Source: Bacteroidia bacterium (GTDB taxonomy: Bacteria > Bacteroidota > Bacteroidia > NS11-12g > UBA9320). Taken from it: a stretch of DNA of 64,000 bases. The notes beneath the pieces were generated by a model, which had not been told where the DNA came from, did not search any database, and worked only from the letters and a program-made list of their open reading frames with translations. Of the stretch, positions 1 through 64,000 are shown one piece after another; the stretch's first letter is position 1, and every line of letters begins with the position of its first letter. Location of the stretch: assembly GCA_018402155.1 (NCBI GenBank), contig JAGYJG010000001.1:942198-1006197 (forward strand). The letters run 5' to 3'. A program made the position numbers and the translations under genes.

Positions 1-383
1 CAGGAAGCGGAGGAACAGTTGGTTACAGCGTAGGACAGGTAGTTTACACCACCAACACGGGAAGCACAGGAAGTGTAGCACAAGGTGTGCAACATGCCTA
101 CGAAATTTTTACCGTTGGTATTAAAGAAACAGCAATGAATATTTCTCTCACTGCTTTTCCCAACCCGACAACTGAAAATTTAACCTTGCAAATAAGCGAT
201 TACAACAACGAAAAATTGTCGTATCAGTTATTTGATATGCAAGGAAAACAGTTAAGCAACGGACAAATAGTAGCCCAGCAAACACAAATAAACATGAGCA
301 GTTTGCCTGTATCTACGTATTTTATCAACGTTATAAACCAAGAAAATAAAAAAGTTCAATCATTTAAAATAATCAAAAACTAA
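1..383 (+). CDS. C-terminal part of a T9SS-exported protein (5' end outside window)
   Basis: The frame is open from base 3, so this is the tail of a gene that starts left of the window. The only internal start-like codon, GTG at 87, lies inside the conserved segment and is not a real start. The first 30 residues contain the GYSVGQVVYTTNTGS and VAQGVQ segment often found just before the sorting domain in Bacteroidota proteins. The last 80 residues form a type A T9SS sorting domain: FPNPTTENL, a YQLFDMQGKQL strand, SSLPVSTYFINV and a basic end KSFKIIKN. The product is therefore probably exported across the outer membrane by the Por system, and its catalytic or binding part is not visible. It sits 5 bases before the next gene, probably in one operon. 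Confidence 0.8.
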   Translation, partial: GSGGTVGYSVGQVVYTTNTGSTGSVAQGVQHAYEIFTVGIKETAMNISLTAFPNPTTENLTLQISDYNNEKLSYQLFDMQGKQLSNGQIVAQQTQINMSSLPVSTYFINVINQENKKVQSFKIIKN

Positions 384-388
384 AAAAT

Positions 389-1453
389 ATGAAAAATATT
401 TACTCAATAATCGCAGGTTTATTCATGACTACAAGCGTGTTCCTGCCGCAGCAGGCAAGCGCTCAATCACCCGAAAAAATGAGCTATCAAGCCGTTGTAC
501 GTGACGGAAGTAATGCACTAGTTACCTCTACTGCCGTAGGAATGCAGATAAGCATACTACAAGGTTCTGCAAGCGGAACAGCCGTTTATGTAGAAACTCA
601 AACACCAACCTCTAATGCCAATGGTTTAGTAAGTTTAGAGATAGGAACAGGAACTACTAGCGATGATTTTTCTGCTATTGATTGGTCAGCAGGTCCATAT
701 TTCATCAAAACCGAAACTGACCCAACAGGTGGCACTTCTTACACCATTACAGGAACAAGCGAACTGTTAAGTGTTCCTTATGCTCTCCATGCAAAAACGG
801 CTGAAACATTAATAGGTGGGATTACAGAAACCGACCCTATTTTTGGTGCTTCAGTAGCAAGCGCTATTACAGCAACCGATACTACTAGTTGGAGCAATAA
901 ACAAGACCAATTAATAGCAGGTACTAACATCAGTATAAATGGTGATACAATAAGCGTAGGAAGTGGCTTCACACACTACATTGGCGAACTCTTTGGTGGT
1001 GGCATTGTGGTGGCGGTTTGGAAAGAAAGTGGTGTTGAAACAGGCTTGATAGCCTCTTTAACAGACCTTGCCTTACAAGCACAATTCAGCTCTATTACAG
1101 GAACACTAATAGGATTTGATGAAGCATCGAGCGTAATTTATGGACAAGAAAATACAACTGCCATAGTTGCTCAAGGTGATACAAGTGGTGCGGCATACCT
1201 TTGCGACAATTATTCTTCGGGTGGATTTAGTGATTGGTATTTGCCCGCATCATGGGAATTAGATCAATGCTACAATGCCAAATTTGTTATAACCCAAATT
1301 TTGGGGCGATCCAATGGTTTTTCTTGGGGGTTCTATTGGAGTTCTATGGAGTTCGGCAAAGACTTTGCGTGGTATAGGGATTTCGGTTTCGGTAAGATGG
1401 GCTACACTGGTAAGGGTCAGAGGTACAGTGTTCGTGCGGTCAGGAGATTTTAA
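389..1453 (+). CDS. Secreted protein with C-terminal Lcl/DUF1566-like domain
   Basis: 354 residues. A signal peptide covers about residues 1-25 (hydrophobic core, then QQASA and QSPEKMSYQ). The N-terminal half begins with the KMSYQAVVRDGSNALV segment common in secreted Flavobacteria-type proteins and has Thr/Ser-rich beta sequence. The C-terminal 130 residues resemble the Lcl or DUF1566 domain, also called the Fibrobacter succinogenes paralogous domain. Visible markers are GGGIVVAVWKE, FSDWYLPASWELDQCY, YWSSMEF and the terminal YSVRAVRRF. Such domains are C-type-lectin-like and their ligands are unknown. There is no T9SS tail here. The gene follows the T9SS protein by 5 bases and is followed by a terminator-like hairpin, then a boundary element, so it is the last gene of its unit. 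Confidence 0.75.
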   Translation: MKNIYSIIAGLFMTTSVFLPQQASAQSPEKMSYQAVVRDGSNALVTSTAVGMQISILQGSASGTAVYVETQTPTSNANGLVSLEIGTGTTSDDFSAIDWSAGPYFIKTETDPTGGTSYTITGTSELLSVPYALHAKTAETLIGGITETDPIFGASVASAITATDTTSWSNKQDQLIAGTNISINGDTISVGSGFTHYIGELFGGGIVVAVWKESGVETGLIASLTDLALQAQFSSITGTLIGFDEASSVIYGQENTTAIVAQGDTSGAAYLCDNYSSGGFSDWYLPASWELDQCYNAKFVITQILGRSNGFSWGFYWSSMEFGKDFAWYRDFGFGKMGYTGKGQRYSVRAVRRF

Positions 1454-1492
1454 CTATTTATCAATTTAATATCGCGAAGCGGTCGATTTTAT

Positions 1493-1534
1493 AAAAAACT
1501 GGCAAGGAGTAAATCTCTTGTCAGTTTTTTTATT
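1493..1534 (+). terminator. Probable intrinsic terminator
   Basis: ACTGGCAAGG pairs with a TCTTGTCAGT-type arm, with G-U pairs, around a short AT-rich loop, and is followed by a run of T. It lies 45 bases after the stop codon of the preceding gene. Confidence 0.7.
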
Positions 1535-1554
1535 TAAAAGATTATATTGAAGTT

Positions 1555-1702
1555 CTAACACAACCAACGAAACGCTAAACATGGGCTAAAATTAAGTGGC
1601 CGTTTGTACGTTATTAAACTTTGGTGCTTTTTACTTACTTTTATGTTGGCGGTCAGTGAATTTGTATTTGATGCCCACCAGCTTTTAGCCCAATCACGTT
1701 GG
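1555..1702 (+). repeat. attC-like boundary element E1
   Basis: The outer arms CCAACG (1564-1569) and CGTTGG (1697-1702) are perfect complements. The inner arms TGGGCTAAAA (1582-1591) and TTTTAGCCCA (1683-1692) are also perfect complements, and GTGG/CCAC continue the stem. The apical part is long, about 90 bases, and contains GTTGGCGGTCA (1645-1655), identical to the start of type II units. The arm AACACAACCAAC should match the 5' end of the unit that lies mostly left of the window, so that pairing cannot be checked here. Confidence 0.6.
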
Positions 1703-1710
1703 AATATAGT

Positions 1711-1835
1711 ATGAACAAACTATTGAAAATAATTTTTACAATTGTCAACAAATACATGTCTGCCGACAAGCAATGTGAGAAGAAAACTTTGAAGAGTCTC
1801 CTCCAGCTGCGGATAAACGTTTGGATTGGTTGTAA
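1711..1835 (+). pseudogene. Relic of a short ORF, copy 1 of 3
   Basis: This copy matches 18056-18169 and 21866-21991 over about 110 bases. In the frame with the most conservative substitutions its end reads ENFEESPPAADKRLDWL and then stops at the same place as the other copies. Against the copy at 21866 this one lacks a base near 1735, which shifts the ATG at 1711 out of that frame, and it has an in-frame TGA just before the conserved tail. The shifted frame is itself open for 43 codons (1711-1842), so coding in that frame cannot be fully excluded. No known family is recognised. Confidence 0.45.
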
Positions 1836-1925
1836 GGTTTAATTACTTTTGGGGGAAATAGAAATGATACGTATAACCAGTTCACAATGTTTCATCGTAT
1901 ACCTTTTTAATGAGACACGTTTTCT

Positions 1926-1987
1926 ATAGTGTACATAGTGGAAATATGCACAATAGGGGGTATGTATTGTGCATATACTATTGTTGG
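1926..1987 (+). repeat. attC-like boundary element E2, short hairpin type
   Basis: TATGCACAATA (1945-1955) and TATTGTGCATA (1965-1975) pair perfectly around a loop with GGGGG. ATAGTGTA (1926-1933) and TATACTAT (1974-1981) pair outside it, and GTTGG follows at 1983. Related hairpins close the two other relic units, near 18317 and 22106. No AAC-ending arm complementary to the unit's own start was found, unlike the long elements. Confidence 0.55.
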
Positions 1988-2082
1988 TGATAACCAAAAG
2001 AAAGAAAAGTAGGCGAGTTAGTGATTGCGAAAAAAGCAGTATATTAGCTGACCGAACCATTCGCTTGTAAACGAATGCAGCT
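1983..2082 (+). promoter_or_regulatory. Type I unit leader, copy 1 of 5
   Basis: About 100 bases are shared nearly identically with 5041-5142, 10526-10627, 15609-15710 and 17729-17830, starting at GTTGGTGATAACC. The block carries a TATATTAG element about 18 bases after TTAG, a possible promoter core, and a hairpin CATTCG/CGAATG. It is followed by a variable tail and, in three copies, by a second hairpin GTTCCG/CGGAAC (2152-2170 here) shortly before the start codon. The function is inferred from its constant position upstream of the first gene of each type I unit. Confidence 0.6.
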
Positions 2083-2191
2083 TTTTCTGACAGTTAAAAA
2101 CCAGCATTAAAAACTGCAAGAACTTAATCAACTCTAGCAGTGATTTTTAATGTTCCGCAGAAAACGGAACGGTTTAAACAAATTAGAAAAA

Positions 2192-4345
2192 ATGAAAAAA
2201 ACAATTTTAAGAAAAATGGTGCTGCTAGTAGGGCTAGCATTGCTCGGATTTACAACGTATGGACAGGATGAAAATGATGGGGAGTCATATTTTGATTCCA
2301 GCAAACTATCTGGTAATGCACCTGCTTTAATGACGGAGTGTTACTCACAAGGGATAAAACAAAGTTTTGTATTACACTTCGCAGAAGAAAGTGCTCTTGT
2401 CCTCGATTTACACGAAACACCCGTTTATCCTATCACAATTCAATCGTCTAGCGATATTATCCTAAGTAGTATATACTCTAAGAATAATGTAATTCCGTTA
2501 CCCAAGTTCTCTAACTATAAGGTGAAATCATTTAATAGCTGCGGTGACGAGGTCGTTTTATTAGATGTAAGTACTACTCCTGTAAGCATAGGAGGTTCTT
2601 TTGGGCTACCCCAGAAGCTATACGACCAGCTAGCGAAAAATAGCACTGACGGTCAAGATAGAACTATCCTTGATTATCTGAGTAGTAACGAAGTACTGAA
2701 TAAAGTAGAAAAACTCTTTGTGCTCCAAAACTACTATTTCGAAGGTGATTTAGCTTTAGCTAAACTACCAACAGATAATGATGATATTCCCACTGAGCAT
2801 GGTGGAGGTCCCTTTGGTCATTTAGGTGACAGTATTATATTGGGTGTAGAAGATGGGTTTGGCAGACTAGGAGATATTATAGGTGCAGTTGTATGGGCAG
2901 ATCCTACCAGAAACTGCTTATGTAAGGCTACTTTTCCATACGCCCAAGGTGATCACTCTATAAAAGAACGTAAGCATTTGAGAAATCCAAGTGATCCAAA
3001 TTCATTCAACTGGTTTGAGCACAAATATACGTGGGGCAAGCACTACTGGCCTTCTAGTACAGGAGACCATAAAGTGTGGTGGTGGAATGACTGGAACAAA
3101 GGCGCTATCCGTAATCATGAAGCTGACATTTATATGAAGCGAGTAGGCTCTGATAAAGCAGGAAGTTGGAAAAGACCTGACGCTACAAATGCCGCTTCAC
3201 CTTATCTGACACACTTAGAATACAACCTGAACTGTGAAAGTAAAGAATACCAAAAAGATGACTGCATGTGTGAAGATAGAGTATTATACGTAGGAGCTAA
3301 TTATACTACTCAGATCAATGCAGGTGGAGGAAAATTAAATTGTTTTGGATGTGGCAAAGGTTATGCGTGGCAAGCTAGCGGTGAAGATTGGGCTTTTCTA
3401 ACTAAATCTTCGCAAAAAACGGGAATGGGCATTCTGGATGGAGGAAGGTTAAAAGTAGTTGCTTGGGATCAAGTATCACCTAATACCGATTGGGATAGGG
3501 CTTGGTTTGATTTAGCTAAAAACCTGCTAATTACCGCAGGAAAAGTAGCATTAGGTGACAGCACAGCGTGGGCAGATAGCGGGACTATCTCACGAGTAGT
3601 AGATAACGTGAAAACACTAGCAACATCTAGCCCCGTCGTCGGGGTTTCTGGGCGGGCAGCGAGTGCAAACGGTGCTCTAATATCTGGAGGTGCCGGAACA
3701 GCAGGCTACTCAGTAAACCTATTACCCAATGACCCTACTTGGATTACGATTCATTCTTTTGCCTCTCACTATCTCACTGGTCATACCAAATATGAAGCAG
3801 ATGTGCGAATCAATAGTTATGATTGGCTAGCTGGGTTTCTAGACTATAAGAAGACGGACGAATGCTGCACAGAAGAATTTTTCAATTGGGTGGTTGGTGT
3901 AAATGATATTGCTCAAAATGAGTTAGCACTTAGACAAGTCAATCAATTCATAAAATCTAAAAATCCAAGATTAACACCACAGTTTCCTAATCTAGTTGAT
4001 CTAGAGTTTACTGGCCACAATGAATTTTGTCATCTCATACCTTTCAGCACAATTGGCCCAAAATACGAGGGCAATTTATGCCCACCAGAGTATTTTAGCA
4101 GTTTTGCACTGACTGCAGGAGGTAATACACCTGTAGATTCAGACATACTTCCTATCGGCACACAGTACCAAGTTGCAAATATGCTAGATGGTGTGGTGGC
4201 TGATCAAGGTAGCACCAACTATGAAATGACTCTGGGTAATCTAAAGAACCAAGTTTTACAGAATGGGGCTTTAAGGCACGGCTACTACTCTCTAATGATA
4301 ACCGTAAACAATGAAGTTTACTATATTAAAATATTGAAACAATGA
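2192..4345 (+). CDS. Large secreted protein, paralogue of 10697-12742
   Basis: 717 residues from the ATG at 2192. An in-frame ATG at 2150 lies in the leader hairpin that is conserved upstream of unrelated genes, so it is rejected. The signal peptide MKKTILRKMVLLVGLALLGF ends near TTYGQ. The whole protein aligns with the gene at 10697. Shared features are a GLPxKxYD segment near residue 145, a Cys cluster ECLCKA/DCMCEDRV/CFGCG in the middle, GEDWAFLT, and DECCTEEFFNWVVGVN near residue 570. The last 60 residues (YYSLMITVNNEVYYIKILKQ) resemble the final strand of T9SS sorting domains, which is suggestive only. No enzymatic motif is recognised. It overlaps the next lipoprotein gene by 4 bases, and the two form a conserved pair. 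Confidence 0.75.
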   Translation: MKKTILRKMVLLVGLALLGFTTYGQDENDGESYFDSSKLSGNAPALMTECYSQGIKQSFVLHFAEESALVLDLHETPVYPITIQSSSDIILSSIYSKNNVIPLPKFSNYKVKSFNSCGDEVVLLDVSTTPVSIGGSFGLPQKLYDQLAKNSTDGQDRTILDYLSSNEVLNKVEKLFVLQNYYFEGDLALAKLPTDNDDIPTEHGGGPFGHLGDSIILGVEDGFGRLGDIIGAVVWADPTRNCLCKATFPYAQGDHSIKERKHLRNPSDPNSFNWFEHKYTWGKHYWPSSTGDHKVWWWNDWNKGAIRNHEADIYMKRVGSDKAGSWKRPDATNAASPYLTHLEYNLNCESKEYQKDDCMCEDRVLYVGANYTTQINAGGGKLNCFGCGKGYAWQASGEDWAFLTKSSQKTGMGILDGGRLKVVAWDQVSPNTDWDRAWFDLAKNLLITAGKVALGDSTAWADSGTISRVVDNVKTLATSSPVVGVSGRAASANGALISGGAGTAGYSVNLLPNDPTWITIHSFASHYLTGHTKYEADVRINSYDWLAGFLDYKKTDECCTEEFFNWVVGVNDIAQNELALRQVNQFIKSKNPRLTPQFPNLVDLEFTGHNEFCHLIPFSTIGPKYEGNLCPPEYFSSFALTAGGNTPVDSDILPIGTQYQVANMLDGVVADQGSTNYEMTLGNLKNQVLQNGALRHGYYSLMITVNNEVYYIKILKQ

Positions 4346-4938
4346 GAAATACTATTTTTATAGCTACAATTTTCATCCTTGCAGGGTTATCGTCCTGCAA
4401 GGAAGAATGTAAAACCTGTCCAGATGGATATGGATTAGTAAATGACGAATGCGAATGCTTAGGTTATATAAACGGTGGAGAATGTTATAGTTCTATAGAA
4501 AATTTAATCACGCCTTATGGTGGTGATATTAGTGGAGATTTATATTATAGTTTCGATTCTAACACTTCTGATAATTTTGTATTTAATTCATCGCCGCAGC
4601 TAATAGCAATTACTGGTTGGGGTGAAACAGGAGTAAATTCAGAGTCGGCAGAAATAAGTTTAGTAGAAAATAAAAAGGCTATTGCTCAGCAAACATTAAT
4701 CACAACTGTCAAACGACTGAAAGGCCAGGACTCTGCTTGGTTTGAGCCTTTTAGGAATGAAAACGGTTTTGGGCCAGGCAGAATTGCTTTTGCTGAATCT
4801 AAAGTAATTGATGGCAAAACTTGCTATCTAAGGCCTTATCTAGTTCAACTGGATAGCCGCCTGTATCGTCTTCATCTGAAATGGGAAACTGAAGCAGGTG
4901 AGGTGGTGGATATTTGCACAAAAATATTCCGTAAATAA
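4342..4938 (+). CDS. Cys-rich lipoprotein, partner of the upstream secreted protein
   Basis: 198 residues. A lipoprotein signal peptide ends in the lipobox LSSC, so the protein should be lipid-anchored. After the acylated Cys comes CKTCPDGYGLVNDECEC, an EGF-like spacing of cysteines shared with the lipoprotein at 12745. The C-terminal half shares the motif CYLRPYL and a closing strand CTKIFRK with that paralogue. The ATG overlaps the stop of the 717-residue gene, so the two are translationally coupled. The same two-gene order recurs in another unit, so the products may act together, for example as secreted factor and anchor or immunity protein. That role is inference, and no named family is recognised. 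Confidence 0.7.
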   Translation: MRNTIFIATIFILAGLSSCKEECKTCPDGYGLVNDECECLGYINGGECYSSIENLITPYGGDISGDLYYSFDSNTSDNFVFNSSPQLIAITGWGETGVNSESAEISLVENKKAIAQQTLITTVKRLKGQDSAWFEPFRNENGFGPGRIAFAESKVIDGKTCYLRPYLVQLDSRLYRLHLKWETEAGEVVDICTKIFRK

Positions 4939-4942
4939 GATA

Positions 4943-5053
4943 GGCTAATCACCAACACTATGTATACGTAATGCCGCTTATGTACACGCTGTAGCAGGGC
5001 TTGTTCGCCGTGGCGAAGCGGCACTACGCATACACTCACCGTTGGTGATAACC
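4943..5053 (+). repeat. attC-like boundary element E3
   Basis: The outer arms GGCTAATCACCAAC (4943-4956) and GTTGGTGATAACC (5041-5053) pair over nine or more bases. The inner arms TGTATACGTAATGCCGC (near 4961) and GCGGCACTACGCATACA (near 5019) pair over 17 bases, with two wobble pairs. The tip carries TTCGCC/GGCGAA. The left arm is also the complement of this unit's own start at 1983. Confidence 0.75.
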
Positions 5054-5142
5054 AAAAGAAAGAAAAGTAGGCGAGTTAGTGATTGCGAAAAAAGCAGTAT
5101 ATTAGCCGACCGAACCATTCGCTTGTAAACGAATGCAGCTCT
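5041..5142 (+). promoter_or_regulatory. Type I unit leader, copy 2 of 5
   Basis: It is nearly identical to the leader at 1983 as far as GCAGCT, then diverges into an AT-rich stretch that leads to the ATG at 5211 without the second hairpin. It shares GACATTGATTTTA in that tail with the leader at 10526. Confidence 0.6.
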
Positions 5143-5210
5143 GGACTAAGGTATACCATCGACATTGATTTTAATTTTTAGAATATTTAACACATTTAAA
5201 AACAAAAACA

Positions 5211-5915
5211 ATGAGAAAAACAATCTTAATCACAGCTTTTCTAGTTTTTACATTCACTAGCAAAGGTCAAGTAAAAGTAGATCCAAACAACAATGTATTA
5301 GTTGGCCAGCACTGGGGGCAAAACGCCTTCAAAGAGTTTGATGTACGTGGTGAAATGTTTGTAAGCCACAGTCCACGGAATGGAGTGCCTGGATGGGGCT
5401 ACGTTGGTGCTTGGTTCACCAACCACAGTTATCAAGTAGGTGGAAGTACCGTTTACAGGCCAATTTTTGAACCGCAATGGGGAAATAACTATTGGCTTGG
5501 TAACGCAAGCTCACCGTTTTGGAGAGTATATGCTAACGAAATGCATGCAATGAGTTTTGTGAATATCTCCGATGAGCGTTTAAAAACAAATTTTATGCCT
5601 GTTTCTGGTTCATTATCACGGCTTATGAGCATTCAACCGTATAGGTATGATTTTATATTTACACCTGATGAGAAAGTAGATGAAACAACCAATCAAGAGG
5701 TAGAAGCTGCTTCCAAAAACCATATCGGATTCAAGGCACAAGATTTAATGAAAGATTTTCCACATCTCGTAAAATATGATGAATCTGAAGACCAATACTC
5801 AGTCAATTACATTGGTCTAATTCCTGAGTTAGTATCTGCATTGCAAGAGCAAAACAGAAAAATACAAGAGTTAGAAGCCAAAATAGTTGAGTTACAATCT
5901 AGAGTAGGCAAATAA
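5211..5915 (+). CDS. Secreted protein with S74 peptidase (endosialidase chaperone) domain
   Basis: 234 residues. Signal peptide MRKTILITAFLVFTFTSKG. The first 100 residues are rich in Trp, Gly and Asn, with strand-like spacing. From about residue 117, SFVNISDERLKTNF begins the S74 intramolecular chaperone domain, with the Ser of SDERLK as the expected autocleavage nucleophile. This is followed by PYRYDF, HIGFKAQDL and YSVNYIGLIPELVSAL. The end (QEQNRKIQELEAKIVELQ) is a trimeric coiled coil typical of such domains. In phage tail spikes and bacterial adhesins this domain trimerises and then cleaves itself off. It is the first of four genes in its unit. The role of the short N-terminal part is unknown. 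Confidence 0.85.
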   Translation: MRKTILITAFLVFTFTSKGQVKVDPNNNVLVGQHWGQNAFKEFDVRGEMFVSHSPRNGVPGWGYVGAWFTNHSYQVGGSTVYRPIFEPQWGNNYWLGNASSPFWRVYANEMHAMSFVNISDERLKTNFMPVSGSLSRLMSIQPYRYDFIFTPDEKVDETTNQEVEAASKNHIGFKAQDLMKDFPHLVKYDESEDQYSVNYIGLIPELVSALQEQNRKIQELEAKIVELQSRVGK

Positions 5916-5928
5916 TAATAGTTTAGTT

Positions 5929-6537
5929 ATGAAAGTTTTTATACGCTATAGAGGTATTTGTTTAGCCTTGTTTGCTCTACTTTTTTGCTTCCCTTTGGTT
6001 GTTAAAGCTAAAGATTCTATTTATTTAAAACGTTCTGATCATTCTACGTTTTTAGAAATGGGAGGCAATGCAGTTATATATTCGTTTAATTATGAGTATA
6101 AACTAAAAGAGCTAAAAAACAGCTATCTTGTCCAAAGCATTGGTTTGCAAGTGCCTGACCTAGGCACACGTAGGACTTACCAGAATGGAGGTAAGCAAGT
6201 TAACCAAAGAAGATTGGATATGGCATTTTTCCCTCTAAGGTTAGGTTGGATAAGTCATAAAACTAGTAAAAATCATCTAGAAGCGGGAATCGGTGCAACG
6301 TATTATACAGCAAGTTCTCCAATATCCTCTATATCCTTTTCAGACAATATGGAGATTCAATTAGCCTGGGGCAATACGGTGTATTTCTCACCCAACTTGG
6401 GCTATAGATTCACAGGAGATAATGGGCTACTAGTACGGGCCACATTGAGTCCTATTGTTAGTAGATTTACAGACCCCAATTTTCAGTTTTACGGAGGAGT
6501 TTCTATCGGATATAATTTTAGAAAGAAGAAAATATGA
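5929..6537 (+). CDS. Small outer-membrane beta-barrel-like protein
   Basis: 202 residues. The signal peptide covers about residues 1-27 (GICLALFALLFCFPLVVKAK). The rest alternates hydrophobic and polar residues in short strands with aromatic girdle residues (FLEMGGNAVIYSFNYEY, HLEAGIGATYY, AWGNTVYFSPNLGYRF), and ends with FYGGVSIGYNFRKKKI. This pattern fits an 8-stranded barrel in the outer membrane. No specific family is recognised. It lies 13 bases after the S74 gene and overlaps the following lipoprotein gene by 4 bases, so it is part of the same operon. Confidence 0.65.
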   Translation: MKVFIRYRGICLALFALLFCFPLVVKAKDSIYLKRSDHSTFLEMGGNAVIYSFNYEYKLKELKNSYLVQSIGLQVPDLGTRRTYQNGGKQVNQRRLDMAFFPLRLGWISHKTSKNHLEAGIGATYYTASSPISSISFSDNMEIQLAWGNTVYFSPNLGYRFTGDNGLLVRATLSPIVSRFTDPNFQFYGGVSIGYNFRKKKI

Positions 6538-7427
6538 AACAGAAGTATTCAATCATTTTTGTGGTTTTATTCGCGGTTTTTATACTAAACGGCTGCAGCA
6601 AGGAGTGCTGCGACCCTACCAATCCAGAGTGTGAGAACTATGATCCTTGTCACAATAGCCAACCTGCCAATGCCGATTTTATCATTAATGAGCAGATTAA
6701 TGCCACGGATTTTTATTACGAAACGGATACGATCTATCGGGTAAACGGTACTCTCTTTAAACCTAAGCACGACGCGGATAGCATTACGTGGATATTGGGG
6801 TCGGAGACTGTACACCAAAAAGAACTGTTTAGAAAAGGGTATCCTCTTGGCACAATAGAAGTCACCATGATTGCCAAAATGAATCCTTCATCTTGTCTTA
6901 CAGAAGAACAACGAATAGATACGATGACTAAGCAATTCTTTGTATTACCTTCACCAAGTGTTATCGATAGTAATGCCTCCAAATCTTCACCTTGGTGGGG
7001 TACGTGGGAAGGGTACAATACTGATGAGCCAAACGATAGGTTCACCGTTTCTTGGGGGTATATCTCTGGATATAATGCTAGTAATACTCGCGTAGAAATG
7101 GACTTTGTGGGATTACCAAAAGGAATAAAAAAACAAATTCCATTTTATACATTGTCAACCTCTAGATCCTATGGTATAGAGGTTGGTGTAGGATATAAGG
7201 CTGCAAAGATGTATAACATTACCCAGAATAATTGGACCTATGGTGGCTTTGCATTGGAAGGCATATCCTATCGCAATAAAAATGAAGTAACCATTGAGTA
7301 TTCCTATAATAATACTCCTTACCAACGATGGCTAAATGGTGAAGACAAACAAGTTGAGCCAATAGTAAGAGTAAATAAAACTTTCAAGGCAACAAAAATT
7401 TCAAATGAAGTATTAACAGAAGAATAA
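6534..7427 (+). CDS. Predicted lipoprotein with PKD-like region
   Basis: 297 residues. The lipoprotein signal peptide ends at FILNGC, followed by a Cys-rich start (SKECCDPTNPECENYDPC). Residues 50-140 (ADFIINEQINATDFYYETDT, WILGSETVHQKE, TIEVTMIAK) have the look of a PKD or Ig-like domain. The C-terminal half contains SPWWGTWEGYNTDEPND and KQIPFYTLSTSRSYGIEVG, with no family recognised. It overlaps the barrel gene by 4 bases and precedes the T9SS protein by 4 bases. The four-gene set suggests a surface complex, which is inferred from the operon alone. Confidence 0.65.
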   Translation: MKQKYSIIFVVLFAVFILNGCSKECCDPTNPECENYDPCHNSQPANADFIINEQINATDFYYETDTIYRVNGTLFKPKHDADSITWILGSETVHQKELFRKGYPLGTIEVTMIAKMNPSSCLTEEQRIDTMTKQFFVLPSPSVIDSNASKSSPWWGTWEGYNTDEPNDRFTVSWGYISGYNASNTRVEMDFVGLPKGIKKQIPFYTLSTSRSYGIEVGVGYKAAKMYNITQNNWTYGGFALEGISYRNKNEVTIEYSYNNTPYQRWLNGEDKQVEPIVRVNKTFKATKISNEVLTEE

Positions 7428-7431
7428 AATT

Positions 7432-10425
7432 ATGAAAAAATATTTAATATCTGGGTTGCTAGTTTTTAGCACCCTCATAAACACACAAGCGCAGTGCTGG
7501 GATCCACAAGTACCCCACACGATTACTACGGATTGGCGTGCTGCCAATACAAGCAATACTTGGGATTGGACACAGGAACTTTTTACTGACTTTTACATCA
7601 AAAATAGAACGAACCCCGTATCTAGGTACTCTCCATTTTGGACACCTCAAAGCTCTACAGGAACTAATTTATTACTGACCGATTTCCAAGTATATGTAAA
7701 TAGAAATGACAAAGACTTTCATCCTGAAGATGGTTGGGAGCTTTTGATCAAGAATTTTGGTGAATTCTCAATTGACGGATCTAAAGATGTCGCTAATCCA
7801 TTTTTTGCATTGTACAACCGATATACTGGCAAAGTCAGGGCGTTTTTACTAGTTGCAGATATACCTACCTCTTCACAAAATGGAGCTTTATTAAAGGCTC
7901 AATTTGGTGGAGGTAGATTTACTGCACTATGGCAGCATATGAAACCAATTGGTCAAGCTGTGGAGAGCTTTGACAGGGATTTGTATGCAGAACTAAACAA
8001 TCCATATTCAAATGAAATAGACCGATGGCTATTTTCAGAATTTGTAGTGGCGTATGATCCTTGTACTTGTGCAGATTTAGGCGATCCAACTGCATTGCCG
8101 TTTATTAATTTTGAGTATTTCTTGGTTTCAAGTGCAGATATCAATGCCACTATTGATGGAACTATTACAGAACAGGTAAGTCAAAGCGGGAGTCCAACAA
8201 AAAGTAACCCGTCTTTTGCACTGAACGATCTTAAGGATGTAAAAAAAGCAGTAGAAGCGGGACAAAAAGGATACAAAACATGGGGAAAGTACAAAACTTG
8301 GTACAATACGCAACTCAATAACTTTACAGATTCTATGTATCGCGATCAGCTTTGGCAAGGTTTGGAGGCATCCAAAGAACTGAGCCAAGAATTTTATGAA
8401 GACGTATTGCAAGACCTAATAGGCCAGACAACGTGCAACTACAATGACTTTATGAATGGGAATTACAATATAGACCCTACCGCCTTCATGACACCAAAAG
8501 ACAATACACTGCTAAACAAGAACTATTCTTCGCTAAAAGCATTTGCTAGCATATTACCGTATGTAGGTGCAGCGTTATCCGTATTTGATCTATTGGTAGA
8601 TGATGGAGGCACCACAATGCCTGCACCAAAAGGGCCTACAGTATTTGATGTAAGCTTGAAATTAGATGGCAGCATTGATCGCGTTAATGGAATACAAGAA
8701 CATCAATTTTTTGCACCTGGTTTTACCACTAACTCTTCTCAATACAATTGGATACCCACTTATAATAATATTTTGGGTGTTTTCAATGTACTAGAGCTTC
8801 CCGATTTTGAATATTTTGAAATAAGGCCAACGGTAACAAACCTTACAGAAAGTGTAGCCGACTTAGACAATCAGTGTATGCGAAATTATAGTGATTTCCA
8901 TAATCTAGATGGTGCAAATGAGGTAATATTTAAGCAATATAAGCCGAAGGAAAATTTGAAGTATGTATTGAATCCTGCCTCAAATCTTGAAGTCGAGTCA
9001 GTAGAAGCAGCCATTGTATTGGAGTATTTGGGGCAGGATGACCTATTCATTACAAAACCATCACAGTTTAACTCAGTAAAAGCAATACCTTATCATCAGA
9101 ATATATTCTATCCAGATCAAAACGATACTTTTTATCATGCAACTTGGTCTGGTGGTGACGACATAAGACAATTCACCCCAACAATCATTCACACAGCCAC
9201 TTCTGGAGGGTCACTAGCTTCAGGCACCTACGAAAATGAAGGTGGTGAGCTGAGACGTTTGACGGATAATGTGCCTGTGGCAACCTTAGTAAGAGGTCTG
9301 GAGCCAGGTAGAAAAAGTGCGGCGGTTGGTAGAATAAAGGATATCACGGAGCATACTGACTTAACGTATGACATTGCTACTCCTGGTTATCCAAATGTAG
9401 ATTCATCAGAAATTCAATTTCGAACTGATTATCTACCCAATACGTGTTTTGATAAACTAAGCTTTACTGTTTTGGGTAATGATAATTTTGGGAAAGTTTA
9501 CGCAAAAGTAGTAGTAAGACTGCGGCATAAGAATCAGCCAGAATTAGACCCAGTTACTTTGATTTTTTCTTATGACCTGACACCGAAATTGCAAACAGCA
9601 ACAAAAAGACCTGAAACGGGCAGCTATTCTGCTACCGTTTGGGGTAGAGATTGGACGACTGATCCTAAAAGGCCATATAAATGTGGTTCAACTTTTAGTT
9701 TCACCTCAGCAGAAATACAGAATTACCGTTACTTAGAATCTATTACGTTAAACAGTACCCCTTATAACTGGGATTTCTTCAAGCCGCATAATCTAACTTA
9801 CAATGGTGAACCAAATTTAACTGCTATCGGCACTATTACTGTTCCAGACAATTTCACTATCTCACCCAATACGATTTTAAGGGCAGGTGGAGCAATTGAT
9901 ATTGGTGAGAATGTTCAAATTGGCTTTGGAAGTCAAATTTATTCTGAAGTGAAGATAGATGTTGATAAAGGAACTGAAATGGAACATAGTGTAGTTTTGG
10001 AAATTGTAGGCAAAGGCTCTATTAAATATGATTGTTCCGATTACAATTATCAATCACTAGAAATGAATTCAGATGAAATCGGTACATTTTGTGGTTCTCA
10101 GATATATAAACAAAGAGCATTGTTTAAAAGAGAGCCTTCAGACGAAAACAATTTAGACACAACGCTAAACAGTCTGTCGAAATTGGATTATAAAATTTAC
10201 CCAAATCCCAATAATGGTATTTTTGAATTACAATTCACAACGTCCAATGAAGATATTTGGTTAGAGGTTTTAGATGCCTTTGGTCGAGTTATTCGAGAGG
10301 TAAATAAACCAACAGGACTTAATACAGTAACCATAGATATTAGTGGTAGTCGCAGTGGGGTTTATTTCATCAAAATTGCTGGTAGTAATAGCCCTCACCT
10401 AGTAAAAAGAGTAGTGAAGCATTAA
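7432..10425 (+). CDS. Large secreted protein with T9SS type A sorting domain
   Basis: 997 residues. Signal peptide MKKYLISGLLVFSTLINTQA. The N-terminal region is Trp-rich (CWDPQVPH, WDWTQELFTDFY, YSPFWTPQ). A middle segment near residues 255-335 is helical (DLKDVKKAVEAGQKGYKTWG), and the rest is mostly beta. The last 80 residues are a clear T9SS type A domain: YKIYPNPNNGIFELQF, VLDAFGRVI, SGSRSGVYFIKI and VKRVVKH. Export across the outer membrane by the Por system with C-terminal processing is therefore expected. No catalytic motif is recognised. It is the last gene of its unit, ending 5 bases before the boundary element. Confidence 0.75.
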   Translation: MKKYLISGLLVFSTLINTQAQCWDPQVPHTITTDWRAANTSNTWDWTQELFTDFYIKNRTNPVSRYSPFWTPQSSTGTNLLLTDFQVYVNRNDKDFHPEDGWELLIKNFGEFSIDGSKDVANPFFALYNRYTGKVRAFLLVADIPTSSQNGALLKAQFGGGRFTALWQHMKPIGQAVESFDRDLYAELNNPYSNEIDRWLFSEFVVAYDPCTCADLGDPTALPFINFEYFLVSSADINATIDGTITEQVSQSGSPTKSNPSFALNDLKDVKKAVEAGQKGYKTWGKYKTWYNTQLNNFTDSMYRDQLWQGLEASKELSQEFYEDVLQDLIGQTTCNYNDFMNGNYNIDPTAFMTPKDNTLLNKNYSSLKAFASILPYVGAALSVFDLLVDDGGTTMPAPKGPTVFDVSLKLDGSIDRVNGIQEHQFFAPGFTTNSSQYNWIPTYNNILGVFNVLELPDFEYFEIRPTVTNLTESVADLDNQCMRNYSDFHNLDGANEVIFKQYKPKENLKYVLNPASNLEVESVEAAIVLEYLGQDDLFITKPSQFNSVKAIPYHQNIFYPDQNDTFYHATWSGGDDIRQFTPTIIHTATSGGSLASGTYENEGGELRRLTDNVPVATLVRGLEPGRKSAAVGRIKDITEHTDLTYDIATPGYPNVDSSEIQFRTDYLPNTCFDKLSFTVLGNDNFGKVYAKVVVRLRHKNQPELDPVTLIFSYDLTPKLQTATKRPETGSYSATVWGRDWTTDPKRPYKCGSTFSFTSAEIQNYRYLESITLNSTPYNWDFFKPHNLTYNGEPNLTAIGTITVPDNFTISPNTILRAGGAIDIGENVQIGFGSQIYSEVKIDVDKGTEMEHSVVLEIVGKGSIKYDCSDYNYQSLEMNSDEIGTFCGSQIYKQRALFKREPSDENNLDTTLNSLSKLDYKIYPNPNNGIFELQFTTSNEDIWLEVLDAFGRVIREVNKPTGLNTVTIDISGSRSGVYFIKIAGSNSPHLVKRVVKH

Positions 10426-10429
10426 GAAA

Positions 10430-10538
10430 GGCTAATCACCAACACTATGTATACGTAATGCCGCTTTTTATCGCAGCAGTAGAGCTTGTTCGCTGTGGCG
10501 AAGCGGCACTACGCATACACTCGCCGTTGGTGATAACC
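10430..10538 (+). repeat. attC-like boundary element E4
   Basis: The outer arms are GGCTAATCACCAAC (10430-10443) and GTTGGTGATAACC (10526-10538). The inner arms TGTATACGTAATGCCGC and GCGGCACTACGCATACA are the same class as E3. Only the tip differs (TTTATCGCAGCAGTAGAG against the E3 tip). The left arm complements the start of this unit at 5041. Confidence 0.75.
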
Positions 10539-10627
10539 AAAAGAAAGAAAAGTAGGCGAGTTAGTGATTGCGAAAAAAGCAGTATATTAGCCGACCGAAC
10601 CATTCGCTTGTAAACGAATGCAGCTCT
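10526..10627 (+). promoter_or_regulatory. Type I unit leader, copy 3 of 5
   Basis: The same 100-base block as at 1983. An in-frame TTG-type start at 10568 would translate this leader and is rejected, because the block is conserved upstream of unrelated genes and the signal peptide begins at 10697. Confidence 0.6.
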
Positions 10628-10696
10628 GAACCAAGGTTAAAAACCACCGACATTGATTTTATTTTTTTAAACATTAACACACAAAAAAACAAAACA

Positions 10697-12742
10697 ATGA
10701 AAAACAAAATTTTAACGAAAATGGTAGTACTAGTAGGACTAGTATTGCTAAGTATGACAGGCTTTGGACAAGAAGACGTAGACAACAGTGAGCCGATTTT
10801 AGATCCTGAGCCACGATTTGAGTGTAATTTTATTGGTATCGACCAAGAGTTTATTCTTCACTTCAAAAACGAGTCAGCACTTTCTATTGAATTTAACGAA
10901 ACTCCAAATCAACCGTTGCAAATTCTGGACAAAGACAATAATATTGTGGCAGTGCTTGGGAGTAAGAACAATGCAGTTCCTTTAAAAACGTTTCAATACT
11001 ATGCGATACAAGGGGTAAATAGTTGTGGCGAGGTTGGTGTGTTTTATACTTTCAACACAATCCCAAAAATAAACCACGAAGGTTTTGGTCTGCCTGCCAA
11101 AATCTATGATGAATGGACTACGCATTTTAATTCGGAAAGTACGGCTAGAACAATTGACTTTTTAAGGGCTAACGAAAATTTATCTGCACTAGAAAAGTTA
11201 TTTCTAATTCAGGAGTATTATTACGACGGAGATTTAGCAATAGCCCACAGAGACGGCAATGGTTTAGACAATGATACCCCACCTCTATTAGGTGGATTAC
11301 TGGATTCCATTTTACTCAATGACGAAATATTTTGGGATCGTATCAATGACGATATTGATATAGTCGTTTGGGGAGAAGAAACCAATGACTGCCACTGTAA
11401 AACAACTTGGGGTAAAGTTGGTCCAGTAAACTTACATACTGAATTTTTAAAAACCCACAACACCCCTTACCGCTGGTTTGAACACTTAGTTGACCATCCA
11501 AGCAAAGTACACAAAGGAGGAAGTAATCGCTACACGGAATATCGTAATGCGACTAAGGGTGCAGCGAAAATACTTGACGGCAAGATGTATATGAAGGGAA
11601 GCCATTGGGATACGTACAGTCAAAAGTTCCCTGATCCTGCCCAAGCTACTTCTGCGTATAGGACATATATAAAATATAATTTAGCATGTGAGAATGCACA
11701 AGAACAAGATGATAATTGTATGTGCAATGATAGGGTGCTAGAATATACTGCCTCTTATGTAACATCATTATCTACCAATGCCAAAGAAAATTCGCCTTGT
11801 TTTTTGTGTGGCACGGGTTCTTGGGCTGCGTATGCTCAGGCAGAGGATTGGGCTATACTCACTCTTAGTTCAAAAAAACAGGGCATAAAAATAGTAGATG
11901 CAGGTAGAGCCTATTCAAAGTCTGAAAAACACACAACTGCGAATAAAGATTGGAATAATAAAATCATAGATCTTGCGGCTTCGGTTACAGCAATTGCGGT
12001 GACTGGCGGCACATCTGCATTGGTAGACTCCGCTCTTATAAAAAGGTCAGCAGAAGATATAAAATACCTTATCAATAATCCACCAAACTATGGTGGAGGT
12101 AGCACCTATAATTCTGGTGGCAATGAACTACTTGGTGGCTGTGGTAGTGAATACTCAGTTACACTAAGGCCAAATGACCCGACAAATATTATGATACATA
12201 GTTATGCAGGTTTTGATCTCGGTGGTCATACTAAATGGGAATCGACTGCACACATACAAAGTGATGACTATCTAGCTGCATACATGGATTATAAAGAGAC
12301 AGACGAATGTTGTAATGAAGAGGTATTTAATTGGGTAATTGGTGTAAATGGTGCTCAGCAAAACGAAGAAGCCTTAAGATGTGTAAATAGTTTTTTCCAA
12401 TCTCGCCCAGTGAATATAAATCCTAAGTACCCAAATCAACCTTTCTTATATTGGACGGGTAATCACGAGTGGGGTTTTGAAAGATCCGATAACTGTCCTG
12501 ATGATTATTTTGAAGCTTTTGTAGTAAAGTATGATGACGACATTCTTCCAATTGGTACCGAATATTTCATTTCATCTATACTCACTGGAAATGTCTTAAA
12601 AACAGCAAAAACCTCTACTGTTTTAACATTAGGACAACTTAAACAGCAAATAGCAAGTGATAGTAGCTTTCGACATAGCTTTTACTCACTTAAGCTAGTA
12701 AGTAATAATGAAGTGGAGTACTTAAAGATTTACATTGACTAG
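10697..12742 (+). CDS. Large secreted protein, paralogue of 2192-4345
   Basis: 681 residues from the ATG at 10697. Signal peptide MKNKILTKMVVLVGLVLLSM ends near GFGQ and is clearly related to those at 2192 and 15817. It aligns end to end with the 2192 product: GLPAKIYDEW, DCHCKTTW, DNCMCNDRV, CFLCGTGSW, AEDWAILTLSSKKQG, TDECCNEEVFNWVIGVNG and a closing FYSLKLVSNNEVEYLKIYID. The paired cysteines suggest disulfides, as expected for an exported protein. No enzyme family is recognised. The next gene, a Cys-rich lipoprotein, starts 2 bases after the stop, reproducing the order of the first unit. Confidence 0.75.
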   Translation: MKNKILTKMVVLVGLVLLSMTGFGQEDVDNSEPILDPEPRFECNFIGIDQEFILHFKNESALSIEFNETPNQPLQILDKDNNIVAVLGSKNNAVPLKTFQYYAIQGVNSCGEVGVFYTFNTIPKINHEGFGLPAKIYDEWTTHFNSESTARTIDFLRANENLSALEKLFLIQEYYYDGDLAIAHRDGNGLDNDTPPLLGGLLDSILLNDEIFWDRINDDIDIVVWGEETNDCHCKTTWGKVGPVNLHTEFLKTHNTPYRWFEHLVDHPSKVHKGGSNRYTEYRNATKGAAKILDGKMYMKGSHWDTYSQKFPDPAQATSAYRTYIKYNLACENAQEQDDNCMCNDRVLEYTASYVTSLSTNAKENSPCFLCGTGSWAAYAQAEDWAILTLSSKKQGIKIVDAGRAYSKSEKHTTANKDWNNKIIDLAASVTAIAVTGGTSALVDSALIKRSAEDIKYLINNPPNYGGGSTYNSGGNELLGGCGSEYSVTLRPNDPTNIMIHSYAGFDLGGHTKWESTAHIQSDDYLAAYMDYKETDECCNEEVFNWVIGVNGAQQNEEALRCVNSFFQSRPVNINPKYPNQPFLYWTGNHEWGFERSDNCPDDYFEAFVVKYDDDILPIGTEYFISSILTGNVLKTAKTSTVLTLGQLKQQIASDSSFRHSFYSLKLVSNNEVEYLKIYID

Positions 12743-12744
12743 TT

Positions 12745-13386
12745 ATGAAATATTTATCAATTATACTTCTTGTCATCCTTACAAGCCTATTGGCTTGTAA
12801 GGATGATTGTTTAACCTGTCCTGATAATGAAGCCGTTGTTAATGGTGAGTGTCAGTGTATTGGCATTCAATTTATAGGAAATTGTATGAGTAAGCGTGAG
12901 GCATTTCAAAAAAAGATACCGAGGGGAATTAGTGTTGAGATGCAACCATATTATTCTGAATCGATGGATTGTAATGCTCATTTTGACTTTAATAATCAAC
13001 CTTTATTTATATACTTAAGTGAAATAACCGAATATGATAATAGAGTGAGTGCTGTCATAGCTTTTCAAACCGAAGCTAGACCAACAAACACTTATTTCGA
13101 AAAAGTCTATTATTCAGGGTTAGAGTCCGAAATCGGTTCAAGTAACTTTGATTCATTGTCTTATGATTGGCCATCTGCCTATAATTATAATGGATTTGTA
13201 TACGTTGGAGAAGATGCCGTAGGAACTTCAAATCCAGAGCATTACACCACTATCATAGATGGACAAATGTGCTATTTGCGTCCTTACATCAAAATTTTGG
13301 ACAAGGATTATATACGAGTAACTTTCAGATATGTAACTGTGGATGAAGAAGTGAAAGCTGAATGTGTAAGACTCTTTCACAAATAA
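12745..13386 (+). CDS. Cys-rich lipoprotein, paralogue of 4342-4938
   Basis: 213 residues. The lipoprotein signal peptide ends in the lipobox LLAC. It is followed by CLTCPDNEAVVNGECQC, with the same cysteine spacing as the 4342 product, and a C-terminal half with CYLRPYIKILDKDY and CVRLFHK. Identity to the paralogue is highest at these two blocks, while the centre has diverged. It is the second gene of a two-gene unit and ends 4 bases before the boundary element. The function is unknown; pairing with the large secreted protein is the main clue. Confidence 0.7.
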   Translation: MKYLSIILLVILTSLLACKDDCLTCPDNEAVVNGECQCIGIQFIGNCMSKREAFQKKIPRGISVEMQPYYSESMDCNAHFDFNNQPLFIYLSEITEYDNRVSAVIAFQTEARPTNTYFEKVYYSGLESEIGSSNFDSLSYDWPSAYNYNGFVYVGEDAVGTSNPEHYTTIIDGQMCYLRPYIKILDKDYIRVTFRYVTVDEEVKAECVRLFHK

Positions 13387-13390
13387 GAAA

Positions 13391-13500
13391 GGCTATCACC
13401 AACACAAAATAAAACGCAATGCCGCTCCGCCTCGGCGGACGTGCTGTAAGCCTGCCCCGCAGGCTTGCAGCACGTGCGTTTATTCGAACCGTTGGCGGTC
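13391..13500 (+). repeat. attC-like boundary element E5
   Basis: The left outer arm GGCTATCACCAAC (13391-13403) matches the complement of this unit's own start (10526). The right side reads GTTGGCGGTCATCC (from 13491) because the next unit is type II, so pairing across the junction is limited to CCAAC/GTTGG plus scattered bases. The inner arms AATAAAACGCA and TGCGTTTATT pair with one bulged A. The tip has CCGCCTCGGCGG and CGTGCTGTAAGCCTGC/GCAGGCTTGCAGCACG hairpins. Confidence 0.75.
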
Positions 13501-13700
13501 ATCCGAAGAAAGATTTTTTCTGCATAAATTTGTAGAAAAAGTAAGGACAGAAAGAACTAAAACGGCCTAAAAATGAAAAGGCAAAACAAATTAGAAACGT
13601 TCTAATCTGTCAAAATGAAGAAGACCCAAAGGTGAAACGTGGCAACTAAGCACCAAGCCGACAGAAAGGAGTTAGCCAAAACAGTGACCGACTGATTTCG
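13491..13700 (+). promoter_or_regulatory. Type II unit leader, copy 1 of 2, with promoter core
   Basis: About 210 bases starting GTTGGCGGTCATCCG are strongly conserved with 22106-22316, including about 65 identical bases in the centre-right part. TAAATTTG at 13525-13532 is an exact match to the Bacteroidota -7 element TAnnTTTG, and the other copy has TAGATTTG at 22140-22147. The remaining 160 bases form a long untranslated leader with no conserved ORF, possibly a structured RNA. In both units it precedes a gene for a small Cys-containing secreted protein. Confidence 0.65.
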
Positions 13701-13731
13701 GTTAGTTTAACATTTAAAAAAACAAGAAAAA

Positions 13732-14139
13732 ATGAAAAAGACAATTTTATTTACACTAGCATTATTTTTAACGATTTTCTCCTACAGCAAAACGATTGTA
13801 ATCCATAAAAAAGGAGGTAAACCGTGCAAAGATAAACCAGCCGATGTTTGCTACAGAGAGGTAGATGTTGAAGATTCTGAAAGACGCTACGAACAATCTT
13901 GTAAAGGTCGTGGACTGAATTCGTGTCCTAAAGTTGGGATAGTTACAGTAGGTTCAATAGCATTCGATGTAGACAATTTCGTTGTTAATGTGGAAAACGC
14001 CATATTAGCTGGGTCGACCTCTGCAAATGGGGTAATCACAGATACTAATGGTGCAGTGGTAGCACACTATACGTGGACTGGAACAGTTAATATTGATGGC
14101 AACCTCGAATACGACATCATAATTGACGATGAGGTATAA
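13732..14139 (+). CDS. Small secreted Cys-containing protein
   Basis: 135 residues. Signal peptide MKKTILFTLALFLTIFSYSK. The mature start KTIVIHKKGGKPCKDKPADV is basic, followed by cysteines in VCYRE, EQSCKGRG and NSCPKVG. The second half is acidic and beta-like, without Cys. It resembles the small secreted proteins at 22343 and 22722 in size, signal peptide and position, immediately after a type II leader and before a large secreted protein. This arrangement recalls the small exported peptides paired with 6-bladed-propeller proteins in Bacteroidota, but no named family is recognised. Confidence 0.6.
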   Translation: MKKTILFTLALFLTIFSYSKTIVIHKKGGKPCKDKPADVCYREVDVEDSERRYEQSCKGRGLNSCPKVGIVTVGSIAFDVDNFVVNVENAILAGSTSANGVITDTNGAVVAHYTWTGTVNIDGNLEYDIIIDDEV

Positions 14140-15502
14140 ATTACTTATTTTCATAACCTTGCCCATAATTACTTTTGGGCAAGGTTTTATTTTGGATACT
14201 ACTATTCTTTTTAATAACATAGTTGTAGATGAAATCAACAAAATTGACAATATCTATGACCAAAATGATTTTTATATTCTTACAAATGATGGTGAAGTTG
14301 ATATAAAAAACATCGTCTCAAAAGAAAGTTGGAATTTAGGAAAATCAGATTACATTAGTTTTGGAAGCATTGCCGTTGTGAAAAAAACAATATTGTATGA
14401 ACGAAATAGTAAACTGGTCAAAAAGTCTAATAGAAAAAGCATAGCTTTTCTTCCTAAATCACTAGATCGAAAAAACGATATTTTAATAAAATATGCCTAT
14501 CAAGATGAAAAGTATCTGTATTTGTTTACATACTATAATAACAATGCAGAAACGGAACTTGGTCACGATGTGATTCATTGTTTCAAAATTTTAAGAAAAA
14601 ATCGCCACATAGTATTAAACAAGAAAATAGATATCGGTAAGGAGATAATACTAGCACCTTTTAATCAGCAAATAATAACCTTTACTGGTAATCGGTTTTT
14701 AATTGCTTCGCCTGTAACAACTGAAATTACTTCAATTGATAAAAATCTTGAGATTACCAAAAAGTTTCATTTAGATACAACTTTGAGCTTAGCAAACTCT
14801 GTCTCGTTTAATAAAGTTTTTCCAGATAAAAATGCTGGATTTTACTTATACAAACCACGGGACGTGATTTATCATTACAACAACTCAGAGTTGATTGATT
14901 TAAAAGTTATAAGTAAAATAATTGCTCTCAATGACTCCCTAGTTCTAGTTAATTATAGGTTAAAACATAGAGACATTTATTTAATAGAAATCATAAATGT
15001 AAACTCAAACAAGGCAATTTGGGAGAAACAAATAAACCATACGGGTGAAGAGTTGTCGCCATTATGTTGGACTAGAAGAGCATATTTCTCCTCCGATGAT
15101 GAATTGTGTCTTATAAGTCTGTACGAACCTGATGATAGTACCATTCTATATAAGGCAAAAATTTACTCCTTTAATCATAACGTAAAAATAAGTAAAGACA
15201 TCTTTTCGGAATATCAATTACTAAGTCCAGAGCAGGTCAAGGTTGATTTATCCCTTTATTCAGGAGTTGTATTGGCTGATGAATATTTCTGTAAAGGTTG
15301 TTATTCAAATTATGGTACTGGAGAGGGAGTATTGGTAATCAAAAAATATGATTTCCGAAGTACTGCGAGATTAAATGCAGATTATTCATACTTCATGCGA
15401 AACTGGGCAATTTCTGGTGAGTTGTGTTTCGTAGATTCTGAGACATATAATCACCTTAAGAATAAAATGAGTCCAAATGTCTTATATCCTTTTGAAGAAT
15501 AA
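14129..15502 (+). CDS. Secreted protein, possibly beta-propeller-like
   Basis: 457 residues from the ATG at 14129, which overlaps the previous gene by 11 bases. A TTG at 14123 is a less likely start. Signal peptide MRYKLLIFITLPIITFGQG. The mature protein is a series of strand-rich segments (DQNDFYILTNDGEVDI, YAYQDEKYLYLFTYY, ITFTGNRFLIASP, YSGVVLADEYFCKG), compatible with a propeller. It is the counterpart of the larger gene at 23095, which has the same position in the other type II unit. The N-terminal Cys motif of that paralogue is absent. The function is unknown, and a partnership with the small upstream protein is inferred from overlap and recurrence. Confidence 0.6.
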   Translation: MRYKLLIFITLPIITFGQGFILDTTILFNNIVVDEINKIDNIYDQNDFYILTNDGEVDIKNIVSKESWNLGKSDYISFGSIAVVKKTILYERNSKLVKKSNRKSIAFLPKSLDRKNDILIKYAYQDEKYLYLFTYYNNNAETELGHDVIHCFKILRKNRHIVLNKKIDIGKEIILAPFNQQIITFTGNRFLIASPVTTEITSIDKNLEITKKFHLDTTLSLANSVSFNKVFPDKNAGFYLYKPRDVIYHYNNSELIDLKVISKIIALNDSLVLVNYRLKHRDIYLIEIINVNSNKAIWEKQINHTGEELSPLCWTRRAYFSSDDELCLISLYEPDDSTILYKAKIYSFNHNVKISKDIFSEYQLLSPEQVKVDLSLYSGVVLADEYFCKGCYSNYGTGEGVLVIKKYDFRSTARLNADYSYFMRNWAISGELCFVDSETYNHLKNKMSPNVLYPFEE

Positions 15503-15510
15503 GAAAAGAC

Positions 15511-15621
15511 AAACCGCCAACACAAAATAAAACGCAATACCGCTCCGCCTCGGCGGACGTGCTGTAAGCCTGCCCCGCAGGCTTGCAGCACGTGCGTTTA
15601 TTCGAACCGTTGGTGATAACC
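15511..15621 (+). repeat. attC-like boundary element E6
   Basis: The left arm AAACCGCCAAC (15511-15521) is the complement of this unit's own type II start GTTGGCGGT (13491), not of the next unit's type I start at 15609. The inner stem and tip are almost identical to E5. This is a key comparison: the outer arm follows the unit while the inner stem is shared. Confidence 0.78.
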
Positions 15622-15710
15622 AAAAGAAAGAAAAGTAGGCGAGTTAGTGATTGCGAAAAAAGCAGTATATTAGCCGACCGAACCATTCGCTTGTAAACGA
15701 ATGCAGCTCT
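15609..15710 (+). promoter_or_regulatory. Type I unit leader, copy 4 of 5
   Basis: The same block as at 1983, followed by a tail with the GTTCCG/CGGAAC hairpin at 15777-15795. The tail and hairpin are nearly identical to those of the units at 1983 and 17729. Confidence 0.6.
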
Positions 15711-15816
15711 GAACCAAGGTTAAAACCAGCATTAAAAACTGCAAGAACTTAATCAATTCTCGCAGCAATTTTTAATGTTCCGCAGAAAACGGAACGGTTT
15801 AAACAAATTAGAAACA

Positions 15817-17112
15817 ATGAAAAAAATAATTTTAACAAAAATGGTAATGCTAGCGGGACTGGTTATTGCCTTTATGTCTTGTAACGACATTGAGCCAGCC
15901 AGTCCAAATGAAGCAGTAAAATGGAAAATTCCATACAGTCTCGTTGGAGAATACGCTTTGGCATACAGAACTAGTCAAAGTTCCGACATTAAAAACAAAA
16001 GTAGTGAGAATAGCATCTTCTCTATTTGTGAGATAGACTCATTCGTAGACAAAGATGATCTTACTGCAATGTACGTCATTAACTTTTGTAACGATAGCGG
16101 TTGGGTCATACTAAGTGCGGATTACAGAATGGAACCAATAATGGCTCACAATGATGAGGGTAGTTTTGGTCACGGAGATATTCCTGGCGGCCTAGCTATG
16201 TGGATATTGGCAAGTGTAGAGTCAATCGAGGATATAAGAGAGCATGATGTTAAGCACCCTTCAGCAGATATTGCTTGGACAGTATCCTTAAATGATTACG
16301 GTCTAGATGACGATATCCCATCACGTCCTGATATTGGGATAAACGGCGGACTTGGACCTGGTGAGCTAGACCCATGTCTATTAGGAATTGTCTCTTCAAC
16401 ATATACTAAAGGACCATTATTAAATACCACTTGGGGACAAGAGTGTACATATAATGATGATGTTCCCAATTGCACAACAGGTGATTGTGGTAAAATGCCT
16501 GTTGGTTGTGTTGCAACCGCATGTGGTCAGATAATGCAGTATTGGGGTCATCCACAAGCTACTTTTGACTTTACGGCTATGTCTTTGAATAATGGTAATA
16601 GTGAAGTTGCCAAGCTATTAGAAGATTTTGGTGATGAAGTTAACATGAACTACCAATGTGACGGTTCCGGGTCACAGAGCAACGATGCAAAAAAATGTCT
16701 TGATAACGTCTATAACTATCACGATCCAGAATTTGTTCCATACAATTATGCAACGCTTATGGGTGACTTACAGAAAGATTGGCCAGTGTATTTGGATGGA
16801 TGTAGAATTATAAATGTAAACGATAGAAACTGGTGGCAGTTTTGGATTCCTCGTGTTGAATATGATGGCTGTCACGCTTGGGTATGTGATGGATATAAAT
16901 ATTCATACCGTAAATGTCCAAATAAACCTACCAAGAAATGGGGACACCTACTTCATATGAATTGGGGATGGCATGAGGTAAACCCCAATACTCTTGTTCC
17001 TGATTCATGGATGCGTGATTTCAATGGTTGGTATCGTTATAATGACTGGACAATTCCAAACGGGAGAAATTATCAATTTGCTCAGGATATGATTTATAAC
17101 ATTGATAGATGA
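15817..17112 (+). CDS. C10 family (streptopain/SpeB-type) cysteine protease lipoprotein
   Basis: 431 residues from the ATG at 15817. The in-frame ATG at 15775 lies in the leader hairpin and is rejected. The signal peptide ends in the lipobox FMSC, so the protein is a lipoprotein. Residues 40-130 form the Spi-type propeptide (YVINFCNDSGWVILSADYRM, PIMAHNDEG). The catalytic domain has the nucleophile Cys near 231 in PVGCVATACGQIMQYW, the catalytic His near 352 in GCHAWVCDGY, and the conserved Trp in LHMNWGWHEV. C10 enzymes are papain-fold proteases made as zymogens. Extra cysteines (QECTYNDDVPNCTTGDCGK) are unusual. The 171-residue lipoprotein that overlaps the end of the gene is a candidate inhibitor, since C10 genes often sit beside propeptide-like or other inhibitors. 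Confidence 0.9.
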   Translation: MKKIILTKMVMLAGLVIAFMSCNDIEPASPNEAVKWKIPYSLVGEYALAYRTSQSSDIKNKSSENSIFSICEIDSFVDKDDLTAMYVINFCNDSGWVILSADYRMEPIMAHNDEGSFGHGDIPGGLAMWILASVESIEDIREHDVKHPSADIAWTVSLNDYGLDDDIPSRPDIGINGGLGPGELDPCLLGIVSSTYTKGPLLNTTWGQECTYNDDVPNCTTGDCGKMPVGCVATACGQIMQYWGHPQATFDFTAMSLNNGNSEVAKLLEDFGDEVNMNYQCDGSGSQSNDAKKCLDNVYNYHDPEFVPYNYATLMGDLQKDWPVYLDGCRIINVNDRNWWQFWIPRVEYDGCHAWVCDGYKYSYRKCPNKPTKKWGHLLHMNWGWHEVNPNTLVPDSWMRDFNGWYRYNDWTIPNGRNYQFAQDMIYNIDR

Positions 17113-17624
17113 TGAAGTATATACTAATTTTCACCCTTGCACTCTGTTTTGGATGCAATGAAGATGAACACGACAAGAAATGGGACTTAAGACCGAACAC
17201 TGCCCTTACAATTGGTTTTAAGGATACATTAGATTTTAATTCTAAGTATCCACTAAACAGAATGAGTAGCAGTCCAAGTAAATCTGAACCAAATCTTATA
17301 TACTACTTTAAAGATAGTGAAAAACACTACTTAGAGGCAGGCGTGATTAAAAACGGTGGGTTAAACATTCCTTTCCAGTACCCGTACTACAGTTTTAGTG
17401 TCTCTAACGATTTAAATACAATAAGTGCCATAGGAGGTTACAAATTATTTTATATTGACTGGCCAAATGGCCAAACAGATACTCTATACGCTAATTATCG
17501 ATCCGACTTAAAGGGTCCAAATGAATGTAATTGTTCAGAGCCTTTGGTTGAGCTTACTTTAAATGGTAAGCCTTTTATTGAAAAGACTGACTATAGTATA
17601 AACGGTGTCTACGTCTTTGAATAA
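17109..17624 (+). CDS. Lipoprotein next to C10 protease, possible inhibitor
   Basis: 171 residues. The signal peptide ends in the lipobox CFGC. The rest is a single beta-rich domain (NTALTIGFKDTLDF, HYLEAGVIKNGGLNIPF, YKLFYIDWPNGQTDTLYANY) with a CNCSEP turn and the closing segment ELTLNGKPFIEKTDYSINGVYVFE. No propeptide-like repeat of the protease is evident. It overlaps the C10 protease gene by 4 bases, so co-translation is likely. A role as inhibitor or immunity protein is inferred from known C10 loci in streptococci and Bacteroides, not from sequence similarity. Confidence 0.6.
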   Translation: MMKYILIFTLALCFGCNEDEHDKKWDLRPNTALTIGFKDTLDFNSKYPLNRMSSSPSKSEPNLIYYFKDSEKHYLEAGVIKNGGLNIPFQYPYYSFSVSNDLNTISAIGGYKLFYIDWPNGQTDTLYANYRSDLKGPNECNCSEPLVELTLNGKPFIEKTDYSINGVYVFE

Positions 17625-17628
17625 GAAA

Positions 17629-17741
17629 GGCTATCACCAACACAAAATAAAACGCAATGCCGCTCCGCCTCGGCGGACGTGCTGCAAGCCTGCCCCGCAG
17701 GCTTGCAGCACGTGCGTTTATTCGAACCGTTGGTGATAACC
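17629..17741 (+). repeat. attC-like boundary element E7
   Basis: The outer arms GGCTATCACCAAC (17629-17641) and GTTGGTGATAACC (17729-17741) pair with one mismatch over 13 bases. The inner arms AATAAAACGCA/TGCGTTTATT pair, and the tip hairpin CGTGCTGCAAGCCTGC/GCAGGCTTGCAGCACG is perfect. This is the most regular element in the array. Confidence 0.8.
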
Positions 17742-17830
17742 TAAAGAAAGAAAAGTAGGCGAGTTAGTGATTGCGAAAAAAGCAGTATATTAGTCGACCG
17801 AACCATTCGCTTGTAAACGAATGCAGCTCT
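17729..17830 (+). promoter_or_regulatory. Type I unit leader, copy 5 of 5 (of a broken unit)
   Basis: It differs from the copy at 15609 at only a few bases. The downstream 200 bases, including the hairpin at 17897-17915 and the start of the gene, are identical to 15711-15892 and onward. Confidence 0.6.
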
Positions 17831-17936
17831 GGACAAAGGTTAAAACCAGCATTAAAAACTGCAAGAACTTAATCAATTCTCGCAGCAATTTTTAATGTTC
17901 CGCAGAAAACGGAACGGTTTAAACAAATTAGAAACA

Positions 17937-18023
17937 ATGAAAAAAATAATTTTAACAAAAATGGTAATGCTAGCGGGACTGGTTATTGCCTTTATGTCTT
18001 GTAACGACATTGAGCTGTTGTAA
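17937..18023 (+). pseudogene. Truncated duplicate of the C10 protease gene start
   Basis: Only the signal peptide and first mature residues remain: 26 codons identical to the gene at 15817, up to the codon GAG of NDIE. The sequence then switches abruptly to CTGTTGTAAGC and stops. The break lies near 18015. Upstream, the leader is nearly identical to that of the intact unit. The 3' part of the unit, including its boundary element, is missing, and the next sequence belongs to a relic unit. This is a recent duplication followed by deletion, or an incomplete recombination. Confidence 0.85.
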
Positions 18024-18055
18024 GCTCCCCCAAAAATAGTACGGAATAAAAGTAG

Positions 18056-18169
18056 AAAATTAATAATTTTTACAATTGTCAACAAATACATGTCTGCCGA
18101 CAAGCAATGTGGGAAGCACACTTTGAAGATTTTCCTCCAGTGGCGGATAAACTTTTGGATTTAGTTTAA
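18056..18169 (+). pseudogene. Relic of a short ORF, copy 2 of 3
   Basis: Here the frame is open through the site where the other two copies have TGA. It reads CRQAMWEAHFEDFPPVADK and ends at TAA, but no start codon is present after an upstream TAG. Substitutions against copies 1 and 3 are conservative in this frame, with Glu/Asp, Ser/Phe and Leu/Val exchanges. The product family is not recognised. Confidence 0.45.
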
Positions 18170-18270
18170 GAAAAGCATATTTTTGAGAACACGATATGAG
18201 AATAAACGTACCCACTTCACCAATAATGCTTTTTAACTATATCAATGAACCAATTCAAAGTTGCGTAGAT

Positions 18271-18325
18271 AGTAAAAATAGACGCATGTTTTGTGGGGAG
18301 TTACGTCTATACTAATGTTGTGTTT
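18271..18325 (+). repeat. attC-like boundary element E8, short hairpin type
   Basis: ATAGACG (18278-18284) pairs with CGTCTAT (18304-18310), and TAGT/ACTA pair outside. The next unit starts with GTTGTGTTT at 18317-18325. The element is similar in layout to E2 and to the one at 22048. Confidence 0.5.
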
Positions 18326-18343
18326 CATTAAGAATAACTAAAT

Positions 18344-18673
18344 ATGAGTGACATAAAAGAAATAACTGAAGCTCTGATTAAATTCAGAAATGAACGGGAC
18401 TGGGAACAATTCCATAATCCTAAAGACCTTGCTATCGCTCTGAATATTGAGGCAGGTGAACTATTAGAAAATTTCTTATGGAAATCACATGAAGACTCAG
18501 ATAGGGAAAAGGTCAAGGAAGAATTAGCAGATGTACTTGCATACTCTCTTCTCTTAGCTGAAAAATATGGATTTGACGTCAAAGATATTCTGCTTGACAA
18601 AATCAAAAAGAATGGAGAAAAATATCCAATAGAGAAAGCAAAAGGAACTGCGAAAAAATATAACGAGCTTTAA
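18344..18673 (+). CDS. MazG-like nucleotide pyrophosphohydrolase
   Basis: 109 residues, a full-length single-domain member of the MazG-like/RS21-C6 (dCTPase) group. It has the metal-binding helices EAGELLENFLW (residues 36-46) and VKEELADVLAYSLLLAEKYG (58-77), and a C-terminal ENxxKYP-like segment (KKNGEKYPIEKAKG). These enzymes hydrolyse nucleoside triphosphates to monophosphates and pyrophosphate. It shares a base with the next gene (stop and start overlap at 18673), so it is coupled to the GIY-YIG/helicase protein. It has no signal peptide, in contrast to nearly all other genes of the array. Confidence 0.88.
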   Translation: MSDIKEITEALIKFRNERDWEQFHNPKDLAIALNIEAGELLENFLWKSHEDSDREKVKEELADVLAYSLLLAEKYGFDVKDILLDKIKKNGEKYPIEKAKGTAKKYNEL

Positions 18674-20865
18674 TGATTCAAACTCAAGTAAAAATAAATC
18701 ATTACGACTTTGAGAATAGTCTATTTGAAGATTTCAGTACAAATCATTTTGCTAAAGACCTTTGGCCACTAGTTTATATTTTAAGTGATGGTAATACCAA
18801 AACGGCTTATGTTGGTGAAACTACTGATGCCTATTCTAGAATGGGAACTCACTTAAAACATAAAACGAAAAGTAAACTTACATCAGTCCATTTAATCACA
18901 AGTGAAAAATTCAACAAATCTGCTACCCTTGATATAGAATCCAATCTGATAAAATATATGTCAGGGGATAATAAATTCACTCTACTAAATGGAAACCTTG
19001 GACTTGCTAATCACAATTATTACCAAAAAAAAGAAGTATACTGGGATATTTTCAATACGATTTGGAATCAGCTGAGAGCAGAAGGAATATCTAAACACTC
19101 TATAGAGCATATTGACAATTCTGACCTCTTCAAATATTCGCCATATAAAAGTTTAACTAAGGAACAAAGTCAAGGTTTGTTTCAAATATTACAGAGTCTC
19201 GCAACTGGAAAATATGATAATACTATTGTTGAAGGAGGCGCTGGTACTGGTAAGACAATTTTAGCCATATTCTTATTTAAAATGCTTTTAAGTCAATTAG
19301 AGGATTTTAGTTTTAAAGAGTTCGGTGCAGAAGAAAACACTTATATAGATTTAATTAATCAAATAAAAAAAGTACTTCCAAATCCTAAAATGGCATTAGT
19401 TGTACCAATGTCTTCATTCAGAACCACATTAAAAAAGGTTTTTAAAAATATAAAAGGTCTTAGTGCTAGTATGGTTATTGGTCCTGCCCAGGTGAGTAAG
19501 GAAAAATATGACTTACTAGTAGTTGATGAGTCGCACAGATTGAGAAGAAGGGTGAATTTGGGTGCTTATTTCGGAGCTTTTGATAAAGCTTGTCTAGCGC
19601 TTAATCTAGATAAGCATAATGCAAGTGAATTAGACTGGGTTACCAAGCAATCAAAGCATACTGTTTTATTTTATGATGAAGGGCAGTCAATTAAACCATC
19701 TGACGCAAAAAAAGAACAATTTGACCTAATCAAAAGAGATCAAAATACCTCTATTCTCAAATTAAAGTCCCAGTTCAGAGTAAAGGGTGGAAATGCGTAT
19801 GTTGAGTATATAGACGCTTTATTGCACAATAATCTAGAAGAAGGTTCCTCTAAATTCAATTCTAAAGAGTACGAGTTTACTATGTTTGATTCACTAGAAA
19901 CAATGATTGAACAAATAAAATTACGTGATAGAGAAAGTGGGCTTTCAAGACTTATTGCTGGTTACTCTTGGGAATGGAAATCAAACAAAGACAAGGATGC
20001 TTTTGATATTAAAATAGATGATGTTCAGCTAAAATGGAACGGCACTTCAAATGATTGGATTAATTCAGATGGAGCAATAAATGAAGTTGGATGTATACAT
20101 ACTACTCAAGGCTATGACCTAAATTATTCTGGGATTATTTTTGGAAACGAAATATCCTTTAATCCTGAGACCAAAGAAATTATAGTAAAAGAAGAAAACT
20201 ATTTTGATAAAAACGGGAAACAGTCCATTAAAGACCCCGAGGAATTAAAAGCCTTTATCCTAAATATTTACAAAACCATTATGCTTAGAGGGATAAAAGG
20301 CACATATATTTATGTGTGTGACCCACTATTAAAAGCTCATTTTGAATCTTTTGTGCATAAATACAAAACTAATCAAGTTGAAATCAAAACATTAGTCAGA
20401 ACCAAGAATATCAGACCTTTTGAAAATTCAATTCCACTTTACAGCCTAAAAGTAGCAGCTGGCGAATTTGGCGAATTACAACAATTAGAAGATGTGGAAT
20501 GGCTTAATATTCCTGAAAAAATTAAACCGAGTAAAGACTTGTTTGCTTGTCAGGTAATTGGTGAGTCTATGAATAAGGTAATTCCAAATGGTGCATTATG
20601 TTTATTTCGAAAATATTCAGGAGGTTCGAGAAATGGTCAAATAGTTTTGGTTGAAAACACCAATATGCATGATTCTGATTTCGGTTCATGCTATACAGTA
20701 AAAGAATATGAGAGTAAAAAATATGAAGATGAAGATGGTTGGAAACACCAATCCATTATTTTAAAACCTTTATCGACTGACAGTTCCTACGAAAATATGG
20801 TGTTAGAAGATCAAGATTTCACCAAGTTTAAAGTAATAGGAACCTTTGAATGCGTATTAGAATAA
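18673..20865 (+). CDS. GIY-YIG / DUF2075 helicase / S24-like fusion protein
   Basis: 730 residues with three domains. Residues 30-110 form a GIY-YIG nuclease-like domain (PLVYILSDG, TAYVGETTDAYSRMGTHLKH). Residues 165-600 are a DUF2075/Schlafen-type helicase: Walker A EGGAGTGKT near 188, Walker B LLVVDESHR near 283, SQFRVKGG near 370 and HTTQGYDLNYSGIIFG near 476. Residues 610-730 resemble LexA/S24 peptidase: CQVIGESMNKVIPNGALCLF with Ser near 630, then NGQIVLVE and a late conserved Lys. The protein probably acts on DNA or RNA and may sense or process a signal through the S24 part. With the coupled MazG-like enzyme, it looks like a two-gene anti-phage module. That role is inferred from domains and context. 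Confidence 0.85.
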   Translation: MIQTQVKINHYDFENSLFEDFSTNHFAKDLWPLVYILSDGNTKTAYVGETTDAYSRMGTHLKHKTKSKLTSVHLITSEKFNKSATLDIESNLIKYMSGDNKFTLLNGNLGLANHNYYQKKEVYWDIFNTIWNQLRAEGISKHSIEHIDNSDLFKYSPYKSLTKEQSQGLFQILQSLATGKYDNTIVEGGAGTGKTILAIFLFKMLLSQLEDFSFKEFGAEENTYIDLINQIKKVLPNPKMALVVPMSSFRTTLKKVFKNIKGLSASMVIGPAQVSKEKYDLLVVDESHRLRRRVNLGAYFGAFDKACLALNLDKHNASELDWVTKQSKHTVLFYDEGQSIKPSDAKKEQFDLIKRDQNTSILKLKSQFRVKGGNAYVEYIDALLHNNLEEGSSKFNSKEYEFTMFDSLETMIEQIKLRDRESGLSRLIAGYSWEWKSNKDKDAFDIKIDDVQLKWNGTSNDWINSDGAINEVGCIHTTQGYDLNYSGIIFGNEISFNPETKEIIVKEENYFDKNGKQSIKDPEELKAFILNIYKTIMLRGIKGTYIYVCDPLLKAHFESFVHKYKTNQVEIKTLVRTKNIRPFENSIPLYSLKVAAGEFGELQQLEDVEWLNIPEKIKPSKDLFACQVIGESMNKVIPNGALCLFRKYSGGSRNGQIVLVENTNMHDSDFGSCYTVKEYESKKYEDEDGWKHQSIILKPLSTDSSYENMVLEDQDFTKFKVIGTFECVLE

Positions 20866-20871
20866 AAACAA

Positions 20872-20938
20872 AAACACAACAATGTGAATAATGCATAGCA
20901 CCCTTTGGGAAGCTACGACACTATACACGTAACGTAAG
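20872..20938 (+). repeat. attC-like boundary element E9
   Basis: The left arm AAACACAAC (20872-20880) is the exact complement of this unit's own start GTTGTGTTT (18317-18325). The tip is a hairpin AGCACCC/GGGAAGCT, with GTG/CAC pairs further out. The right end is CGTAACGTAAGC, because the next unit is type III and starts GTAAGC at 20934. The element is about 65 bases, close to the smallest classical attC sites. Confidence 0.72.
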
Positions 20939-20951
20939 CAGATAATAAATT
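20934..20951 (+). promoter_or_regulatory. Type III unit start
   Basis: GTAAGCAGATAATA, followed after a few bases by the ATG, is shared with 21848-21865. The leader is only 18 bases long, so any promoter must lie in the preceding element or unit. Confidence 0.45.
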
Positions 20952-21719
20952 ATGAACAGACAAATAAAAATTATTTTTACAATTGTCTCAATTTCATTCA
21001 GTGGAATTTCATTTGCGCAAAATAACAATCTGTTCGTAAAAAATAATTCCCTATTCCTAGCTGATAAGAGAGACACAATTTTGATTTTAGCAAATGTTGA
21101 TCAAATTGGTGTTACATTTAATAAAGTAACTCCTTTTGTCAGGAATTCAAATATTGGCCTTTTAGATTCAAGTTTTAACATTGTACTTGAGCCCAAGTAT
21201 CATTTATGCGGTTCTGAACTTGAATTTAAAGAAGGGTTATTAAAAGTTTCAAATGGTGATCGAGGAATTGTCTATATCGATTATTCAGGAAAAGAAATTA
21301 TCACTTTGGATAATGTATGTTCATGTTGCTTTGAAAACAACTGGGCTACTTCTTTTAGCAACGGTTATATAATCTCATACAATGGTAATTGGCATGTTAC
21401 TGATAGAGCAAATAATACTTTGGAGATAACTTCGTCAGAGACTTTTAGTTCTCAGACTCTTCAAGAACATTTTCATCAATCAAATCCCTTCGGAGTTGTT
21501 AATTCCCTTGGAGTTGTTCTTTTTAAAACCAGTGATAACTTGTATGGATTAATTTTGAATGGAAATGTATGCGTTCCTCCAATTTATTCAGAAATCATAC
21601 TATACAATTCTGATAGCCCAGGCATTTGGGCAGATTGTAAAAACATAAATAATAAGAGAGAAGGTTCATATTACATTGATGTTTTAAGAAACACAATTAC
21701 AATTTATAAAATAGAATAA
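20952..21719 (+). CDS. Secreted WG-repeat-like protein
   Basis: 255 residues. Signal peptide MNRQIKIIFTIVSISFSGIS followed by FAQ. The mature protein has repeating segments that resemble WG (KWG) beta repeats: TPFVRNSNIGLLDSSFNIVL with EPKYH, GLLKVSNGDRGIVYIDYSGK and NLYGLILNGN with VCVPPIYSEI. The cysteine cluster CSCC lies near residue 120. WG-repeat proteins are typically secreted and of unknown function. The first 12 codons resemble those of the relic ORFs at 1711 and 21866, which suggests reuse of the type III start and signal sequence. Confidence 0.65.
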   Translation: MNRQIKIIFTIVSISFSGISFAQNNNLFVKNNSLFLADKRDTILILANVDQIGVTFNKVTPFVRNSNIGLLDSSFNIVLEPKYHLCGSELEFKEGLLKVSNGDRGIVYIDYSGKEIITLDNVCSCCFENNWATSFSNGYIISYNGNWHVTDRANNTLEITSSETFSSQTLQEHFHQSNPFGVVNSLGVVLFKTSDNLYGLILNGNVCVPPIYSEIILYNSDSPGIWADCKNINNKREGSYYIDVLRNTITIYKIE

Positions 21720-21750
21720 CATATTCTAATAATGTATATAAAAAATAGGC

Positions 21751-21853
21751 GAAACAACACTAAATAAAAGGCTTTTGGCTCGTATCAAAGTTCTTGTTTA
21801 ACCGAAAGTTACGTGCTTCGAAATCGCCTACGTTTATTAACCAAACCGTAAGC
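21751..21853 (+). repeat. attC-like boundary element E10
   Basis: AAATAAAAGGC pairs with GCCTACGTTTATT with a small bulge. CAACAC lies before the left inner arm, as in E5-E7, and AACCGT precedes the next start at 21848. Its outer arm does not match this unit's start GTAAGC, so the reciprocal rule fails here. Confidence 0.5.
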
Positions 21854-21865
21854 AGATAATATAGT

Positions 21866-21991
21866 ATGAATAGACTATTGAAAATAATTATTGTTAGCTA
21901 TCAACAAATACATGTCTGCCGACAAGCAATGTGAGAAGAAAACTTTGAAGAGTCTCCTCCAGTGGCGGATAAACTTTTGGATTGGTTGTAA
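21866..21991 (+). pseudogene. Relic of a short ORF, copy 3 of 3
   Basis: From the ATG at 21866 the frame reads MNRLLKIIIVSYQQIHVCRQAM, then an in-frame TGA, then EENFEESPPVADKLLDWL and TAA. The copy at 18056 has TGG at the TGA site, so this copy is one substitution away from an intact 41-residue ORF. It follows a type III start. The family is not recognised. Confidence 0.5.
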
Positions 21992-22045
21992 AAATGCTAT
22001 TTTGAGACTTATAATGAGAAGTAGATGCCAAAGGTGCGGTAATAT

Positions 22046-22110
22046 ATAGTAGCGTACATAACGGAAATATGCACTATAGGGGGATTGTATTTGGCATATA
22101 CTAATGTTGG
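22046..22110 (+). repeat. attC-like boundary element E11, short hairpin type
   Basis: TAGTA and TATACTA pair outside, TATGC and GCATA pair inside, and the loop contains GGGGG. GTTGG follows at 22106. The layout is the same as in E2 and E8, each closing a unit that holds a relic ORF. Confidence 0.5.
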
Positions 22111-22316
22111 CGGTCATCCGAAGATAGATTTTTTCTACGTAGATTTGTAGAAATAGTAAGGACAGAAAGAACCAAACGGCCAAAAAATAGAAAGGCAAAT
22201 GAAATTTAGAAACGTTCTAATCTGTCAAAATGAAGAAGACCCAAAGGTGAAACGTGGCAACTAAGCACCAAGCCAGCAGAAAGGAGTTAGCCAAACAGTA
22301 TCCGACTGATTTCGGA
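22106..22316 (+). promoter_or_regulatory. Type II unit leader, copy 2 of 2, with promoter core
   Basis: It is conserved with 13491-13700, with a promoter core TAGATTTG at 22140-22147. The central part (AAACGTTCTAATCTGTC and onward to CAAGCC) is unchanged between copies, whereas the promoter-proximal and 3' ends carry scattered changes and short indels. Confidence 0.65.
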
Positions 22317-22342
22317 ATTTGTATTTAATAAAGAAAAATGAA

Positions 22343-22717
22343 ATGAAAAAATTATTGTATTTATTTTTAGCAGTATCACTAAGTGTTTCAGTGTATGCAA
22401 AAAAACCGAAGAAATCAGAAACACCAGCCCCAGCCGCTGAGGAAGTTACTGTCTATGACGGTAAAATTTACAAAAAAGAGGGACAACCAAATAATTTTTA
22501 TTGTAAGCATCGAAATAGAGTCTGTTGGATTGAACGCGACTGTTCTGATGACGTGAACGCGACTTGTCCCGTGCCAGGTGCGAAGATTATCAGTTTGTAC
22601 ACTGATGATGGAATCGAAACAATGGCGGTTCAAGATGTTATCTCTCTGGGTGAAGTAGAAGACCCTGAGATTGGTGAAATAGTTAATGCATATGAAATTA
22701 TATTTTTAGGAAATTAA
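22343..22717 (+). CDS. Small secreted Cys-containing protein
   Basis: 124 residues from the ATG at 22343. An in-frame start at 22319 lacks a signal-peptide-like beginning. Signal peptide MKKLLYLFLAVSLSVSVYAK is followed by a Lys/Pro/Ala stretch. The core FYCKHRNRVCWIERDC matches the FYCKDRSKLCYAEMTEGDC core of the next gene, so the two are related. A further Cys occurs in ATCPVPG. The acidic C-terminal half (DDGIETMAVQDVISLGEVED) has no Cys. It lies 4 bases before the related gene, and both precede a large secreted protein, as in the unit at 13491. The function is unknown. Confidence 0.6.
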   Translation: MKKLLYLFLAVSLSVSVYAKKPKKSETPAPAAEEVTVYDGKIYKKEGQPNNFYCKHRNRVCWIERDCSDDVNATCPVPGAKIISLYTDDGIETMAVQDVISLGEVEDPEIGEIVNAYEIIFLGN

Positions 22718-22721
22718 GAAA

Positions 22722-23090
22722 ATGAAAAGATTAAGTTTATTTATTACAGCAGTATTATTTTTTGTAGGTTTCAGTATTGCTTCAAATGGAAAAGGGGATT
22801 CAAAGAAAGAACCACTATTAAAGAAAAATGCCGAAATTACCGAATACAGAGGTAAACAAAAGTGGATTGATAAAAACAATAGGACTTTTTATTGTAAAGA
22901 CCGGAGTAAGCTGTGTTATGCCGAAATGACAGAGGGTGATTGCAACACAGCCGCAACCATTACCTATGGAGATGAGGGAACAGTTCATCACCAAGGCACA
23001 AAAGTTATTCAAATTGGAATGACTCCAGAATTTGAAATTATTGATGAAGAACCTTCATCTGTTTTCCAGATTGTTCCTGCTTGTCAATAA
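22722..23090 (+). CDS. Small secreted Cys-containing protein, related to the previous gene
   Basis: 122 residues. Signal peptide MKRLSLFITAVLFFVGFSIAS, then a Lys-rich stretch. The core TFYCKDRSKLCYAEMTEGDC shares spacing with the preceding gene. The C-terminal part (GTKVIQIGMTPEFEIIDEEP) is similar in character to the other small proteins. A terminal Cys (VPACQ) is unusual. Tandem duplication within one unit is likely. It is followed 4 bases later by the probable TTG start of the large gene. Confidence 0.6.
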   Translation: MKRLSLFITAVLFFVGFSIASNGKGDSKKEPLLKKNAEITEYRGKQKWIDKNNRTFYCKDRSKLCYAEMTEGDCNTAATITYGDEGTVHHQGTKVIQIGMTPEFEIIDEEPSSVFQIVPACQ

Positions 23091-23094
23091 AGTA

Positions 23095-24546
23095 TTGAAA
23101 TCATACATCACAATTTGTTGTTTCCTTTTTCTCGGGTTACAAGCAAAAGCGTCGAAGATAGGCGTTCTTATGAATCCTGATAATTGTATTCTGTGTAACA
23201 ACGGATTGAGATATTTGGAAATGATAAATTGTGATTCTTTTGAGGTTTTTTTTCCGGAAAGGTTTTCTGAGAAAGAGGCTCTAACATTCATCAAGAATTC
23301 ATCTGCTTTCAAGGGAAAGGAAATCTCTCTTATAATCTCAGATAGTAAAACGAGTAAAATAAGAAAAGATTGTAAACTCTCTGAACAGACACAGTCCGCT
23401 GTATTTGTTTACGGAGCCAACAATGAGGTAGTTAAATATTATGATTTCAAAGAATTGTCTGTCACAGCAACAAAAGCTATTAATGCGTTAGTTCGAAATA
23501 GTATAAAGGTGTATGAAAGACGTGTAGAAGACGATAAATTTTCAAGTCTTGGGTTTGAAGATGTATGTACGGTAGCAGGAGACATCATCTGTTTATCCTA
23601 TCCTCAGAATAAAATTATGGTTGTTGATGAGGACTATAACCTCAAACACATTTTACTCCCTGAGTATTTACCGATACAGCAGATTTATTCGGTCTATAAT
23701 AATAATGACACTACCGGTTTTTACTATTACAACAAAAAAATTCGTTCGTTACACAAGCGAGGAAAGACACCGATATTTCAATTCAATTCTCTCAAACCAT
23801 ATACGGATTCAACCTACCTTGTTATGGGCAGTCTCTATGTTGCTTCGAAAGGAATGTATCAAGGGCAACCTTCTACGCGAATTTCACAAGAACTTATGCT
23901 CATTGAGTTTATGGAGAACAAGATTATTTCTATTCATTCTTTAAAAACAGATAAACGAAGCCAAATTAAAAGAGGTTTTTACTTGGACTACACTAACTAT
24001 ACAAAGAGTTTTGATAATGACGGAATTGATGTTGCTATTGAACGAGACAATAATCGAGGGAGAAAATTATTTCTAGCAAAATTAAATAGTGACAAAGGGC
24101 AAACCTCATTAGATTATGTATATAAAAATCAATTACCGATATTAATTAAAAAAGATACAACACCTTATTTGATGTATACTTTTTACAAGGTGAATAAGCA
24201 CATTTTCTTTAAATATGATTTTGAGAATGTCTATAACTACACCGGAAAGCCAAAACTTATTACAACAATCATTTCTGGACTTGATGAAGCTACGAAAGCA
24301 ATATTAAAGTCTGATTACACGCTTGAATGCGTGAGCAAACAGCCATTTGGATATGAACTGCTCTTTGTTGATGATACTTTCAAGACCTGTAATGTACTAA
24401 GGCTCAATAATGACCTTTCGCACATTAGTATGACAAGCAGTGATATTTTATGTAAATCAAAGAGTAATGTTGTGTATGACAATGTAAAAGCCTCATATTT
24501 TTTTCGTTCAAATGACAATGTTATAATGGAGTTAAAAATAGAATAA
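23095..24546 (+). CDS. Secreted protein with N-terminal thioredoxin-like Cys motif, possibly propeller-like
   Basis: 483 residues if the TTG at 23095 is the start. This gives a clean signal peptide (MKSYITICCFLFLGLQAKAS) and a 4-base gap after the previous gene. The alternative ATG at 23032 overlaps that gene by 59 bases and puts the hydrophobic core 30 residues in. After the signal come KIGVLMNPDNCILCNNGLRY, with a CxxC motif, and a segment to about residue 110 that resembles a degenerate thioredoxin fold. The remaining 370 residues are repeated strand pairs (GDIICLSYPQNKIMVVDEDY, DTTGFYYYNKKI, YTFYKVNKHIFFKYDF), compatible with a beta-propeller. It is the counterpart of the gene at 14129, and both belong to type II units with small secreted proteins upstream. 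Confidence 0.6.
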   Translation: MKSYITICCFLFLGLQAKASKIGVLMNPDNCILCNNGLRYLEMINCDSFEVFFPERFSEKEALTFIKNSSAFKGKEISLIISDSKTSKIRKDCKLSEQTQSAVFVYGANNEVVKYYDFKELSVTATKAINALVRNSIKVYERRVEDDKFSSLGFEDVCTVAGDIICLSYPQNKIMVVDEDYNLKHILLPEYLPIQQIYSVYNNNDTTGFYYYNKKIRSLHKRGKTPIFQFNSLKPYTDSTYLVMGSLYVASKGMYQGQPSTRISQELMLIEFMENKIISIHSLKTDKRSQIKRGFYLDYTNYTKSFDNDGIDVAIERDNNRGRKLFLAKLNSDKGQTSLDYVYKNQLPILIKKDTTPYLMYTFYKVNKHIFFKYDFENVYNYTGKPKLITTIISGLDEATKAILKSDYTLECVSKQPFGYELLFVDDTFKTCNVLRLNNDLSHISMTSSDILCKSKSNVVYDNVKASYFFRSNDNVIMELKIE

Positions 24547-24555
24547 ATAAAGGAC

Positions 24556-24638
24556 GAACCGCCAACACAAAATAAAACGCAATGCCGCCAGAAGCCTGCC
24601 CCGCAGGCTATGCGGCACGTGCGTTTATTCGAACCGTT
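24556..24638 (+). repeat. attC-like boundary element E12, last of the array
   Basis: The left arm GAACCGCCAAC (24556-24566) complements this unit's own start GTTGGCGGTC (22106). The inner arms AATAAAACGCA/TGCGTTTATT are as in E5-E7, with the tip ATGCCGC/GCGGCA and AAGCCTGC/GCAGGCT. After CGAACCGTT the sequence turns to ACCATATAC instead of GG, so the match to the other elements ends exactly at GTT. This marks the right edge of the array. Confidence 0.75.
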
Positions 24639-24760
24639 ACCATATACTATAGAATTGAAGGGTATTTTACCAGAGATTAAACTATACCCAATACTCAAAA
24701 ACATCAATACTAAAAGTAAATGCAACTAGAATATAGCTATCAACACGCGCCCGCCATAAA

Positions 24761-25603
24761 TTAAGGATTACAATAGTTGCAGTACATCGGATCTTCTACA
24801 GTTTTATCGTGCGGATATACTTCTACTTTACAATAGTCACACATTTTACATACATAGTTATACTGCAAAATAGAATTGGTAGGCAACCCACATGATTTAC
24901 ATAAAAGACCTTTTTGAGCAGATGAAATAGCAAAACCAGGGAACTGACAAGCAGGGCAAATGGATTTTATTTTCTGTACAAGGTTTTGCGCTGTTTGTTG
25001 TATAACACTCATACGCGTTGGGTTATACATAGCCCGCATATCTGTTTCTACATAAGCGCCCACAGTATTATCGGCTATTTCTGCAAATGCCATTTTCAAA
25101 AACTCCGTATCTGTAATACCCTTTTTTATAGCCGAATAGTCGTTCACAGCTTTGCGCAAAATTAAACCGTGTAGAGGGAAACCACTAGCCAATGCAAAGT
25201 CCATTAAATCTTTTGTATTAGTGACTTGTTTGCCTGCAAAATTAGTTTGTGTACTTATCTCACGACTGGTTATTTCTAGCTTGTTTTTGGTGTCTATGAA
25301 TACCATAAACTCCTCATTTTCTGGAATAAAATGGAGTGTAGGGTGCGATCCAAAGGAGCCTTCACTGGCAATACCCAAATCACATTTTGCTTGTTTCATA
25401 GCGCCCAAGCATTTTGCTCTAGCTGTAGCCAAAGGATCTAATTTTCTCTCTATCTCGCCAGAGAAAGTTCCAAATAAATCGGTGTCGAAAGTGCTATCCG
25501 TAAAACAGCAAACACCCAGTTCTTTTTCAAAAACTGGAGCAATAACACTTTCCTTTTGGTGCTTTGTAGCAATTATAATTTTTCTATTTTGAAAAATCTC
25601 CAT
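24761..25603 (-). CDS. DUF6671 family protein with C-terminal zinc ribbons
   Basis: 280 residues. The N-terminal 190 residues (RKIIIATKHQKESVIAPVFE, DTDLFGTFSGEIERKLDPLA, GIASEGSFGSHP) match the DUF6671 family. The last 80 residues carry paired CxxC motifs (CPACQFPGF, CKSCG, CKMCDYC, CNYCNP), forming zinc ribbons. The function is unknown. It is the first core gene right of the cassette array and is transcribed toward it. The dihydroorotase gene ends 12 bases upstream of its start, so they may be co-transcribed. Confidence 0.8.
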   Translation of the reverse strand: MEIFQNRKIIIATKHQKESVIAPVFEKELGVCCFTDSTFDTDLFGTFSGEIERKLDPLATARAKCLGAMKQAKCDLGIASEGSFGSHPTLHFIPENEEFMVFIDTKNKLEITSREISTQTNFAGKQVTNTKDLMDFALASGFPLHGLILRKAVNDYSAIKKGITDTEFLKMAFAEIADNTVGAYVETDMRAMYNPTRMSVIQQTAQNLVQKIKSICPACQFPGFAISSAQKGLLCKSCGLPTNSILQYNYVCKMCDYCKVEVYPHDKTVEDPMYCNYCNP

Positions 25604-25615
25604 GCTTGTTTTTTT

Positions 25616-26953
25616 CTATTTTTCTAAGGGCATTCCGTATGCGGTTTCATCGAATATACCATTATTATAAACCAAGTTACCATTTACAAACGTATGTGTA
25701 ATTTTAGTTTGGAAGGTAGTTCCCTCCAGCGGTGACCAACCACATTTAGACAAAATATTGTCTTTGTTTACCGTCCAACTTTCGTTTAAATCCACCATAG
25801 TGAGATCAGCAAAATAACCCTCGCGTATAAAACCACGATTGGCGATACCGTAAAGGGTAGCCGGATTGTGGCACATTTTTTCTACGATTTTTTCGAGTGA
25901 TATTTTCCCCTGCTTATAAAACTCTAGCATAATATTAACAGAGTGTTGTACAATGGGCGCACCAGACATAGATTTAAAGTATGGTTGTTGTTTTTCGGCT
26001 AAAGTATGCGGAGCGTGATCTGTAGTTATGAGGTCTATTCTATCGTCTAACAGGGCTTTTAATAGTCCATTTTTATCCTTTTCAGTTTTGATAGCAGGAT
26101 TCCACTTGATTAAGGTGCCCAGTTTTTTATAATCTTTATCCGAAAACCATAAATGATGGACAGATACTTCAGTTGTAATATTTTTTTCTTTCAGCGGTAT
26201 ATCATTGCGAAATAAGTGTGTTTCTGCCTCGGTAGTTAGATGCAATATGTGCAGACGTGTCTTATGTTTATTTGCGATAGTTATAGCTCTTTTGGTGGCT
26301 TCATAGCAGGCCTTTTCACTACGTATGGTGGGGTGAAGCTCAATTGGAACATCTTCGCCAAATTGTTTTTTGTACAACTGCTCATTTTCTTCTACTATTT
26401 GTTCTTTTTCGGAATGAATAGCGACGATAGATTTACAATTTGCGAAAAGTTTTTCCATTGTTTCTGGATTATCTGCTAGCAAATTTCCTTTTTTTGTGAA
26501 GTATAGACCATCATCAGATACAGCCAAAAGATGCGAGGTATCTAGGCTTAGTACTTCATCTAAATTATCTCCATTAACACCTAAAAAAAAACCAAAATTG
26601 GCCAAAGACTTCTTTGAAGCTAACTCATATTTTTCATTCAAAATATCTAGGCTCAGTACATTGGGAAAAGTATTTGGCATGTCTATAAAAGAAGTAGTGC
26701 CTCCTGCTATAGCAGCTTTACTCTCCGTATACAAATCGCCTTTATGTGTGAGCCCAGGATCCCTAAAATGTACTTGACCGTCTATAATACCGGGTAGCAA
26801 ATATTTTCCAGTACCATTAACCACAGTTGTATTTTCATCTGGTATTAATTTTCCTATTGCTTCTATACGGCCGTTATTTATAGAAAGATCGGCCACATTT
26901 ATTTGACCATCGTTTACAATAGATACATTGGTAATTAGTGTTTTTTGGCTCAT
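25616..26953 (-). CDS. pyrC: Dihydroorotase
   Basis: 445 residues, the usual length for the long (class I) form. It belongs to the cyclic amidohydrolase family and catalyses ring closure of carbamoyl-aspartate to dihydroorotate in pyrimidine synthesis. Visible motifs are IIDGQVHFRDPGLTHKGDLY near residue 57, HILHLTTEAE near 240, and LITTDHAPHTLAEKQ near 305. The usual HxH metal motif reads QxH here, which from memory is also the form in related Bacteroidota proteins. The enzyme could therefore have an altered metal site, or another chain could carry activity. It is the second gene of this pathway in the window (pyrD at 38495 is separate). Confidence 0.88.
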   Translation of the reverse strand: MSQKTLITNVSIVNDGQINVADLSINNGRIEAIGKLIPDENTTVVNGTGKYLLPGIIDGQVHFRDPGLTHKGDLYTESKAAIAGGTTSFIDMPNTFPNVLSLDILNEKYELASKKSLANFGFFLGVNGDNLDEVLSLDTSHLLAVSDDGLYFTKKGNLLADNPETMEKLFANCKSIVAIHSEKEQIVEENEQLYKKQFGEDVPIELHPTIRSEKACYEATKRAITIANKHKTRLHILHLTTEAETHLFRNDIPLKEKNITTEVSVHHLWFSDKDYKKLGTLIKWNPAIKTEKDKNGLLKALLDDRIDLITTDHAPHTLAEKQQPYFKSMSGAPIVQHSVNIMLEFYKQGKISLEKIVEKMCHNPATLYGIANRGFIREGYFADLTMVDLNESWTVNKDNILSKCGWSPLEGTTFQTKITHTFVNGNLVYNNGIFDETAYGMPLEK

Positions 26954-27256
26954 GGTATTGTCTAAAATTGATTTGATTTTGTGTAATGTTTAAGATATGC
27001 AAAGTGAACGAATAGTTTTATTATTTTAGGCTGTACTTGCGTATTTCTTTACACAATTTTCCACGTTTTGTGCAGTCTCAAACAGGTATAAAAAAAATAG
27101 TTCATACCCCACTCCTATCTTAAGTATATAAAACGATTATATGAAAAATCAAAAATCGATTTTAGCACGTACTATAAAGGTAGATAAGTAAATGGTGTTA
27201 TATTGTAGTAAAAACCGATTGCAATCAGCAGTTTAAAAGCTCATAAAAACATTGAA
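26954..27256. other. Intergenic stretch without recognised features
   Basis: About 300 AT-rich bases between two minus-strand genes. It should contain the promoter of the dihydroorotase gene, but no exact TAnnTTTG core was found close to its start. No repeat or RNA gene was seen. Confidence 0.5.
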
Positions 27257-27949
27257 TTACCGTAGTTTTTGTTTTAGGAAAATTTGTAAATCTTTATTTG
27301 ATCCATATAAAACTAAAATATCGTCGCTTTCTAAGATTGTATCACCAGAGGCAACTCCTTGCACTTGTGTTTCTGTTTTGGTTTTTCCAAAAATACTTTT
27401 CACATCTACTTTTTTGATAATAGTAAGTACTAGTAAATTAAATTCTACACGAAATGACACTTCTCTAACGGTTTTTCCGATATAGTCATTGGGGACTTTT
27501 GCTTCTATTATACTATAGTCATCATTTAGTTCAAACGAGTCTACCACATTGCTAAGGCAGAGTTTTTTTGCCCAACGTTCGGCTGTTTCTTCTTCAGGAT
27601 GTACAATCTCATCTACTCCTATAGCTTGCAAAACTTTTTCGTGCAATGGGTTTATGGCCCTACTTATTAATCTTTTTACTTCAAAGTTTTTCAATAATGC
27701 TGTTGTCATAATATTCGCTCCTTGATTTTCACCAATGGCTACGAGTACTATATCAGTTTCTTTCAGAGGCAGTCCCGAAACGGTGAATTCGTCTGTTGCA
27801 TCGAGGCATATAGTGTGCGAAATTTTCTCTTTAAAGGCATCCACTTTTGCCATATTGGAATCGATTCCAATTACCTCGTTTCCCTGCTCAGTGAGTTTTT
27901 GTGCCAACGAAGCTCCAAAATTTCCTAGTCCGAATATGATATATTTCAT
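27257..27949 (-). CDS. ktrA: Potassium uptake regulatory subunit (KtrA/TrkA type)
   Basis: 230 residues, a single RCK unit. The N-terminal Rossmann domain begins MKYIIFGLGNFGASLA, with the GxGxxG-like nucleotide site and the acidic residue in VIGIDSN. The C-terminal TrkA_C domain follows from about residue 145 (GKTVREVSFRVEFNLLVLTI, DILVLYGSNKDLQ). It gates the membrane subunit in response to nucleotides. The partner channel gene lies 120 bases upstream on the same strand, giving the order ktrB-ktrA. A possible promoter core lies between them at 28000-28007. Confidence 0.9.
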   Translation of the reverse strand: MKYIIFGLGNFGASLAQKLTEQGNEVIGIDSNMAKVDAFKEKISHTICLDATDEFTVSGLPLKETDIVLVAIGENQGANIMTTALLKNFEVKRLISRAINPLHEKVLQAIGVDEIVHPEEETAERWAKKLCLSNVVDSFELNDDYSIIEAKVPNDYIGKTVREVSFRVEFNLLVLTIIKKVDVKSIFGKTKTETQVQGVASGDTILESDDILVLYGSNKDLQIFLKQKLR

Positions 27950-27999
27950 TTGCTGTATGTTATTGTTAGTATTTGGGTGTTGATATATAAAACGCTTAA

Positions 28000-28007
28000 C
28001 AAAATTA
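28000..28007 (-). promoter_or_regulatory. Possible promoter core for ktrA
   Basis: The minus strand reads TAATTTTG, which fits the Bacteroidota -7 consensus TAnnTTTG, 51 bases before the ktrA start. No clear -33 TTG was found at the expected spacing. Confidence 0.4.
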
Positions 28008-28071
28008 GGATAAATAAGGTATGGAAATCCTTTGCGTGCATTTCGTTGAAACGTACTATTAATTCATAGTA

Positions 28072-29814
28072 TTAATTCATAGTAATTTCTTCTTTCGGAT
28101 AGCTATAGTTTTTGTACTTTACTTTTCTAAAGACCGCAATGACCAATGATAGCATACTTATACGGCCAACAAACATAACCGCTATGATAACAAACTTGCT
28201 GGCACTGCTCAAATTTGCGGTAATTCCTAAACTCAAGCCTACAGTACTATACGCTGAAAAACATTCAAAAGCTATATCGACCAATGGTATTTTAGGCTCA
28301 AAAATAGAAATGAGTGTTATGGCAAATCCAATGATCACTAAAGAGAGTGATATAATAGCGAATGCTCTTTGAACGGAGACTTCTGCAATTTCTCTTCTAA
28401 AGATTTCAATTCTTGATTTTCCTCTTGCCAAACTTACAATATTGAGAACTGCGATAGCAAAAGTACTTGTTTTGATGCCTCCACCGGTTGATTGTGGCGA
28501 AGCGCCAATCCACATCAGAAGCAAAATCATCATAAGAGTGGGAAATGCTATTGCTGAAGTATCAATGGTATTGAACCCAGCAGTGCGCGGTGTGGTAGCC
28601 CCAAAAAGTGCGGTTACTACTTTTCCAATGCCATGATGTTCGGCCAAGGTATTGTTATATTCTAAAAAGTAAAAAGCTACAAAAGCAAATGCGGAAATAG
28701 ATAGGGTTGTAATTAACGTAATTCGACTATTTAAATTAAGAACCCAAGGTCTATAGTTGCTGTTACCAGTGGAGAAAAGCGTAATAATTTTATATTTAAG
28801 GAATTTTAGAATATTGACCACAATTGGAAAGCCCAATCCACCTAGCACGAAGGTCAAGATAACAATTATCTGTAGGTAATAATTGAAGCGAAAACCAGTG
28901 TCGTAAAAACTACTTTCTAGTGTAGAAAATCCCGCATTACAAAAAGCAGAAATCGCGTGAAAAGCTGAGAAGAAAAGCTGATCAGCCTGAGAGGAAAAAT
29001 CGCGTGAGTCGATACTAGTATATATTAGTAGGCCAGAAACAAACTCAATACCAATAGTGATTAGAATAATATATTTTAATGTAGAAAATACTTCACCCAA
29101 TTTTCTAGAACTCGTAATATCGCTCAATGCTAATTGATTTTCGTAGGTAGTTCCTCCTTTAAAAAAATAGTTAAAGTAACTTGCAAAGGTCAAAATACCC
29201 AACCCTCCTACTTGTATCAAAACCATAATTATAGTTTGACCGAATACGGTAAAATACGTCCCGGTATCTACTACAACTAGGCCTGTAACACATACAGCAC
29301 TAGTTGAGGTAAACAATGCGTCTAAATACGAAATACCCTCATACGTGGCATTGGGTAAAATCAATAAAAATGAGCCGATGGCAATAATGACCAAAAAGCT
29401 CAAAATAAAAATTTGTGCGGGGTTTAAAACCGTTCTTTGGAAATTTATTTTTAGTTCCGAAAATTCTCGAATGAATGTAAAGAATACTGCTGCTTTTAGC
29501 CAAAATTGATTTTCAAGTATCAAGTCTGTTTCAAATGGAACACCGACAAATAGCAATAAGTAATATAACCAAAATGTAAATCCTACAGATAAAAAGTCGA
29601 ACACAAATGCCTTCCTTTTTAAGAGTGCTGGGTCTCGTATGTAACGAGTGAAGGTAGAAATAAAACCCACAAAAAGAGAAATGAAATAAAAACCCTCTAA
29701 GAAATCTTGTGAATTGTCCGTTTGATTAAATCCTGAGTCTGATACTATTGCAAGCAAACCTATGACACTGACCCAAAATGCAAATTTATGCAACTGTTTT
29801 ACGTTAAACTTCAT
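28072..29814 (-). CDS. ktrB: Potassium uptake channel subunit (KtrB/TrkH type)
   Basis: 580 residues with about ten to twelve hydrophobic segments. Four pore loops of the TrkH/KtrB superfamily are visible: TSTSAVCVTGLVVVDTG, AFHAISAFCNAGFSTLE, GATTPRTAGFNTID and CFSAYSTVGLSLGITANL. Each carries the conserved Gly of the selectivity filter (one per repeat). An N-terminal extension of about 120 residues with three hydrophobic segments precedes the first repeat, which makes it longer than typical KtrB. It is located in the inner membrane and is probably gated by the KtrA product encoded just downstream. Confidence 0.9.
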   Translation of the reverse strand: MKFNVKQLHKFAFWVSVIGLLAIVSDSGFNQTDNSQDFLEGFYFISLFVGFISTFTRYIRDPALLKRKAFVFDFLSVGFTFWLYYLLLFVGVPFETDLILENQFWLKAAVFFTFIREFSELKINFQRTVLNPAQIFILSFLVIIAIGSFLLILPNATYEGISYLDALFTSTSAVCVTGLVVVDTGTYFTVFGQTIIMVLIQVGGLGILTFASYFNYFFKGGTTYENQLALSDITSSRKLGEVFSTLKYIILITIGIEFVSGLLIYTSIDSRDFSSQADQLFFSAFHAISAFCNAGFSTLESSFYDTGFRFNYYLQIIVILTFVLGGLGFPIVVNILKFLKYKIITLFSTGNSNYRPWVLNLNSRITLITTLSISAFAFVAFYFLEYNNTLAEHHGIGKVVTALFGATTPRTAGFNTIDTSAIAFPTLMMILLLMWIGASPQSTGGGIKTSTFAIAVLNIVSLARGKSRIEIFRREIAEVSVQRAFAIISLSLVIIGFAITLISIFEPKIPLVDIAFECFSAYSTVGLSLGITANLSSASKFVIIAVMFVGRISMLSLVIAVFRKVKYKNYSYPKEEITMN

Positions 29815-30194
29815 TCAGTATGTTGGAGCTCTTCCTATTTTTTTTAGTTCTCAAAGACTAGTATGATTGAGCATGCAAAGATTGACTTTCTATCTAAAAC
29901 TTGTACAAGTATACAAAAATAGTGTAAGACTAAAACAGAAATACTTTCAAAAGACTGCTATACAATAAGTTGATTTCTGACGTTGCACAGACCTAACAGA
30001 CCTATTAGTAAGGATTTGTTTATTGCCAGTGATTAGTCTTACCGCTTGCTTACAACTACTTTTTATGATTTAATGCTTTTTTTACAAAAAAAATCGAATG
30101 ATTCAGAGCTTGCTTTATCGGTTAATCTTTATTGTTTTACAATAATCATTTAGTTTTTATTGTATAATTGCGGAAGCATATTATACAAATACAA
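29815..30194. other. Divergent intergenic region without recognised features
   Basis: 380 AT-rich bases between divergent genes. It presumably holds promoters for both. A TATAATTG near 30160 resembles the -7 core with one mismatch and lies about 30 bases before the ATG at 30195. No repeats or RNA genes were recognised. Confidence 0.4.
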
Positions 30195-30710
30195 ATGAAA
30201 TTACTGCAATCATCCATCCTTTTTTTCTATCTGCTATCACTAGTCGTAGCGTGCTCTCCAGTAGCAACTGATAGCAAAGAATTTACCATTAATACTATAC
30301 TTACAGCAAGCGGCCCATTGTTTGAAGGTAGTAACACTTGTCAGGCAGAAATAAGCTCCAATATAGCGGAGTATATAAGTGAAAACGGCATCACCAAAGA
30401 ACAAATAGTAGATATAACCTTAACTTCTGCATCTGCATCTATTGACACCAGCAATTTAAACTTGGTAGAATCTATAAATCTACAGGTGTTTTCAGACAAT
30501 TTTCCGATGCAAAATATTGCCTTTGGTAATGTAGGAGAAAACAGTGAAAAAGTGGAGCTAGAAGTTGCCGATTTACAAGAGCAATTAAAATCTATACTCT
30601 TTGATGGTAAAAGTTACATAATTGCAGACGCTACTATACGAGAAGATTTAGAAGATGACTTAAACCTAAATATGCAATTGGTATTCAGTATAAACTATCA
30701 CAAAAAATAA
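30195..30710 (+). CDS. Predicted lipoprotein
   Basis: 171 residues from the ATG at 30195. A TTG at 30168 in frame would place nine extra residues before the signal peptide. The signal peptide MKLLQSSILFFYLLSLVVAC ends at a lipobox Cys. The mature protein (KEFTINTILTASGPLFEGSN, VELEVADLQEQLKSILFDGK, NLNMQLVFSINYHKK) is a single beta-rich domain of unknown family, perhaps similar to small beta-sandwich lipoproteins. It is followed 9 bases later by a DUF2147 gene, and an outer-membrane barrel follows, suggesting a three-gene envelope operon. Confidence 0.65.
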   Translation: MKLLQSSILFFYLLSLVVACSPVATDSKEFTINTILTASGPLFEGSNTCQAEISSNIAEYISENGITKEQIVDITLTSASASIDTSNLNLVESINLQVFSDNFPMQNIAFGNVGENSEKVELEVADLQEQLKSILFDGKSYIIADATIREDLEDDLNLNMQLVFSINYHKK

Positions 30711-30719
30711 ATATAAAAA

Positions 30720-31199
30720 ATGAAGAAAATAAACACATTCATTAGTGCAATTGCACTACTCCTTACCATTAGTAGTTTCACGTCTAACCCAATGTCTGTG
30801 CAAGACGGCGGAGATGACATTATTGGCCTTTGGGAGCCAAGTAATGGAAAAGCACGAGTGAAAATAGAGAAAATAGGGACGAAATACTATGGTAAAATAG
30901 TATGGTTAAAAGAGCCGCTAGACCCCGCTACACAAAAACCAAAAGTAGACAAAAACAATGAAGACGAAAAAATGAGAAACGTTCCGTTGAGAGGCTACCG
31001 AATGCTCAAGGATTTTGTATATGACGAAGCAAATAAAGAGTGGTCTGGAGGGACTATCTATGACCCAGAAAGTGGAAGTCTATACAACTGTGTCATTAAG
31101 ATGGAAAATGACGTGCTAAATATAAGAGGATACGTAGGTGTAAAAGCACTAGGCAGAACTGATATTTGGAAAAGAATAAAGATTAAGAAGAAGAGCTAA
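30720..31199 (+). CDS. DUF2147 domain secreted protein
   Basis: 159 residues. The signal peptide covers about residues 1-22 (FISAIALLLTISSFTS). The mature part has the features of DUF2147: IIGLWEPSNGKARVKIEKIG, YGKIVWLKEP, GGTIYDPESGSLYNCVIKM and LNIRGYVGVKALGRTDIWKR. The family is a lipocalin-like periplasmic domain of unknown function that often occurs as a single-domain protein of this size. It lies between a small lipoprotein and a barrel protein, at spacings of 9 and 4 bases. Confidence 0.88.
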   Translation: MKKINTFISAIALLLTISSFTSNPMSVQDGGDDIIGLWEPSNGKARVKIEKIGTKYYGKIVWLKEPLDPATQKPKVDKNNEDEKMRNVPLRGYRMLKDFVYDEANKEWSGGTIYDPESGSLYNCVIKMENDVLNIRGYVGVKALGRTDIWKRIKIKKKS

Positions 31200-31203
31200 C
31201 TAT

Positions 31204-32316
31204 ATGACAACCGTTTTTCAGCGTTTTGCCCTTACCCTATTTGTTTGTAGTTTGGCACTATTGGGTTACTCTCAAATAGATTCCTCTTATGTAGAAGAAG
31301 AAGATGATTACAGTATGTATGACGATGTAGAGGATATAGGAGAAATAACAACATATTGTAGCCCCAAAATATTTGATCTTAGTCCCAATAGATTTCTTTC
31401 CATAGGTTACGATGTGGCAGGCAATGGCACCTTAAAAACATCAAAAGAAGGTTCCTACAAACCAGATGACGATGTGCAGAGAAACGAGCAGAGTGATATG
31501 AGCTATCACGGGTTAAAAGTAAATGCAAATATCCCTATTATTTCTGAATCTAAAATTCTGTGGCAATTAGGCGGAGCGTTCAATCAATCTAGAATAGCTA
31601 CTAATAAAACTCCAATTTCTGGAGAGCACAATAAGCTGCTAAATGAATTGGATGACGGGCTGACCAGCATAAACTTGAATACGACAGTTTTTAAACCACT
31701 AGGAGAATCAAATTTTCTTATCCTTCAACTGATGGCGGAGCAAAATGGAAACTACACGTTCGGTTCGTCCGGTAATGGCCCAGATTTAGCCAACACCAAA
31801 TATTCGGGTACAGCACTATGGGGAAAAAGACCACACGACAGGTTGCAGTGGGGATTAGGATTATCCAGAACATACCGAGCAGGAGAGTTAAATTACATTC
31901 CTGTTTTAATGTATAACTATACAGCCGAGAATAGAAAGTGGGGCACAGAGATACTGTTTCCAGCTAGGGCTTTTTACCGAAGAAAAATAGATTCTAGGAA
32001 TATATTACTCGCAGGATACGAATTAGAAGGAGCTTCATACCGCTTGTACAATACCGAGTTTAATGCACAGAATTTGGAGCTAAGACGAAGTGAAATCCGA
32101 TTGAGGCTCGACTACCAAAAACAACTGAGAGGGTTTATATGGATGGGCATACAAGCAGGAGCAATATTGAATTATTCGTATACAATAGACGACCTAACCT
32201 CTACAAATAACCAAGAATTTTTTAGAGGCTTTTTCGGAGTTCAGCCATATACGTTCAGTAATACATTGAGCCCTATGCCCTACATAAATCTGAGTATTAG
32301 TTTAGTTAGTAAATAA
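31204..32316 (+). CDS. Outer-membrane beta-barrel protein (DUF6268-like)
   Basis: 370 residues. The signal peptide covers about residues 1-24, ending GYSQ. The next 30 residues are strongly acidic (SYVEEEDDYSMYDDVEDIGE). From YCSPKIFDLSPNRFLSIGYD onward the sequence consists of long amphipathic strands: INLNTTVFKPLGESNFLILQ, DRLQWGLGLSRTYR and GFIWMGIQAGAILNYSY. It ends MPYINLSISLVSK, with a hydrophobic terminal strand. The pattern fits an outer-membrane barrel, and the start block recalls DUF6268 proteins. It is the last gene of the three-gene cluster. Confidence 0.65.
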   Translation: MTTVFQRFALTLFVCSLALLGYSQIDSSYVEEEDDYSMYDDVEDIGEITTYCSPKIFDLSPNRFLSIGYDVAGNGTLKTSKEGSYKPDDDVQRNEQSDMSYHGLKVNANIPIISESKILWQLGGAFNQSRIATNKTPISGEHNKLLNELDDGLTSINLNTTVFKPLGESNFLILQLMAEQNGNYTFGSSGNGPDLANTKYSGTALWGKRPHDRLQWGLGLSRTYRAGELNYIPVLMYNYTAENRKWGTEILFPARAFYRRKIDSRNILLAGYELEGASYRLYNTEFNAQNLELRRSEIRLRLDYQKQLRGFIWMGIQAGAILNYSYTIDDLTSTNNQEFFRGFFGVQPYTFSNTLSPMPYINLSISLVSK

Positions 32317-32548
32317 AGGTCGTTCGTTGTTACGTGTATATTTTTTTTGATTGCTAAATATCCCCCACATACCATAGTTGGGAATTACTACTTTCTGTTT
32401 TTTATATTTTCAGAAAAGTTACCTGACCGCACTATTTTATATATTTCAGATATATTATACATGTGAAGTACAAGTAGTATTTGTAGTTTTATGCCTATTG
32501 GCTTATTTTTATACCTACTATGGTCGAAGATTTTTTTAGACTATAGTT

Positions 32549-33058
32549 TTAGCTATTTTTAGTGAATTGCTCAATCAATGTTTGGTGCTGCGGAAAAGCG
32601 GCGGATAGCTGATTTCGATTGGCTAATTCAAAGTCCTCAAAAGCAAATCCTGGGGCGACAGTACAGCCTACCAGAATAAAATCACCGTGAATTACTTCAG
32701 CGGCAAACCATGTCCCTTTAGGTATAACCACCTGTAACTGTTGTCCTAATTCTATTTCTGTCCCCAAATCTTTGGAAATCAACTCCCCACTTGAAGAAAT
32801 CATGTGAATTTTGACTAAACCACCTTGATGGTAATGCCAAATTTCATCAGACTTTAGCCTATGAAAGTGTGAGCGATCGTTTATCGTAAGCAAGAAATAA
32901 ATTGAAGTCCCAAAAGACCTTTGTCCGTCATATCGATTTGTCAATTTATCAAATGAAATATTTTCATTTGAACGATAGGTTTCTTTATAATAACCACCCT
33001 CCGGATGAGGTAACATTTCCAATGCGTTAATCCAGTAACTAGCTTTAATAGAACTCAT
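32549..33058 (-). CDS. Cupin, DUF985 family
   Basis: 169 residues, full length for the cupin_5/DUF985 family. Key blocks are LPHPEGGYYKETYRS near residue 15, SIYFLLTINDRSHFHRLKSD near 52, EIWHYHQGG near 72 with metal-binding-like His residues, and LVGCTVAPGFAFEDFELA near 130. The family forms beta-barrel cupins. Some members are related to sugar-binding or regulatory proteins, and the function here is unknown. It overlaps the end of the MTA/SAH nucleosidase gene by 4 bases. Confidence 0.88.
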   Translation of the reverse strand: MSSIKASYWINALEMLPHPEGGYYKETYRSNENISFDKLTNRYDGQRSFGTSIYFLLTINDRSHFHRLKSDEIWHYHQGGLVKIHMISSSGELISKDLGTEIELGQQLQVVIPKGTWFAAEVIHGDFILVGCTVAPGFAFEDFELANRNQLSAAFPQHQTLIEQFTKNS

Positions 33059-33819
33059 ACTTTTATTTTTTTTTGTGAGTAGTGTGAATAGAAATTTTTG
33101 ATAATACCCTCAGAATATAGACTTGCAATACTTTGTATAAATTTAAGGAAGTCTATTTCCGAATTTTGGTCTGCCGTGTCTGAAATAGTGCGAATTATTG
33201 TAAATGGTACTCCGTACTCAGAACAGACTTGAGCTACAGCACCACCCTCCATTTCAACGCATTTAACACTTGGTAGTGAATTTTTAATGTTTATCACATC
33301 TTTTGAATCTGAAATAAATTGGTCTCCGCTTGCGATATCACCAATAACAAATTTAGGAGATTTTATCTGAAATTCGTCTAATATGCTTGAATTGGTTATC
33401 ACAGTATCAAGAAATTTTCTTGCAGATACTGAAACCATTTTATTCAATTCTTCACTTGCCGAAAAATAAGAAACTCCGGTAAGCGGAATTTCATATCTGT
33501 TGTACAAAGGCCTTGAATCCATATCGTGTTGATATATGTTTCTACCAATAACAACATCCCCAATGTTCAAATCGCGATCAATAGCTCCAGCAACTCCTGT
33601 GAATAGGACAATATCAACTCCAAAATTCAAAATTAAATTTGTTGCAGTTGATGATGACGCAACTTTTCCCCACCTAGAAAAAACAAGAACGGTCGTGATG
33701 CCCCAAAGATTTCCTTCATAGTAGCTCCTCTTGCCACTAGTTGTAATTGTTGGATCTTTCAGAAATTTCACTAAAGACTCCACCTCTTCTTGCATTGCAC
33801 TAATAATTCCAATCTTCAT
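33055..33819 (-). CDS. mtnN: MTA/SAH nucleosidase
   Basis: 254 residues. It cleaves methylthioadenosine and S-adenosylhomocysteine to adenine plus the thioribose or homocysteine moiety, recycling methionine and removing SAM by-products. Start MKIGIISAMQEEVESL and the ligand-binding signature VEMEGGAVAQVCSEYGVPF near residue 190, with the substrate-binding Glu, are present. RTISDTAD near 212 holds the catalytic Asp. FTGVAGAIDRDLNIGDVV is also typical. The protein is slightly longer than E. coli Pfs. The cupin gene overlaps its 3' end. Confidence 0.92.
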   Translation of the reverse strand: MKIGIISAMQEEVESLVKFLKDPTITTSGKRSYYEGNLWGITTVLVFSRWGKVASSSTATNLILNFGVDIVLFTGVAGAIDRDLNIGDVVIGRNIYQHDMDSRPLYNRYEIPLTGVSYFSASEELNKMVSVSARKFLDTVITNSSILDEFQIKSPKFVIGDIASGDQFISDSKDVINIKNSLPSVKCVEMEGGAVAQVCSEYGVPFTIIRTISDTADQNSEIDFLKFIQSIASLYSEGIIKNFYSHYSQKKIKV

Positions 33820-33973
33820 ATATCTTAAGCTTTAGTATAAATTAATTATGTACTCCCTAGCATAAAACACAACTGATGGCGGTATGTTTTTGTTGCCTAT
33901 TTAGAGGTACCAAACTGTTATGTTATGGGCTTTCTTCTACGGCCTAGCCCTGTATAGCTGCTCAAGATATAGC

Positions 33974-34582
33974 TCACTTCTCGGTGAGTCTTGCTACATA
34001 TTTGCCGAGTACATCAAGCTCTATATTGGCTACGTCGCCTACTTTTAGCGTATGAAAAATAGTATGCTCGTAGGTGTAAGGGATTATGGCTACACCAAAT
34101 TTTCTGTCATTGATGTGTGTCACCGTCAGACTTGTGCCATTTACCGTTATAGAACCTTTATGTATAATTAACTTTTCTGGCGCGTGTCCGCCTATATCGG
34201 TAAAATCTTCGAACAATTCAAACTCGTACTCCCAGCTACCTTGTTTGTCAAGCACGCTTAGCACGCTAGCTTTACCGTCTACGTGTCCCTGCACGATATG
34301 TCCGTCTAGCCTGTCGCTCATTCGTATACATCGTTCCACATTTACACTATCTCCCACGGTCAGTTTCCCTAGATTGGTTAGCCTGAGTGTTTCATTGATA
34401 GCAGTTACCTTGTATCGGTCCTCGTCCGTGGCTACCACAGTGAGGCATACACCGTTGTGAGCTACGCTTTGGTCTATTTTTAGCTCATGGGTAATGTTGC
34501 AAGAGAAAGTAAAGGTGACGTTACTCCCCTCCTTCTCTATGTCTGTTACCGTGGCCAGTGTTTCTATTATTCCAGAAAACAT
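33974..34582 (-). CDS. ribE: Riboflavin synthase, alpha subunit
   Basis: 202 residues with the two lumazine-binding repeats of riboflavin synthase. The N-terminal signature MFSGIIETLATV is conserved, with HNGVCLTVV near residue 42, HIVQGHVDGKASV near 95 and NGTSLTVTHIND near 148. The enzyme dismutates two 6,7-dimethyl-8-ribityllumazine molecules to riboflavin in the cytoplasm as a trimer. The gene stands alone on the minus strand with no other rib gene nearby. Confidence 0.93.
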   Translation of the reverse strand: MFSGIIETLATVTDIEKEGSNVTFTFSCNITHELKIDQSVAHNGVCLTVVATDEDRYKVTAINETLRLTNLGKLTVGDSVNVERCIRMSDRLDGHIVQGHVDGKASVLSVLDKQGSWEYEFELFEDFTDIGGHAPEKLIIHKGSITVNGTSLTVTHINDRKFGVAIIPYTYEHTIFHTLKVGDVANIELDVLGKYVARLTEK

Positions 34583-34656
34583 ACTTTAAAACCAAAATTC
34601 AACAATTAAATGTGAATGAATCATTGAATTTGACATTTGAATTGGTATTTTAAATA

Positions 34657-35409
34657 TTACGTTAGAGAGCCACTTAACAACTCTCTATTTAGACGTGCAA
34701 TGTTACTTAGGTCTATACCTTTGGGACATTCCACCATACAAGCACCTGTATTGGTACAGTTACCAAAACCTTCTGCATCCATTTGGGCTACCATATTTTG
34801 TGCTCTCATTTTAGACTCTACCTGCCCTTGTGGCAAGAGTGCGTATTGCGAAACTTTAGCTCCTACAAAAAGCATGGCACTACTATTTTTACACGTTGCT
34901 ACACAAGCACCACATCCTATACACATGGCAGCATCCATAGCTAGATCTGCATTCTCTTTGGGAATAGGCGTAGCATTTGCATCTTGCGTATTTCCGCTTG
35001 TATTTATAGAAATATAACCTCCTGCGTGTTGTATTCTATCAAAAGCACTTCTATCTACTATGAGATCTTTAATTACTGGGAAAGCTTTGGCTCTAAAAGG
35101 TTCTATGTATATAGTATCACCATCACTAAAGCTGCGCATGTGGAGTTGACAGGTAGTTGTCCCTTTCACTGGTCCGTGAGCTTCTCCATTGATAAACATG
35201 GAGCAACTACCGCAGATACCTTCTCTACAATCGTGATCAAAGGCTACTGGCTCATCTCCGCTATTTATGAGTTGCTCATTTAGCACGTCCATCATTTCTA
35301 GAAAAGACATATGCTCTGAAATACCAGTCACATTATAGTCTGTCATTTTGCCTTTATCTTGGGCGTTTTTTTGTCTCCAGATTTTGAGTGTTAAGTTCAT
35401 ATTATCCAT
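34657..35409 (-). CDS. sdhB: Succinate dehydrogenase/fumarate reductase iron-sulfur subunit
   Basis: 250 residues. The N-terminal 2Fe-2S domain has [17 protein letters not shown] with further Cys in GTTTCQLH. The C-terminal domain has [17 protein letters not shown] (4Fe-4S) and [13 protein letters not shown] (3Fe-4S). It transfers electrons between the flavoprotein and the quinone site of the membrane subunit. It is the last gene of the operon sdhC-sdhA-sdhB, separated from sdhA by 1 base. Direction of catalysis (succinate oxidation or fumarate reduction) cannot be decided from sequence. Confidence 0.93.
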
Positions 35410-35410
35410 A

Positions 35411-37426
35411 TTACTTGTAGCTTCTTTGTTTTAGTTCTATATCATTAAATTCCAGTTGCTCTTTGTGCAACACAGCATCGCTAGGTTTTCCGGTAAATTC
35501 CCAAGCTGACACGTACGCGTAGTTTTCATCATCTCTCAATGCTTCGCCGTCTTGCGGACCGCCTACTTCTACAGATTCTTCTCTAAAGTGTCCTCCACAG
35601 CTTTCGTTTCTATCCAGCGCGTCTTTGGCAAAGAGTTCTCCAAGTTCTAGAAAATCTGCTACTCTACCTGCTTTTTCTAGCTCTTGATTTAGCTCATAAG
35701 CTCCGCCTGGCACACTTACATTTTTATAAAAATCATCTCTCAATTCGGCTATTTCTGTCATTGCCTCCATGAGTCCTTGCTCGTTTCTGCTCATACCACA
35801 CTTATTCCACATAATATTTCCCAACTTTTTGTGGTAGTAATCTACAGATTTGGTTCCTTTATTATTTACCAAGCTTTCTAGTTTTTGCTTCACATTGGCC
35901 TCAGCTTCTGCAAATTCTGGTGAATCGGTAGAAATTTTTCCTGTTCTGATATCCTTTGATAGATAGCCTCCTATGGTATAAGGCAAAACAAAGTAACCGT
36001 CTGCTAGGCCTTGCATCAATGCAGACGCGCCCAATCTATTGGCACCGTGTTCAGAAAAATTAGCTTCTCCTATGGCATAGCATCCCTGCACGGTAGTCAT
36101 CAAATTATAATCTACCCAAAGACCTCCCATAGTGTAGTGCACAGCCGGATAAATCATCATTGGTGTTTCGTATGGGTTATCAGCAGTTATTTGTTTATAC
36201 ATGTCAAATAGATTGCCGTATTTAGCCTCTACTACACTTTTTCCCAATTCTTTAATACGTACATCGGTTGCATCTTTCTCACCTTTTATGGTAGCTTGCT
36301 CCTCACCGTAGCGTACTATGGCAGCAGCAAAATCTAGGTACACAGCTTCTCCCGTAGCATTTACGCCAAAACCGGCATCGCATCGTTCTTTTGCAGCTCT
36401 ACTTGCTACGTCTCTTGGCACTAGGTTACCAAAAGCTGGATACCTACGCTCTAGGTAGTAGTCTCTATGCTCCTCGGCTATTGCTGTTGGCTTCAGTCTG
36501 CCTGAGCGAATAGCTTCTACATCTTCTAGGCGAGCAGGCACCCAAATACGCCCGTCATTTCTGAGTGATTCAGACATAAGCGTTAGTTTACTTTGATAAT
36601 CGCCACTACGCGGTATACAGGTAGGGTGTATTTGAGTGAAACACGGATTGGCGAAATATGCGCCACGTCTGTGTGTTTTCCACGCAGCTGTTACGTTACT
36701 ACCCATAGCATTAGTACTCAAAAAGAATACGTTTCCGTAGCCTCCTGTACCCAGTACCACAGCATGAGCCGAGTGGCGTTCTATTTCTCCTGTCACCAAG
36801 TTTCTGGCTATTATACCACGAGCTTTACCGTCTATTATTACTAAATCAAGCATTTCGTGGCGGTTAAACATTTGTATTTTCCCACGAGCAATCTGACGAT
36901 TCATCGCTGAGTATGCACCAAGAAGTAATTGCTGGCCAGTTTGTCCTTTAGCATAAAATGTTCTAGAAACCAAAACACCACCAAACGATCTATTGTCTAA
37001 TAAGCCACCATAATCACGCGCAAAAGGTACCCCCTGAGCCACACATTGATCTATTATGTTGGTACTTACCTCTGCAAGTCTATGTACATTTGCTTCTCTA
37101 CTTCTGTAATCTCCACCTTTCACCGTGTCATAAAACAAACGGTGTACAGAATCTCCATCACCTTGATAATTTTTGGCAGCATTGATGCCACCTTGGGCTG
37201 CAATGGAGTGTGCTCTGCGCGGTGAATCTTGGTAGCAAAATGCTTTTACATTATACCCTTGCTCGGCTAGCGTAGCTGCAGCACTGCCACCGGCAAGACC
37301 TGTACCTACTACTATTATATCTATATTCCTTTTGTTGGCAGGGTTTACCAAATCTACCATATCCTTATAAAGAGTCCACTTATCTTTGATGGGGCCTGCT
37401 GGTATTTTTCCGTCTAATGTTGCCAT
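35411..37426 (-). CDS. sdhA: Succinate dehydrogenase/fumarate reductase flavoprotein subunit
   Basis: 671 residues, the length typical of the Bacteroidota type. The FAD site begins at [20 protein letters not shown] near residue 40. The covalent FAD attachment motif [15 protein letters not shown] follows near 73. The substrate and active-site region has HPTCIPRSG near 268 and the catalytic Arg in [27 protein letters not shown] and [20 protein letters not shown] are also conserved. It oxidises succinate or reduces fumarate as part of the cytoplasmic head. It lies between sdhC and sdhB. Confidence 0.94.
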
Positions 37427-37453
37427 AATTGTATTCTTTTTATAAAATTTTGA

Positions 37454-38143
37454 TTAATGTGAAAGAAAGTGAACTAATGCTACCAACACAAAACCCGCGG
37501 GTATTGCTATGGCGAATATATTTCCTGCTATTTTAATAATTGGAGTGTACTTGGTGCTATTGTAGCCTACTGACTGAAAAGAAGACTGAAAACCGTGTAG
37601 TAAGTGCAAAGACAACATTACAAAAGAAATAATATACAGAACTACTCGTATGGGTTGGCCTTTAAATTTGTGCACCAATTCCTCATAATACCTATATTCT
37701 TCAGTCCCAGATAGCATACCACTCATATCACCTTGTATGTACTTTACATTCATTTCTGGTATCCAAAAATCATAGAAATGTAGCGCTAGAAATGCTAGAA
37801 CTGCTAGTCCGGAGATGATCATATTTCTACTCATCCAGCTTGCATTAGCGCTGCCTTTGTACATGGCATATTTTATTTCGCGCGCTTGGTTATTTTGGTA
37901 CTCTAGATACATACCCCACACAAAATGAAAAACCACAGAAAAGATTAAAATGGGCTGAAGTAAACCTTGAACGATTGGATTAGTCCCCATAAAATGAGAA
38001 ACTTCGTTGAACAACTCTGCGCTCACTACTGACATCATATTGATACTCAAATGCTGCAGTAAAAAGAACATTAAAAAGAAACCAGTGAGAGCCATGATTA
38101 CTTTTCTTCCTATACTTGTTAAACCTTGTACTTTACTTGCCAT
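37454..38143 (-). CDS. sdhC: Succinate dehydrogenase cytochrome b subunit
   Basis: 229 residues with five hydrophobic segments, the single-subunit diheme anchor of the type B enzymes. Conserved His residues for heme ligation lie in LLQHLSINMM, FSVVFHFVWGMYLEYQN, ALHFYDFW and HLLHGFQSSFQSVG. It anchors the flavoprotein and iron-sulfur subunits to the inner membrane and reduces or oxidises menaquinone. It is the first gene of the operon, with a possible promoter core at 38166-38173. Confidence 0.92.
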   Translation of the reverse strand: MASKVQGLTSIGRKVIMALTGFFLMFFLLQHLSINMMSVVSAELFNEVSHFMGTNPIVQGLLQPILIFSVVFHFVWGMYLEYQNNQAREIKYAMYKGSANASWMSRNMIISGLAVLAFLALHFYDFWIPEMNVKYIQGDMSGMLSGTEEYRYYEELVHKFKGQPIRVVLYIISFVMLSLHLLHGFQSSFQSVGYNSTKYTPIIKIAGNIFAIAIPAGFVLVALVHFLSH

Positions 38144-38165
38144 TTTTTGTTACTTATATTAACAG

Positions 38166-38173
38166 CAAATTTA
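38166..38173 (-). promoter_or_regulatory. Promoter core of the sdh operon
   Basis: The minus strand reads TAAATTTG, an exact match to TAnnTTTG, 23 bases upstream of the sdhC start codon. No convincing -33 TTG was found at the usual spacing. Confidence 0.5.
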
Positions 38174-38460
38174 ACAATGTGTTCAGTAGATGCTAAACTT
38201 TCTTTTGATATTAAAAGCGTTCTAAATAATCATTATAATCTCCGAGTTGTAAGATACAGGTTTTTAAGGAATCCTCTATATACATCGTGCTTTCTGAGGA
38301 TATATTCCAGGAGCTAAATATGTCCATTATTTTAGTCGTCTCTGTTATCTTTAGTAAATTTATTTGGGGCTTTCACTTCATCAGTTTGCCGCTAGCACCA
38401 CTTGCGAGATTTAGAAGCCAACTATCTCCACTCAATTGCGTCACTTTTACTTTTTTTTAA

Positions 38461-38490
38461 TTGATTTTAACAAAATCAAGTTCACATTTG
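38461..38490 (+). promoter_or_regulatory. pyrD promoter, probably giving a leaderless or near-leaderless mRNA
   Basis: TTG at 38461-38463 and CACATTTG at 38483-38490 are separated by 19 bases. They match the -33 TTG and -7 TAnnTTTG elements with one mismatch. The start codon follows only 4 bases later, so transcription should begin at or next to the ATG. Confidence 0.5.
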
Positions 38491-38494
38491 CATC

Positions 38495-39517
38495 ATGTAT
38501 TCAATACTTCGTAGTATTTTGTTTCTGCTCCCTGCTGAAAATGCCCATTACATTGCTATGCGCTTATTTAAACTGGTGAGTAAACTACCTTTTGTTCCAT
38601 CATTATTTTGGTTTGAAGATACGCCCACAGAAATAGATGGGCTCCGATTTAAAAATAAAGTAGGCCTAGCTGCTGGCTTTGATAAAGATGGAAAATTCTT
38701 ACATGAATTGAATGTCTTAAATTTTGGTTTTGTAGAAGTTGGTACTGTAACCCCAAAACCGCAAAGTGGTAATCCAAAACCTCGACTTTTTAGACTAAAA
38801 AAAGACCGGGCACTTATCAACCGCTTAGGATTTAACAATGAGGGTCTAAAAGCACTGAAAATACGATTGACCGATTTTAGAAAAAAACAACCCAACTGCA
38901 CTATGCTCATTGGCATAAATATTGGTAAAAATAAAACTACACCCAACGAAAATGCAGTACATGACTATGTACAATGCTATGGGAAGCTTTACGATTTGGC
39001 CGATTTTTTTATCGTTAATGTTAGCAGCCCAAACACACCAAATCTTCGCGAGCTTCAAAACAAAGACGAACTAAAAAAGATTTTGAGCGCACTCATTGAC
39101 TTGAGAAAAAACAATGATAAATGGAAGCCACTTTATCTAAAAATAGCTCCAGATCTCACTCTCAGCCAGTTAGATGAAATCATTGAGCTACAAAGTGAAA
39201 TAGGCTTTGAAGGATTAGTAGCCACCAATACCAGTATAGACCGAATGTTGCTAAGAAGAAGTAACAAGAAAGTGGTATCTGAAATAGGTGCCGGCGGTAT
39301 TAGTGGTGCTCCCGTGCTTGAGGTGTCTAATGATTTTGTAAAACACATTCGTTCTAAGTCTGATATGACCATAATAGGCGTAGGCGGTATCGAAAGTACA
39401 GAAAGTGCACAAAGTAAATTCGATGCTGGTGCAGATCTCATAGAACTCTATACTGGATTTGTTTATTCAGGCCCATTATTGATTAAGAAATTGGGTAATA
39501 TTACCGTTAATATGTGA
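38495..39517 (+). CDS. pyrD: Quinone-dependent dihydroorotate dehydrogenase (class 2)
   Basis: 340 residues. The N-terminal hydrophobic helix (YSILRSILFLLPAENAHYIA) is the membrane-associating domain of class 2 enzymes. The core TIM barrel has GLRFKNKVGLAAGFDKDGKF, FGFVEVGTVTPKPQSGNPKP with FRL, NRLGFNNEG and FIVNVSSPNTPNLRELQ, which holds the catalytic Ser, then KIAPDL, GLVATNTSIDR and GVGGIES. It oxidises dihydroorotate to orotate with quinone as acceptor at the inner membrane. It stands alone, divergent from the sdh operon. Confidence 0.94.
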   Translation: MYSILRSILFLLPAENAHYIAMRLFKLVSKLPFVPSLFWFEDTPTEIDGLRFKNKVGLAAGFDKDGKFLHELNVLNFGFVEVGTVTPKPQSGNPKPRLFRLKKDRALINRLGFNNEGLKALKIRLTDFRKKQPNCTMLIGINIGKNKTTPNENAVHDYVQCYGKLYDLADFFIVNVSSPNTPNLRELQNKDELKKILSALIDLRKNNDKWKPLYLKIAPDLTLSQLDEIIELQSEIGFEGLVATNTSIDRMLLRRSNKKVVSEIGAGGISGAPVLEVSNDFVKHIRSKSDMTIIGVGGIESTESAQSKFDAGADLIELYTGFVYSGPLLIKKLGNITVNM

Positions 39518-39600
39518 TTATTCTGCCTAAGAATTTCCTCCACTGCAGATTTTAATATCCCAAATCAACAAGGATATTTTTTCTAAAAGTTGAAGACTAT

Positions 39601-40554
39601 CTATTTGCCTTCCTTTTTAGCCTCGTCACCTTTTTTTCGCTGGCGTTCAGTTATTCCTGTGTAACGCCTGGGGTATTTCTCTATATCTTCCAGCAGCGTT
39701 TTCAATTTTAATACAGTAGCATCTAGTTTAGTATAGAGTTCTTTGTCATTTACGAGCATTCCCAAAGTACCGTTCTTGCTATTTACTGCAGTAGTCGTTT
39801 TTTCTAGTTCGGTAGCTAGGCTCTTTACTTGCGTGGCTAGCAGCCCAAACTCTACTGCGCTAAGTTCTTTGCTTGTCGCGTCAATCTCATTCAATATACC
39901 ATCTATTTTTGGACTCAAACCTTCTAATCCTTTGGTAGTTTTCTCTACGTTATCTAGTATAGCAATAATTTGTGCATCTTTTCCATTTAGTAGGTTATTT
40001 AGTTTGTCGGCAGTTTCTTTGAAAGAGCGCAGCGCCAAAGACGCATCTTTTAAGGTAGTTTGAAGGTCTGCACCAGCTATGGCTGTATCTATATTGCCTA
40101 GTACTGAGCTCACACTTTTAGTTAGAGGCTCTAAAACCGCACTCACAGCCTGAGCTAATCCCTGATCTTGCTCTGCCTTAAACTGATCTCCATCTTGCGC
40201 AAATTCTTTACTATCTCCAAAAATTATCTCTACTGCTTTACTTCCTATCATATCATTGTTTACGATTTTCATTGTAGAGTTTTTTGGTATTTTTATTTCA
40301 CTTGGGACAGTAATGCCAACAGTGAGCTCAAGTGTAGAATTATCCATACTTACGCTGCTAACACTGCCCACTTTATACCCATTTATGAGTACAGGATTTG
40401 ACTTAAATAAGCCTTCAATTTCACTGTAAGTTCCATAGTACTCATTACTAGAGGTGAACAAATCTTGTCCTCGCATAAAATTGTAGCCTACCACCAATAT
40501 AGTGATTGCTAATGCCGCTAGTATGCCTACTTTAGTTTCTTTGGATATTGCCAT
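39601..40554 (-). CDS. MlaD family (MCE domain) protein
   Basis: 317 residues from the ATG at 40554. An in-frame start at 40626 would put 24 basic residues before the membrane segment and is less likely. One N-terminal membrane helix (VGILAALAITILVVGYNFMR) is followed by the MCE domain (YYGTYSEIEGLFKSNPVLIN, VGSVSSVSMDNSTLELTVGI, SKAVEIIFGD). The rest is a long helical region of the MCE needle type (residues 150-300) rich in Leu, Lys and Thr. It binds lipids in the periplasm as part of an ABC-type lipid transport complex. No permease or ATPase gene is adjacent. Confidence 0.88.
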   Translation of the reverse strand: MAISKETKVGILAALAITILVVGYNFMRGQDLFTSSNEYYGTYSEIEGLFKSNPVLINGYKVGSVSSVSMDNSTLELTVGITVPSEIKIPKNSTMKIVNNDMIGSKAVEIIFGDSKEFAQDGDQFKAEQDQGLAQAVSAVLEPLTKSVSSVLGNIDTAIAGADLQTTLKDASLALRSFKETADKLNNLLNGKDAQIIAILDNVEKTTKGLEGLSPKIDGILNEIDATSKELSAVEFGLLATQVKSLATELEKTTTAVNSKNGTLGMLVNDKELYTKLDATVLKLKTLLEDIEKYPRRYTGITERQRKKGDEAKKEGK

Positions 40555-41063
40555 ATTTTTTTTGACTATTTTGTATTTTCCTTTGCGCCGATAGACGTCC
40601 TTTGAGTGATTTTTTATTCGCGTCAAATATACCGCTTACGGTCCATTTTTTTTATTTTTTGGCATCAAGATATTGTTAAATACTACTCAGGTGCCGATAA
40701 TTTGGCTTAAATAAAAGACACTATATATCAAATCGATATTTCCTTAGCTATGTTTATACGATGATTGGTTTAATTGAACAAGTTCATATAGACAAGGATT
40801 TACTACTCCGCTTTTTAAGAGTGTACTAAGGTTATCTACCATATTTAAGGCTTGTATATGGATGAAGTCCATTTATTTTAAGGTGCAAGACAGCATACCG
40901 TCGAAATAGAAAGCACTATCATCAAGAATAAACTTTTTGACTCACGCAATATTGGAGATAAGTTGTTCATTTGCATTTGAAATAAAAGGTGTCTAACGCA
41001 AGCCACATTTTGTTAAATCAGTATGAACATATAGTGAGCCCAAGGGCATCGGCTTGGTTGATT
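40555..41063. other. Divergent intergenic region upstream of lptD-like gene
   Basis: About 500 bases between divergent genes, AT-rich, with the MlaD-like promoter core near 40624. An LptD-side promoter core was not identified. No repeats were seen. Confidence 0.4.
40624..40631 (-). promoter_or_regulatory. Promoter core of the MlaD-like gene
   Basis: The minus strand reads TATATTTG, an exact TAnnTTTG match, 70 bases upstream of the chosen start at 40554. This supports that start over the one at 40626, which would leave no room for a transcript leader. Confidence 0.45.
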
Positions 41064-43697
41064 ATGTTTCAACGTAGTTTGGTGATTTGTGCCTTGTGTT
41101 GTGCACCTTTTTGTGCACAAGGCCAAACAAAGGAAGCTTATGATTCCCTCACTACTACTGAGCAAGACACTGCCTTACAAGAAAATAATGACAGCGCTAG
41201 CATTATTTTAGAAAAAGATAGCCTAGCATTTAATCTTGCAAATCACAAAAGTGATTTGAATACAAACGTAGATTACGAAGCCGATGATTCTATAATACTG
41301 GACCTACCCCACAAAAAAGCATACCTTTATGGTAATGCCAAAATATTTTATGAGGATATTAAATTAAATGCACACTACATCGTAATTGATTTTGACAATA
41401 AAGAAGTTTTTGCCACAGGAATTTTAGAAGATACAACAGGTAAATATTCAGGTAGACCAGCTTTTGAAGATGCGGGAAAAATATATGAGGCTGACACTAT
41501 GGTGTACAATTTTGAGAGTAAGAAAGGAATAAGCTATGGTGTACTCACCACAGAAAAAGATGGTTTTATACACGGAAAGCGCGTATTGCGCGACAGCTTG
41601 GAGCACATTTATGTAAAAGATGCCCGTTTTACCACGTGCAATCTACCAAATCCTCATTTCTATATTAAGGCGGATAAAATAAAAGTAATACCCCGTAAAC
41701 AAATCATAACTGGACCAGCAAACTTGGTCATTGCAGAGATAAATACTCCTTTGGTGGTTCCCTTTGGTTTTTTTCCAATACCCGAAAAACGTAAGCATGG
41801 TATTATTTTCCCACAATTTGGTGAGTCACAGCAGCAAGGTTTTAATGTGCGAGGATTAGGCTACTACTTTCCTATAAGTGATTATTTTGACCTTCAAATA
41901 GGTGCAGACATCTACTCCAGAGGCAGCTGGGCAGGGACCATTCAGTCCAATTATTTTCGAAAATATCGTTATAGCGGAAACCTGTCGTTTCGCTACTCAA
42001 ACTTTAAAATTGGTGAACCTCTGAGTAGTAGCTACACCGAAACACAGGATTATGATTTACGGTGGACTTACAAACGTGATAATAAAGCAAAACCAGGTAC
42101 TTCTTTTGGTGCAAATGTGCGTTTTTTGACCAGTAGCTCACTCAAAAATAATACAACAAATTATGAAGATTTAGTAAGAACTAACTCAAACTCATCAGTA
42201 AATTGGGGAAAAAGTTTTTTTAATAACAAACTAAACATCGGTGTGGTGAGTAACATGGATCAAAACCTATCTACGGGAAAACTTAATTTGACACTACCTC
42301 AAATGACAGCTAACTTTAGCCGCCAAATGCCATTCAAAACGTTTAAAAGTAAGAACCTAACACTTAAAAGCTTTTTAAACAACTTGGGTATCTCGTACCA
42401 AAGCACCTTTAAAAATGAAATAACAACCGGAGACAGTATTTTGGTATCAGGAGTTGGTGAGATTTTTGGCAGACCAACGCTTAGTACTCCATCAAACTTA
42501 AGAGACGATTTTCGCAGTGGGATGAGCCACACTGTGCCTATTGCCACCTCATTCAAAGCACTTAAATGGTTAACTATATCACCGGGCTTTAGTTTCAGTG
42601 AATTTTGGAATTTTCAAACAACCAATAAACTGTACGATAGTGAGCTAGATACTCTTTTTGTGCGCAACATTAGTGGATTTGAAAGAGCGTATAATTATAG
42701 TACCAGTATAGGTATTAGTACTATTTTATATGGTATAAAAACCTTTAAAAAACAAAGTAAACTGCAGGCCATACGCCACGTTGTGCGACCCAACTTTAGT
42801 GCAGTTTGGAATCCTGATTTTGAACGATTAGAAGAGTCAAGAAAAAGACAATATATTGACGAAAATTTAAATCTTGTAAGCTATAATATACTTGATAATC
42901 AGTTGATGGCAAGACCTATACGAGGGAAACAAGCCTCATTAAATTTCGGTGTTGGAAATAACTTAGAAATTAAGATACTATCTGCCAAGGATACGGCCAA
43001 CGGTGGAATAAAAAAGGTAAAAATAATAGAAAACTTTAACGTTACGAGTGGATACAATTTTTTAGCTGATTCATTTCAATTGGCAGATTTCAGAATGAGT
43101 GGAAACACAACCATCCTCAATAAAATACGCATCACCTTTGGCACTACCTTTGATCCGTACACCTACCAACTAGATAGCACAGGAAAACGAGAGTTTAGAC
43201 GTAAAACATTTGCGATCAATGGAATGAACCAACTTGGCAATTTTAAAGGAAGTAATCTCTCTATATCTACCAATCTAAATCCAAAAGCCTTTGAACGCAA
43301 GAAAAGCGAAACTGCCAATGAAGCTGAATTAGAATTTATTAACAACAATATGCAAAACTATGTAGACTTCAATTTGCCGTGGAGTTTAAACATAAATTAC
43401 AATTTCAGAACCGGAAATACAGTCTTGTTAGAAGGCATGATTACCCAAAGTATAACCTTTGATGGAGACATAAAACTAAGCGAAAACTGGAAATTAGGTG
43501 TCAATACTGGGTACAATATCACAGCAAAAGAGATTGCACTCACCAGTATAAATCTTTTCCGTGATTTACACTGCTGGCAAATGAATTTTGAGTGGTTTCC
43601 AATTGGCAGACAGATGTTTAGCTTTGGAATAAACGTAAAAAGTAGCACGCTGCAAGACCTAAAGCTAAACCGCAGAAGAAGCTGGTTTGATTTCTAA
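41064..43697 (+). CDS. lptD: Putative LPS-assembly protein LptD (OstA family)
   Basis: 877 residues from the ATG at 41064. A GTG at 40989 would place 25 residues before the signal peptide. The signal peptide MFQRSLVICALCCAPFCAQG is followed by a disordered stretch, then the periplasmic jellyroll repeats (YLYGNAKIFYEDIKLNAHYI, HGKRVLRDSLEHIYVKDARF). From about residue 250 long amphipathic strands form the outer-membrane barrel (IPEKRKHGIIFPQFGESQQQ, FDLQIGADIYSRGSW). The protein inserts lipopolysaccharide into the outer leaflet. The family is usually longer in Bacteroidota than in E. coli, and this length is in range. Confidence 0.85.
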   Translation: MFQRSLVICALCCAPFCAQGQTKEAYDSLTTTEQDTALQENNDSASIILEKDSLAFNLANHKSDLNTNVDYEADDSIILDLPHKKAYLYGNAKIFYEDIKLNAHYIVIDFDNKEVFATGILEDTTGKYSGRPAFEDAGKIYEADTMVYNFESKKGISYGVLTTEKDGFIHGKRVLRDSLEHIYVKDARFTTCNLPNPHFYIKADKIKVIPRKQIITGPANLVIAEINTPLVVPFGFFPIPEKRKHGIIFPQFGESQQQGFNVRGLGYYFPISDYFDLQIGADIYSRGSWAGTIQSNYFRKYRYSGNLSFRYSNFKIGEPLSSSYTETQDYDLRWTYKRDNKAKPGTSFGANVRFLTSSSLKNNTTNYEDLVRTNSNSSVNWGKSFFNNKLNIGVVSNMDQNLSTGKLNLTLPQMTANFSRQMPFKTFKSKNLTLKSFLNNLGISYQSTFKNEITTGDSILVSGVGEIFGRPTLSTPSNLRDDFRSGMSHTVPIATSFKALKWLTISPGFSFSEFWNFQTTNKLYDSELDTLFVRNISGFERAYNYSTSIGISTILYGIKTFKKQSKLQAIRHVVRPNFSAVWNPDFERLEESRKRQYIDENLNLVSYNILDNQLMARPIRGKQASLNFGVGNNLEIKILSAKDTANGGIKKVKIIENFNVTSGYNFLADSFQLADFRMSGNTTILNKIRITFGTTFDPYTYQLDSTGKREFRRKTFAINGMNQLGNFKGSNLSISTNLNPKAFERKKSETANEAELEFINNNMQNYVDFNLPWSLNINYNFRTGNTVLLEGMITQSITFDGDIKLSENWKLGVNTGYNITAKEIALTSINLFRDLHCWQMNFEWFPIGRQMFSFGINVKSSTLQDLKLNRRRSWFDF

Positions 43698-43768
43698 CTG
43701 TACTGAAATGGTCTCTGTCTCAAAAATCAAATGCAGTAATTATATCAACTAGGTATCGCCTCAATCTC

Positions 43769-44515
43769 TTGGAAAAGCTACTTCTATTTGAACAAAATAT
43801 AAACGCTATCGACGTGCCCGATAAGCTGAATGACCCATTTTCTAATCTAGCACCCCATTTACTTTGCCAAATAGCTGCCAAACAAGTACAAAACCACCTG
43901 ACATCTCAAACCGAGTTGCTACATAATTTTGGTGTAGGAGTTATATCTACAGAAAAAGCAATAGGGAAAATGTTTGGCGTATTGGTGGTAGAAACTAAAA
44001 GTGGCAGCGTGGGTTTTTTGGCAGCTTTTAGTGGCAAACTAGCCAATAAAAATCACCACACATTTTTTGTACCTCCAGTATTTGATAGTTTGGAAGAAAA
44101 TGGATTTTTAAATCAAGGGATGCTTCATTTAGAAAGCATCAATAAGCAAGTGCGTGAAATAGAAACTGTAGGGTGTAAAGCAACACTCCAATTGATACAA
44201 CTGCAACAAAAACGCAGGGCTATATCTCAGTCCTTACAGCATCAGTTGTTTGAGTCTTATCATTTTTTGAACACAAAGGGGGAAACAAAAAGTCCGTATG
44301 CACTATTTGGAAATGTACCACCCGCAGGTGCAGGTGAGTGTGCCGCTCCAAAACTATTTCAGTATGCCTACATACATCAGTTAAAACCTTTGGCTATTGC
44401 TGAATTTTGGTGGGGAGTGCCCCCTACCCTTAGTGCTGCAAATCGCATACATAGCCACTACTATCCAGCTTGCGAGCAAAAATGTAGATGTGTGCTGAGT
44501 TGGATGCTTAGTTAA
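43769..44515 (+). CDS. Orphan N-terminal domain of RluA-type pseudouridine synthase
   Basis: 248 residues. The product matches only the accessory N-terminal region of the long RluA-type proteins, with FGVLVVETKSGSVGFLAAFS near residue 70. GNVPPAGAGECAAPKLFQYAYIHQLKPLAIAEFWWG near 185 and YYPACEQKCRCVLSWML at the end are the blocks that normally precede the catalytic domain. The protein stops exactly there and no pseudouridine synthase domain follows. The start is a TTG at 43769, since no ATG exists in frame after the lptD stop. It may be a free-standing domain or a truncated gene. Confidence 0.7.
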   Translation: MEKLLLFEQNINAIDVPDKLNDPFSNLAPHLLCQIAAKQVQNHLTSQTELLHNFGVGVISTEKAIGKMFGVLVVETKSGSVGFLAAFSGKLANKNHHTFFVPPVFDSLEENGFLNQGMLHLESINKQVREIETVGCKATLQLIQLQQKRRAISQSLQHQLFESYHFLNTKGETKSPYALFGNVPPAGAGECAAPKLFQYAYIHQLKPLAIAEFWWGVPPTLSAANRIHSHYYPACEQKCRCVLSWMLS

Positions 44516-44523
44516 ATTCACAT

Positions 44524-46110
44524 TCAACCTACCTTAAATTCGGATGTTTCGTGAAACTCTATTTCGGGATTGTTACTCTTGGCCATCTGAAGTAGATAAG
44601 CAGTTTGAGCTAAGTACACCAGATTTTCGTCTTTATCTAGCACCACATCTTGGGGTTTGTATTTTATAAACTCCTTTATTTTTTCTTCATCCCCAGTCAT
44701 CCAGCACGCTTTGTGATAGTTTACTGCATCAAAGCGAGCTTTGGCATTGTACTCGTGCTCAAGGCGATATTGTATTACTTCAAACTGCAACTCTCCTACT
44801 ACCCCTATTATTTTTCGATTTCCGGGTTGTTGTGTGAAAAGTTGTGCAACACCCTCATCGGTCAACTGATTTAGTCCTTTTTCCAATTGTTTACTTTTCA
44901 TAGGATCCATATTAACCACCTCACGAAACAGTTCGGGACTGAAACTTGGAATACCTTTGAATATCAATTTTTCTCCCTCTGTGAGTCCATCTCCAATTTT
45001 AAAATTACCCGTATCATATAATCCTACCACATCACCAGGATAAGCAATCTGAGTAACCTCTTTGCTGTCTGCCAAAAAAGTATACGGATTACTAAAACGC
45101 ATTTTTTTTCCGGTTCGAGGGTGAATATAAAACGCATTTCGCTCAAACGTTCCACTACAAATGCGCAAAAAAGCAATTCTATCGCGATGATTCGGATCTA
45201 AATTAGCGTGTATTTTAAATATGAAACCAGACATTTTGTCCTCTAACGGTGCTACTTCGCGTACATCAGTAAGACGAGATCTAGGGCTAGGAGCTATGTC
45301 TACAAACGTGTCTAGCATTTCTTGTACCCCAAAATTATTGAGCGCTGACCCAAAGAAAACTGGCGCCAAAAGACCATCTTCATAAAGTTCTTTGTCAAAA
45401 GGCTCAAAAACACCGTTTATCAATTCTACATCTTCTCGCAGTTGGTCTGCATCTGCCTTACCAATAATAGTATCTAAGCGAGCGTCATCTAAATTTTCTA
45501 TAGAAATATAGTCTGCTGCTTTCTTGGTTTTGTCTGCTTCAAATAGATTTAGTGATTGGTTGTGCAGTAGGTACACCCCTTTAAAACGTGCACCCATATT
45601 AATAGGCCAGCTCAGTGGTCGCGTGGTTATTTTTAGTTCATTTTCTAACTCCTCCAAAATATCGAAAGGCTCTTGCCCTTCTCTATCCATTTTATTCACA
45701 AAAATAATAACAGGCGTGTTTCGCATCCGGCAAACTTGCATCAGTTTTCTAGTTTGCTCTTCCACACCTTTTGCCACATCTACTACCAATATCACACTGT
45801 CCACAGCAGTGAGTGTACGATAGGTATCTTCAGCAAAATCCTTGTGTCCAGGGGTATCCAATATGTTTATTTTTTTTCCTTTATACTCAAAGCTCATTAC
45901 CGAGGTAGCTACCGATATACCACGCTGTTTTTCGATTTCCATAAAATCTGACGTGGCGGTCTTTTCAATCTTATTGCTTTTTACAGCACCTGCCGTTTGT
46001 ATAGCCCCGCCAAAGAGAAGCAACTTCTCTGTAAGAGTAGTTTTACCCGCATCGGGATGGGAGATGATACCAAAGGTTTTACGCTTCGCAATTTCTTGTT
46101 TTAAACTCAT
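44524..46110 (-). CDS. prfC: Peptide chain release factor 3
   Basis: 528 residues from the ATG at 46110. An upstream in-frame ATG at 46122 is less likely. The translational GTPase motifs are [20 protein letters not shown] (G1), the RGISV segment (G2), [17 protein letters not shown] (G3) and [12 protein letters not shown] (G4). The order and length fit RF3, which removes RF1 and RF2 from the ribosome after peptide release. [14 protein letters not shown]-like sequence in domain III is also typical. It is a single gene transcribed away from the PPIase cluster. Confidence 0.94.
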
Positions 46111-46237
46111 AAAGCGGTGCAATAATAACGAAATAGTGCCTCAGGATAATTTTTAGAACATAGACAGTTGAAATTCAATAATTCACAAACCCTTAAAATA
46201 ATTGCGCTGCTGCACTACTCCTATTCTTTGGTTGCTT

Positions 46238-46245
46238 TATCTTTG
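46238..46245 (+). promoter_or_regulatory. Promoter core of the PPIase gene
   Basis: TATCTTTG, an exact TAnnTTTG match, ends 4 bases before the ATG at 46250. As with pyrD, the transcript would be leaderless or nearly so. No TTG at the usual -33 spacing was found. Confidence 0.45.
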
Positions 46246-46249
46246 CCCT

Positions 46250-47119
46250 ATGTTAAAAACTATAATTTATTTGAGCAGCATTTTAGTATTATCTTCATGT
46301 GCCATACTGAATCCAAACAAGGATAAAAATATTCTGTTATTTGTGGATAGTTCAAAAGAAGATTGCCTGCAAGTGAAAGATAAAGAAAATGCAGAAAAGT
46401 GGACATCGTTTTGTGAAGATATACAAGGTTTTGACTACGAGATAGGATACACTTACACGCTAGAAGTGACAAAAATAAAAACACCCAAAGAAGATAAAGT
46501 AGAGGGCAGTAGCGACTATAGTTATACTTTAGCTAAGATCATTAAAAAAACTCCTCACTTAAAAGAAGACGGACTGTACGCGTACATACAGACCAACTAT
46601 GGTGACATAGTAGGCAAATTAGCTATGGAAGAAGCGCCGCTAACAACAGCTAATTTTGTAGGATTAGCAGAAGGTGCTATAGCTAACACATCACGGCCCG
46701 CAGGTGTACCCTATTACGATAGTCTTATTTTTCATAGGGTGATACCCAATTTTATGATACAAGGAGGAGATCCTTCGGGTACCGGTGCTGGTGGACCTGG
46801 CTACAAGTTTAAAAACGAAACAGATAATGGATTAACCCACGACAAACCCGGTATTTTTAGTATGGCAAATAGTGGCCCAAATACCAATGGAAGCCAATTT
46901 TTCATAACTCATAAAGCAACTCCTTGGCTAGATGGGGGTTACAATATTTTTGGGCAGGTCATAATGGGTCAAAAATATGTTACCCTGATAGGAAATTTGC
47001 CTAGAGCGCAAAACGACAGACCAAAAGAGCCTGTTATTATGAACAAGGTTACCATACTTCGCATAGGCAAAAAAGCACAAGATTTTGACGCTAACGCCGT
47101 ATTTCAAGAGCTGAAATAG
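46250..47119 (+). CDS. Lipoprotein with DUF4377 and cyclophilin-type PPIase domains
   Basis: 289 residues from the ATG at 46250. The lipoprotein signal peptide MLKTIIYLSSILVLSSC places the protein in the envelope. Residues 25-100 match DUF4377 (LLFVDSSKEDCLQVKDKENA, EDIQGFDYEIGYTYTLEV). From about residue 112, DGLYAYIQTNYGDIVGKLAM starts a cyclophilin domain with the active-site blocks FHRVIPNFMIQGGDPSGTG, GIFSMANSGPNTNGSQFFIT and the Trp of TPWLDGGYNIFGQV. It should catalyse proline isomerisation in folding envelope proteins. The fusion with DUF4377 is unusual. It overlaps the next gene by 1 base. Confidence 0.9.
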   Translation: MLKTIIYLSSILVLSSCAILNPNKDKNILLFVDSSKEDCLQVKDKENAEKWTSFCEDIQGFDYEIGYTYTLEVTKIKTPKEDKVEGSSDYSYTLAKIIKKTPHLKEDGLYAYIQTNYGDIVGKLAMEEAPLTTANFVGLAEGAIANTSRPAGVPYYDSLIFHRVIPNFMIQGGDPSGTGAGGPGYKFKNETDNGLTHDKPGIFSMANSGPNTNGSQFFITHKATPWLDGGYNIFGQVIMGQKYVTLIGNLPRAQNDRPKEPVIMNKVTILRIGKKAQDFDANAVFQELK

Positions 47120-47964
47120 TGAGTCAGATTCTTCACATAGATTTCAAATTTAAAGGTAGTACTGGAAAGCTCATAACGGCAGACCTCACCTACTCCATCT
47201 ATCCGGAGAGTGTACCTATTGCTGTATTTGCTCATGGCTTTAAAGGATTTAAAGATTGGGGGGCTTGGCCTCTAGCGGCAGAAATATTTGCCTCCAAACG
47301 TTTGCCTTTTTTTAAATTTAACTTTTCACATAACGGAACTACACCTGCTCATCTTCAAGAATTTGTAGATCTAGAAGCTTTTGGAAATAATAATTTCAAA
47401 ATAGAATACGACGATTTAGGAGTTGTGCTAGATTTTATCGAAAAAAAAGCCGAGACTTTTCCGTTTGTATGGAACGGTGAACTGCACCTAATAGGCCATA
47501 GCAGAGGGGGCGCAATAGCATTACTGCGTGCTGCCCAAGACACCCGGGTAAGTAAATGTGCCACGTGGGCTAGTGTGAGTGACCTTGAGCGCTACCTAGA
47601 GATGAAAGCATTTGAAGCGTGGAAAAATGATGGTGTGCATACCATCATTAACGGACGTACCAACCAAGAAATGCCAATCTATTTTCAATTTGTAGAAAAC
47701 TTTGCACAACACGCAGAAATATTGAGATTGGGTAGACATTTAGAAAACTTTGAACAACCATTGCTCATAATTCACGGAGAAAATGACGAAGTAGTACCGC
47801 TTCAAGATGCTCATACCATATACCAAGAAGTACCACACGCTATACTGGTAGAAATAGAAAATGCAGACCACACCTTCAATATTAAACATCCACTCACAGA
47901 GCGCAAAATTACCAAAGCATTTGCAGAGGTATTGACTGAGAGTATTGAATTTTTTCTACTGTAA
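47119..47964 (+). CDS. Alpha/beta hydrolase
   Basis: 281 residues from a GTG start that overlaps the PPIase stop. Core features are FAHGFKGFKDWG, an oxyanion-hole region near residue 37, the nucleophile elbow LIGHSRGGAIALLRAA near 128, LLIIHGENDEVVPLQDA with the acid near 218, and the catalytic His in ENADHTFNIKHPLTE near 253. The arrangement fits dienelactone hydrolase or peptidase-like members of the fold. Substrate is unknown. It is adjacent to the flavoprotein gene with no gap, so the three genes from 46250 form an operon. Confidence 0.86.
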   Translation: MSQILHIDFKFKGSTGKLITADLTYSIYPESVPIAVFAHGFKGFKDWGAWPLAAEIFASKRLPFFKFNFSHNGTTPAHLQEFVDLEAFGNNNFKIEYDDLGVVLDFIEKKAETFPFVWNGELHLIGHSRGGAIALLRAAQDTRVSKCATWASVSDLERYLEMKAFEAWKNDGVHTIINGRTNQEMPIYFQFVENFAQHAEILRLGRHLENFEQPLLIIHGENDEVVPLQDAHTIYQEVPHAILVEIENADHTFNIKHPLTERKITKAFAEVLTESIEFFLL

Positions 47965-49182
47965 ATGACCAAAAGAGTAGCTATAATAGGTGGAGGAGCA
48001 GCAGGATTTTTTACAGCTGTTAACCTAGCAGAAAAAGACAAGAACTGCCATATAACCCTGTATGAAGCTAGTAATAAAGTACTTGCCAAAGTACTCGTAA
48101 GCGGTGGCGGAAGGTGTAATGTAACCAATACCATAAGTGACCCAACTGAACTGGCCAAAAAATATCCCCGTGGCCACGACTATCTGAAACCCGTATTTCA
48201 AGAATTTAATACCACTCACACCCAAGATTGGTTTACTTCCAGAGGAGTTCCTTTAAAAACCGAGGACGACGGACGCGTATTTCCGTTGAGCAACACCTCG
48301 CAAACCATCTACAATTGCCTCACTAATTTGGCTCAAAAATTAGGAGTAACTGTAAAACTGAGCCATCGACTTAAGGCGTTGTATTATTCAGAAAATAAGT
48401 GGCAGTTAGTGTTTAACGATGAAGTTGTTTCTGCTGATGTAGTGGTACTCGCAACGAGCGGAAATACTCATATATATAAGATTTTAGAACACTTAACCAT
48501 TCCCTTAATACCTCCGCTCCCATCGTTGTTTACGTTTAATGCTGAGCCACATCACCTGGAAGTATTGGCTGGAGTAAGCGCTTCTACTGTGCTGACAAGT
48601 ATCAAAGAAATTAAAAAGAGTCAAGAATCAGGACCTATTTTAGTAACACATTGGGGGTATAGTGCTCCAGCTATTCTTAAACTAAGTGCTTGGCATGCCA
48701 GAGAATTAGCCACTTTAAATTATACATTTACGTTGGTCATTAATTGGAATTGCTATGACATCAACCAATTGCGTGTTGCGTTTCAAAACTATCAACTTGC
48801 TACCCCAAAAGACAAGGTGTACAGCTGGCGTGATCACGGATTATCAAAGCGGTTGTGGCAAGAATTAGTGGCTAAAGCAGAACTCAAAGAATATACAAAT
48901 TGGTCAGAAATAGGAAAAAAAGGAATAGAACGACTTATTCAAGTACTTACGGCATTTGAGGTTCCTATAACCAAAAAAAGCACCTTCAAAGAGGAATTTG
49001 TTACTGCCGGAGGTATTGATTTGGCTAACGTTGAGTTGAGTACATTTCGAGTAAAACACCACCAAAATCTATATGCCGTTGGTGAGTTATTAAATATTGA
49101 TGCCATTACAGGTGGGTTTAATTTTCAAGCTGCGTGGAGCGGAGGATACTTGGCGGCCAAAGCAATAAGCTGCTCTATCTAA
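47965..49182 (+). CDS. BaiN/HI0933-family flavoprotein
   Basis: 405 residues. The FAD-binding start KRVAIIGGGAAGFFTAVNLA is followed by LYEASNKVLAKVLVSGGGRCNVTNT, the signature of the HI0933/BaiN flavoproteins. FPLSNTSQTIYNCLTNLAQK and VTAGGIDLANVELSTFRVKH, and the terminal GELLNIDAITGGFNFQAAWS, are also conserved. The reaction is an NAD(P)H- or FAD-dependent reduction, with a physiological substrate that is not known. It is the third gene of the operon that begins at 46250. Confidence 0.88.
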   Translation: MTKRVAIIGGGAAGFFTAVNLAEKDKNCHITLYEASNKVLAKVLVSGGGRCNVTNTISDPTELAKKYPRGHDYLKPVFQEFNTTHTQDWFTSRGVPLKTEDDGRVFPLSNTSQTIYNCLTNLAQKLGVTVKLSHRLKALYYSENKWQLVFNDEVVSADVVVLATSGNTHIYKILEHLTIPLIPPLPSLFTFNAEPHHLEVLAGVSASTVLTSIKEIKKSQESGPILVTHWGYSAPAILKLSAWHARELATLNYTFTLVINWNCYDINQLRVAFQNYQLATPKDKVYSWRDHGLSKRLWQELVAKAELKEYTNWSEIGKKGIERLIQVLTAFEVPITKKSTFKEEFVTAGGIDLANVELSTFRVKHHQNLYAVGELLNIDAITGGFNFQAAWSGGYLAAKAISCSI

Positions 49183-49393
49183 ACCACTCAAAAGAAATTT
49201 TTAGAATGTACAAAACATCCTATAAATTGGAATTTTCTATCTATTTCCTTCACTTTCCCATTTGTATGGTTATATCAAACAACACAAAACGCTGTTGTAA
49301 ATATAAAATCCTACTATCTCTGCAATAGATTTCACAAATAGAGTTGGGATATGTAATGTTTCTATCGCTTTTTTTACGAAATTTGCCCATCAA

Positions 49394-51100
49394 ATGAACA
49401 AGTTACACCTACTTATTTTAAGCTGCGTTGCGATAGCACAAAATACCATAGCACAATTGCCAGAGCTTGATGTGCGACACAAAACGATATTCCCAAAAAG
49501 CACACAAGAACGAGCTAGATTGGCATATGATACTGGAGACTATAAAACTGCCGAAAAACTGCTCTATACGGAGCTAGAAAAAGGAAATTTCACCTCTAGT
49601 GACTTTTTACTTTTTGCTAATATATTGCAAGCAAATAATAAACCTGCTTTAGCAAGAGAATTTTATGGTGAGTATGCAGCGTTCAAAGAAGACGGAAACA
49701 CCACCTATGAGATAAATCGCTTGTTTGACACTAGCTCTGCACCATTAAAAGAGTACGAAATACAATCGCAGTACACCATCAGCAATCCTACAACTTTTGA
49801 TGCTAGATTGTACGCCGAAGCCAATGGCCGCATAATGGCTTACCAAAAATTATGTGATGGCAACTTAATCTTTCGTGCCGAGATATTTCAAGATGTACAA
49901 AAGCTATCTTTTGGCTCCATAGCATTCTATTCCAATGGTGAAAAAGCTGTAGCGAGCTTAATAGACGAGAAAAACAACACCTCTAGATTGTATCTTTTTT
50001 TAAGTAAAAATGGTCGTTGGAGTAAACCTAAAGAACTATTTACCGACATTTCTGGCAATTTTGCTTTTCCACATATTGATGAGAAAAACAAAACAATCTA
50101 CTTTAGTTCAGACAAAGCCGGCTCTATAGGTGGTTACGATCTATTTAAAAGCATATATTGGGATGACAACTTTGAGGCTCCTATTTCATTGGGAAATAAA
50201 ATAAATTCAGCAGGAAACGATATAAACCCTACTGTATATAAAGAAATGTTATACTTTATATCCAACGGACACCCAAGCAAGGGAGGATATGATATTTACG
50301 AATGTAAAACCATTGATAGTGAAAACGCTCAACCAACAAATCTCACATACCTCAATACGGTAAAAAACGAACTTGCTTTTGTTGCTCACAGTCCATCTTC
50401 GCTTATGGTCACCCGAAAAGACGAAAACAGTAGCAGATTTATCACTATTCATAAACCCATAATACGCACTACATTAACAGGTAAAATAATGGATACTTTG
50501 GGTAATCTTATTCCAAATGCTTTTGTGCATATAGAGACAAATCAAAGTGGTGGATCGTATACAGTGACAAATGAAACTGGTGAATTTACGTACACATCTG
50601 AAATACGTGCAGATACTCTAAAGGTTCGCGTACTGGCAGATGGATACAACCCGCGAGAGTTATATTCTGCAAATGGAGCAAACTTGGCTGTAACAATAAT
50701 AAAAACTAAACCCATAGAAATCATAAGAGAAATCATAAAGATAATACGTGAGCAGCCAATATCCGACTCCTTAAGCACTGATTCATTAGATGCAGAAATA
50801 GCAACTGAAAATAACGATTCTTCAATTAAAGTAGAAGAATCTGAAGATGAACCAATAATGACCACAGCTCCTAATGTTGGATTATTTTATATTATCTTAA
50901 ATTCGACATATGATTTGGACGAGGCTAAAGAATCATTGGAAAACTTACAACTACTATTTTCAAATGCCGAATTATTAGATTATACCAACGGACTTTACCG
51001 CATTGTGATCTCTGCCGGGAATAACGAGGAAAGCGCTTTGACTACTTTTAATGAGATACGCCAAATCAAGCAAGATGTTTGGATACTTCGTCCGCAATAA
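49394..51100 (+). CDS. PD40-repeat envelope protein with C-terminal SPOR-like domain
   Basis: 568 residues. Signal peptide MNKLHLLILSCVAIAQNTIA. Residues 35-110 are TPR-like (ARLAYDTGDYKTAEKLLYTE, LAREFYGEY). Residues 140-350 contain PD40-type beta-propeller segments (FGSIAFYSNGEKAVASLIDE, KTIYFSSDKAGSIGGYDLFK, YFISNGHPSKGGYDIYECKT). Near residue 360 comes a carboxypeptidase-like regulatory domain (TLTGKIMDTLGNLIPNAFVH). The last 80 residues (LFYIILNSTYDLDEAKESLE, YRIVISAGNNEESALTTFNE) resemble SPOR, which binds denuded peptidoglycan. The layout recalls T9SS-associated envelope proteins such as PorE, without the OmpA domain. Confidence 0.75.
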   Translation: MNKLHLLILSCVAIAQNTIAQLPELDVRHKTIFPKSTQERARLAYDTGDYKTAEKLLYTELEKGNFTSSDFLLFANILQANNKPALAREFYGEYAAFKEDGNTTYEINRLFDTSSAPLKEYEIQSQYTISNPTTFDARLYAEANGRIMAYQKLCDGNLIFRAEIFQDVQKLSFGSIAFYSNGEKAVASLIDEKNNTSRLYLFLSKNGRWSKPKELFTDISGNFAFPHIDEKNKTIYFSSDKAGSIGGYDLFKSIYWDDNFEAPISLGNKINSAGNDINPTVYKEMLYFISNGHPSKGGYDIYECKTIDSENAQPTNLTYLNTVKNELAFVAHSPSSLMVTRKDENSSRFITIHKPIIRTTLTGKIMDTLGNLIPNAFVHIETNQSGGSYTVTNETGEFTYTSEIRADTLKVRVLADGYNPRELYSANGANLAVTIIKTKPIEIIREIIKIIREQPISDSLSTDSLDAEIATENNDSSIKVEESEDEPIMTTAPNVGLFYIILNSTYDLDEAKESLENLQLLFSNAELLDYTNGLYRIVISAGNNEESALTTFNEIRQIKQDVWILRPQ

Positions 51101-51157
51101 GACCAAGTAACTTCTGCTGAGAATTGTGATTTATAAGACGTTAAAAACGTACGGAAA

Positions 51158-51817
51158 TTAGTTAGGAAGAAAATTTTTCAGGATAGTAATAATTCCCAAT
51201 ACTATAAAAACACCACCAATAATATAGGACAATTTATTGCCAATAAGGCGCACCAAGTGCTCCTTATAAATGCTACTAAGCTTGGTATAAATGAATAAAA
51301 TTAGGAATGCACCAGCAGATGCTCCAAGTGCAAATCCCCATTTAGTAGGGTCTAGCAGCGAATTATTGAAGGTAAAAAAGGGTTTTCCGTTAGAAAACGT
51401 ACCCGTTTGAAAAATAATGAGATAGCCAGACCAATAAAAAATAAGCTGCGGATTAGCAAGGGCTAAAAAAAATCCTTTGGAAAAATTTGCCAAGGCGCCT
51501 GTCTCTAACATATTTTTATGTTGTGGTTTGGGATTATTTTTTAGTACATATCGTAGGCCCATAGATAAAAAAATCAAACCCATTGCCACACTTAGTTGTG
51601 TTTTGTATTGGGTCATAATTTCAATATAACTAGCACCCAAAATAGCAATAAGGGTATACGGAATTTCAGGAATAACCCCACCAAAAGCAAGCCAAAGGGC
51701 TGACTTTTCAGAGCGATAAATAGCAGTGTCTATAACGGCTGCATTGACCAAACCTAAAAAAACTGAACCAATAAAACTTAAGAGTGCTGCTACACCAAAT
51801 GCTATTACTATCTCCAA
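51158..51817 (-). CDS. LysE family transporter
   Basis: 219 residues with six hydrophobic segments and the LysE/RhtB features: N-terminal IGSVFLGLVNAAVIDTAIYR, IPEIPYTLIAILGASY, ALANPQLIFYWSGYLIIF and a final segment SYIIGGVFIVLGIITILKNF. The family exports amino acids or related small molecules across the inner membrane; substrate cannot be told from sequence. It is convergent with the PD40 gene and divergent from the DUF3127 gene. Confidence 0.82.
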   Translation of the reverse strand: MEIVIAFGVAALLSFIGSVFLGLVNAAVIDTAIYRSEKSALWLAFGGVIPEIPYTLIAILGASYIEIMTQYKTQLSVAMGLIFLSMGLRYVLKNNPKPQHKNMLETGALANFSKGFFLALANPQLIFYWSGYLIIFQTGTFSNGKPFFTFNNSLLDPTKWGFALGASAGAFLILFIYTKLSSIYKEHLVRLIGNKLSYIIGGVFIVLGIITILKNFLPN

Positions 51818-51898
51818 GGCATCAAAAATTGTTTAAAAATATTTGTTAAACAAATGACGTTCAAATAAATTTTAGACGGTAAACTTGTGGCATCAATT

Positions 51899-52285
51899 AT
51901 GGATAATTTAATATTAGAAGGAAAACTCATACAAGTACTAGACCCACAGTCTGGTACAAGTACAAGAGGAGATTGGAAAAAACAAGATTTTATTTTAGAA
52001 ACCACAGAGCAATACCCAAAAAAGGTATGCATTAGTTGCTGGAATGAAAAAGCAGAAGAGCTAAACAATTACAAGCCAAACGACATGCTCAAAATAGCAG
52101 TTAACATAGAAAGCCGTGAATACAACTCAAGATGGTATACTGATATCAAAGCATGGAAAATGGAAGCTTTGAGCTCGGACAGCTCTTCAGGATCTTCAGC
52201 TAAAATGTCTGCTCCACTAGCTACAGATGATGACATTACTGGGGTAAATTTTAGCAATGACGAAGGAGATGATCTTCCGTTTTAA
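51899..52285 (+). CDS. DUF3127 domain protein
   Basis: 128 residues from the ATG at 51899 (a GTG at 51887 is also in frame). It matches DUF3127: LEGKLIQVLDPQSGTSTRGD, WKKQDFILETTEQYPKKVCI and YTDIKAWKMEA, an OB-fold-like domain seen in Bacteroidota. The C-terminal 40 residues are Ser-rich and acidic (DSSSGSSAKMS, FSNDEGDDLPF), resembling the tail of single-stranded DNA-binding proteins, which end DDDLPF. Role in nucleic acid binding is plausible but inferred. Confidence 0.88.
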   Translation: MDNLILEGKLIQVLDPQSGTSTRGDWKKQDFILETTEQYPKKVCISCWNEKAEELNNYKPNDMLKIAVNIESREYNSRWYTDIKAWKMEALSSDSSSGSSAKMSAPLATDDDITGVNFSNDEGDDLPF

Positions 52286-52456
52286 GCCTAAACAGACTTG
52301 TGTATACAAATACCAACTAGCAATTTTTTGCTTGTTTACTAAATAGTATTTTTCGGCATCGTAAAAATGCTGCAACTTTATATTAAGATGCCCTTACTAC
52401 GTAATAATCGTTTATTTAATTGTAACATCGAAGATAATCACCTATTTTTCTGTTAG

Positions 52457-53107
52457 TTATAAAGGTAAAAACCCAAGTATTTGCTGAAAAAAGCTAAGCA
52501 AAACTGAGGGTCTCATAACTATGAGAATAGCCATACCCCCTAAAGCACCCCAAATATGTGCATCGTGTCCAATGTTATCTGTTCCTTTTTTGCTCATATG
52601 ACGAGAATACCACAAGTAGACTACGCCAAATACGATGCCCGGAATGGGAATAGCACCAAACAAATAAAGATTATTGAATGGCTGAAGTAAAATATTGGCA
52701 AATAGGACACCACTGACTCCTCCGGATGCACCAATTGCGGCATAAGCTGCGTTATCTTTATGTTTTAAATAGCTAGGGATGCCGGCAATTACTACAGAGC
52801 CCAAAAATAAAAAAAGGTAATATCCCTTCCCCACTTCCGAAAACCACAACACAAAAACGTTTTCTAAAAAATTACCAAAACCATAGAGAACGAACAAATT
52901 AAACGCTAAATGCATAAAATCTGCATGTACCCAAGCAGAAGATATAAACCTATACCACTGCTTTTCTCGGATTATAATGTAAGGACTAAATAGTAGATTT
53001 GTGTACAATGCTTTATTAGAAAAACTAAAATAACTCACCGCGGCAATGCTTATTAAAAGTACAACATTTACTGACATTGCTCCAAAAGTCGGATATTCTT
53101 TGGACAA
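52457..53107 (-). CDS. Rhomboid family intramembrane serine protease
   Basis: 216 residues with six hydrophobic segments. The family features are WVHADFMHLAFNLFVLYGFG near residue 54, the catalytic Ser in AAIGASGGVSGVLFANILLQ near 128 and the catalytic His in HDAHIWGALGGMAI near 185. Rhomboids cleave transmembrane helices within the bilayer. It is divergent from the phosphoesterase gene at 53147, with about 40 bases between them. Confidence 0.9.
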   Translation of the reverse strand: MSKEYPTFGAMSVNVVLLISIAAVSYFSFSNKALYTNLLFSPYIIIREKQWYRFISSAWVHADFMHLAFNLFVLYGFGNFLENVFVLWFSEVGKGYYLFLFLGSVVIAGIPSYLKHKDNAAYAAIGASGGVSGVLFANILLQPFNNLYLFGAIPIPGIVFGVVYLWYSRHMSKKGTDNIGHDAHIWGALGGMAILIVMRPSVLLSFFQQILGFLPL

Positions 53108-53146
53108 AGAGCCTACGAGATTTAAAAAACACTGTATTTTTACCGC

Positions 53147-53641
53147 ATCAAAAAAATATTACTGATATCTGATACCCATAGTTTTGAAAGTACCGAGGTG
53201 CAAAAACACTTGCAAGACTGTGATGAGGTATGGCATGCAGGAGACTGGGGTACAATCGCTGTAAGCCAAGCTATAGCTCCGAACGTAACCCTACGAGGTG
53301 TTTATGGGAATATAGATGGATTAGATATACGAAATTTGTATCCTAAAGAGTTGATATTTAGTTTGGAAGGCATGAAAGTGTATATGACCCATATTGGCGG
53401 GTACCCTGGCAGATATGCCGAAGGAGTAAAACAGCGTTTAATTGCTGAAAAACCAGATTTATTTATATGCGGGCACTCGCACATTTGCAAAATAATGAAA
53501 GATAAAAATTTAGGTTTAACACATTTTAATCCAGGAGCTATAGGCGTGCACGGCTTTCATCAAAAAAGAACGATGATAAAGTTTGGGATAGAAAATGGCA
53601 AACTATGTGATGTACAAATACTAGAATATGAAAGGAATTAA
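53147..53641 (+). CDS. YfcE-type metallophosphoesterase, apparently with a non-standard start codon
   Basis: The conserved N-terminus of this family, including the metal-binding D-x-H of LLISDTHS, is encoded upstream of the first ATG/GTG/TTG-type start (GTG at 53198). In frame before it the sequence reads IKKILLISDTHS from an ATC at 53147, and the frame is closed by a TAA at 53123. Related proteins begin MKKILLxSDTH, so ATC is the likely start, or a base is wrong. Further metal sites are HAGDWGT, GVYGNIDG, THIGGYPG and CGHSHICK. These enzymes hydrolyse phosphodiesters with two metal ions. The 3' end overlaps the OmpA-family gene by 14 bases. Confidence 0.8.
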   Translation: MKKILLISDTHSFESTEVQKHLQDCDEVWHAGDWGTIAVSQAIAPNVTLRGVYGNIDGLDIRNLYPKELIFSLEGMKVYMTHIGGYPGRYAEGVKQRLIAEKPDLFICGHSHICKIMKDKNLGLTHFNPGAIGVHGFHQKRTMIKFGIENGKLCDVQILEYERN

Positions 53642-55559
53642 TCAAAAATTATGCATTTTGGGGGGCTTATTTTTTATAGTAACCAGCTGCGGAACTACGC
53701 AAGTAGCAAATGGCCAAGTACAGTTTTCAAAAAAAGCACTAGCATATTTTAGCGAAGGGCTACAACAACAGAGTTTTGGGGAATATGAAAAGGCAATATC
53801 ATTATTTAAGAAAGCGATAAACAAAGAACCTTATTACACTGATGCTTACGATGCATTGGCCAATACCTACCAAAAAAAGAACGATCTACACAAAGCCATA
53901 GAAACATACCACCAGCTATTGGGCATAAAACCAAACCACTACTTTGCATTGTACGAGCTAGGTGAAATATATTTTTTGCAAGATGTTCTAGACTCTTCTG
54001 AATACTATTACGGGCAGTTTTTAAGAGGCAATAAAACCAATGACCGCTATGCCAAGGCAGCGGAAGTACGTTTGGCCAATCTCTCTTTTGCACAAGAGGC
54101 TAAGAAAAATCCGGTGGATATAACTCCACTCAATATGGGACCTAACATCAATACACAGGAACAGGAATACAGCCCTGCTTTTTCTATAGACGAGCAAACC
54201 ATGTATATCACTAGGAGAACAGGTGATTTGAGCAATAGTAGACCCAATGAAGATATTTATTACTCAACAAAAAAAAATGGCGAATGGACCAAAATACGTA
54301 ATATAGGACCTCCTATAAATACAAGTGAAAACGAGGGTGCATTTAGTGTGTCTGCAGATGGTCATTACATATTTTTTACATCGTGTAGCCGCCCAGGAGG
54401 CAAAGGACAATGCGATATATGGCTCACTATAGATCGCGAAGGAAAGTGGAGTGAACCCATGAATCTACAAGCACCCATAAATACAAAATACTGGGAATCT
54501 CAACCCAGCATAGCTAGCAATGGACGCGTATTATATTTTACGAGTGATAGACCTGGTGGGTATGGTGGTACTGATTTATGGCAGTCGAAATTTGGCGAAA
54601 AAGGCTGGAGCGAACCTGTAAATCTAGGGCCAGAAATCAATACCTCCAAAGATGAGCAGTTTCCCTTTATACACTCAGACAACACCACCTTGTATTTTAG
54701 CTCTGACGGACATCCTGGTATGGGAAAAAGTGATTTATTTATGACGCAGCTGAAACCAGACGGCTCATGGCAAAAACCCAAAAATTTAGGGTATCCTATA
54801 AATACTACTGGCTATGATTGGAATATGGTAGTTAGCCGAAACGGAAGTACAGCCTTCTACAGCAGTGATAAAATGCCCGATGGAAAAGGAGGATTAGACA
54901 TATACACCTTTGAGCTGCCCTCTACGCTACAAGCGCAGCAAGTAAGCTATGTGAGAGGTTTGGTGCGCGATGCCAAAACGAAGCAACCTCTACAATCTAG
55001 CGTAGTGCTGACACCTTTAGACAATAGTCCAAGCACCATTTCATACACCAATAAAACAACTGGAACCTTACTTGTACCTCTCAAAGCAAATGTCAGATAT
55101 GCTCTCACCATAGATAAAAAAGACTACCTATTTCATTCCGAGTATTTTGACATGCCCAATATGCCATCAGATCAACCCTTTGAAATACTAATTGAACTAC
55201 AAAAAATAGAAGTGGGCAAAAGCGTAGTGCTAAATAACATATTCTTTGATACAGACAAACATGTACTGAAAGAGGAAAGTAATACCGAGCTACAAAACCT
55301 TCTTACTTTTTTAGAAAAAAATAGAGAACTAAAAATAGAAATAGCAGGTCATACGGACAATGTGGGAAGCTCATCTTACAACGAAACGCTATCAGAGATG
55401 AGAGCAAAAGCTGTATTTGATTATCTCACATCTAGCGGCGTAGATAGCAGCAAAATATCTTTTAAAGGATATGGAGACACTCAGCCTGTAGCTACAAATA
55501 GCACCCCAGAAGGAAGAGCTGCCAATAGACGAACCACGTTTACAATACTTCCAAATTAG
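53628..55559 (+). CDS. OmpA-family lipoprotein with TPR and PD40 repeats (PorE-like)
   Basis: 643 residues. The lipoprotein signal peptide ends at FFIVTSC. TPR repeats occupy about 35-150 (YFSEGLQQQSFGEYEKAISL, AYDALANTYQKKNDLHKAIE). PD40 propeller segments run from about 180 to 430 (PAFSIDEQTMYITRRTGDLS, AFSVSADGHYIFFTSCSRPG, HSDNTTLYFSSDGHPGMGKS). A regulatory beta-sandwich (YVRGLVRDAKTKQPLQSSVV) follows. The C-terminal OmpA domain is at 530-643 (VLNNIFFDTDKHVLKEESNT, IEIAGHTDNVGSSSYNETLS, ISFKGYGDTQPVATN, RAANRRTTF). This layout matches PorE, which links the T9SS to peptidoglycan, and other paralogues. The exact role is not determined. Confidence 0.85.
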   Translation: MKGINQKLCILGGLFFIVTSCGTTQVANGQVQFSKKALAYFSEGLQQQSFGEYEKAISLFKKAINKEPYYTDAYDALANTYQKKNDLHKAIETYHQLLGIKPNHYFALYELGEIYFLQDVLDSSEYYYGQFLRGNKTNDRYAKAAEVRLANLSFAQEAKKNPVDITPLNMGPNINTQEQEYSPAFSIDEQTMYITRRTGDLSNSRPNEDIYYSTKKNGEWTKIRNIGPPINTSENEGAFSVSADGHYIFFTSCSRPGGKGQCDIWLTIDREGKWSEPMNLQAPINTKYWESQPSIASNGRVLYFTSDRPGGYGGTDLWQSKFGEKGWSEPVNLGPEINTSKDEQFPFIHSDNTTLYFSSDGHPGMGKSDLFMTQLKPDGSWQKPKNLGYPINTTGYDWNMVVSRNGSTAFYSSDKMPDGKGGLDIYTFELPSTLQAQQVSYVRGLVRDAKTKQPLQSSVVLTPLDNSPSTISYTNKTTGTLLVPLKANVRYALTIDKKDYLFHSEYFDMPNMPSDQPFEILIELQKIEVGKSVVLNNIFFDTDKHVLKEESNTELQNLLTFLEKNRELKIEIAGHTDNVGSSSYNETLSEMRAKAVFDYLTSSGVDSSKISFKGYGDTQPVATNSTPEGRAANRRTTFTILPN

Positions 55560-55563
55560 ACTA

Positions 55564-56142
55564 TTATTCTCGTGTTTTGGAGGCTATCCAAGCCGCTATG
55601 GTAGGTGCAAAGTGTTTATGTTCTAACATCTGAATACGTTGTTTTATACTGACTAGCGTTTCATTACCAGGAGATAAAGGTATGGTGTATTGCGCTATAA
55701 TTTTTCCTTTATCAAAATCCTCATTGGCTTCGTGTATGGTGATTCCAGAGAAATATTCGCGGGCTTTGAGCACAGCTTGATGCACATGCTCTCCATACAT
55801 ATCTTTTCCGCCGTAAAGCGGCAGCAAGCTGGGATGTATATTTATAATACGGCCGTCAAAATACTGAGTAACCGCTGCAGGCACAAGTTTTAAAAAGCCG
55901 GCCATCACTATATAGTCAATTTTTCGTGCAGCTAATTGTTTTAAAATTTCAGTCGAATTCCAGTCCTCTTTGCTCCAATAAACTGAAGGTATACTATGTT
56001 TTTTAGCTATTTCAAAAGCCCCTGCTTCACTCCTATTGCAACCCAAAGAAGCTATGCATATAGTAGGATGGTTGTAAAAATACTGTGCAATGGCATCTGC
56101 ATTAGTGCCTCCACCAGAAGCCCAAATCTCTATACGTATCAT
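55564..56142 (-). CDS. purN: Phosphoribosylglycinamide formyltransferase
   Basis: 192 residues. The formyltransferase fold shows the N-terminal phosphate loop ASGGGTNADAIAQYF, the folate-binding and catalytic region YIVMAGFLKLVP with INIHPSLLPLYGGKDMYGEH near residue 105 (the catalytic Asn and His), and the Asp in TIHEANEDFDKGKIIAQ near 140. It transfers a formyl group from 10-formyltetrahydrofolate to GAR in purine synthesis. It overlaps the DUF4837 gene by 4 bases at its 5' end. Confidence 0.93.
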   Translation of the reverse strand: MIRIEIWASGGGTNADAIAQYFYNHPTICIASLGCNRSEAGAFEIAKKHSIPSVYWSKEDWNSTEILKQLAARKIDYIVMAGFLKLVPAAVTQYFDGRIINIHPSLLPLYGGKDMYGEHVHQAVLKAREYFSGITIHEANEDFDKGKIIAQYTIPLSPGNETLVSIKQRIQMLEHKHFAPTIAAWIASKTRE

Positions 56143-57209
56143 TTAATTGAAAGGGTATTTACCAAAATTTCTAACTCACGCATAGATTTTGCTTTACTCT
56201 CATTGGGATAAAACAAAAATCCTTCAGCAAATACTAGGCGACCATTTGCTTCATCTACAACGGCTCTAAGGTAGGATGGTCCACCCATGAAATCTCCTTG
56301 CACATCCCACCATCCACGTATCTCTGCACTATACTTTTCTTTGAAATTTTGATCCTTTCGCACCGGAATAAACACTTCTGAGTATTTCATATAGCTACCT
56401 TTTATTTCACCTGGTATGTATTTTTTAGTAAATTTATTACGTATAGCCAACAGACTATCTGTACTCAGCATACTAGTAGTAGTATAGGGTACCTCAAAAA
56501 GTAGGATACTCATTTCTTTTTCTTCATTTGTTATTTGCTTACGTATCCAAACAAAGTTGCTTTCATCCGTAGCCACTCTATAGCTTTTGGGAATACGTAC
56601 ACCAAATCCTCTATCTGTCAGACTTTTTTGGTAAAGCTTATCATTTTTAGCTAGTGTTTCGCCGAGTATTTTGTGCTTGCCTGTTTCATTTTCATGGGTT
56701 TTAGCTAAAGTAAGCAAGTCATCTTTTTTATCGACTATTTTTTTCTGTAAGCTTTGTTTATCATCCGCTAATACAATAAAAATATTTTGATTTTGGGCGA
56801 ACACTGTTTCTTGTTTTATACCTAAAATTCCTGTTTTCTGTTTATGAACCTGTATTAGTTTGTCTACCAAATTTTCAGGAACAACTTTTTTTAGTTTCCG
56901 TGCGTTTTCTGTAGTTAGTAATATGAATATGTTGTGGTGTTTTAAAAAATACCCTTTAAAAAAATCTTCGTCTGCAAACAATACTTTAAATACCTGCTCT
57001 CCTGGTGGAGGTTGACCTTCTAATGGTTGACTAAAAACAGCAGCAACTTGTAGTTTGAAAGCACTATCAAGCGTAGCCTTGTCAGACAATACTACTATTT
57101 CGGTAAGGTTGCCACTGCTATCTGGCATCAGTGCTTTTTTTTCTTTGGTGGTAGTGGTACAAGCTACACAAGCTGAGGCTAAGAGTATTGCGATTACACT
57201 AGATTTCAT
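56139..57209 (-). CDS. DUF4837 family lipoprotein
   Basis: 356 residues. The lipoprotein signal peptide ends at LASAC or VAC (CVACTTTT). The body matches DUF4837: EIVVLSDKATLDSAFKLQVA, QVFKVLFADEDFFKGYFLKH, FGVRIPKSYRVATDESNFVW and EIRGWWDVQGDFMGGPSYLR. The function is unknown, and the family is usually next to a LysM transglycosylase gene in Bacteroidota, as it is here. It overlaps purN and is 13 bases from the transglycosylase gene. Confidence 0.9.
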   Translation of the reverse strand: MKSSVIAILLASACVACTTTTKEKKALMPDSSGNLTEIVVLSDKATLDSAFKLQVAAVFSQPLEGQPPPGEQVFKVLFADEDFFKGYFLKHHNIFILLTTENARKLKKVVPENLVDKLIQVHKQKTGILGIKQETVFAQNQNIFIVLADDKQSLQKKIVDKKDDLLTLAKTHENETGKHKILGETLAKNDKLYQKSLTDRGFGVRIPKSYRVATDESNFVWIRKQITNEEKEMSILLFEVPYTTTSMLSTDSLLAIRNKFTKKYIPGEIKGSYMKYSEVFIPVRKDQNFKEKYSAEIRGWWDVQGDFMGGPSYLRAVVDEANGRLVFAEGFLFYPNESKAKSMRELEILVNTLSIK

Positions 57210-57222
57210 ATTGTATTTTATG

Positions 57223-58509
57223 TTAACCCCTATATACTTTCAATCGTTGTTTTGGGTATATAGTGCTTCCTTTTATCCCATTCCATGCTCTCAGTTGAGA
57301 AACGGTAACACCATGCTTTCTTGCAATGAAAGTAAGGGATTCCCCTTGTCTAACATAGTGATAGTTGACTTTTGGTTTATTGGCTTCGGCTATACGTTTT
57401 TCTTCTGCACGCACGGCAGACATCTTCTGAATATCCCATTGGTTTTCGTAGAACAGTGAAGCTGTTTCGCAAGGCACATATAGGTCATATCCTTTTCCTT
57501 TGAATGGAATTTCAGTTGTTTTCATTTCAGGATTACACTGTAAAAGTCGTTTTTCACTCACTCCTAATTTTTCTGCAATTACTCCAAGATCTAGGCCTTC
57601 TTCACAAAATACACGCTCAGTTTGGTACAAATTATCATCAATAGGAGCTGGTGTAATACCAAACTCATCATAAAAATTCATCATGTAAGCCATAGCGATA
57701 AATTTGGGCACATATTTTTGAGTTTCACGAGGCAGATAATCGTATATCTCCCAAAAGCTAGTTTTGCCACTACGACGCATTGCCTTACGCACGTTTCCCG
57801 GGCCACAGTTGTATGAAGCTAGAGCGAGCAACCAATCACCGTATTGTTCATACATTTGACGAAGGTACACACAAGCCGCACGGGTACTTTTTTCTAAAGA
57901 CCTACGCTCGTCTACTTTATAATTGATGTCTAAATCAAAAATACGAGCCGTAGCTGGCATAAACTGCCAAGCGCCAACTGCTCCGCTTCTAGACCTAGCG
58001 TGCGGATTTAATGCAGATTCTATAACGCTCAGGTATTTTATCTCGACAGGCATATTGTACTCAACTAAAATTTCTTCGTACAAGGGAAAAAAATGGTTTG
58101 ACTTGGACAGCATTTGTTTCAGTATGGGCTGCCAGCGAGTACCAAAATAATCAATTTGTTCTTTTACAAGTGGATTGTACACCATTGGCACCCTAAATTG
58201 TTTGGAGTTAACGTGACAATTAAAAAGATCTTCATCCGTGGGTATTTCATTGTTTTCAAAAAGTGTTACAGTAGTACTTATATCTATCAATCGTTCTCCG
58301 TAACTATACACGTCATCAGAAGAAAAATTCAACACTGAGACAGAAACGAGGGCAGAATCCACTGCAGAAAAGGTATCTTTAGGTTCATTTTCATGCACAT
58401 GTTTGGTTTTTAACAGTATTTTATTTTCACTGTCAAAAGAGCTTGCATTAGTAGTACAAACAAGAAATGGAGTGCTAAAAAGCAATGCAATAATGTTAAA
58501 CCTTCTCAT
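57223..58509 (-). CDS. MltD-like lytic transglycosylase with LysM domain
   Basis: 428 residues. The signal peptide covers about residues 1-22. The SLT catalytic domain is at about 150-280: YNMPVEIKYLSVIESALNPH, which holds the catalytic Glu in VIESAL, then SGAVGAWQFMPATARIF and LLALASYNCGPGNVRKAM. After an intermediate helical and LysM-like part, a clear C-terminal LysM motif VRQGESLTFIARKHGVTVSQ with RAWNGI ends the protein. It cleaves peptidoglycan glycan strands with anhydro ends in the periplasm. It is the first gene of the operon that continues with DUF4837 and purN. Confidence 0.92.
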   Translation of the reverse strand: MRRFNIIALLFSTPFLVCTTNASSFDSENKILLKTKHVHENEPKDTFSAVDSALVSVSVLNFSSDDVYSYGERLIDISTTVTLFENNEIPTDEDLFNCHVNSKQFRVPMVYNPLVKEQIDYFGTRWQPILKQMLSKSNHFFPLYEEILVEYNMPVEIKYLSVIESALNPHARSRSGAVGAWQFMPATARIFDLDINYKVDERRSLEKSTRAACVYLRQMYEQYGDWLLALASYNCGPGNVRKAMRRSGKTSFWEIYDYLPRETQKYVPKFIAMAYMMNFYDEFGITPAPIDDNLYQTERVFCEEGLDLGVIAEKLGVSEKRLLQCNPEMKTTEIPFKGKGYDLYVPCETASLFYENQWDIQKMSAVRAEEKRIAEANKPKVNYHYVRQGESLTFIARKHGVTVSQLRAWNGIKGSTIYPKQRLKVYRG

Positions 58510-58623
58510 AGTTTCAAAGATAAGAGAAGTGGTTGCAAGTTATACACTAGTCTTACCCACAAAAAAAATTAAGTGTTCAGTTTTATATAAAATATGTTGT
58601 ATTTTGCAGGACAGATATAAAAT

Positions 58624-59847
58624 ATGGGAAACTTCTCAAATCCATCGTTTGGCGATTTGGCTCGGGCTGCTAGTCTGCAGCCACAAGAAAAACTTCTAAA
58701 AATTAAAAAGAAGAGTGACTCACTCACCATTGGCATACCTAAAGAAACTATTTTTCAGGAGCACCGAGTACCGCTTTCCCCTATGGCTGTAAATTTATTG
58801 GTACAACAAGGCCATGAAGTGATGATAGAGTCTAACTGTGGAGAAAAAGCAAATTTCAGTGATTTGGATTACAGTAGTGTAGGTGCGATTGTAGCCTATC
58901 AGCCAGAGAAGGTTTTTACGTGTGACTTAATTTTGAAAGTAGCACCACCTACAGAAGAAGAAATAGAACTTATGAAAAGTGGTCAGATTTTAATAAGTGC
59001 ACTACAAATGGTTCGTACCAAGGAGATAATCATAAAAAAAATGCTCTCCAAAAATATTACGGCAATAGGTTATGAATTTTTAAGAGATGAAGAAGACTCG
59101 CTTCCTGTAATACGCAGCATGAGTGAAATTGCTGGACGAGCAAGTGTCATGATAGCTGCGGAATACCTTAGCAACTACCACTCTGGGAAAGGTGAACTTT
59201 TTGGAGGAATACCGGGTATACAACCCACACAAATCGTAATTATAGGAGCTGGCGGCGTAGGAGAATATGCTACACGTGCTGCACTTGGACTGGGTGCTAG
59301 TGTAAAAGTGTTTGATAATAGTATAGAGAAACTACGTAGGCTCGAAAAAAGTCTAGGAAATCGCATTCATAGCTCCACACTCATACCCAAAATACTAGGT
59401 AAAGCACTTGCAGAATGTGATGTAGCCATAGGTGCCCTTCGTAGTCCTCTTGGACTGAGTCCATGCGTAGTGACCGAGGAAATGGTCACCAATATGCGTC
59501 AAAAATCTATCATTGTAGATGTGAGTATAGACCAGGGAGGCTGTTTTGAGACCTCGGAAGCTACCAATCACAAAATGCCCGTATTTGAAAAACACGGGGT
59601 ATTGCACTACTGTGTGCCCAACATTGCCTCTAGGTACAGTCGTACGGCCAGCTACGCACTTAGCAATATTTTCACCCCGCTACTTCAAAGCATAACTAAT
59701 GATGGCGGTATAGACGAGTGTTTGCGAAACCATAAAGGAATGCGCGCTGGCACTTATATGTATAAAGGAAAACTAACCAATGCCGTTATTGCCGATCGAT
59801 ATAAACTGCCGCGCCGAGAAATAGAATTTTTGCTTGCCGGTTTGTAG
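58624..59847 (+). CDS. ald: Alanine dehydrogenase
   Basis: 407 residues, with an N-terminal extension of about 34 residues before the usual start region (LTIGIPKETIFQEHRVPLSP, pyruvate-binding Arg). EVMIESNCGEKANFSDLDYS, the NAD site VIIGAGGVGEYATRAALGLG near residue 205, and GALRSPLGLSPCVVTEEMV with KSIIVDVSIDQGGCFETSE near 300 are conserved. It catalyses the reversible deamination of L-alanine to pyruvate with NAD. The extension is of the type seen in Bacteroidota proteins. It is divergent from the transglycosylase gene. Confidence 0.9.
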   Translation: MGNFSNPSFGDLARAASLQPQEKLLKIKKKSDSLTIGIPKETIFQEHRVPLSPMAVNLLVQQGHEVMIESNCGEKANFSDLDYSSVGAIVAYQPEKVFTCDLILKVAPPTEEEIELMKSGQILISALQMVRTKEIIIKKMLSKNITAIGYEFLRDEEDSLPVIRSMSEIAGRASVMIAAEYLSNYHSGKGELFGGIPGIQPTQIVIIGAGGVGEYATRAALGLGASVKVFDNSIEKLRRLEKSLGNRIHSSTLIPKILGKALAECDVAIGALRSPLGLSPCVVTEEMVTNMRQKSIIVDVSIDQGGCFETSEATNHKMPVFEKHGVLHYCVPNIASRYSRTASYALSNIFTPLLQSITNDGGIDECLRNHKGMRAGTYMYKGKLTNAVIADRYKLPRREIEFLLAGL

Positions 59848-59927
59848 GCTATTCTTAGGGTATCAGCTTCCATATAATACTGCCTAAATATTAAGGTCCA
59901 TGAAAGATTTGGTTCATTTAAATCTTT

Positions 59928-60392
59928 TCAATACGGCCCAATCAATATAGCGACAATAGCAAGTTTTAAAGATGCGTCAACCGTAGATATGCAATCTGAA
60001 TAACTCGTAGAATTGCCTTGATAAACCTTTTTGCCATCTACAGTGAATAAACAATCTGAATAGCTAGTAGAATTACCTTTATAAACCTTACTTTTACTTA
60101 TGGTATACAGACAATCTGAATAGCTCGTAGAATTTCCTTGATAAATCTTATCTCCCTTTAAGGTGTAAAGACAATCCGAATAGCTCGTAGAATTTCCTTG
60201 ATAAACCTTAGCTCCATCTAAAGTGTACTTACAATCGGAATAGCTAGTTGAATTACCTCTATAAATTTTATCCCCACTTATAGTATACAGGCAATCAGAG
60301 TAACTGGTAGAATTTCCTTTATATACTTTATTTTGACCATTCACAAAGCCAAATGTAAGCAACATGGTTGATACTAGGAGAAATTGTTTCAT
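59928..60392 (-). CDS. Secreted protein of six 20-residue repeats
   Basis: 154 residues. After a signal peptide (MKQFLLVSTMLLTFGFVNGQ) come six tandem copies of a 20-residue repeat with the pattern K(V/I)Y(K/R/Q)GNSTSYSDC and (L/K)(Y/F)T, then a variable four-residue linker. Each copy carries one Cys at the same position. The end is short and hydrophobic (LKLAIVAILIGPY). The regular period suggests a beta-solenoid or stacked-hairpin surface protein. The function is unknown. The DNA repeats are about 60 bases each and are not identical. Confidence 0.8.
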   Translation of the reverse strand: MKQFLLVSTMLLTFGFVNGQNKVYKGNSTSYSDCLYTISGDKIYRGNSTSYSDCKYTLDGAKVYQGNSTSYSDCLYTLKGDKIYQGNSTSYSDCLYTISKSKVYKGNSTSYSDCLFTVDGKKVYQGNSTSYSDCISTVDASLKLAIVAILIGPY

Positions 60393-60710
60393 TATATTTT
60401 TTAATCTTTTCTTTTGAATCTCAAGTTTCTGAAATACTATTTGTTTTTGTGAAATTTTGGGTATAATCTTTTGTTTGTGGTCATTTTAAATGGTTATCCT
60501 ATTTTACACTGCTATTTAGTTTTAACTTGCTGGTAGTGTTAGATTTTCATTACGCTATACTCTTTTCTATTTTTTTTCTCACAATAGATTCCAATTCTTG
60601 GCACCGCCCATAATATTGCGTGCTGGTAACAAATAAAGATATTTTTTTATACTCAAACAGTACTACGTTTTTTTTGAGGACACCACCTTATACTCATTTT
60701 CACGGTACCC
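60393..60710. other. Intergenic stretch without recognised features
   Basis: About 320 AT-rich bases between two minus-strand genes. No repeat, RNA gene or clear terminator was recognised. Confidence 0.4.
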
Positions 60711-61142
60711 CTAGCACGGTATTTTATCTACCCTTAGCTGGTGACGGCCACCTTCGTAGATTTCATCTATGTATGTTTTTAGCACTTTTAGAGCTTCTTC
60801 CTCACTCAAAAAACGAGCAGGTATGCAAATTATATTGGCATTGTTATGCTGTTTTATCAGTGCAGCTACTTCAGTATTCCAAGCTAGTCCTGCGCGTATG
60901 CCTTGGTGCTTATTTGCCGTCATGCACACTCCATTGGCACTACCGCAAATCAAAATTCCAAAACTCACTTTTCCAGATTCTACATCACGCGCCACTGGGT
61001 GTACATAGTCTGGGTAGTCTACAGAAGTGCTTCCGTCTGTGCCATGGTTTACAAAATCATACGTATCTGCATATTCTTGTAGTATTCTTTTTTTGAGATC
61101 TGTGCCGGCGTGGTCGTTTCCTATGCTTACTTTTATGTTCAT
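60711..61142 (-). CDS. rpiB: Ribose-5-phosphate isomerase B
   Basis: 143 residues, full length for the RpiB/LacA family. KVSIGNDHAGTDLKKRIL starts the protein, with VDYPDYVHPVARDVESGK near residue 43, the catalytic Cys in ILICGSANGVCMTANKHQGI near 70 and ARFLSEEEALKVLKTYI near 112. It interconverts ribose 5-phosphate and ribulose 5-phosphate. It overlaps the end of tatC by 4 bases, so the pair is co-transcribed. Confidence 0.92.
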   Translation of the reverse strand: MNIKVSIGNDHAGTDLKKRILQEYADTYDFVNHGTDGSTSVDYPDYVHPVARDVESGKVSFGILICGSANGVCMTANKHQGIRAGLAWNTEVAALIKQHNNANIICIPARFLSEEEALKVLKTYIDEIYEGGRHQLRVDKIPC

Positions 61143-61978
61143 TTTTCGGGTAATTCTATGGGTGTTTTTGGAGCTACTTTCCTAGCTATCACTATGCCTA
61201 TTTCATACAGCACTAGTATGGGCATACTTAATATTATTTGGCTAGTTACATCAGGTGGTGTTATGACAGCAGATAAAATCAGTATCACCACAAATGCTAC
61301 TCGACGGTATGCTTTCATAGTATCTGCAGTGAGTATTCCTATTTTGGCTAAAAAGTAGATAACTATGGGCAGTTCAAAAATAACTCCTGCGCCCAAGGTG
61401 AGTAAGCTAATAAAACTAACCACTGAGGCTACCGTAAACTCACGTACTATAGAATCACTCAAGGTATAGGTACCCAAAAAATTGACCGATATCGGCGTCA
61501 ATATGAAGTAGCCAAAAAGTATCCCAATAAAAAACAACAAGGAAGCAAAACCTATAACCAAGCCTGAGTAACGCTTTTCGGTGCTGCGCAGTGCGGGTTT
61601 TATAAACCTGTATATTTCGAACAGAATATATGGCATTGCAAAAATAAGCCCGCCAATGGCTGCTATCATAAAATGCTGATAAAACTGCTCTTGTATGTTC
61701 ACCGTTTTAACTACAAAATCCATATCGCCTATGCACAAGGTTTCTGGTTTTCCTAGTTTTTCACCCAATTGGCATAGTTTTCTAAAACTCCAAAAATCAT
61801 TGCGTGTAGGACCTAGCAATATTGTATCAAAAATATAAGGCCCTTTTACGAAAGCAATAATAGCACCCAACACTATAGCCACTAGAGAGCGTATGAGGTG
61901 CCACCGCAGTGCTTCCACATGCTCCAAAAAAGTCATCTGAGTATCGTACTCATCTACATCTAGTTGGTCTAATGCCAT
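61139..61978 (-). CDS. tatC: Twin-arginine translocase subunit TatC
   Basis: 279 residues with six hydrophobic segments. The N-terminal cytoplasmic part (MTFLEHVEALRWHLIRSLVA) holds the conserved Glu of the signal-peptide site, and FIKPALRSTEKRYSGLVIGF, ILTPISVNFLGTY and TLGAGVIFELPIVIYFLAKI are also typical. It recognises Tat substrates in the inner membrane. It lies between fabG and rpiB, with no other tat gene in the window. Confidence 0.92.
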   Translation of the reverse strand: MALDQLDVDEYDTQMTFLEHVEALRWHLIRSLVAIVLGAIIAFVKGPYIFDTILLGPTRNDFWSFRKLCQLGEKLGKPETLCIGDMDFVVKTVNIQEQFYQHFMIAAIGGLIFAMPYILFEIYRFIKPALRSTEKRYSGLVIGFASLLFFIGILFGYFILTPISVNFLGTYTLSDSIVREFTVASVVSFISLLTLGAGVIFELPIVIYFLAKIGILTADTMKAYRRVAFVVILILSAVITPPDVTSQIILSMPILVLYEIGIVIARKVAPKTPIELPEK

Positions 61979-61992
61979 TGTTACTAAGTCCC

Positions 61993-62742
61993 TTACATTA
62001 ACATACCACCACAGACACTCAGTACTTGTCCGGTGACGTATGATGACAAATCACTGCCCAAATACACACACGCATTGGCCACGTCATTTGTTGTTCCACC
62101 CCTTTTTAGTGGGATGCCTTCAGTCCATTTTTTAAGTGCTTCTTCGCCCAATTCTGCTGTCATTTCGGTCTCTATAAATCCCGGTGTTATCACATTGCAT
62201 CGCACATTTCTGCTGCCCAGCTCTTTAGCCATAGATTTACTAAAACCAATAATGCCGGCCTTGGATGCTGCATAGTTACTTTGTCCTGCATTCCCCATCA
62301 CTCCTACCACGCTGCTCATATTTATGATACTGCCACTTTTTTGTTTCAAAAAGGTGCGCAAACTTGCCTTGGTAAGGTTAAATACTGATTTCAGATTTAC
62401 GTTCATCACCTCATCCCATTGCTCTTCGTTCATACGCATCAGCAGGTTGTCACGGGTGATTCCAGCATTATTTATGAGTATATCTATACGTTCAAAATCA
62501 GCCACCACTTGGTCTACAAATTGTTGCGACGACTCAAAATCTGACGCATTGCTTTGGTAGCCTTTTATTTTTACGCCGTATTTGGTGGTTATCTCTTCTT
62601 CTAGGGCTTTAGCTTTTTCTACACTACTAGCAAAACTAAAAGCAATGTTGCATCCTTGCTCTGCATATTTCTCGGCTATTCCTCTTCCTATGCCTCTACT
62701 GGCTCCGGTTATTATTGCGGTTTTATCGTCTAATAATTTCAT
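61993..62742 (-). CDS. fabG: 3-oxoacyl-ACP reductase
   Basis: 249 residues from the ATG at 62742. An in-frame start at 62778 is less likely. The SDR fold has the NADP site TGASRGIGRGIAEKYA, NNAGITRDNLLMRM near residue 88, the catalytic Ser in INMSSVVGVMG and the catalytic Tyr-Lys in NYAASKAGIIGFSKSMAKE near 155. VITPGFIETEMTAEL and the terminal SYVTGQVLSVCGGMLM are typical of FabG. It reduces 3-oxoacyl-ACP to 3-hydroxyacyl-ACP in fatty acid synthesis. Other SDR roles are possible but less likely. Confidence 0.92.
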   Translation of the reverse strand: MKLLDDKTAIITGASRGIGRGIAEKYAEQGCNIAFSFASSVEKAKALEEEITTKYGVKIKGYQSNASDFESSQQFVDQVVADFERIDILINNAGITRDNLLMRMNEEQWDEVMNVNLKSVFNLTKASLRTFLKQKSGSIINMSSVVGVMGNAGQSNYAASKAGIIGFSKSMAKELGSRNVRCNVITPGFIETEMTAELGEEALKKWTEGIPLKRGGTTNDVANACVYLGSDLSSYVTGQVLSVCGGMLM

Positions 62743-62896
62743 ATCCATTATTCTAAGGTGATAGCAAAGGTATTGCAACTCACCTAAACTTTATATGCAA
62801 TTTGTAAGCAATAATCTAAATTTAGTGCAAATCACATTGCATATGTGAACTTTTTTTAAGGTTTCATTCTGGGCTTTCTAGAAAGTCAAAATGGTT

Positions 62897-63367
62897 TCAA
62901 TTCTTTTTCAATTCAAAGTGAAAAGGTAAAAATTGGCTAACATCCTCTGCCATAAATACCTGCTCAGCTCCATCCCACATCCATATTTTAATGGGGCTTT
63001 GTTGCCTATTTTGTAAATCGCTAATCACTTGTAAACAAGCGGCACAAGGCACTAGCATATTAGGGACTTTGTATTTGGTAGAGGTAGCGTAAACTGCTAT
63101 TTCGGTCACCTTATTAGTATCTAGTGTTTTGGCACTTTCAAAAAGCGCTACACGCTCTGCACATAGACCCGAGGGAAACGATGCATTTTCTTGGTTGCTA
63201 CCCAGCCCTATATGCCCATTGTGATGCAGTACGGAGCACCCTACATAAAATTCTGAATACGGGGCGTAGCTTTGCTGGCTTGCCAATTGTGCTTGTTTCA
63301 ACAAAGCTATTTTATCTGCTGACAGATTTGCCAGGATATATGTTTCTATTTTTACAGTCTTCTCCAC
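62897..63367 (-). CDS. cdd: Cytidine deaminase
   Basis: 156 residues. The zinc motif is present as CAERVALFESAK with the catalytic Glu, and PCAACLQVI. NQENASFPSGL before it and SYAPYSEFYVGCSVLHHNGH near residue 32 are also typical. It deaminates cytidine and deoxycytidine to uridine. It is a single-domain (tetrameric) form. It is divergent from the saccharopine dehydrogenase-like gene. Confidence 0.93.
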   Translation of the reverse strand: MEKTVKIETYILANLSADKIALLKQAQLASQQSYAPYSEFYVGCSVLHHNGHIGLGSNQENASFPSGLCAERVALFESAKTLDTNKVTEIAVYATSTKYKVPNMLVPCAACLQVISDLQNRQQSPIKIWMWDGAEQVFMAEDVSQFLPFHFELKKN

Positions 63368-63452
63368 CTCGTTATTTTGGGTGCAATATCCACATATTCT
63401 TCTGAAATGCTGCTAAATTCAAAATATTTGTGCAGCTTTGACCATACATTAT

Positions 63453-64000
63453 ATGAAGAAAATAGTTGTTTTTGGTGCAGGTTTATCTGCTACCTATTTG
63501 ATAAGTTATCTAGAAGAAAATGCAGCGGAAAACAATTGGCGACTTTACGTTGCTGATAGGGACCTTGCACTTGCCATAGGCAAGTGCAAGTCTGAAAACA
63601 CACAATGTATAGCCATAGATAGCAACGATGATGAAGCAGTAAGCAAATTGATTAGCGGTGCAAGTTTGGTAGTTAGTATGTTGCCAGCATCTTTACACAT
63701 CAGAATAGCTAGGGAGTGCTTATTTCAAAAAATACATCTAGCAACTGCATCTTACCTCTCTGCAGAGCTACAAGAACTAGATGCCGAGATAAAGAAAAAT
63801 GACTTAATATTTTTAAATGAATGTGGATTGGATCCCGGTATAGACCATCTATCTGCTATGAAACTGCTAGACAGTATTCGCTTGCAAGGTGGAGAAATAA
63901 CAGAATTTGAAAGTTTTACTGGCGGCCTAGTAGCACCAGAGTGTGTAGACAATCCGTGGGGATACAAATTCACTTGGAACCCACGTAATGTAGTACTTGC
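63453..64000 (+). CDS. Saccharopine dehydrogenase-like protein (3' end outside window)
   Basis: About 182 residues are visible and the frame remains open to the edge. The start MKKIVVFGAGLSATYLISYL is a Rossmann nucleotide-binding motif. SGASLVVSMLPASLHIRIAR near residue 70 and FLNECGLDPGIDHLSAMKLL near 125 match saccharopine dehydrogenase (glutamate-forming) or the homologous lysine-pathway reductases. The end of the window is at GYKFTWNPRNVVL. The C-terminal domain is not visible, so the exact substrate is uncertain. Confidence 0.85.
   Translation, partial: MKKIVVFGAGLSATYLISYLEENAAENNWRLYVADRDLALAIGKCKSENTQCIAIDSNDDEAVSKLISGASLVVSMLPASLHIRIARECLFQKIHLATASYLSAELQELDAEIKKNDLIFLNECGLDPGIDHLSAMKLLDSIRLQGGEITEFESFTGGLVAPECVDNPWGYKFTWNPRNVVL

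Follow-up and report, generated by a model that had tools for sequence, protein, structure and literature searches.

The closest described systems are the chromosomal (sedentary) integrons, which the locus described here was found to resemble in the presence of a tyrosine recombinase beside attI, followed by palindromic attC sites that are all arrayed in one orientation and contain complementary R''/R' boxes and a GTT core, in cassette boundaries placed at that core, and in the presence of several arrays and recombinase-less clusters in one genome. Unlike in chromosomal integrons, the recombinase here was found to be without the IntI additional domain, to score less than the IntI cut-off and to be encoded codirectionally with the array, the cassettes were often large and multi-gene with leaders of their own, and the host belongs to an order of Bacteroidota. 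Single-strand integron recombination is accepted to have arisen by acquisition of the additional domain (I2), which was reported to be required for the capture of cassettes (PMC7790495). Integrons of Bacteroidetes were called very rare, Salinibacter ruber M1 being named as the sole complete one (PMC9024848).

The XerA/XerC-D and IS91-associated tyrosine recombinases were found to share the catalytic architecture without the IntI insertion, but the array recombinases were extended by about 100 aa at the N-terminus and ended in an IntI-like SPLD/SPFD tail. We know of no XerA/XerC-D or IS91-associated recombinase that serves attC arrays. The gene pairs carried by the array were found to be similar, in layout, to the Fab1/Rfab1 bacteriocin/immunity pair of Bacteroides fragilis, which contains an exported domain-less protein followed by a small downstream gene that also occurs as orphan copies (PMC8406203). 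The C10 proteases with lipoprotein or periplasmic staphostatin-like inhibitors were similar in containing an exported protein and an adjacent small lipoprotein on mobile DNA (PMC2873492), but the large proteins A and B described below were found not to be C10 peptidases and matched no family.

The window is a stretch of 64,000 nucleotides from the genome of an environmental Bacteroidota bacterium, 2.49 Mb in 10 contigs. Its gene blocks (Table 1) are read as chromosomal integron-like cassettes carrying effector/immunity pairs, with a probability of about 0.65; this reading is weighted towards the anatomy of attC, attI and cassettes, of which we are highly confident.

Table 1. Features of the window array (window positions) and of the other site clusters and pair copies (positions on contigs C1 and C3)
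Feature	Position	Strand	Details
attI-like copy	1820..1986	+	168 nt at 92% identity to the region downstream of the two intact integrases; GTT-core junction to cassette 1
Cassette W1, pair A	1983..5040	+	same cassette at C1:388778, identity from GTT core to attC
Large A	2192-4345	+	717 aa secreted protein, signal peptide, CxC/CC motifs
Lipoprotein a	4342-4938	+	198 aa; N-terminal module rich in Cys; copies diverge in the middle third
attC-like site	4948..5049	-	bottom strand folds; R1 120 bits, R2 74 bits
Cassette W2	5041..10525	+	four genes: S74-domain protein, beta-barrel-like protein, lipoprotein, 997-aa T9SS cargo
attC-like site	10435..10534	-	covariance model
Cassette W3, pair B	10526..13490	+	same cassette at C1:1418956, other neighbours
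Large B	10697-12742	+	681 aa secreted protein
Lipoprotein b	12745-13386	+	213 aa
attC-like site	13395..13499	-	covariance model
Cassette W4	13491..15608	+	135-aa secreted protein and 459-aa protein
attC-like site	15513..15617	-	covariance model
Cassette W5	15609..17728	+	C10 peptidase and lipoprotein
C10 (SpeB-type) peptidase	15775-17112	+	PF01640 86.9 bits, PF13734 39 bits
W5 lipoprotein	17109-17624	+	171 aa, overlaps C10 peptidase gene
attC-like site	17633..17737	-	covariance model
Second attI-like relic	22050..22109	+	83% over 60 nt; then GTTGGCGGTCATCC cassette start at 22106
attC-like site, final one of window array	24558..24644	-	R2 53.6 bits
Window array	about C1:928.6-966.8 kb		strong-match cluster
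Array 1	C1:391.7-405.5 kb		strong-match cluster
Array 2	C1:1402.5-1440.4 kb		strong-match cluster
Small inverted cluster	C1:201-205 kb		strong matches
Single sites	C3:5415 and isolated 1820960		strong matches
Pair A copies	C1:944389 (window), C1:388987		large A 100% identical at protein level, 717/717
Pair B copies	C1:952894 (window), C1:1419124		
Pair C copies (third type)	C1:398551, C1:1424131		

Cassettes and attC-like sites

All gene blocks at window 1.9-24.6 kb were found to be flanked by attC-like sites. The intergenic DNA at the block boundaries contained a repeat of GGCTAATCACCAAC followed by a hairpin of about 90 nt and by GTTGGTGATAACC. The sites contained long palindromes, complementary R''/R' boxes and a GTT core, and were found to fold as single long hairpins, the bottom strand being slightly stabler at most sites. 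The palindromes had no match in Pfam, NCBIfam or Rfam. Known sites escaped a strict palindrome finder, and a looser finder did not distinguish the strands; covariance models were used instead, and nearly all of their strong matches in the genome were found to fall inside arrays (Table 1).

A covariance model of 12 sites from three arrays contained 28 pairs, 7 of them with compensatory changes. A second set of 21 diverse sites (at least seven genomes, two families, loops trimmed), which was collected with the model of the first set and whose alignment is thus biased towards the structure, was found to contain 82.5% pairing cells and a covariation score of 0.407; slid structures scored 0.130 or less, and none of 500 shuffles reached 0.407. 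The covariation was found to span the L stem in full as well as the R boxes, the GTT being kept. The slid controls and the presence of new box pairs argue against an artefact of structure alignment.

In integrons, the left arm of attC and the 5′ core belong to one cassette. Among 14 informative cassettes, including two whose boundaries were hand-corrected (the script being 2 nt off), R'' was found to pair best with its own 5′ core in nine and with that of the next cassette in three, and to tie in two; the three count against the integron reading. The clearest pairing with its own start was found in cassette W4, which starts with GTTGGCGGT and ends with ACCGCCAAC, the R'' of its own attC, though its right neighbour starts with GTTGGTGAT.

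The window copy of pair A and its array-1 copy were found to become identical exactly at the GTT core (1983 and L014:4778, respectively) and to remain so through the large gene, followed by a second identical tract that starts at 4863 and includes attC, the neighbours on either side being unrelated. The copies of pair B behaved alike, a shared cassette being placed between different neighbours. The presence of pair A in two arrays with other neighbours and with identity from the exact GTT core indicates that the pairs are multi-gene integron cassettes, so that the array, called mobile-looking in an earlier note on this DNA, was found to contain recombination sites as well, which goes beyond what had been claimed. 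The size of the cassettes (2-6 kb) and their content of several genes with leaders of their own are atypical, and count against the integron reading.

Shuffling of the array solely by homologous recombination or gene conversion, the palindromes being terminators or REP-like elements, would fit the long 100% tracts amid diverged flanks, which are the mark of gene conversion, and the shared leaders that offer homology. It is nevertheless very unlikely, as the breakpoints were found exactly at GTT cores beside attI and attC, the R''/R' boxes covary, and the sites cluster behind a recombinase, in one orientation and in two families. For the identical tracts, an assembly artefact is possible in principle, yet the flanks of the copies differ.

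Recombinase, attI and occurrence in the order

An intact tyrosine recombinase of 372 aa was found at the start of both array 1 and array 2 (C1:386982 and C1:1389844, respectively), the two being 97% identical to each other and encoded in the same direction as the arrays. The region behind both recombinases contained 211 nt of 100% identity through CATATACTGATGTT, followed by immediate divergence, and was therefore identified as attI with different first cassettes. A similar attI-type pattern was found in the genomes G018 and G004. No recombinase gene was found in the window array, in which attI-like copies were present. The stretch at window 1690-1860 was considered as a truncated integrase and rejected, the similarity being confined to the last bases before attI, and it was hence named an attI copy.

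The catalytic residues R, HxxR, GH and Y were found to be conserved in the recombinase of the source genome and in nearly all of its relatives. The array recombinase scored 187 bits against the IntI model TIGR02249 (cut-off 265) and 198 bits against the XerA-like model (cut-off 220). The IntI additional domain, which lies between patch II and the HxxR box, was found to be absent, profile positions of about 182-237 being skipped in every listed match in the order; the gap was also visible against the IntI of V. cholerae (2a3v) and IntI2, and the aligned relatives contained a short YLFEGQ...S linker in its place. In a recombinase tree, in which no Xer sequences were included, the base was unresolved. 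The system is taken to work like an integron, and its recombinase is not classed as IntI. The score below the IntI cut-off and the absence of a domain reported to be necessary for capture (PMC7790495) count against the integron reading.

A cassette would thus consist of a GTTRRYG core start, its own leader and genes and an attC-like palindrome at its end, and the Xer/IntI-like recombinase just upstream of attI, in the same orientation, would insert and excise cassettes between attI and the folded bottom strand of attC. The recombinase is proposed to act despite the missing additional domain, its action on folded attC being presumed, and the window array would rely on the recombinases of arrays 1 and 2.

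That the recombinase works on double-stranded sites like Xer, the hairpins being incidental or otherwise used, is improbable: it would agree with the absence of the additional domain and with the likeness to XerA-like and IS91-associated recombinases, but covariation along the entire L stem and in the R boxes is needless for double-strand recognition, and the SPLD tail is IntI-like. Still further from expectation, and extremely improbable, is a canonical IntI elsewhere that drives the arrays in trans. The window array is indeed without a recombinase gene of its own, but neither the source genome nor any of the 88 genomes of the order was found to contain a match above the TIGR02249 cut-off.

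A recombinase homologue (E≤1e-50) was found to be encoded in 25 of the 58 genomes of the source and its relatives, and sites were detected by the second covariance model in 24 of the 88 genomes of the order. In seven genomes (G031, G053, G033, G028, G037, G010 and G004) the sites were found just behind the recombinase and oriented as expected, and contig C64 of G028 contained 11 sites, all in one orientation. The single site of G008, 7 kb from the recombinase, does not fit this arrangement. Sites beside the recombinase in other genera and another family were found to contain different yet complementary boxes, for example CCACAAC/GTTGTGG in G028, TGCCAAC/GTTGGCA in G033 and CGCTAAC/GTTAGCG in G053. 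I2-less integron-like arrays were not found to be reported in the literature searched, which was mostly open-access, so an earlier description is possible.

Pairs of secreted protein and lipoprotein genes

The earlier note had described two paralogous two-gene units in the window, and these were confirmed by the presence of an ATGA overlap between the 3′ end of large A and the start of lipoprotein a and of a 2-base gap between large B and lipoprotein b, with 42% protein identity between the large proteins and 31% between the lipoproteins. The length of large A was counted from the ATG at 2192, a further in-frame ATG being present upstream at 2150. The Cys motifs named in that note, CMCEDR/CMCNDR and ECCTEE/ECCNEE in large A/B and CxTCPD..VNxECxC in lipoproteins a and b, were found as described, but the wider family of large proteins was found to contain just CxC and CC as conserved motifs (CLCSKK, YCCSKK). 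Neither the large proteins nor the lipoproteins had a family match in Pfam or NCBIfam. The C-terminal tails of large A and B contained no match to a T9SS sorting signal, and the large proteins of type C contained a T9SS C-terminal sorting domain (TIGR04183, 45 bits). Single-chain structure predictions from three-row alignments gave poor models, with a pLDDT of 50 for lipoprotein a and of 33 for large B.

The host genome was found to contain at least six pairs, and the lipoprotein gene lay directly downstream of seven of seven large genes (two each of A, B and C and one of a congener). Both genes are known only from the source species and congeners. The search of genome contigs for relatives of the large protein returned G018 as the sole genome, a congener whose large-gene copy was frameshifted; no relatives were found in viral contigs, phages or plasmids, and no copies of the cassette leader in viral contigs. 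One congener was found to be deposited as the MAG 'Chitinophaga pinensis isolate MiE-16apr19-111'.

Lipoprotein a was found to be 80% identical to its array-1 copy, with a dS of about 1.5 in the middle third, beside an invariant large A. The large B copies contained a 1.5-kb tract of 100% identity, and lipoprotein b had a dS above 1.6. The co-divergence claimed for the pairs was thus found between types and not within a type, where gene conversion homogenises the large gene and the middle of the lipoprotein stays diverged. A diversity-generating retroelement as the source of the variable middle was set aside, the differences being diffuse, with a dS of about 1.5 and a purifying dN/dS; no reverse transcriptase was found among the genes read.

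Lipoprotein genes were also found alone, preceded only by the final 28-45 codons of a large gene. The lipoprotein at C1:201594-202187 contained an intact frame, preceded by a 92-aa frame in which just the final 45 residues of A are left, and was found to be under purifying selection (dN/dS about 0.15). Contig C110 of G018 contained two intact b-type lipoproteins in tandem, each behind a 28-codon large-gene tail. G005 contained a truncated relict, and a broken lipoprotein was present at C3:5594.

The pairs had been proposed to be functional couples, a secreted factor with either a surface anchor or a self-protection protein, and frequent occurrence of either gene alone had been named as evidence to the contrary. 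The large gene was never found alone and its coupling to the lipoprotein gene holds throughout; the lipoproteins that do occur alone count against an obligate anchor pair and not against effector and immunity protein, and self-protection is the part of the proposal favoured here. A small gene kept without its partner is expected for immunity proteins, as for Rfab1, whose gene was found as an orphan (PMC8406203), and not for an obligate anchor. The pair is thus tentatively assigned as effector and immunity protein, somewhat short of an even chance; the large Sec-exported protein would most likely be an antagonistic effector that acts extracellularly, type C having a T9SS sorting domain, and the producer cell would be protected by the outer-membrane lipoprotein translated together with it. 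Against this assignment, an invariant large gene with a variable lipoprotein within one type is not the usual co-variation of toxin and immunity protein. No toxin domain was recognisable in large A/B with Pfam and NCBIfam, and the large protein was found to be conserved throughout within a type, unlike in the polymorphic-toxin layout of a conserved N-terminus and a variable C-terminus. In favour of the assignment, the same array contained a C10 peptidase gene with an overlapping lipoprotein gene in one cassette (15775-17624), a layout known for protease/inhibitor pairs (PMC2873492).

A role of the lipoprotein in keeping the large protein on the outer membrane, as its surface anchor, receptor or secretion partner, would be consistent with the strict coupling and overlap of the genes, the N-terminal Cys-rich module adjoining the lipid anchor and the T9SS cargo nature of the C-type large proteins; it is unlikely, given the persistence of intact lipoproteins without the large gene, one under purifying selection and two in tandem, and the strongly different lipoprotein middle beside a 100% identical partner. 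The large proteins may instead be secreted enzymes, adhesins or nutrient binders with a lipoprotein inhibitor or receptor, and not weapons, as the secreted proteases and T9SS cargo of neighbouring cassettes and the lack of a matched toxin family would allow; the solo lipoproteins are harder to account for in this way, and it is considered rather unlikely, though less so than the anchor.

Significance for the order

With the odds evenly poised, a whole order of Bacteroidota would run true integrons, with folded attC, attI and shuffled cassettes, by means of a recombinase that never had I2 or has lost it. The arrays would exchange defence genes and secreted weapon/immunity pairs with one another, and a fragment of one such integron would have carried tet(X3) into Acinetobacter. 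Searches keyed on the IntI domain would miss such arrays. The presence of natural attC arrays together with an I2-less recombinase opens the requirement for I2 to a direct test: I2 either is not required or is replaced by some other feature, for which the N-terminal extension is a candidate. The cassettes reveal a reservoir of secreted-protein/lipoprotein pairs, so far uncharacterised, each of which moves as a unit.

Tracts and leaders shared between cassettes

The window was found to contain two tracts (11079-12578 and 1983-4437) which were 100% or nearly identical to copies in distant arrays, whereas their flanks were strongly diverged, and gene conversion between the arrays is therefore indicated. 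The leader MFRRKRNGLNKLE was found to be common to the large secreted protein gene A and the C10 peptidase gene. The truncated copy of the C10 peptidase leader was followed by the presence of an attI-like stretch.

Features of the arrays and of related loci (L, extracted loci; C1, contig coordinates)
Feature	Location	Remark
C10 peptidase with Spi-type propeptide, then lipoprotein gene	window 15775-17624	lipoprotein gene overlapping, 171 aa
Truncated cassette	window 17729-18015	C10 peptidase leader and first codons duplicated; copy ends abruptly
MazG-like protein and GIY-YIG/Schlafen-group-3 helicase/S24 protein	window 18344-20865	within window array; possibly a defence cassette
Array 2 first cassettes	L026 4413-9066 (C1:1391.4-1396.1 kb)	include candidate phage-defence genes
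Remnant of recombinase 3′ end and attI-like copy	L028 about 5268-5622 (C1:1950.3-1950.6 kb)	attI-like copy 96%
Recombinase, Persicobacter plasmid	CP012852.1 (L126) 6001-6906	47.5% identity to array recombinase
attC-like L stem, Persicobacter plasmid	CP012852.1 (L126) 10286-10394	3.4 kb downstream of recombinase
tet(X3) module with tyrosine recombinase, Acinetobacter pittii plasmid	NZ_CP054138.1 (L125) 5001-7230	recombinase 53% identical to array recombinase

Candidate defence cassettes and a recombinase remnant

Two candidate phage-defence genes were found among the first cassettes of array 2. One encodes a DUF1016-type nuclease, which matched PADLOC PDC-S02 at 430 bits, and the other a DUF262-type protein resembling Orf5/SspE/HEC-06. 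A WG-repeat ORF (L026 6315-6941) contained four near-identical tandem units and was open on both strands. Outside the arrays, a transposase-like gene was found about 2 kb from the recombinase remnant, and no match to the array site model was found near the remnant and its attI-like copy.

Related recombinases on plasmids

The Persicobacter plasmid suggests that the range of the integron-like system may extend to another Bacteroidota class. The array recombinase was found to share 53% identity with the "tyrosine recombinase" adjoining tet(X3) on the Acinetobacter plasmid, and the IntI insertion was missing from this protein as well. The stretch CTAACAAGCAGTTTTGCAATAGTGGGGC, directly 3′ of the tet(X3) stop, was a near-copy of the left arm of an attC-like site of genome G037, followed farther along by the presence of a stretch resembling the site that precedes L016:6956. 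Judged from these likenesses, the module that carries tet(X3) is possibly part of what was once a Bacteroidota integron like the present arrays.

Follow-up and report, generated by a model that had tools for sequence, protein, structure and literature searches.

Putative right end of a patch-less, integron-like cassette array in a Bacteroidia bacterium

Where does an array of repeat-bordered gene units end, and does its last repeat stop at a recombination site? The question is raised by a stretch of 64,000 nucleotides from a Bacteroidia genome (the window; contig 1, positions 942198-1006197), for which a preliminary description had proposed a clean right edge at a GTT trinucleotide. The contig carries three arrays, near 387-405, 933-967 and 1391-1435 kb, the second of which enters the window. 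We conclude, with a probability of roughly 0.8, that the GTT at the end of the last unit (cassette E12) is the right end of a patch-less, integron-like cassette array. This is a reading of sequence, and no recombination has been observed.

The edge of the last repeat and the flank behind it

E12 closes with an attC-like hairpin, an imperfect palindrome by arm alignment and predicted folds, whose 3' end reads ...GCACGTGCGTTTATTCGAACCG(24636)TT(24638)ACCATATACTATAG. Its right arm is common to seven sites across the three arrays, with identity running through CACGTGCGTTTATTCGA-R-M-C-G-T. The sequences after the shared arm are GTCATGC, GTTGGCGG, GTTGGTGA (three times), GTTACCAT (E12) and GTTACCTG. 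The claim that the repeat homology of E12 ends at GTT holds up, as E12 matches the six other sites through CGARMCG-T and then diverges. GTT is present at six of the seven compared right arms and GTC at one, and an eighth, slightly variant arm at 937.6 kb of contig 1 reads CGTAAGC by eye. All arms thus share the first T after G, and the second T occurs in six of seven (six of eight), so that the edge is G|T(T). That GTT is not invariant at edges follows from CG|TAAGC at the boundary at 20934 and from CG|TCATGC at the array 1 terminus. The exact cut, G|TT or GT|T, is not readable from the alignments.

The segment between the hairpin and the first flanking gene contains no gene of note, as had been stated: the last E12 ORF stops at 24546 and the convergent DUF6671 gene stops at 24761. 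In the mechanical ORF list the minus strand also has an ORF of 136 aa with a TTG start (24315-24725); it lies antisense to the E12 gene, and we infer that it is spurious. No Rfam family reaches its gathering score within the window, and comparison of 24639-24760 with the arrays and the window gave no match except one 15-nt hit. The three ORFs of E12 (22319-22717, 22722-23090 and 23032-24546) match no Pfam family at E 0.01.

The genes beyond the edge had been called core genes, which is only partly borne out. DUF6671 was found in none of 18 congeners searched, and pyrC is present in 16 of the 18 at only 43-53% identity. DUF6671 lies with pyrC within 1.5 kb at 6 of 19 loci in other Bacteroidia, so the flank is nevertheless an ordinary chromosomal block and not array. 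Flank DNA has matches in 12 of 19 genomes (our own counted), only in pyrC, attC-like sites and one short stretch elsewhere, and the DUF6671 loci of the class match it only within the gene or via 18-20-nt hits. The E12 locus was not found in the 18 congeners examined, and no empty site was seen there. Next to array 1, trxB is conserved together with some 90 nt before it, short of the array edge.

Two observations concern the flank itself. Close behind the junction, CATATACTATAG (24642-24653) agrees at 11 of 12 positions with the end of attI remnant A (1972-1983); an equally good 12-mer match was obtained post hoc in 10 of 24,654 AT-rich 22-nt windows. It could be a trace of a second attI or a chance match. 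In a different Bacteroidia genome (G558, locus L260), an attC-like palindrome in the opposite direction is seen by eye beside the 3' side of DUF6671, which is perhaps a repeated landing place.

Cassette ends, attI sites and sister arrays

The left arm of the E12 hairpin fits the start of E12 itself, GTTGGCGGTCATCC, at 9 of 10 positions, versus 5 of 10 for the following flank. As it lies, the hairpin has a predicted fold of -22.4 (top) and -21.1 (bottom) kcal/mol. Closed on its own start, it reaches -31.5 and -31.8 kcal/mol, a gain of 9 to 11. We read the pairing of the left arm with the first bases of the same cassette as a consequence of the unit having been circular, as an integron cassette is. 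This own-end complementarity supplies the logic that a plain comparison of repeats is without. E12 itself has no strand preference (the two closed folds above), its arm carries one extra base ahead of the A/G position, and its core, GTTGGCG, does not fit the RRRY of the canonical RYYYAAC/GTTRRRY.

The cassettes of the window as a group (Table 1) behave alike. Seven were tested, and the four that are informative all pair with their own start; in the remaining three, neighbours share a start type. At 22 consecutive boundaries taken from the three arrays, 20 arms match the start of their own cassette at 9-10 of 10 positions and two do not pair with it. Once four pairs with like starts are set aside, the own start is the better partner at 16 of 18 boundaries, and the next start at the other two (9 versus 7, and 6 versus 5, the latter barely a match). 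Many starts in arrays 1 and 3 were found via complementarity and are not independent, which makes the four of four in the window the cleaner figure. The attC criterion applied here, an imperfect palindrome whose outer arms pair with the start of the same cassette, is met.

Table 1 Features of the array and its right flank (window coordinates)
Feature	Position	Strand	Remarks
attI remnant A	1820..1986	+	92% to array 1 attI; ends at GTT 1983-1985
Cassette also in array 1 (388778-391835, contig 1)	1983..5040	+	left edge begins, right edge breaks at GTT
Cassette, start GTTGGTGATAACC	5041..10525	+	
Cassette, start GTTGGTGATAACC	10526..13490	+	own-end pair 10/10
Cassette, start GTTGGCGGTCATCC	13491..15608	+	own-end pair 9/10
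Cassette, start GTTGGTGATAACC	15609..17728	+	own-end pair 10/10; next cassette has same start type
Truncated cassette fused to 48-nt insertion-sequence end (18023-18070)	17729..18070	+	
attI remnant B	18155..18321	+	74% to attI of congener G010; ends at GTT 18317-18319
Cassette with MazG-like and Schlafen-type helicase genes, start GTTGTGTTTC	18317..20934	+	own-end pair 9/10; right edge CG|TAAGC
attI remnant C, in front of E12	22050..22109	+	83% to array 1 attI
Cassette E12, start GTTGGCGGTCATCC	22106..24636	+	
E12 ORFs	22319..24546	+	
attC-like hairpin of E12, imperfect palindrome	24552..24638	+	arm alignment, folds
Left (R'') arm of E12, GGACGAACCGCCAAC	24552..24566	+	complementary to E12 start at 22106
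Junction GTT	24636..24638	+	last bases common with other attC-like sites; array right edge
Right flank, convergent intergenic, no gene	24639..24760	.	
DUF6671 gene, first of flank	24761..25603	-	
Dihydroorotase (pyrC) gene of flank	25616..26953	-	

At each of the three attI remnants in the window a cassette follows at GTT. The main ORFs of the array are all on the plus strand, and the minus-strand ORFs listed overlap plus-strand ORFs or leaders. No recombinase gene was found in window positions 1-26000, nor did tblastn detect a convincing remnant there. A block of about 109 nt (family D5) is shared upstream of the attI remnants, at 1728-1836, 18062-18170 and 21884-21992. These blocks were considered as decayed recombinase ends and rejected, as tblastn gives no support.

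Arrays 1 and 3 provide comparisons within one genome. Their recombinase genes and attI sites are 99.0% identical across 1237 nt up to the last T of GTT, where the match stops; different cassettes follow past GTT, as is required of an attI site. One cassette is shared between the window and array 1 (96% by BLAST, 3194 columns). Its left match begins at the G of GTT, where the neighbours differ, and its right identity breaks directly after GTT, with the next 13-14 nt different. The leaders of the two following cassettes are related and match again, so the BLAST alignment runs past the right edge. The preliminary description had looked to related genomes with an empty or shorter array for a test of the edge, and the attI copies and the shared cassette supply part of that comparison. 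The further proposal that the homology stops at the crossover point is supported, in that the same base is reached in the attC-like right arms, the two attI copies and the edges of the shared cassette.

We propose that the cassettes would be circular units, each with one folded recombination site (attC), and that a tyrosine recombinase would join this site, cut after G and before TT, to attI. Each cassette would then start with TT and close on its own hairpin's G, and the final hairpin of the array would lead into the sequence that had come after attI. The recombinase would most likely be of the kind that heads the two sister arrays, IntI-related but without the IntI-specific patch, and the bottom strand would be the folded substrate, for which fold energies are the only basis. 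While the cassette boundaries, the own-end pairing, the attI sites, the shared cassette and the association with patch-less recombinases are established by comparing sequences, the activity of the enzyme, the circular form, the bottom strand as substrate and the flank as an old attI half are inferred.

E12 is the sole cassette behind remnant C and thus the only one of a third attI-headed sub-array, so the simplest reading of the flank beginning TTACCATATAC.. is that it was once the right half of that attI site. It is possible, if less probable, that the array is site-specific and its edge secondary, with later cassettes lost or a rearrangement having brought in DUF6671-pyrC, in which case the flank would not be the old attI half. 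The fragmentary state of the arrays (the truncated cassette, the insertion-sequence end at 18023 and the three attI remnants) would suit such a history, as would the absence of DUF6671 from the congeners searched and the dissimilarity, by eye, of the right flanks of different arrays to one another. An ordinary deletion would not favour an edge exactly at a cassette end, however, and the flank 12-mer resembling the attI end speaks against a secondary edge as well, within the post hoc frequency given above. A secondary edge is compatible with the recombination model in everything except the flank.

Long 5' leaders of two types (about 110-300 nt) are common to cassettes with different genes, namely those at 1983, 5041, 10526, 15609 and 17729, and those at 13491 and 22106; a leader sometimes reaches into the signal peptide. 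The leaders may carry promoters or a structured RNA and may also offer a route for homologous swaps. In array 1, the end arm of the cassette at 391836-398342 of contig 1 (L037:7837 onward) pairs with the next start and not with its own. Except for the first 13-14 nt, the leader of this cassette belongs to the GTTGGTGAT type, and it looks as if the start alone were exchanged.

A history without any site-specific system, with terminators or REP-like repeats for hairpins and homologous recombination as the source of the duplicated units, could use the shared leaders as a foothold and would accommodate the one boundary that pairs with the next start. We regard it as hardly tenable, since the breaks fall at one base in unrelated comparisons, the ends pair with their own starts, and the signature described below lies behind recombinases in other species.

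Several cassettes and their surroundings carry features of separate interest. The genes at 18344-20865 encode a MazG-like protein and a GIY-YIG / Schlafen-type helicase / S24 protein, which are defence-like (weak PADLOC matches). A gene in the first cassette of array 3 matches the candidate defence family PDC-S02 (L040:6414-7472). A break at the insertion-sequence end separates the truncated cassette from the part that carries attI remnant B. The reverse complement of this end occurs at 939233 of contig 1, where a transposase-like ORF adjoins it.

Recombinases and the position-11 signature

Arrays 1 and 3 are each headed by a 372-residue tyrosine recombinase directly upstream, in the same direction as the cassettes. 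Its best NCBIfam score is on the XerA-type model NF040815 (198.6 bits, cut-off 220), and it scores 187.2 bits on the integron integrase model TIGR02249, below the cut-off of 265. An alignment with 18 canonical IntI of the phylum shows that it is without the additional IntI domain of about 42 residues (the patch), and its C-terminal tail (KSPLDLL) is IntI-like. The N-terminal part of the patch-less recombinases, some 95 residues (L040:4839-5150), has no Pfam match.

A 35-row tree puts the patch-less group (74/89) and IntI (88/88) on separate sides of a branch, with both apart from the genome's own Xer-like recombinases L005 and L008 (98/94; long branches). A third recombinase of the genome, L007, has a very long branch and falls beside IntI. 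A quick tree of 99 rows, with a midpoint root and weak deep forks, nests IntI inside the patch-less family. A structure model of the Seonamhaeicola relative (L149; pLDDT 81.6, pTM 0.55) has XerA and IntI4 as its nearest solved folds; the model places domains poorly and so supports only an XerA/IntI fold.

The site geometry suggests which strand is folded. Pairing between start and end extends across about 12-14 nt. At position 11 an A/C recurs, with A in the cassette start and C in the arm (G in the reverse complement of the arm). On the top strand this is a mismatch of A opposite C and on the bottom strand a wobble of T opposite G, which suggests that the bottom strand would be the folded substrate. 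Among 33 strict cassettes from 17 loci, selected from 60 chained ones in part by the A/G pair, the bottom strand is predicted to be more stable in 31 (mean -4.3 kcal/mol). Within the arms alone it is better in 29 of the 33, by 2.3 kcal/mol. In the unfiltered chained set, which includes chance chains, the figure is 47 of 60. The 27 cassettes dropped had a boundary not after C, a start that was non-GTT or GTTT, fewer than 9 exact bases or a gap above 125, or were duplicates. As GTT and the preceding C are built into this filter, the strict cassettes do not test the junction base. The base after GTT is A in 20, G in 12 and C in 1 (T excluded by the filter; later bases free), and the gaps from arm to next start have two sizes, 52-67 and 111-121 nt.

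We counted the signature in single-mismatch pairs, in which a GTT start and a downstream arm agree at all but one of 12 positions. Among 160 such pairs in 86 stretches that total 692 kb (with relatives limited to the best 80 of 587), 63 have A-to-G at position 11, a type not found in the ten commonest among 75 upstream pairs or 85 shuffle pairs. Exact 10-nt pairs with A-to-G number 69 of 173 downstream versus 6 of 92 upstream in the same best 80 of 587, and 11 of the 92 upstream pairs are of the mirror type G-to-A, perhaps arrays in the other direction. In a control with five other prefixes (686 pairs), the type seen most often (45) is A-to-G at position 10; we take it, tentatively, to reflect the same pairs displaced by one base (prefix TTG). 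The regularity first showed in the output of a hairpin-including score, which itself did not separate real from control anchors. It was spotted by inspection and then counted with controls picked afterwards, and the count of 63 of 160 was not blind. A few of the 63 hits are plainly chance or duplicates (for example GTTTTATTTT in array 2).

Chains of two cassettes with a hairpin between them gave a similar picture. At 8 nt, 60 were found versus 8 in shuffles, 42 of the 60 with A-to-G (best 80 of 587 relatives); at 7 nt the test is weaker (168 versus 101). A loose chaining search returned mostly noise, and exact 10-12-nt inverted pairs with GTT were near the shuffle level. The 80 loci scanned, 44 of them Bacteroidota by title, include two (L210 and L214) that are canonical IntI by their insert and were yet counted among the patch-less stretches and as cassette negatives.

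Cassettes were recognised at 24 of 62 scored loci of the best 80 of 587 relatives, our own arrays 1 and 3 among the 24. The positives, mainly Bacteroidota, include Winogradskyella, Seonamhaeicola, Rufibacter, Algoriphagus, Algibacter, Aquiflexum, Zunongwangia and Alkalitalea. Rufibacter carries a run of seven small cassettes whose gaps measure 52-54 nt. One positive locus is from a Spirochaetota metagenome bin, which may, we infer, be a binning error. The other 38 scored loci, two of them canonical IntI, have no cassettes by this test despite at least 2.5 kb downstream. Many family members may therefore do otherwise or use sites that the test misses. Among the 24 cassette-positive loci from the best 80 of 587, the span DR..HxxRH is 60-62 residues in 22 and 66 in one; it was mis-parsed in the remaining locus (L162), where the patch is absent on reading. 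The same span is 103 residues in 10 of 11 IntI.

The first signature-bearing cassette start lies 23-320 nt behind the recombinase stop in 24 stretches, our own array 3 included. By eye, a palindromic site ending near GTT and followed by unrelated genes is found behind the recombinases of several relatives; none was seen behind L127, L129 and L131-L133. Two paralogues in G026 have a site identical up to GAGTTAG and then part.

These data bear on whether the window holds a conventional integron array without integrase (CALIN), built by a canonical, patch-bearing IntI encoded elsewhere, with the patch-less recombinases as bystanders. The window array itself has no recombinase, and canonical IntI is common in the sampled phylum (over the cut-off in 70 of 247 genomes). 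We nonetheless think this origin improbable: no protein of the genome, which is 99.6% complete, exceeds the curated IntI cut-off; the sister arrays begin directly behind patch-less recombinases with a shared attI; and the surroundings of 20 canonical IntI genes show the signature rarely or not at all, with A-to-G in at most 4 of 71 pairs in either direction. The 20 IntI loci gave few recognisable cassettes (in plus orientation, 8 links versus 3 in shuffles at 8 nt and 42 versus 15 at 7 nt), so the absence there rests on few cassettes.

Relation to integrons and other known systems

A canonical integron consists of an IntI with an additional domain, attI and attC, according to PMC9668308 and PMC2426708; the former, whose reference list names Messier and Roy 2001, states that the patch is needed, and the latter that integron integrases were selected in surveys by it. 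PMC8138268 describes an integron-like recombinase subgroup in which the insertion is 'not fully conserved' yet 'essential for integron function', and the present recombinases may belong to that subgroup. IntegronFinder 2.0 names one complete integron in Bacteroidetes proper, in Salinibacter (PMC9024848). No literature on cassette arrays with patch-less recombinases was found among the matches listed, which cover titles and the start of abstracts and leave preprints and most subscription journals outside.

On balance, and with some reserve, we favour the existence of a second, patch-less integron class across Bacteroidota, missed since surveys require the IntI patch. It would have a longer outer stem (about 12-14 bp), and the A/C at position 11 would mark the recombined strand. 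IntI may be a patch-bearing offshoot of the patch-less family, to which the nesting in the 99-row tree points with weak deep support and which the separation in the 35-row tree does not share. If patch-less recombinases run arrays in Winogradskyella, Seonamhaeicola, Rufibacter, Algoriphagus, Zunongwangia and others, part of the phylum's mobile gene pool has so far gone uncounted. It would become testable whether attC recombination requires the patch or whether the patch was added later, and the recurrent wobble would be a one-base handle on strand choice.

Compared with Xer, XerA and XerD, the present recombinase has the same two-domain catalytic core. It differs in adjoining attI and cassettes and in its N-terminal part without Pfam match, and the genome's own Xer-like L005 and L008 fall outside its group in the 35-row tree with its long branches. 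The likeness to a CALIN, an attC cluster without integrase (a name used in PMC9024848), lies in the window array, where two or more attC-like sites without a recombinase nearby meet that criterion. In contrast to a CALIN, recombinases head sister arrays in the same genome, and many sites bear the position-11 signature. The atypical Treponema integrons have an integrase and cassettes that point the same way, as here (PMC3607928), and are described as integrons with an integrase.

With IntI integrons the arrays share an attI beside a tyrosine recombinase, co-oriented cassettes with one 3' imperfect palindrome each, G|TT junctions, and a bottom strand that is predicted to be more stable as a hairpin. 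They differ in the end pairing of about 12-14 nt with A/C at position 11, in a core in which GTT is not clearly continued as RRRY, in a recombinase that points the same way as the cassettes, and in the patch, a criterion of membership, which the recombinase does not meet. As the patch is absent even though attachment sites and own-end pairing are in place, the arrays are not members of the IntI family as defined; they look and, by inference, work like integrons, with activity inferred.
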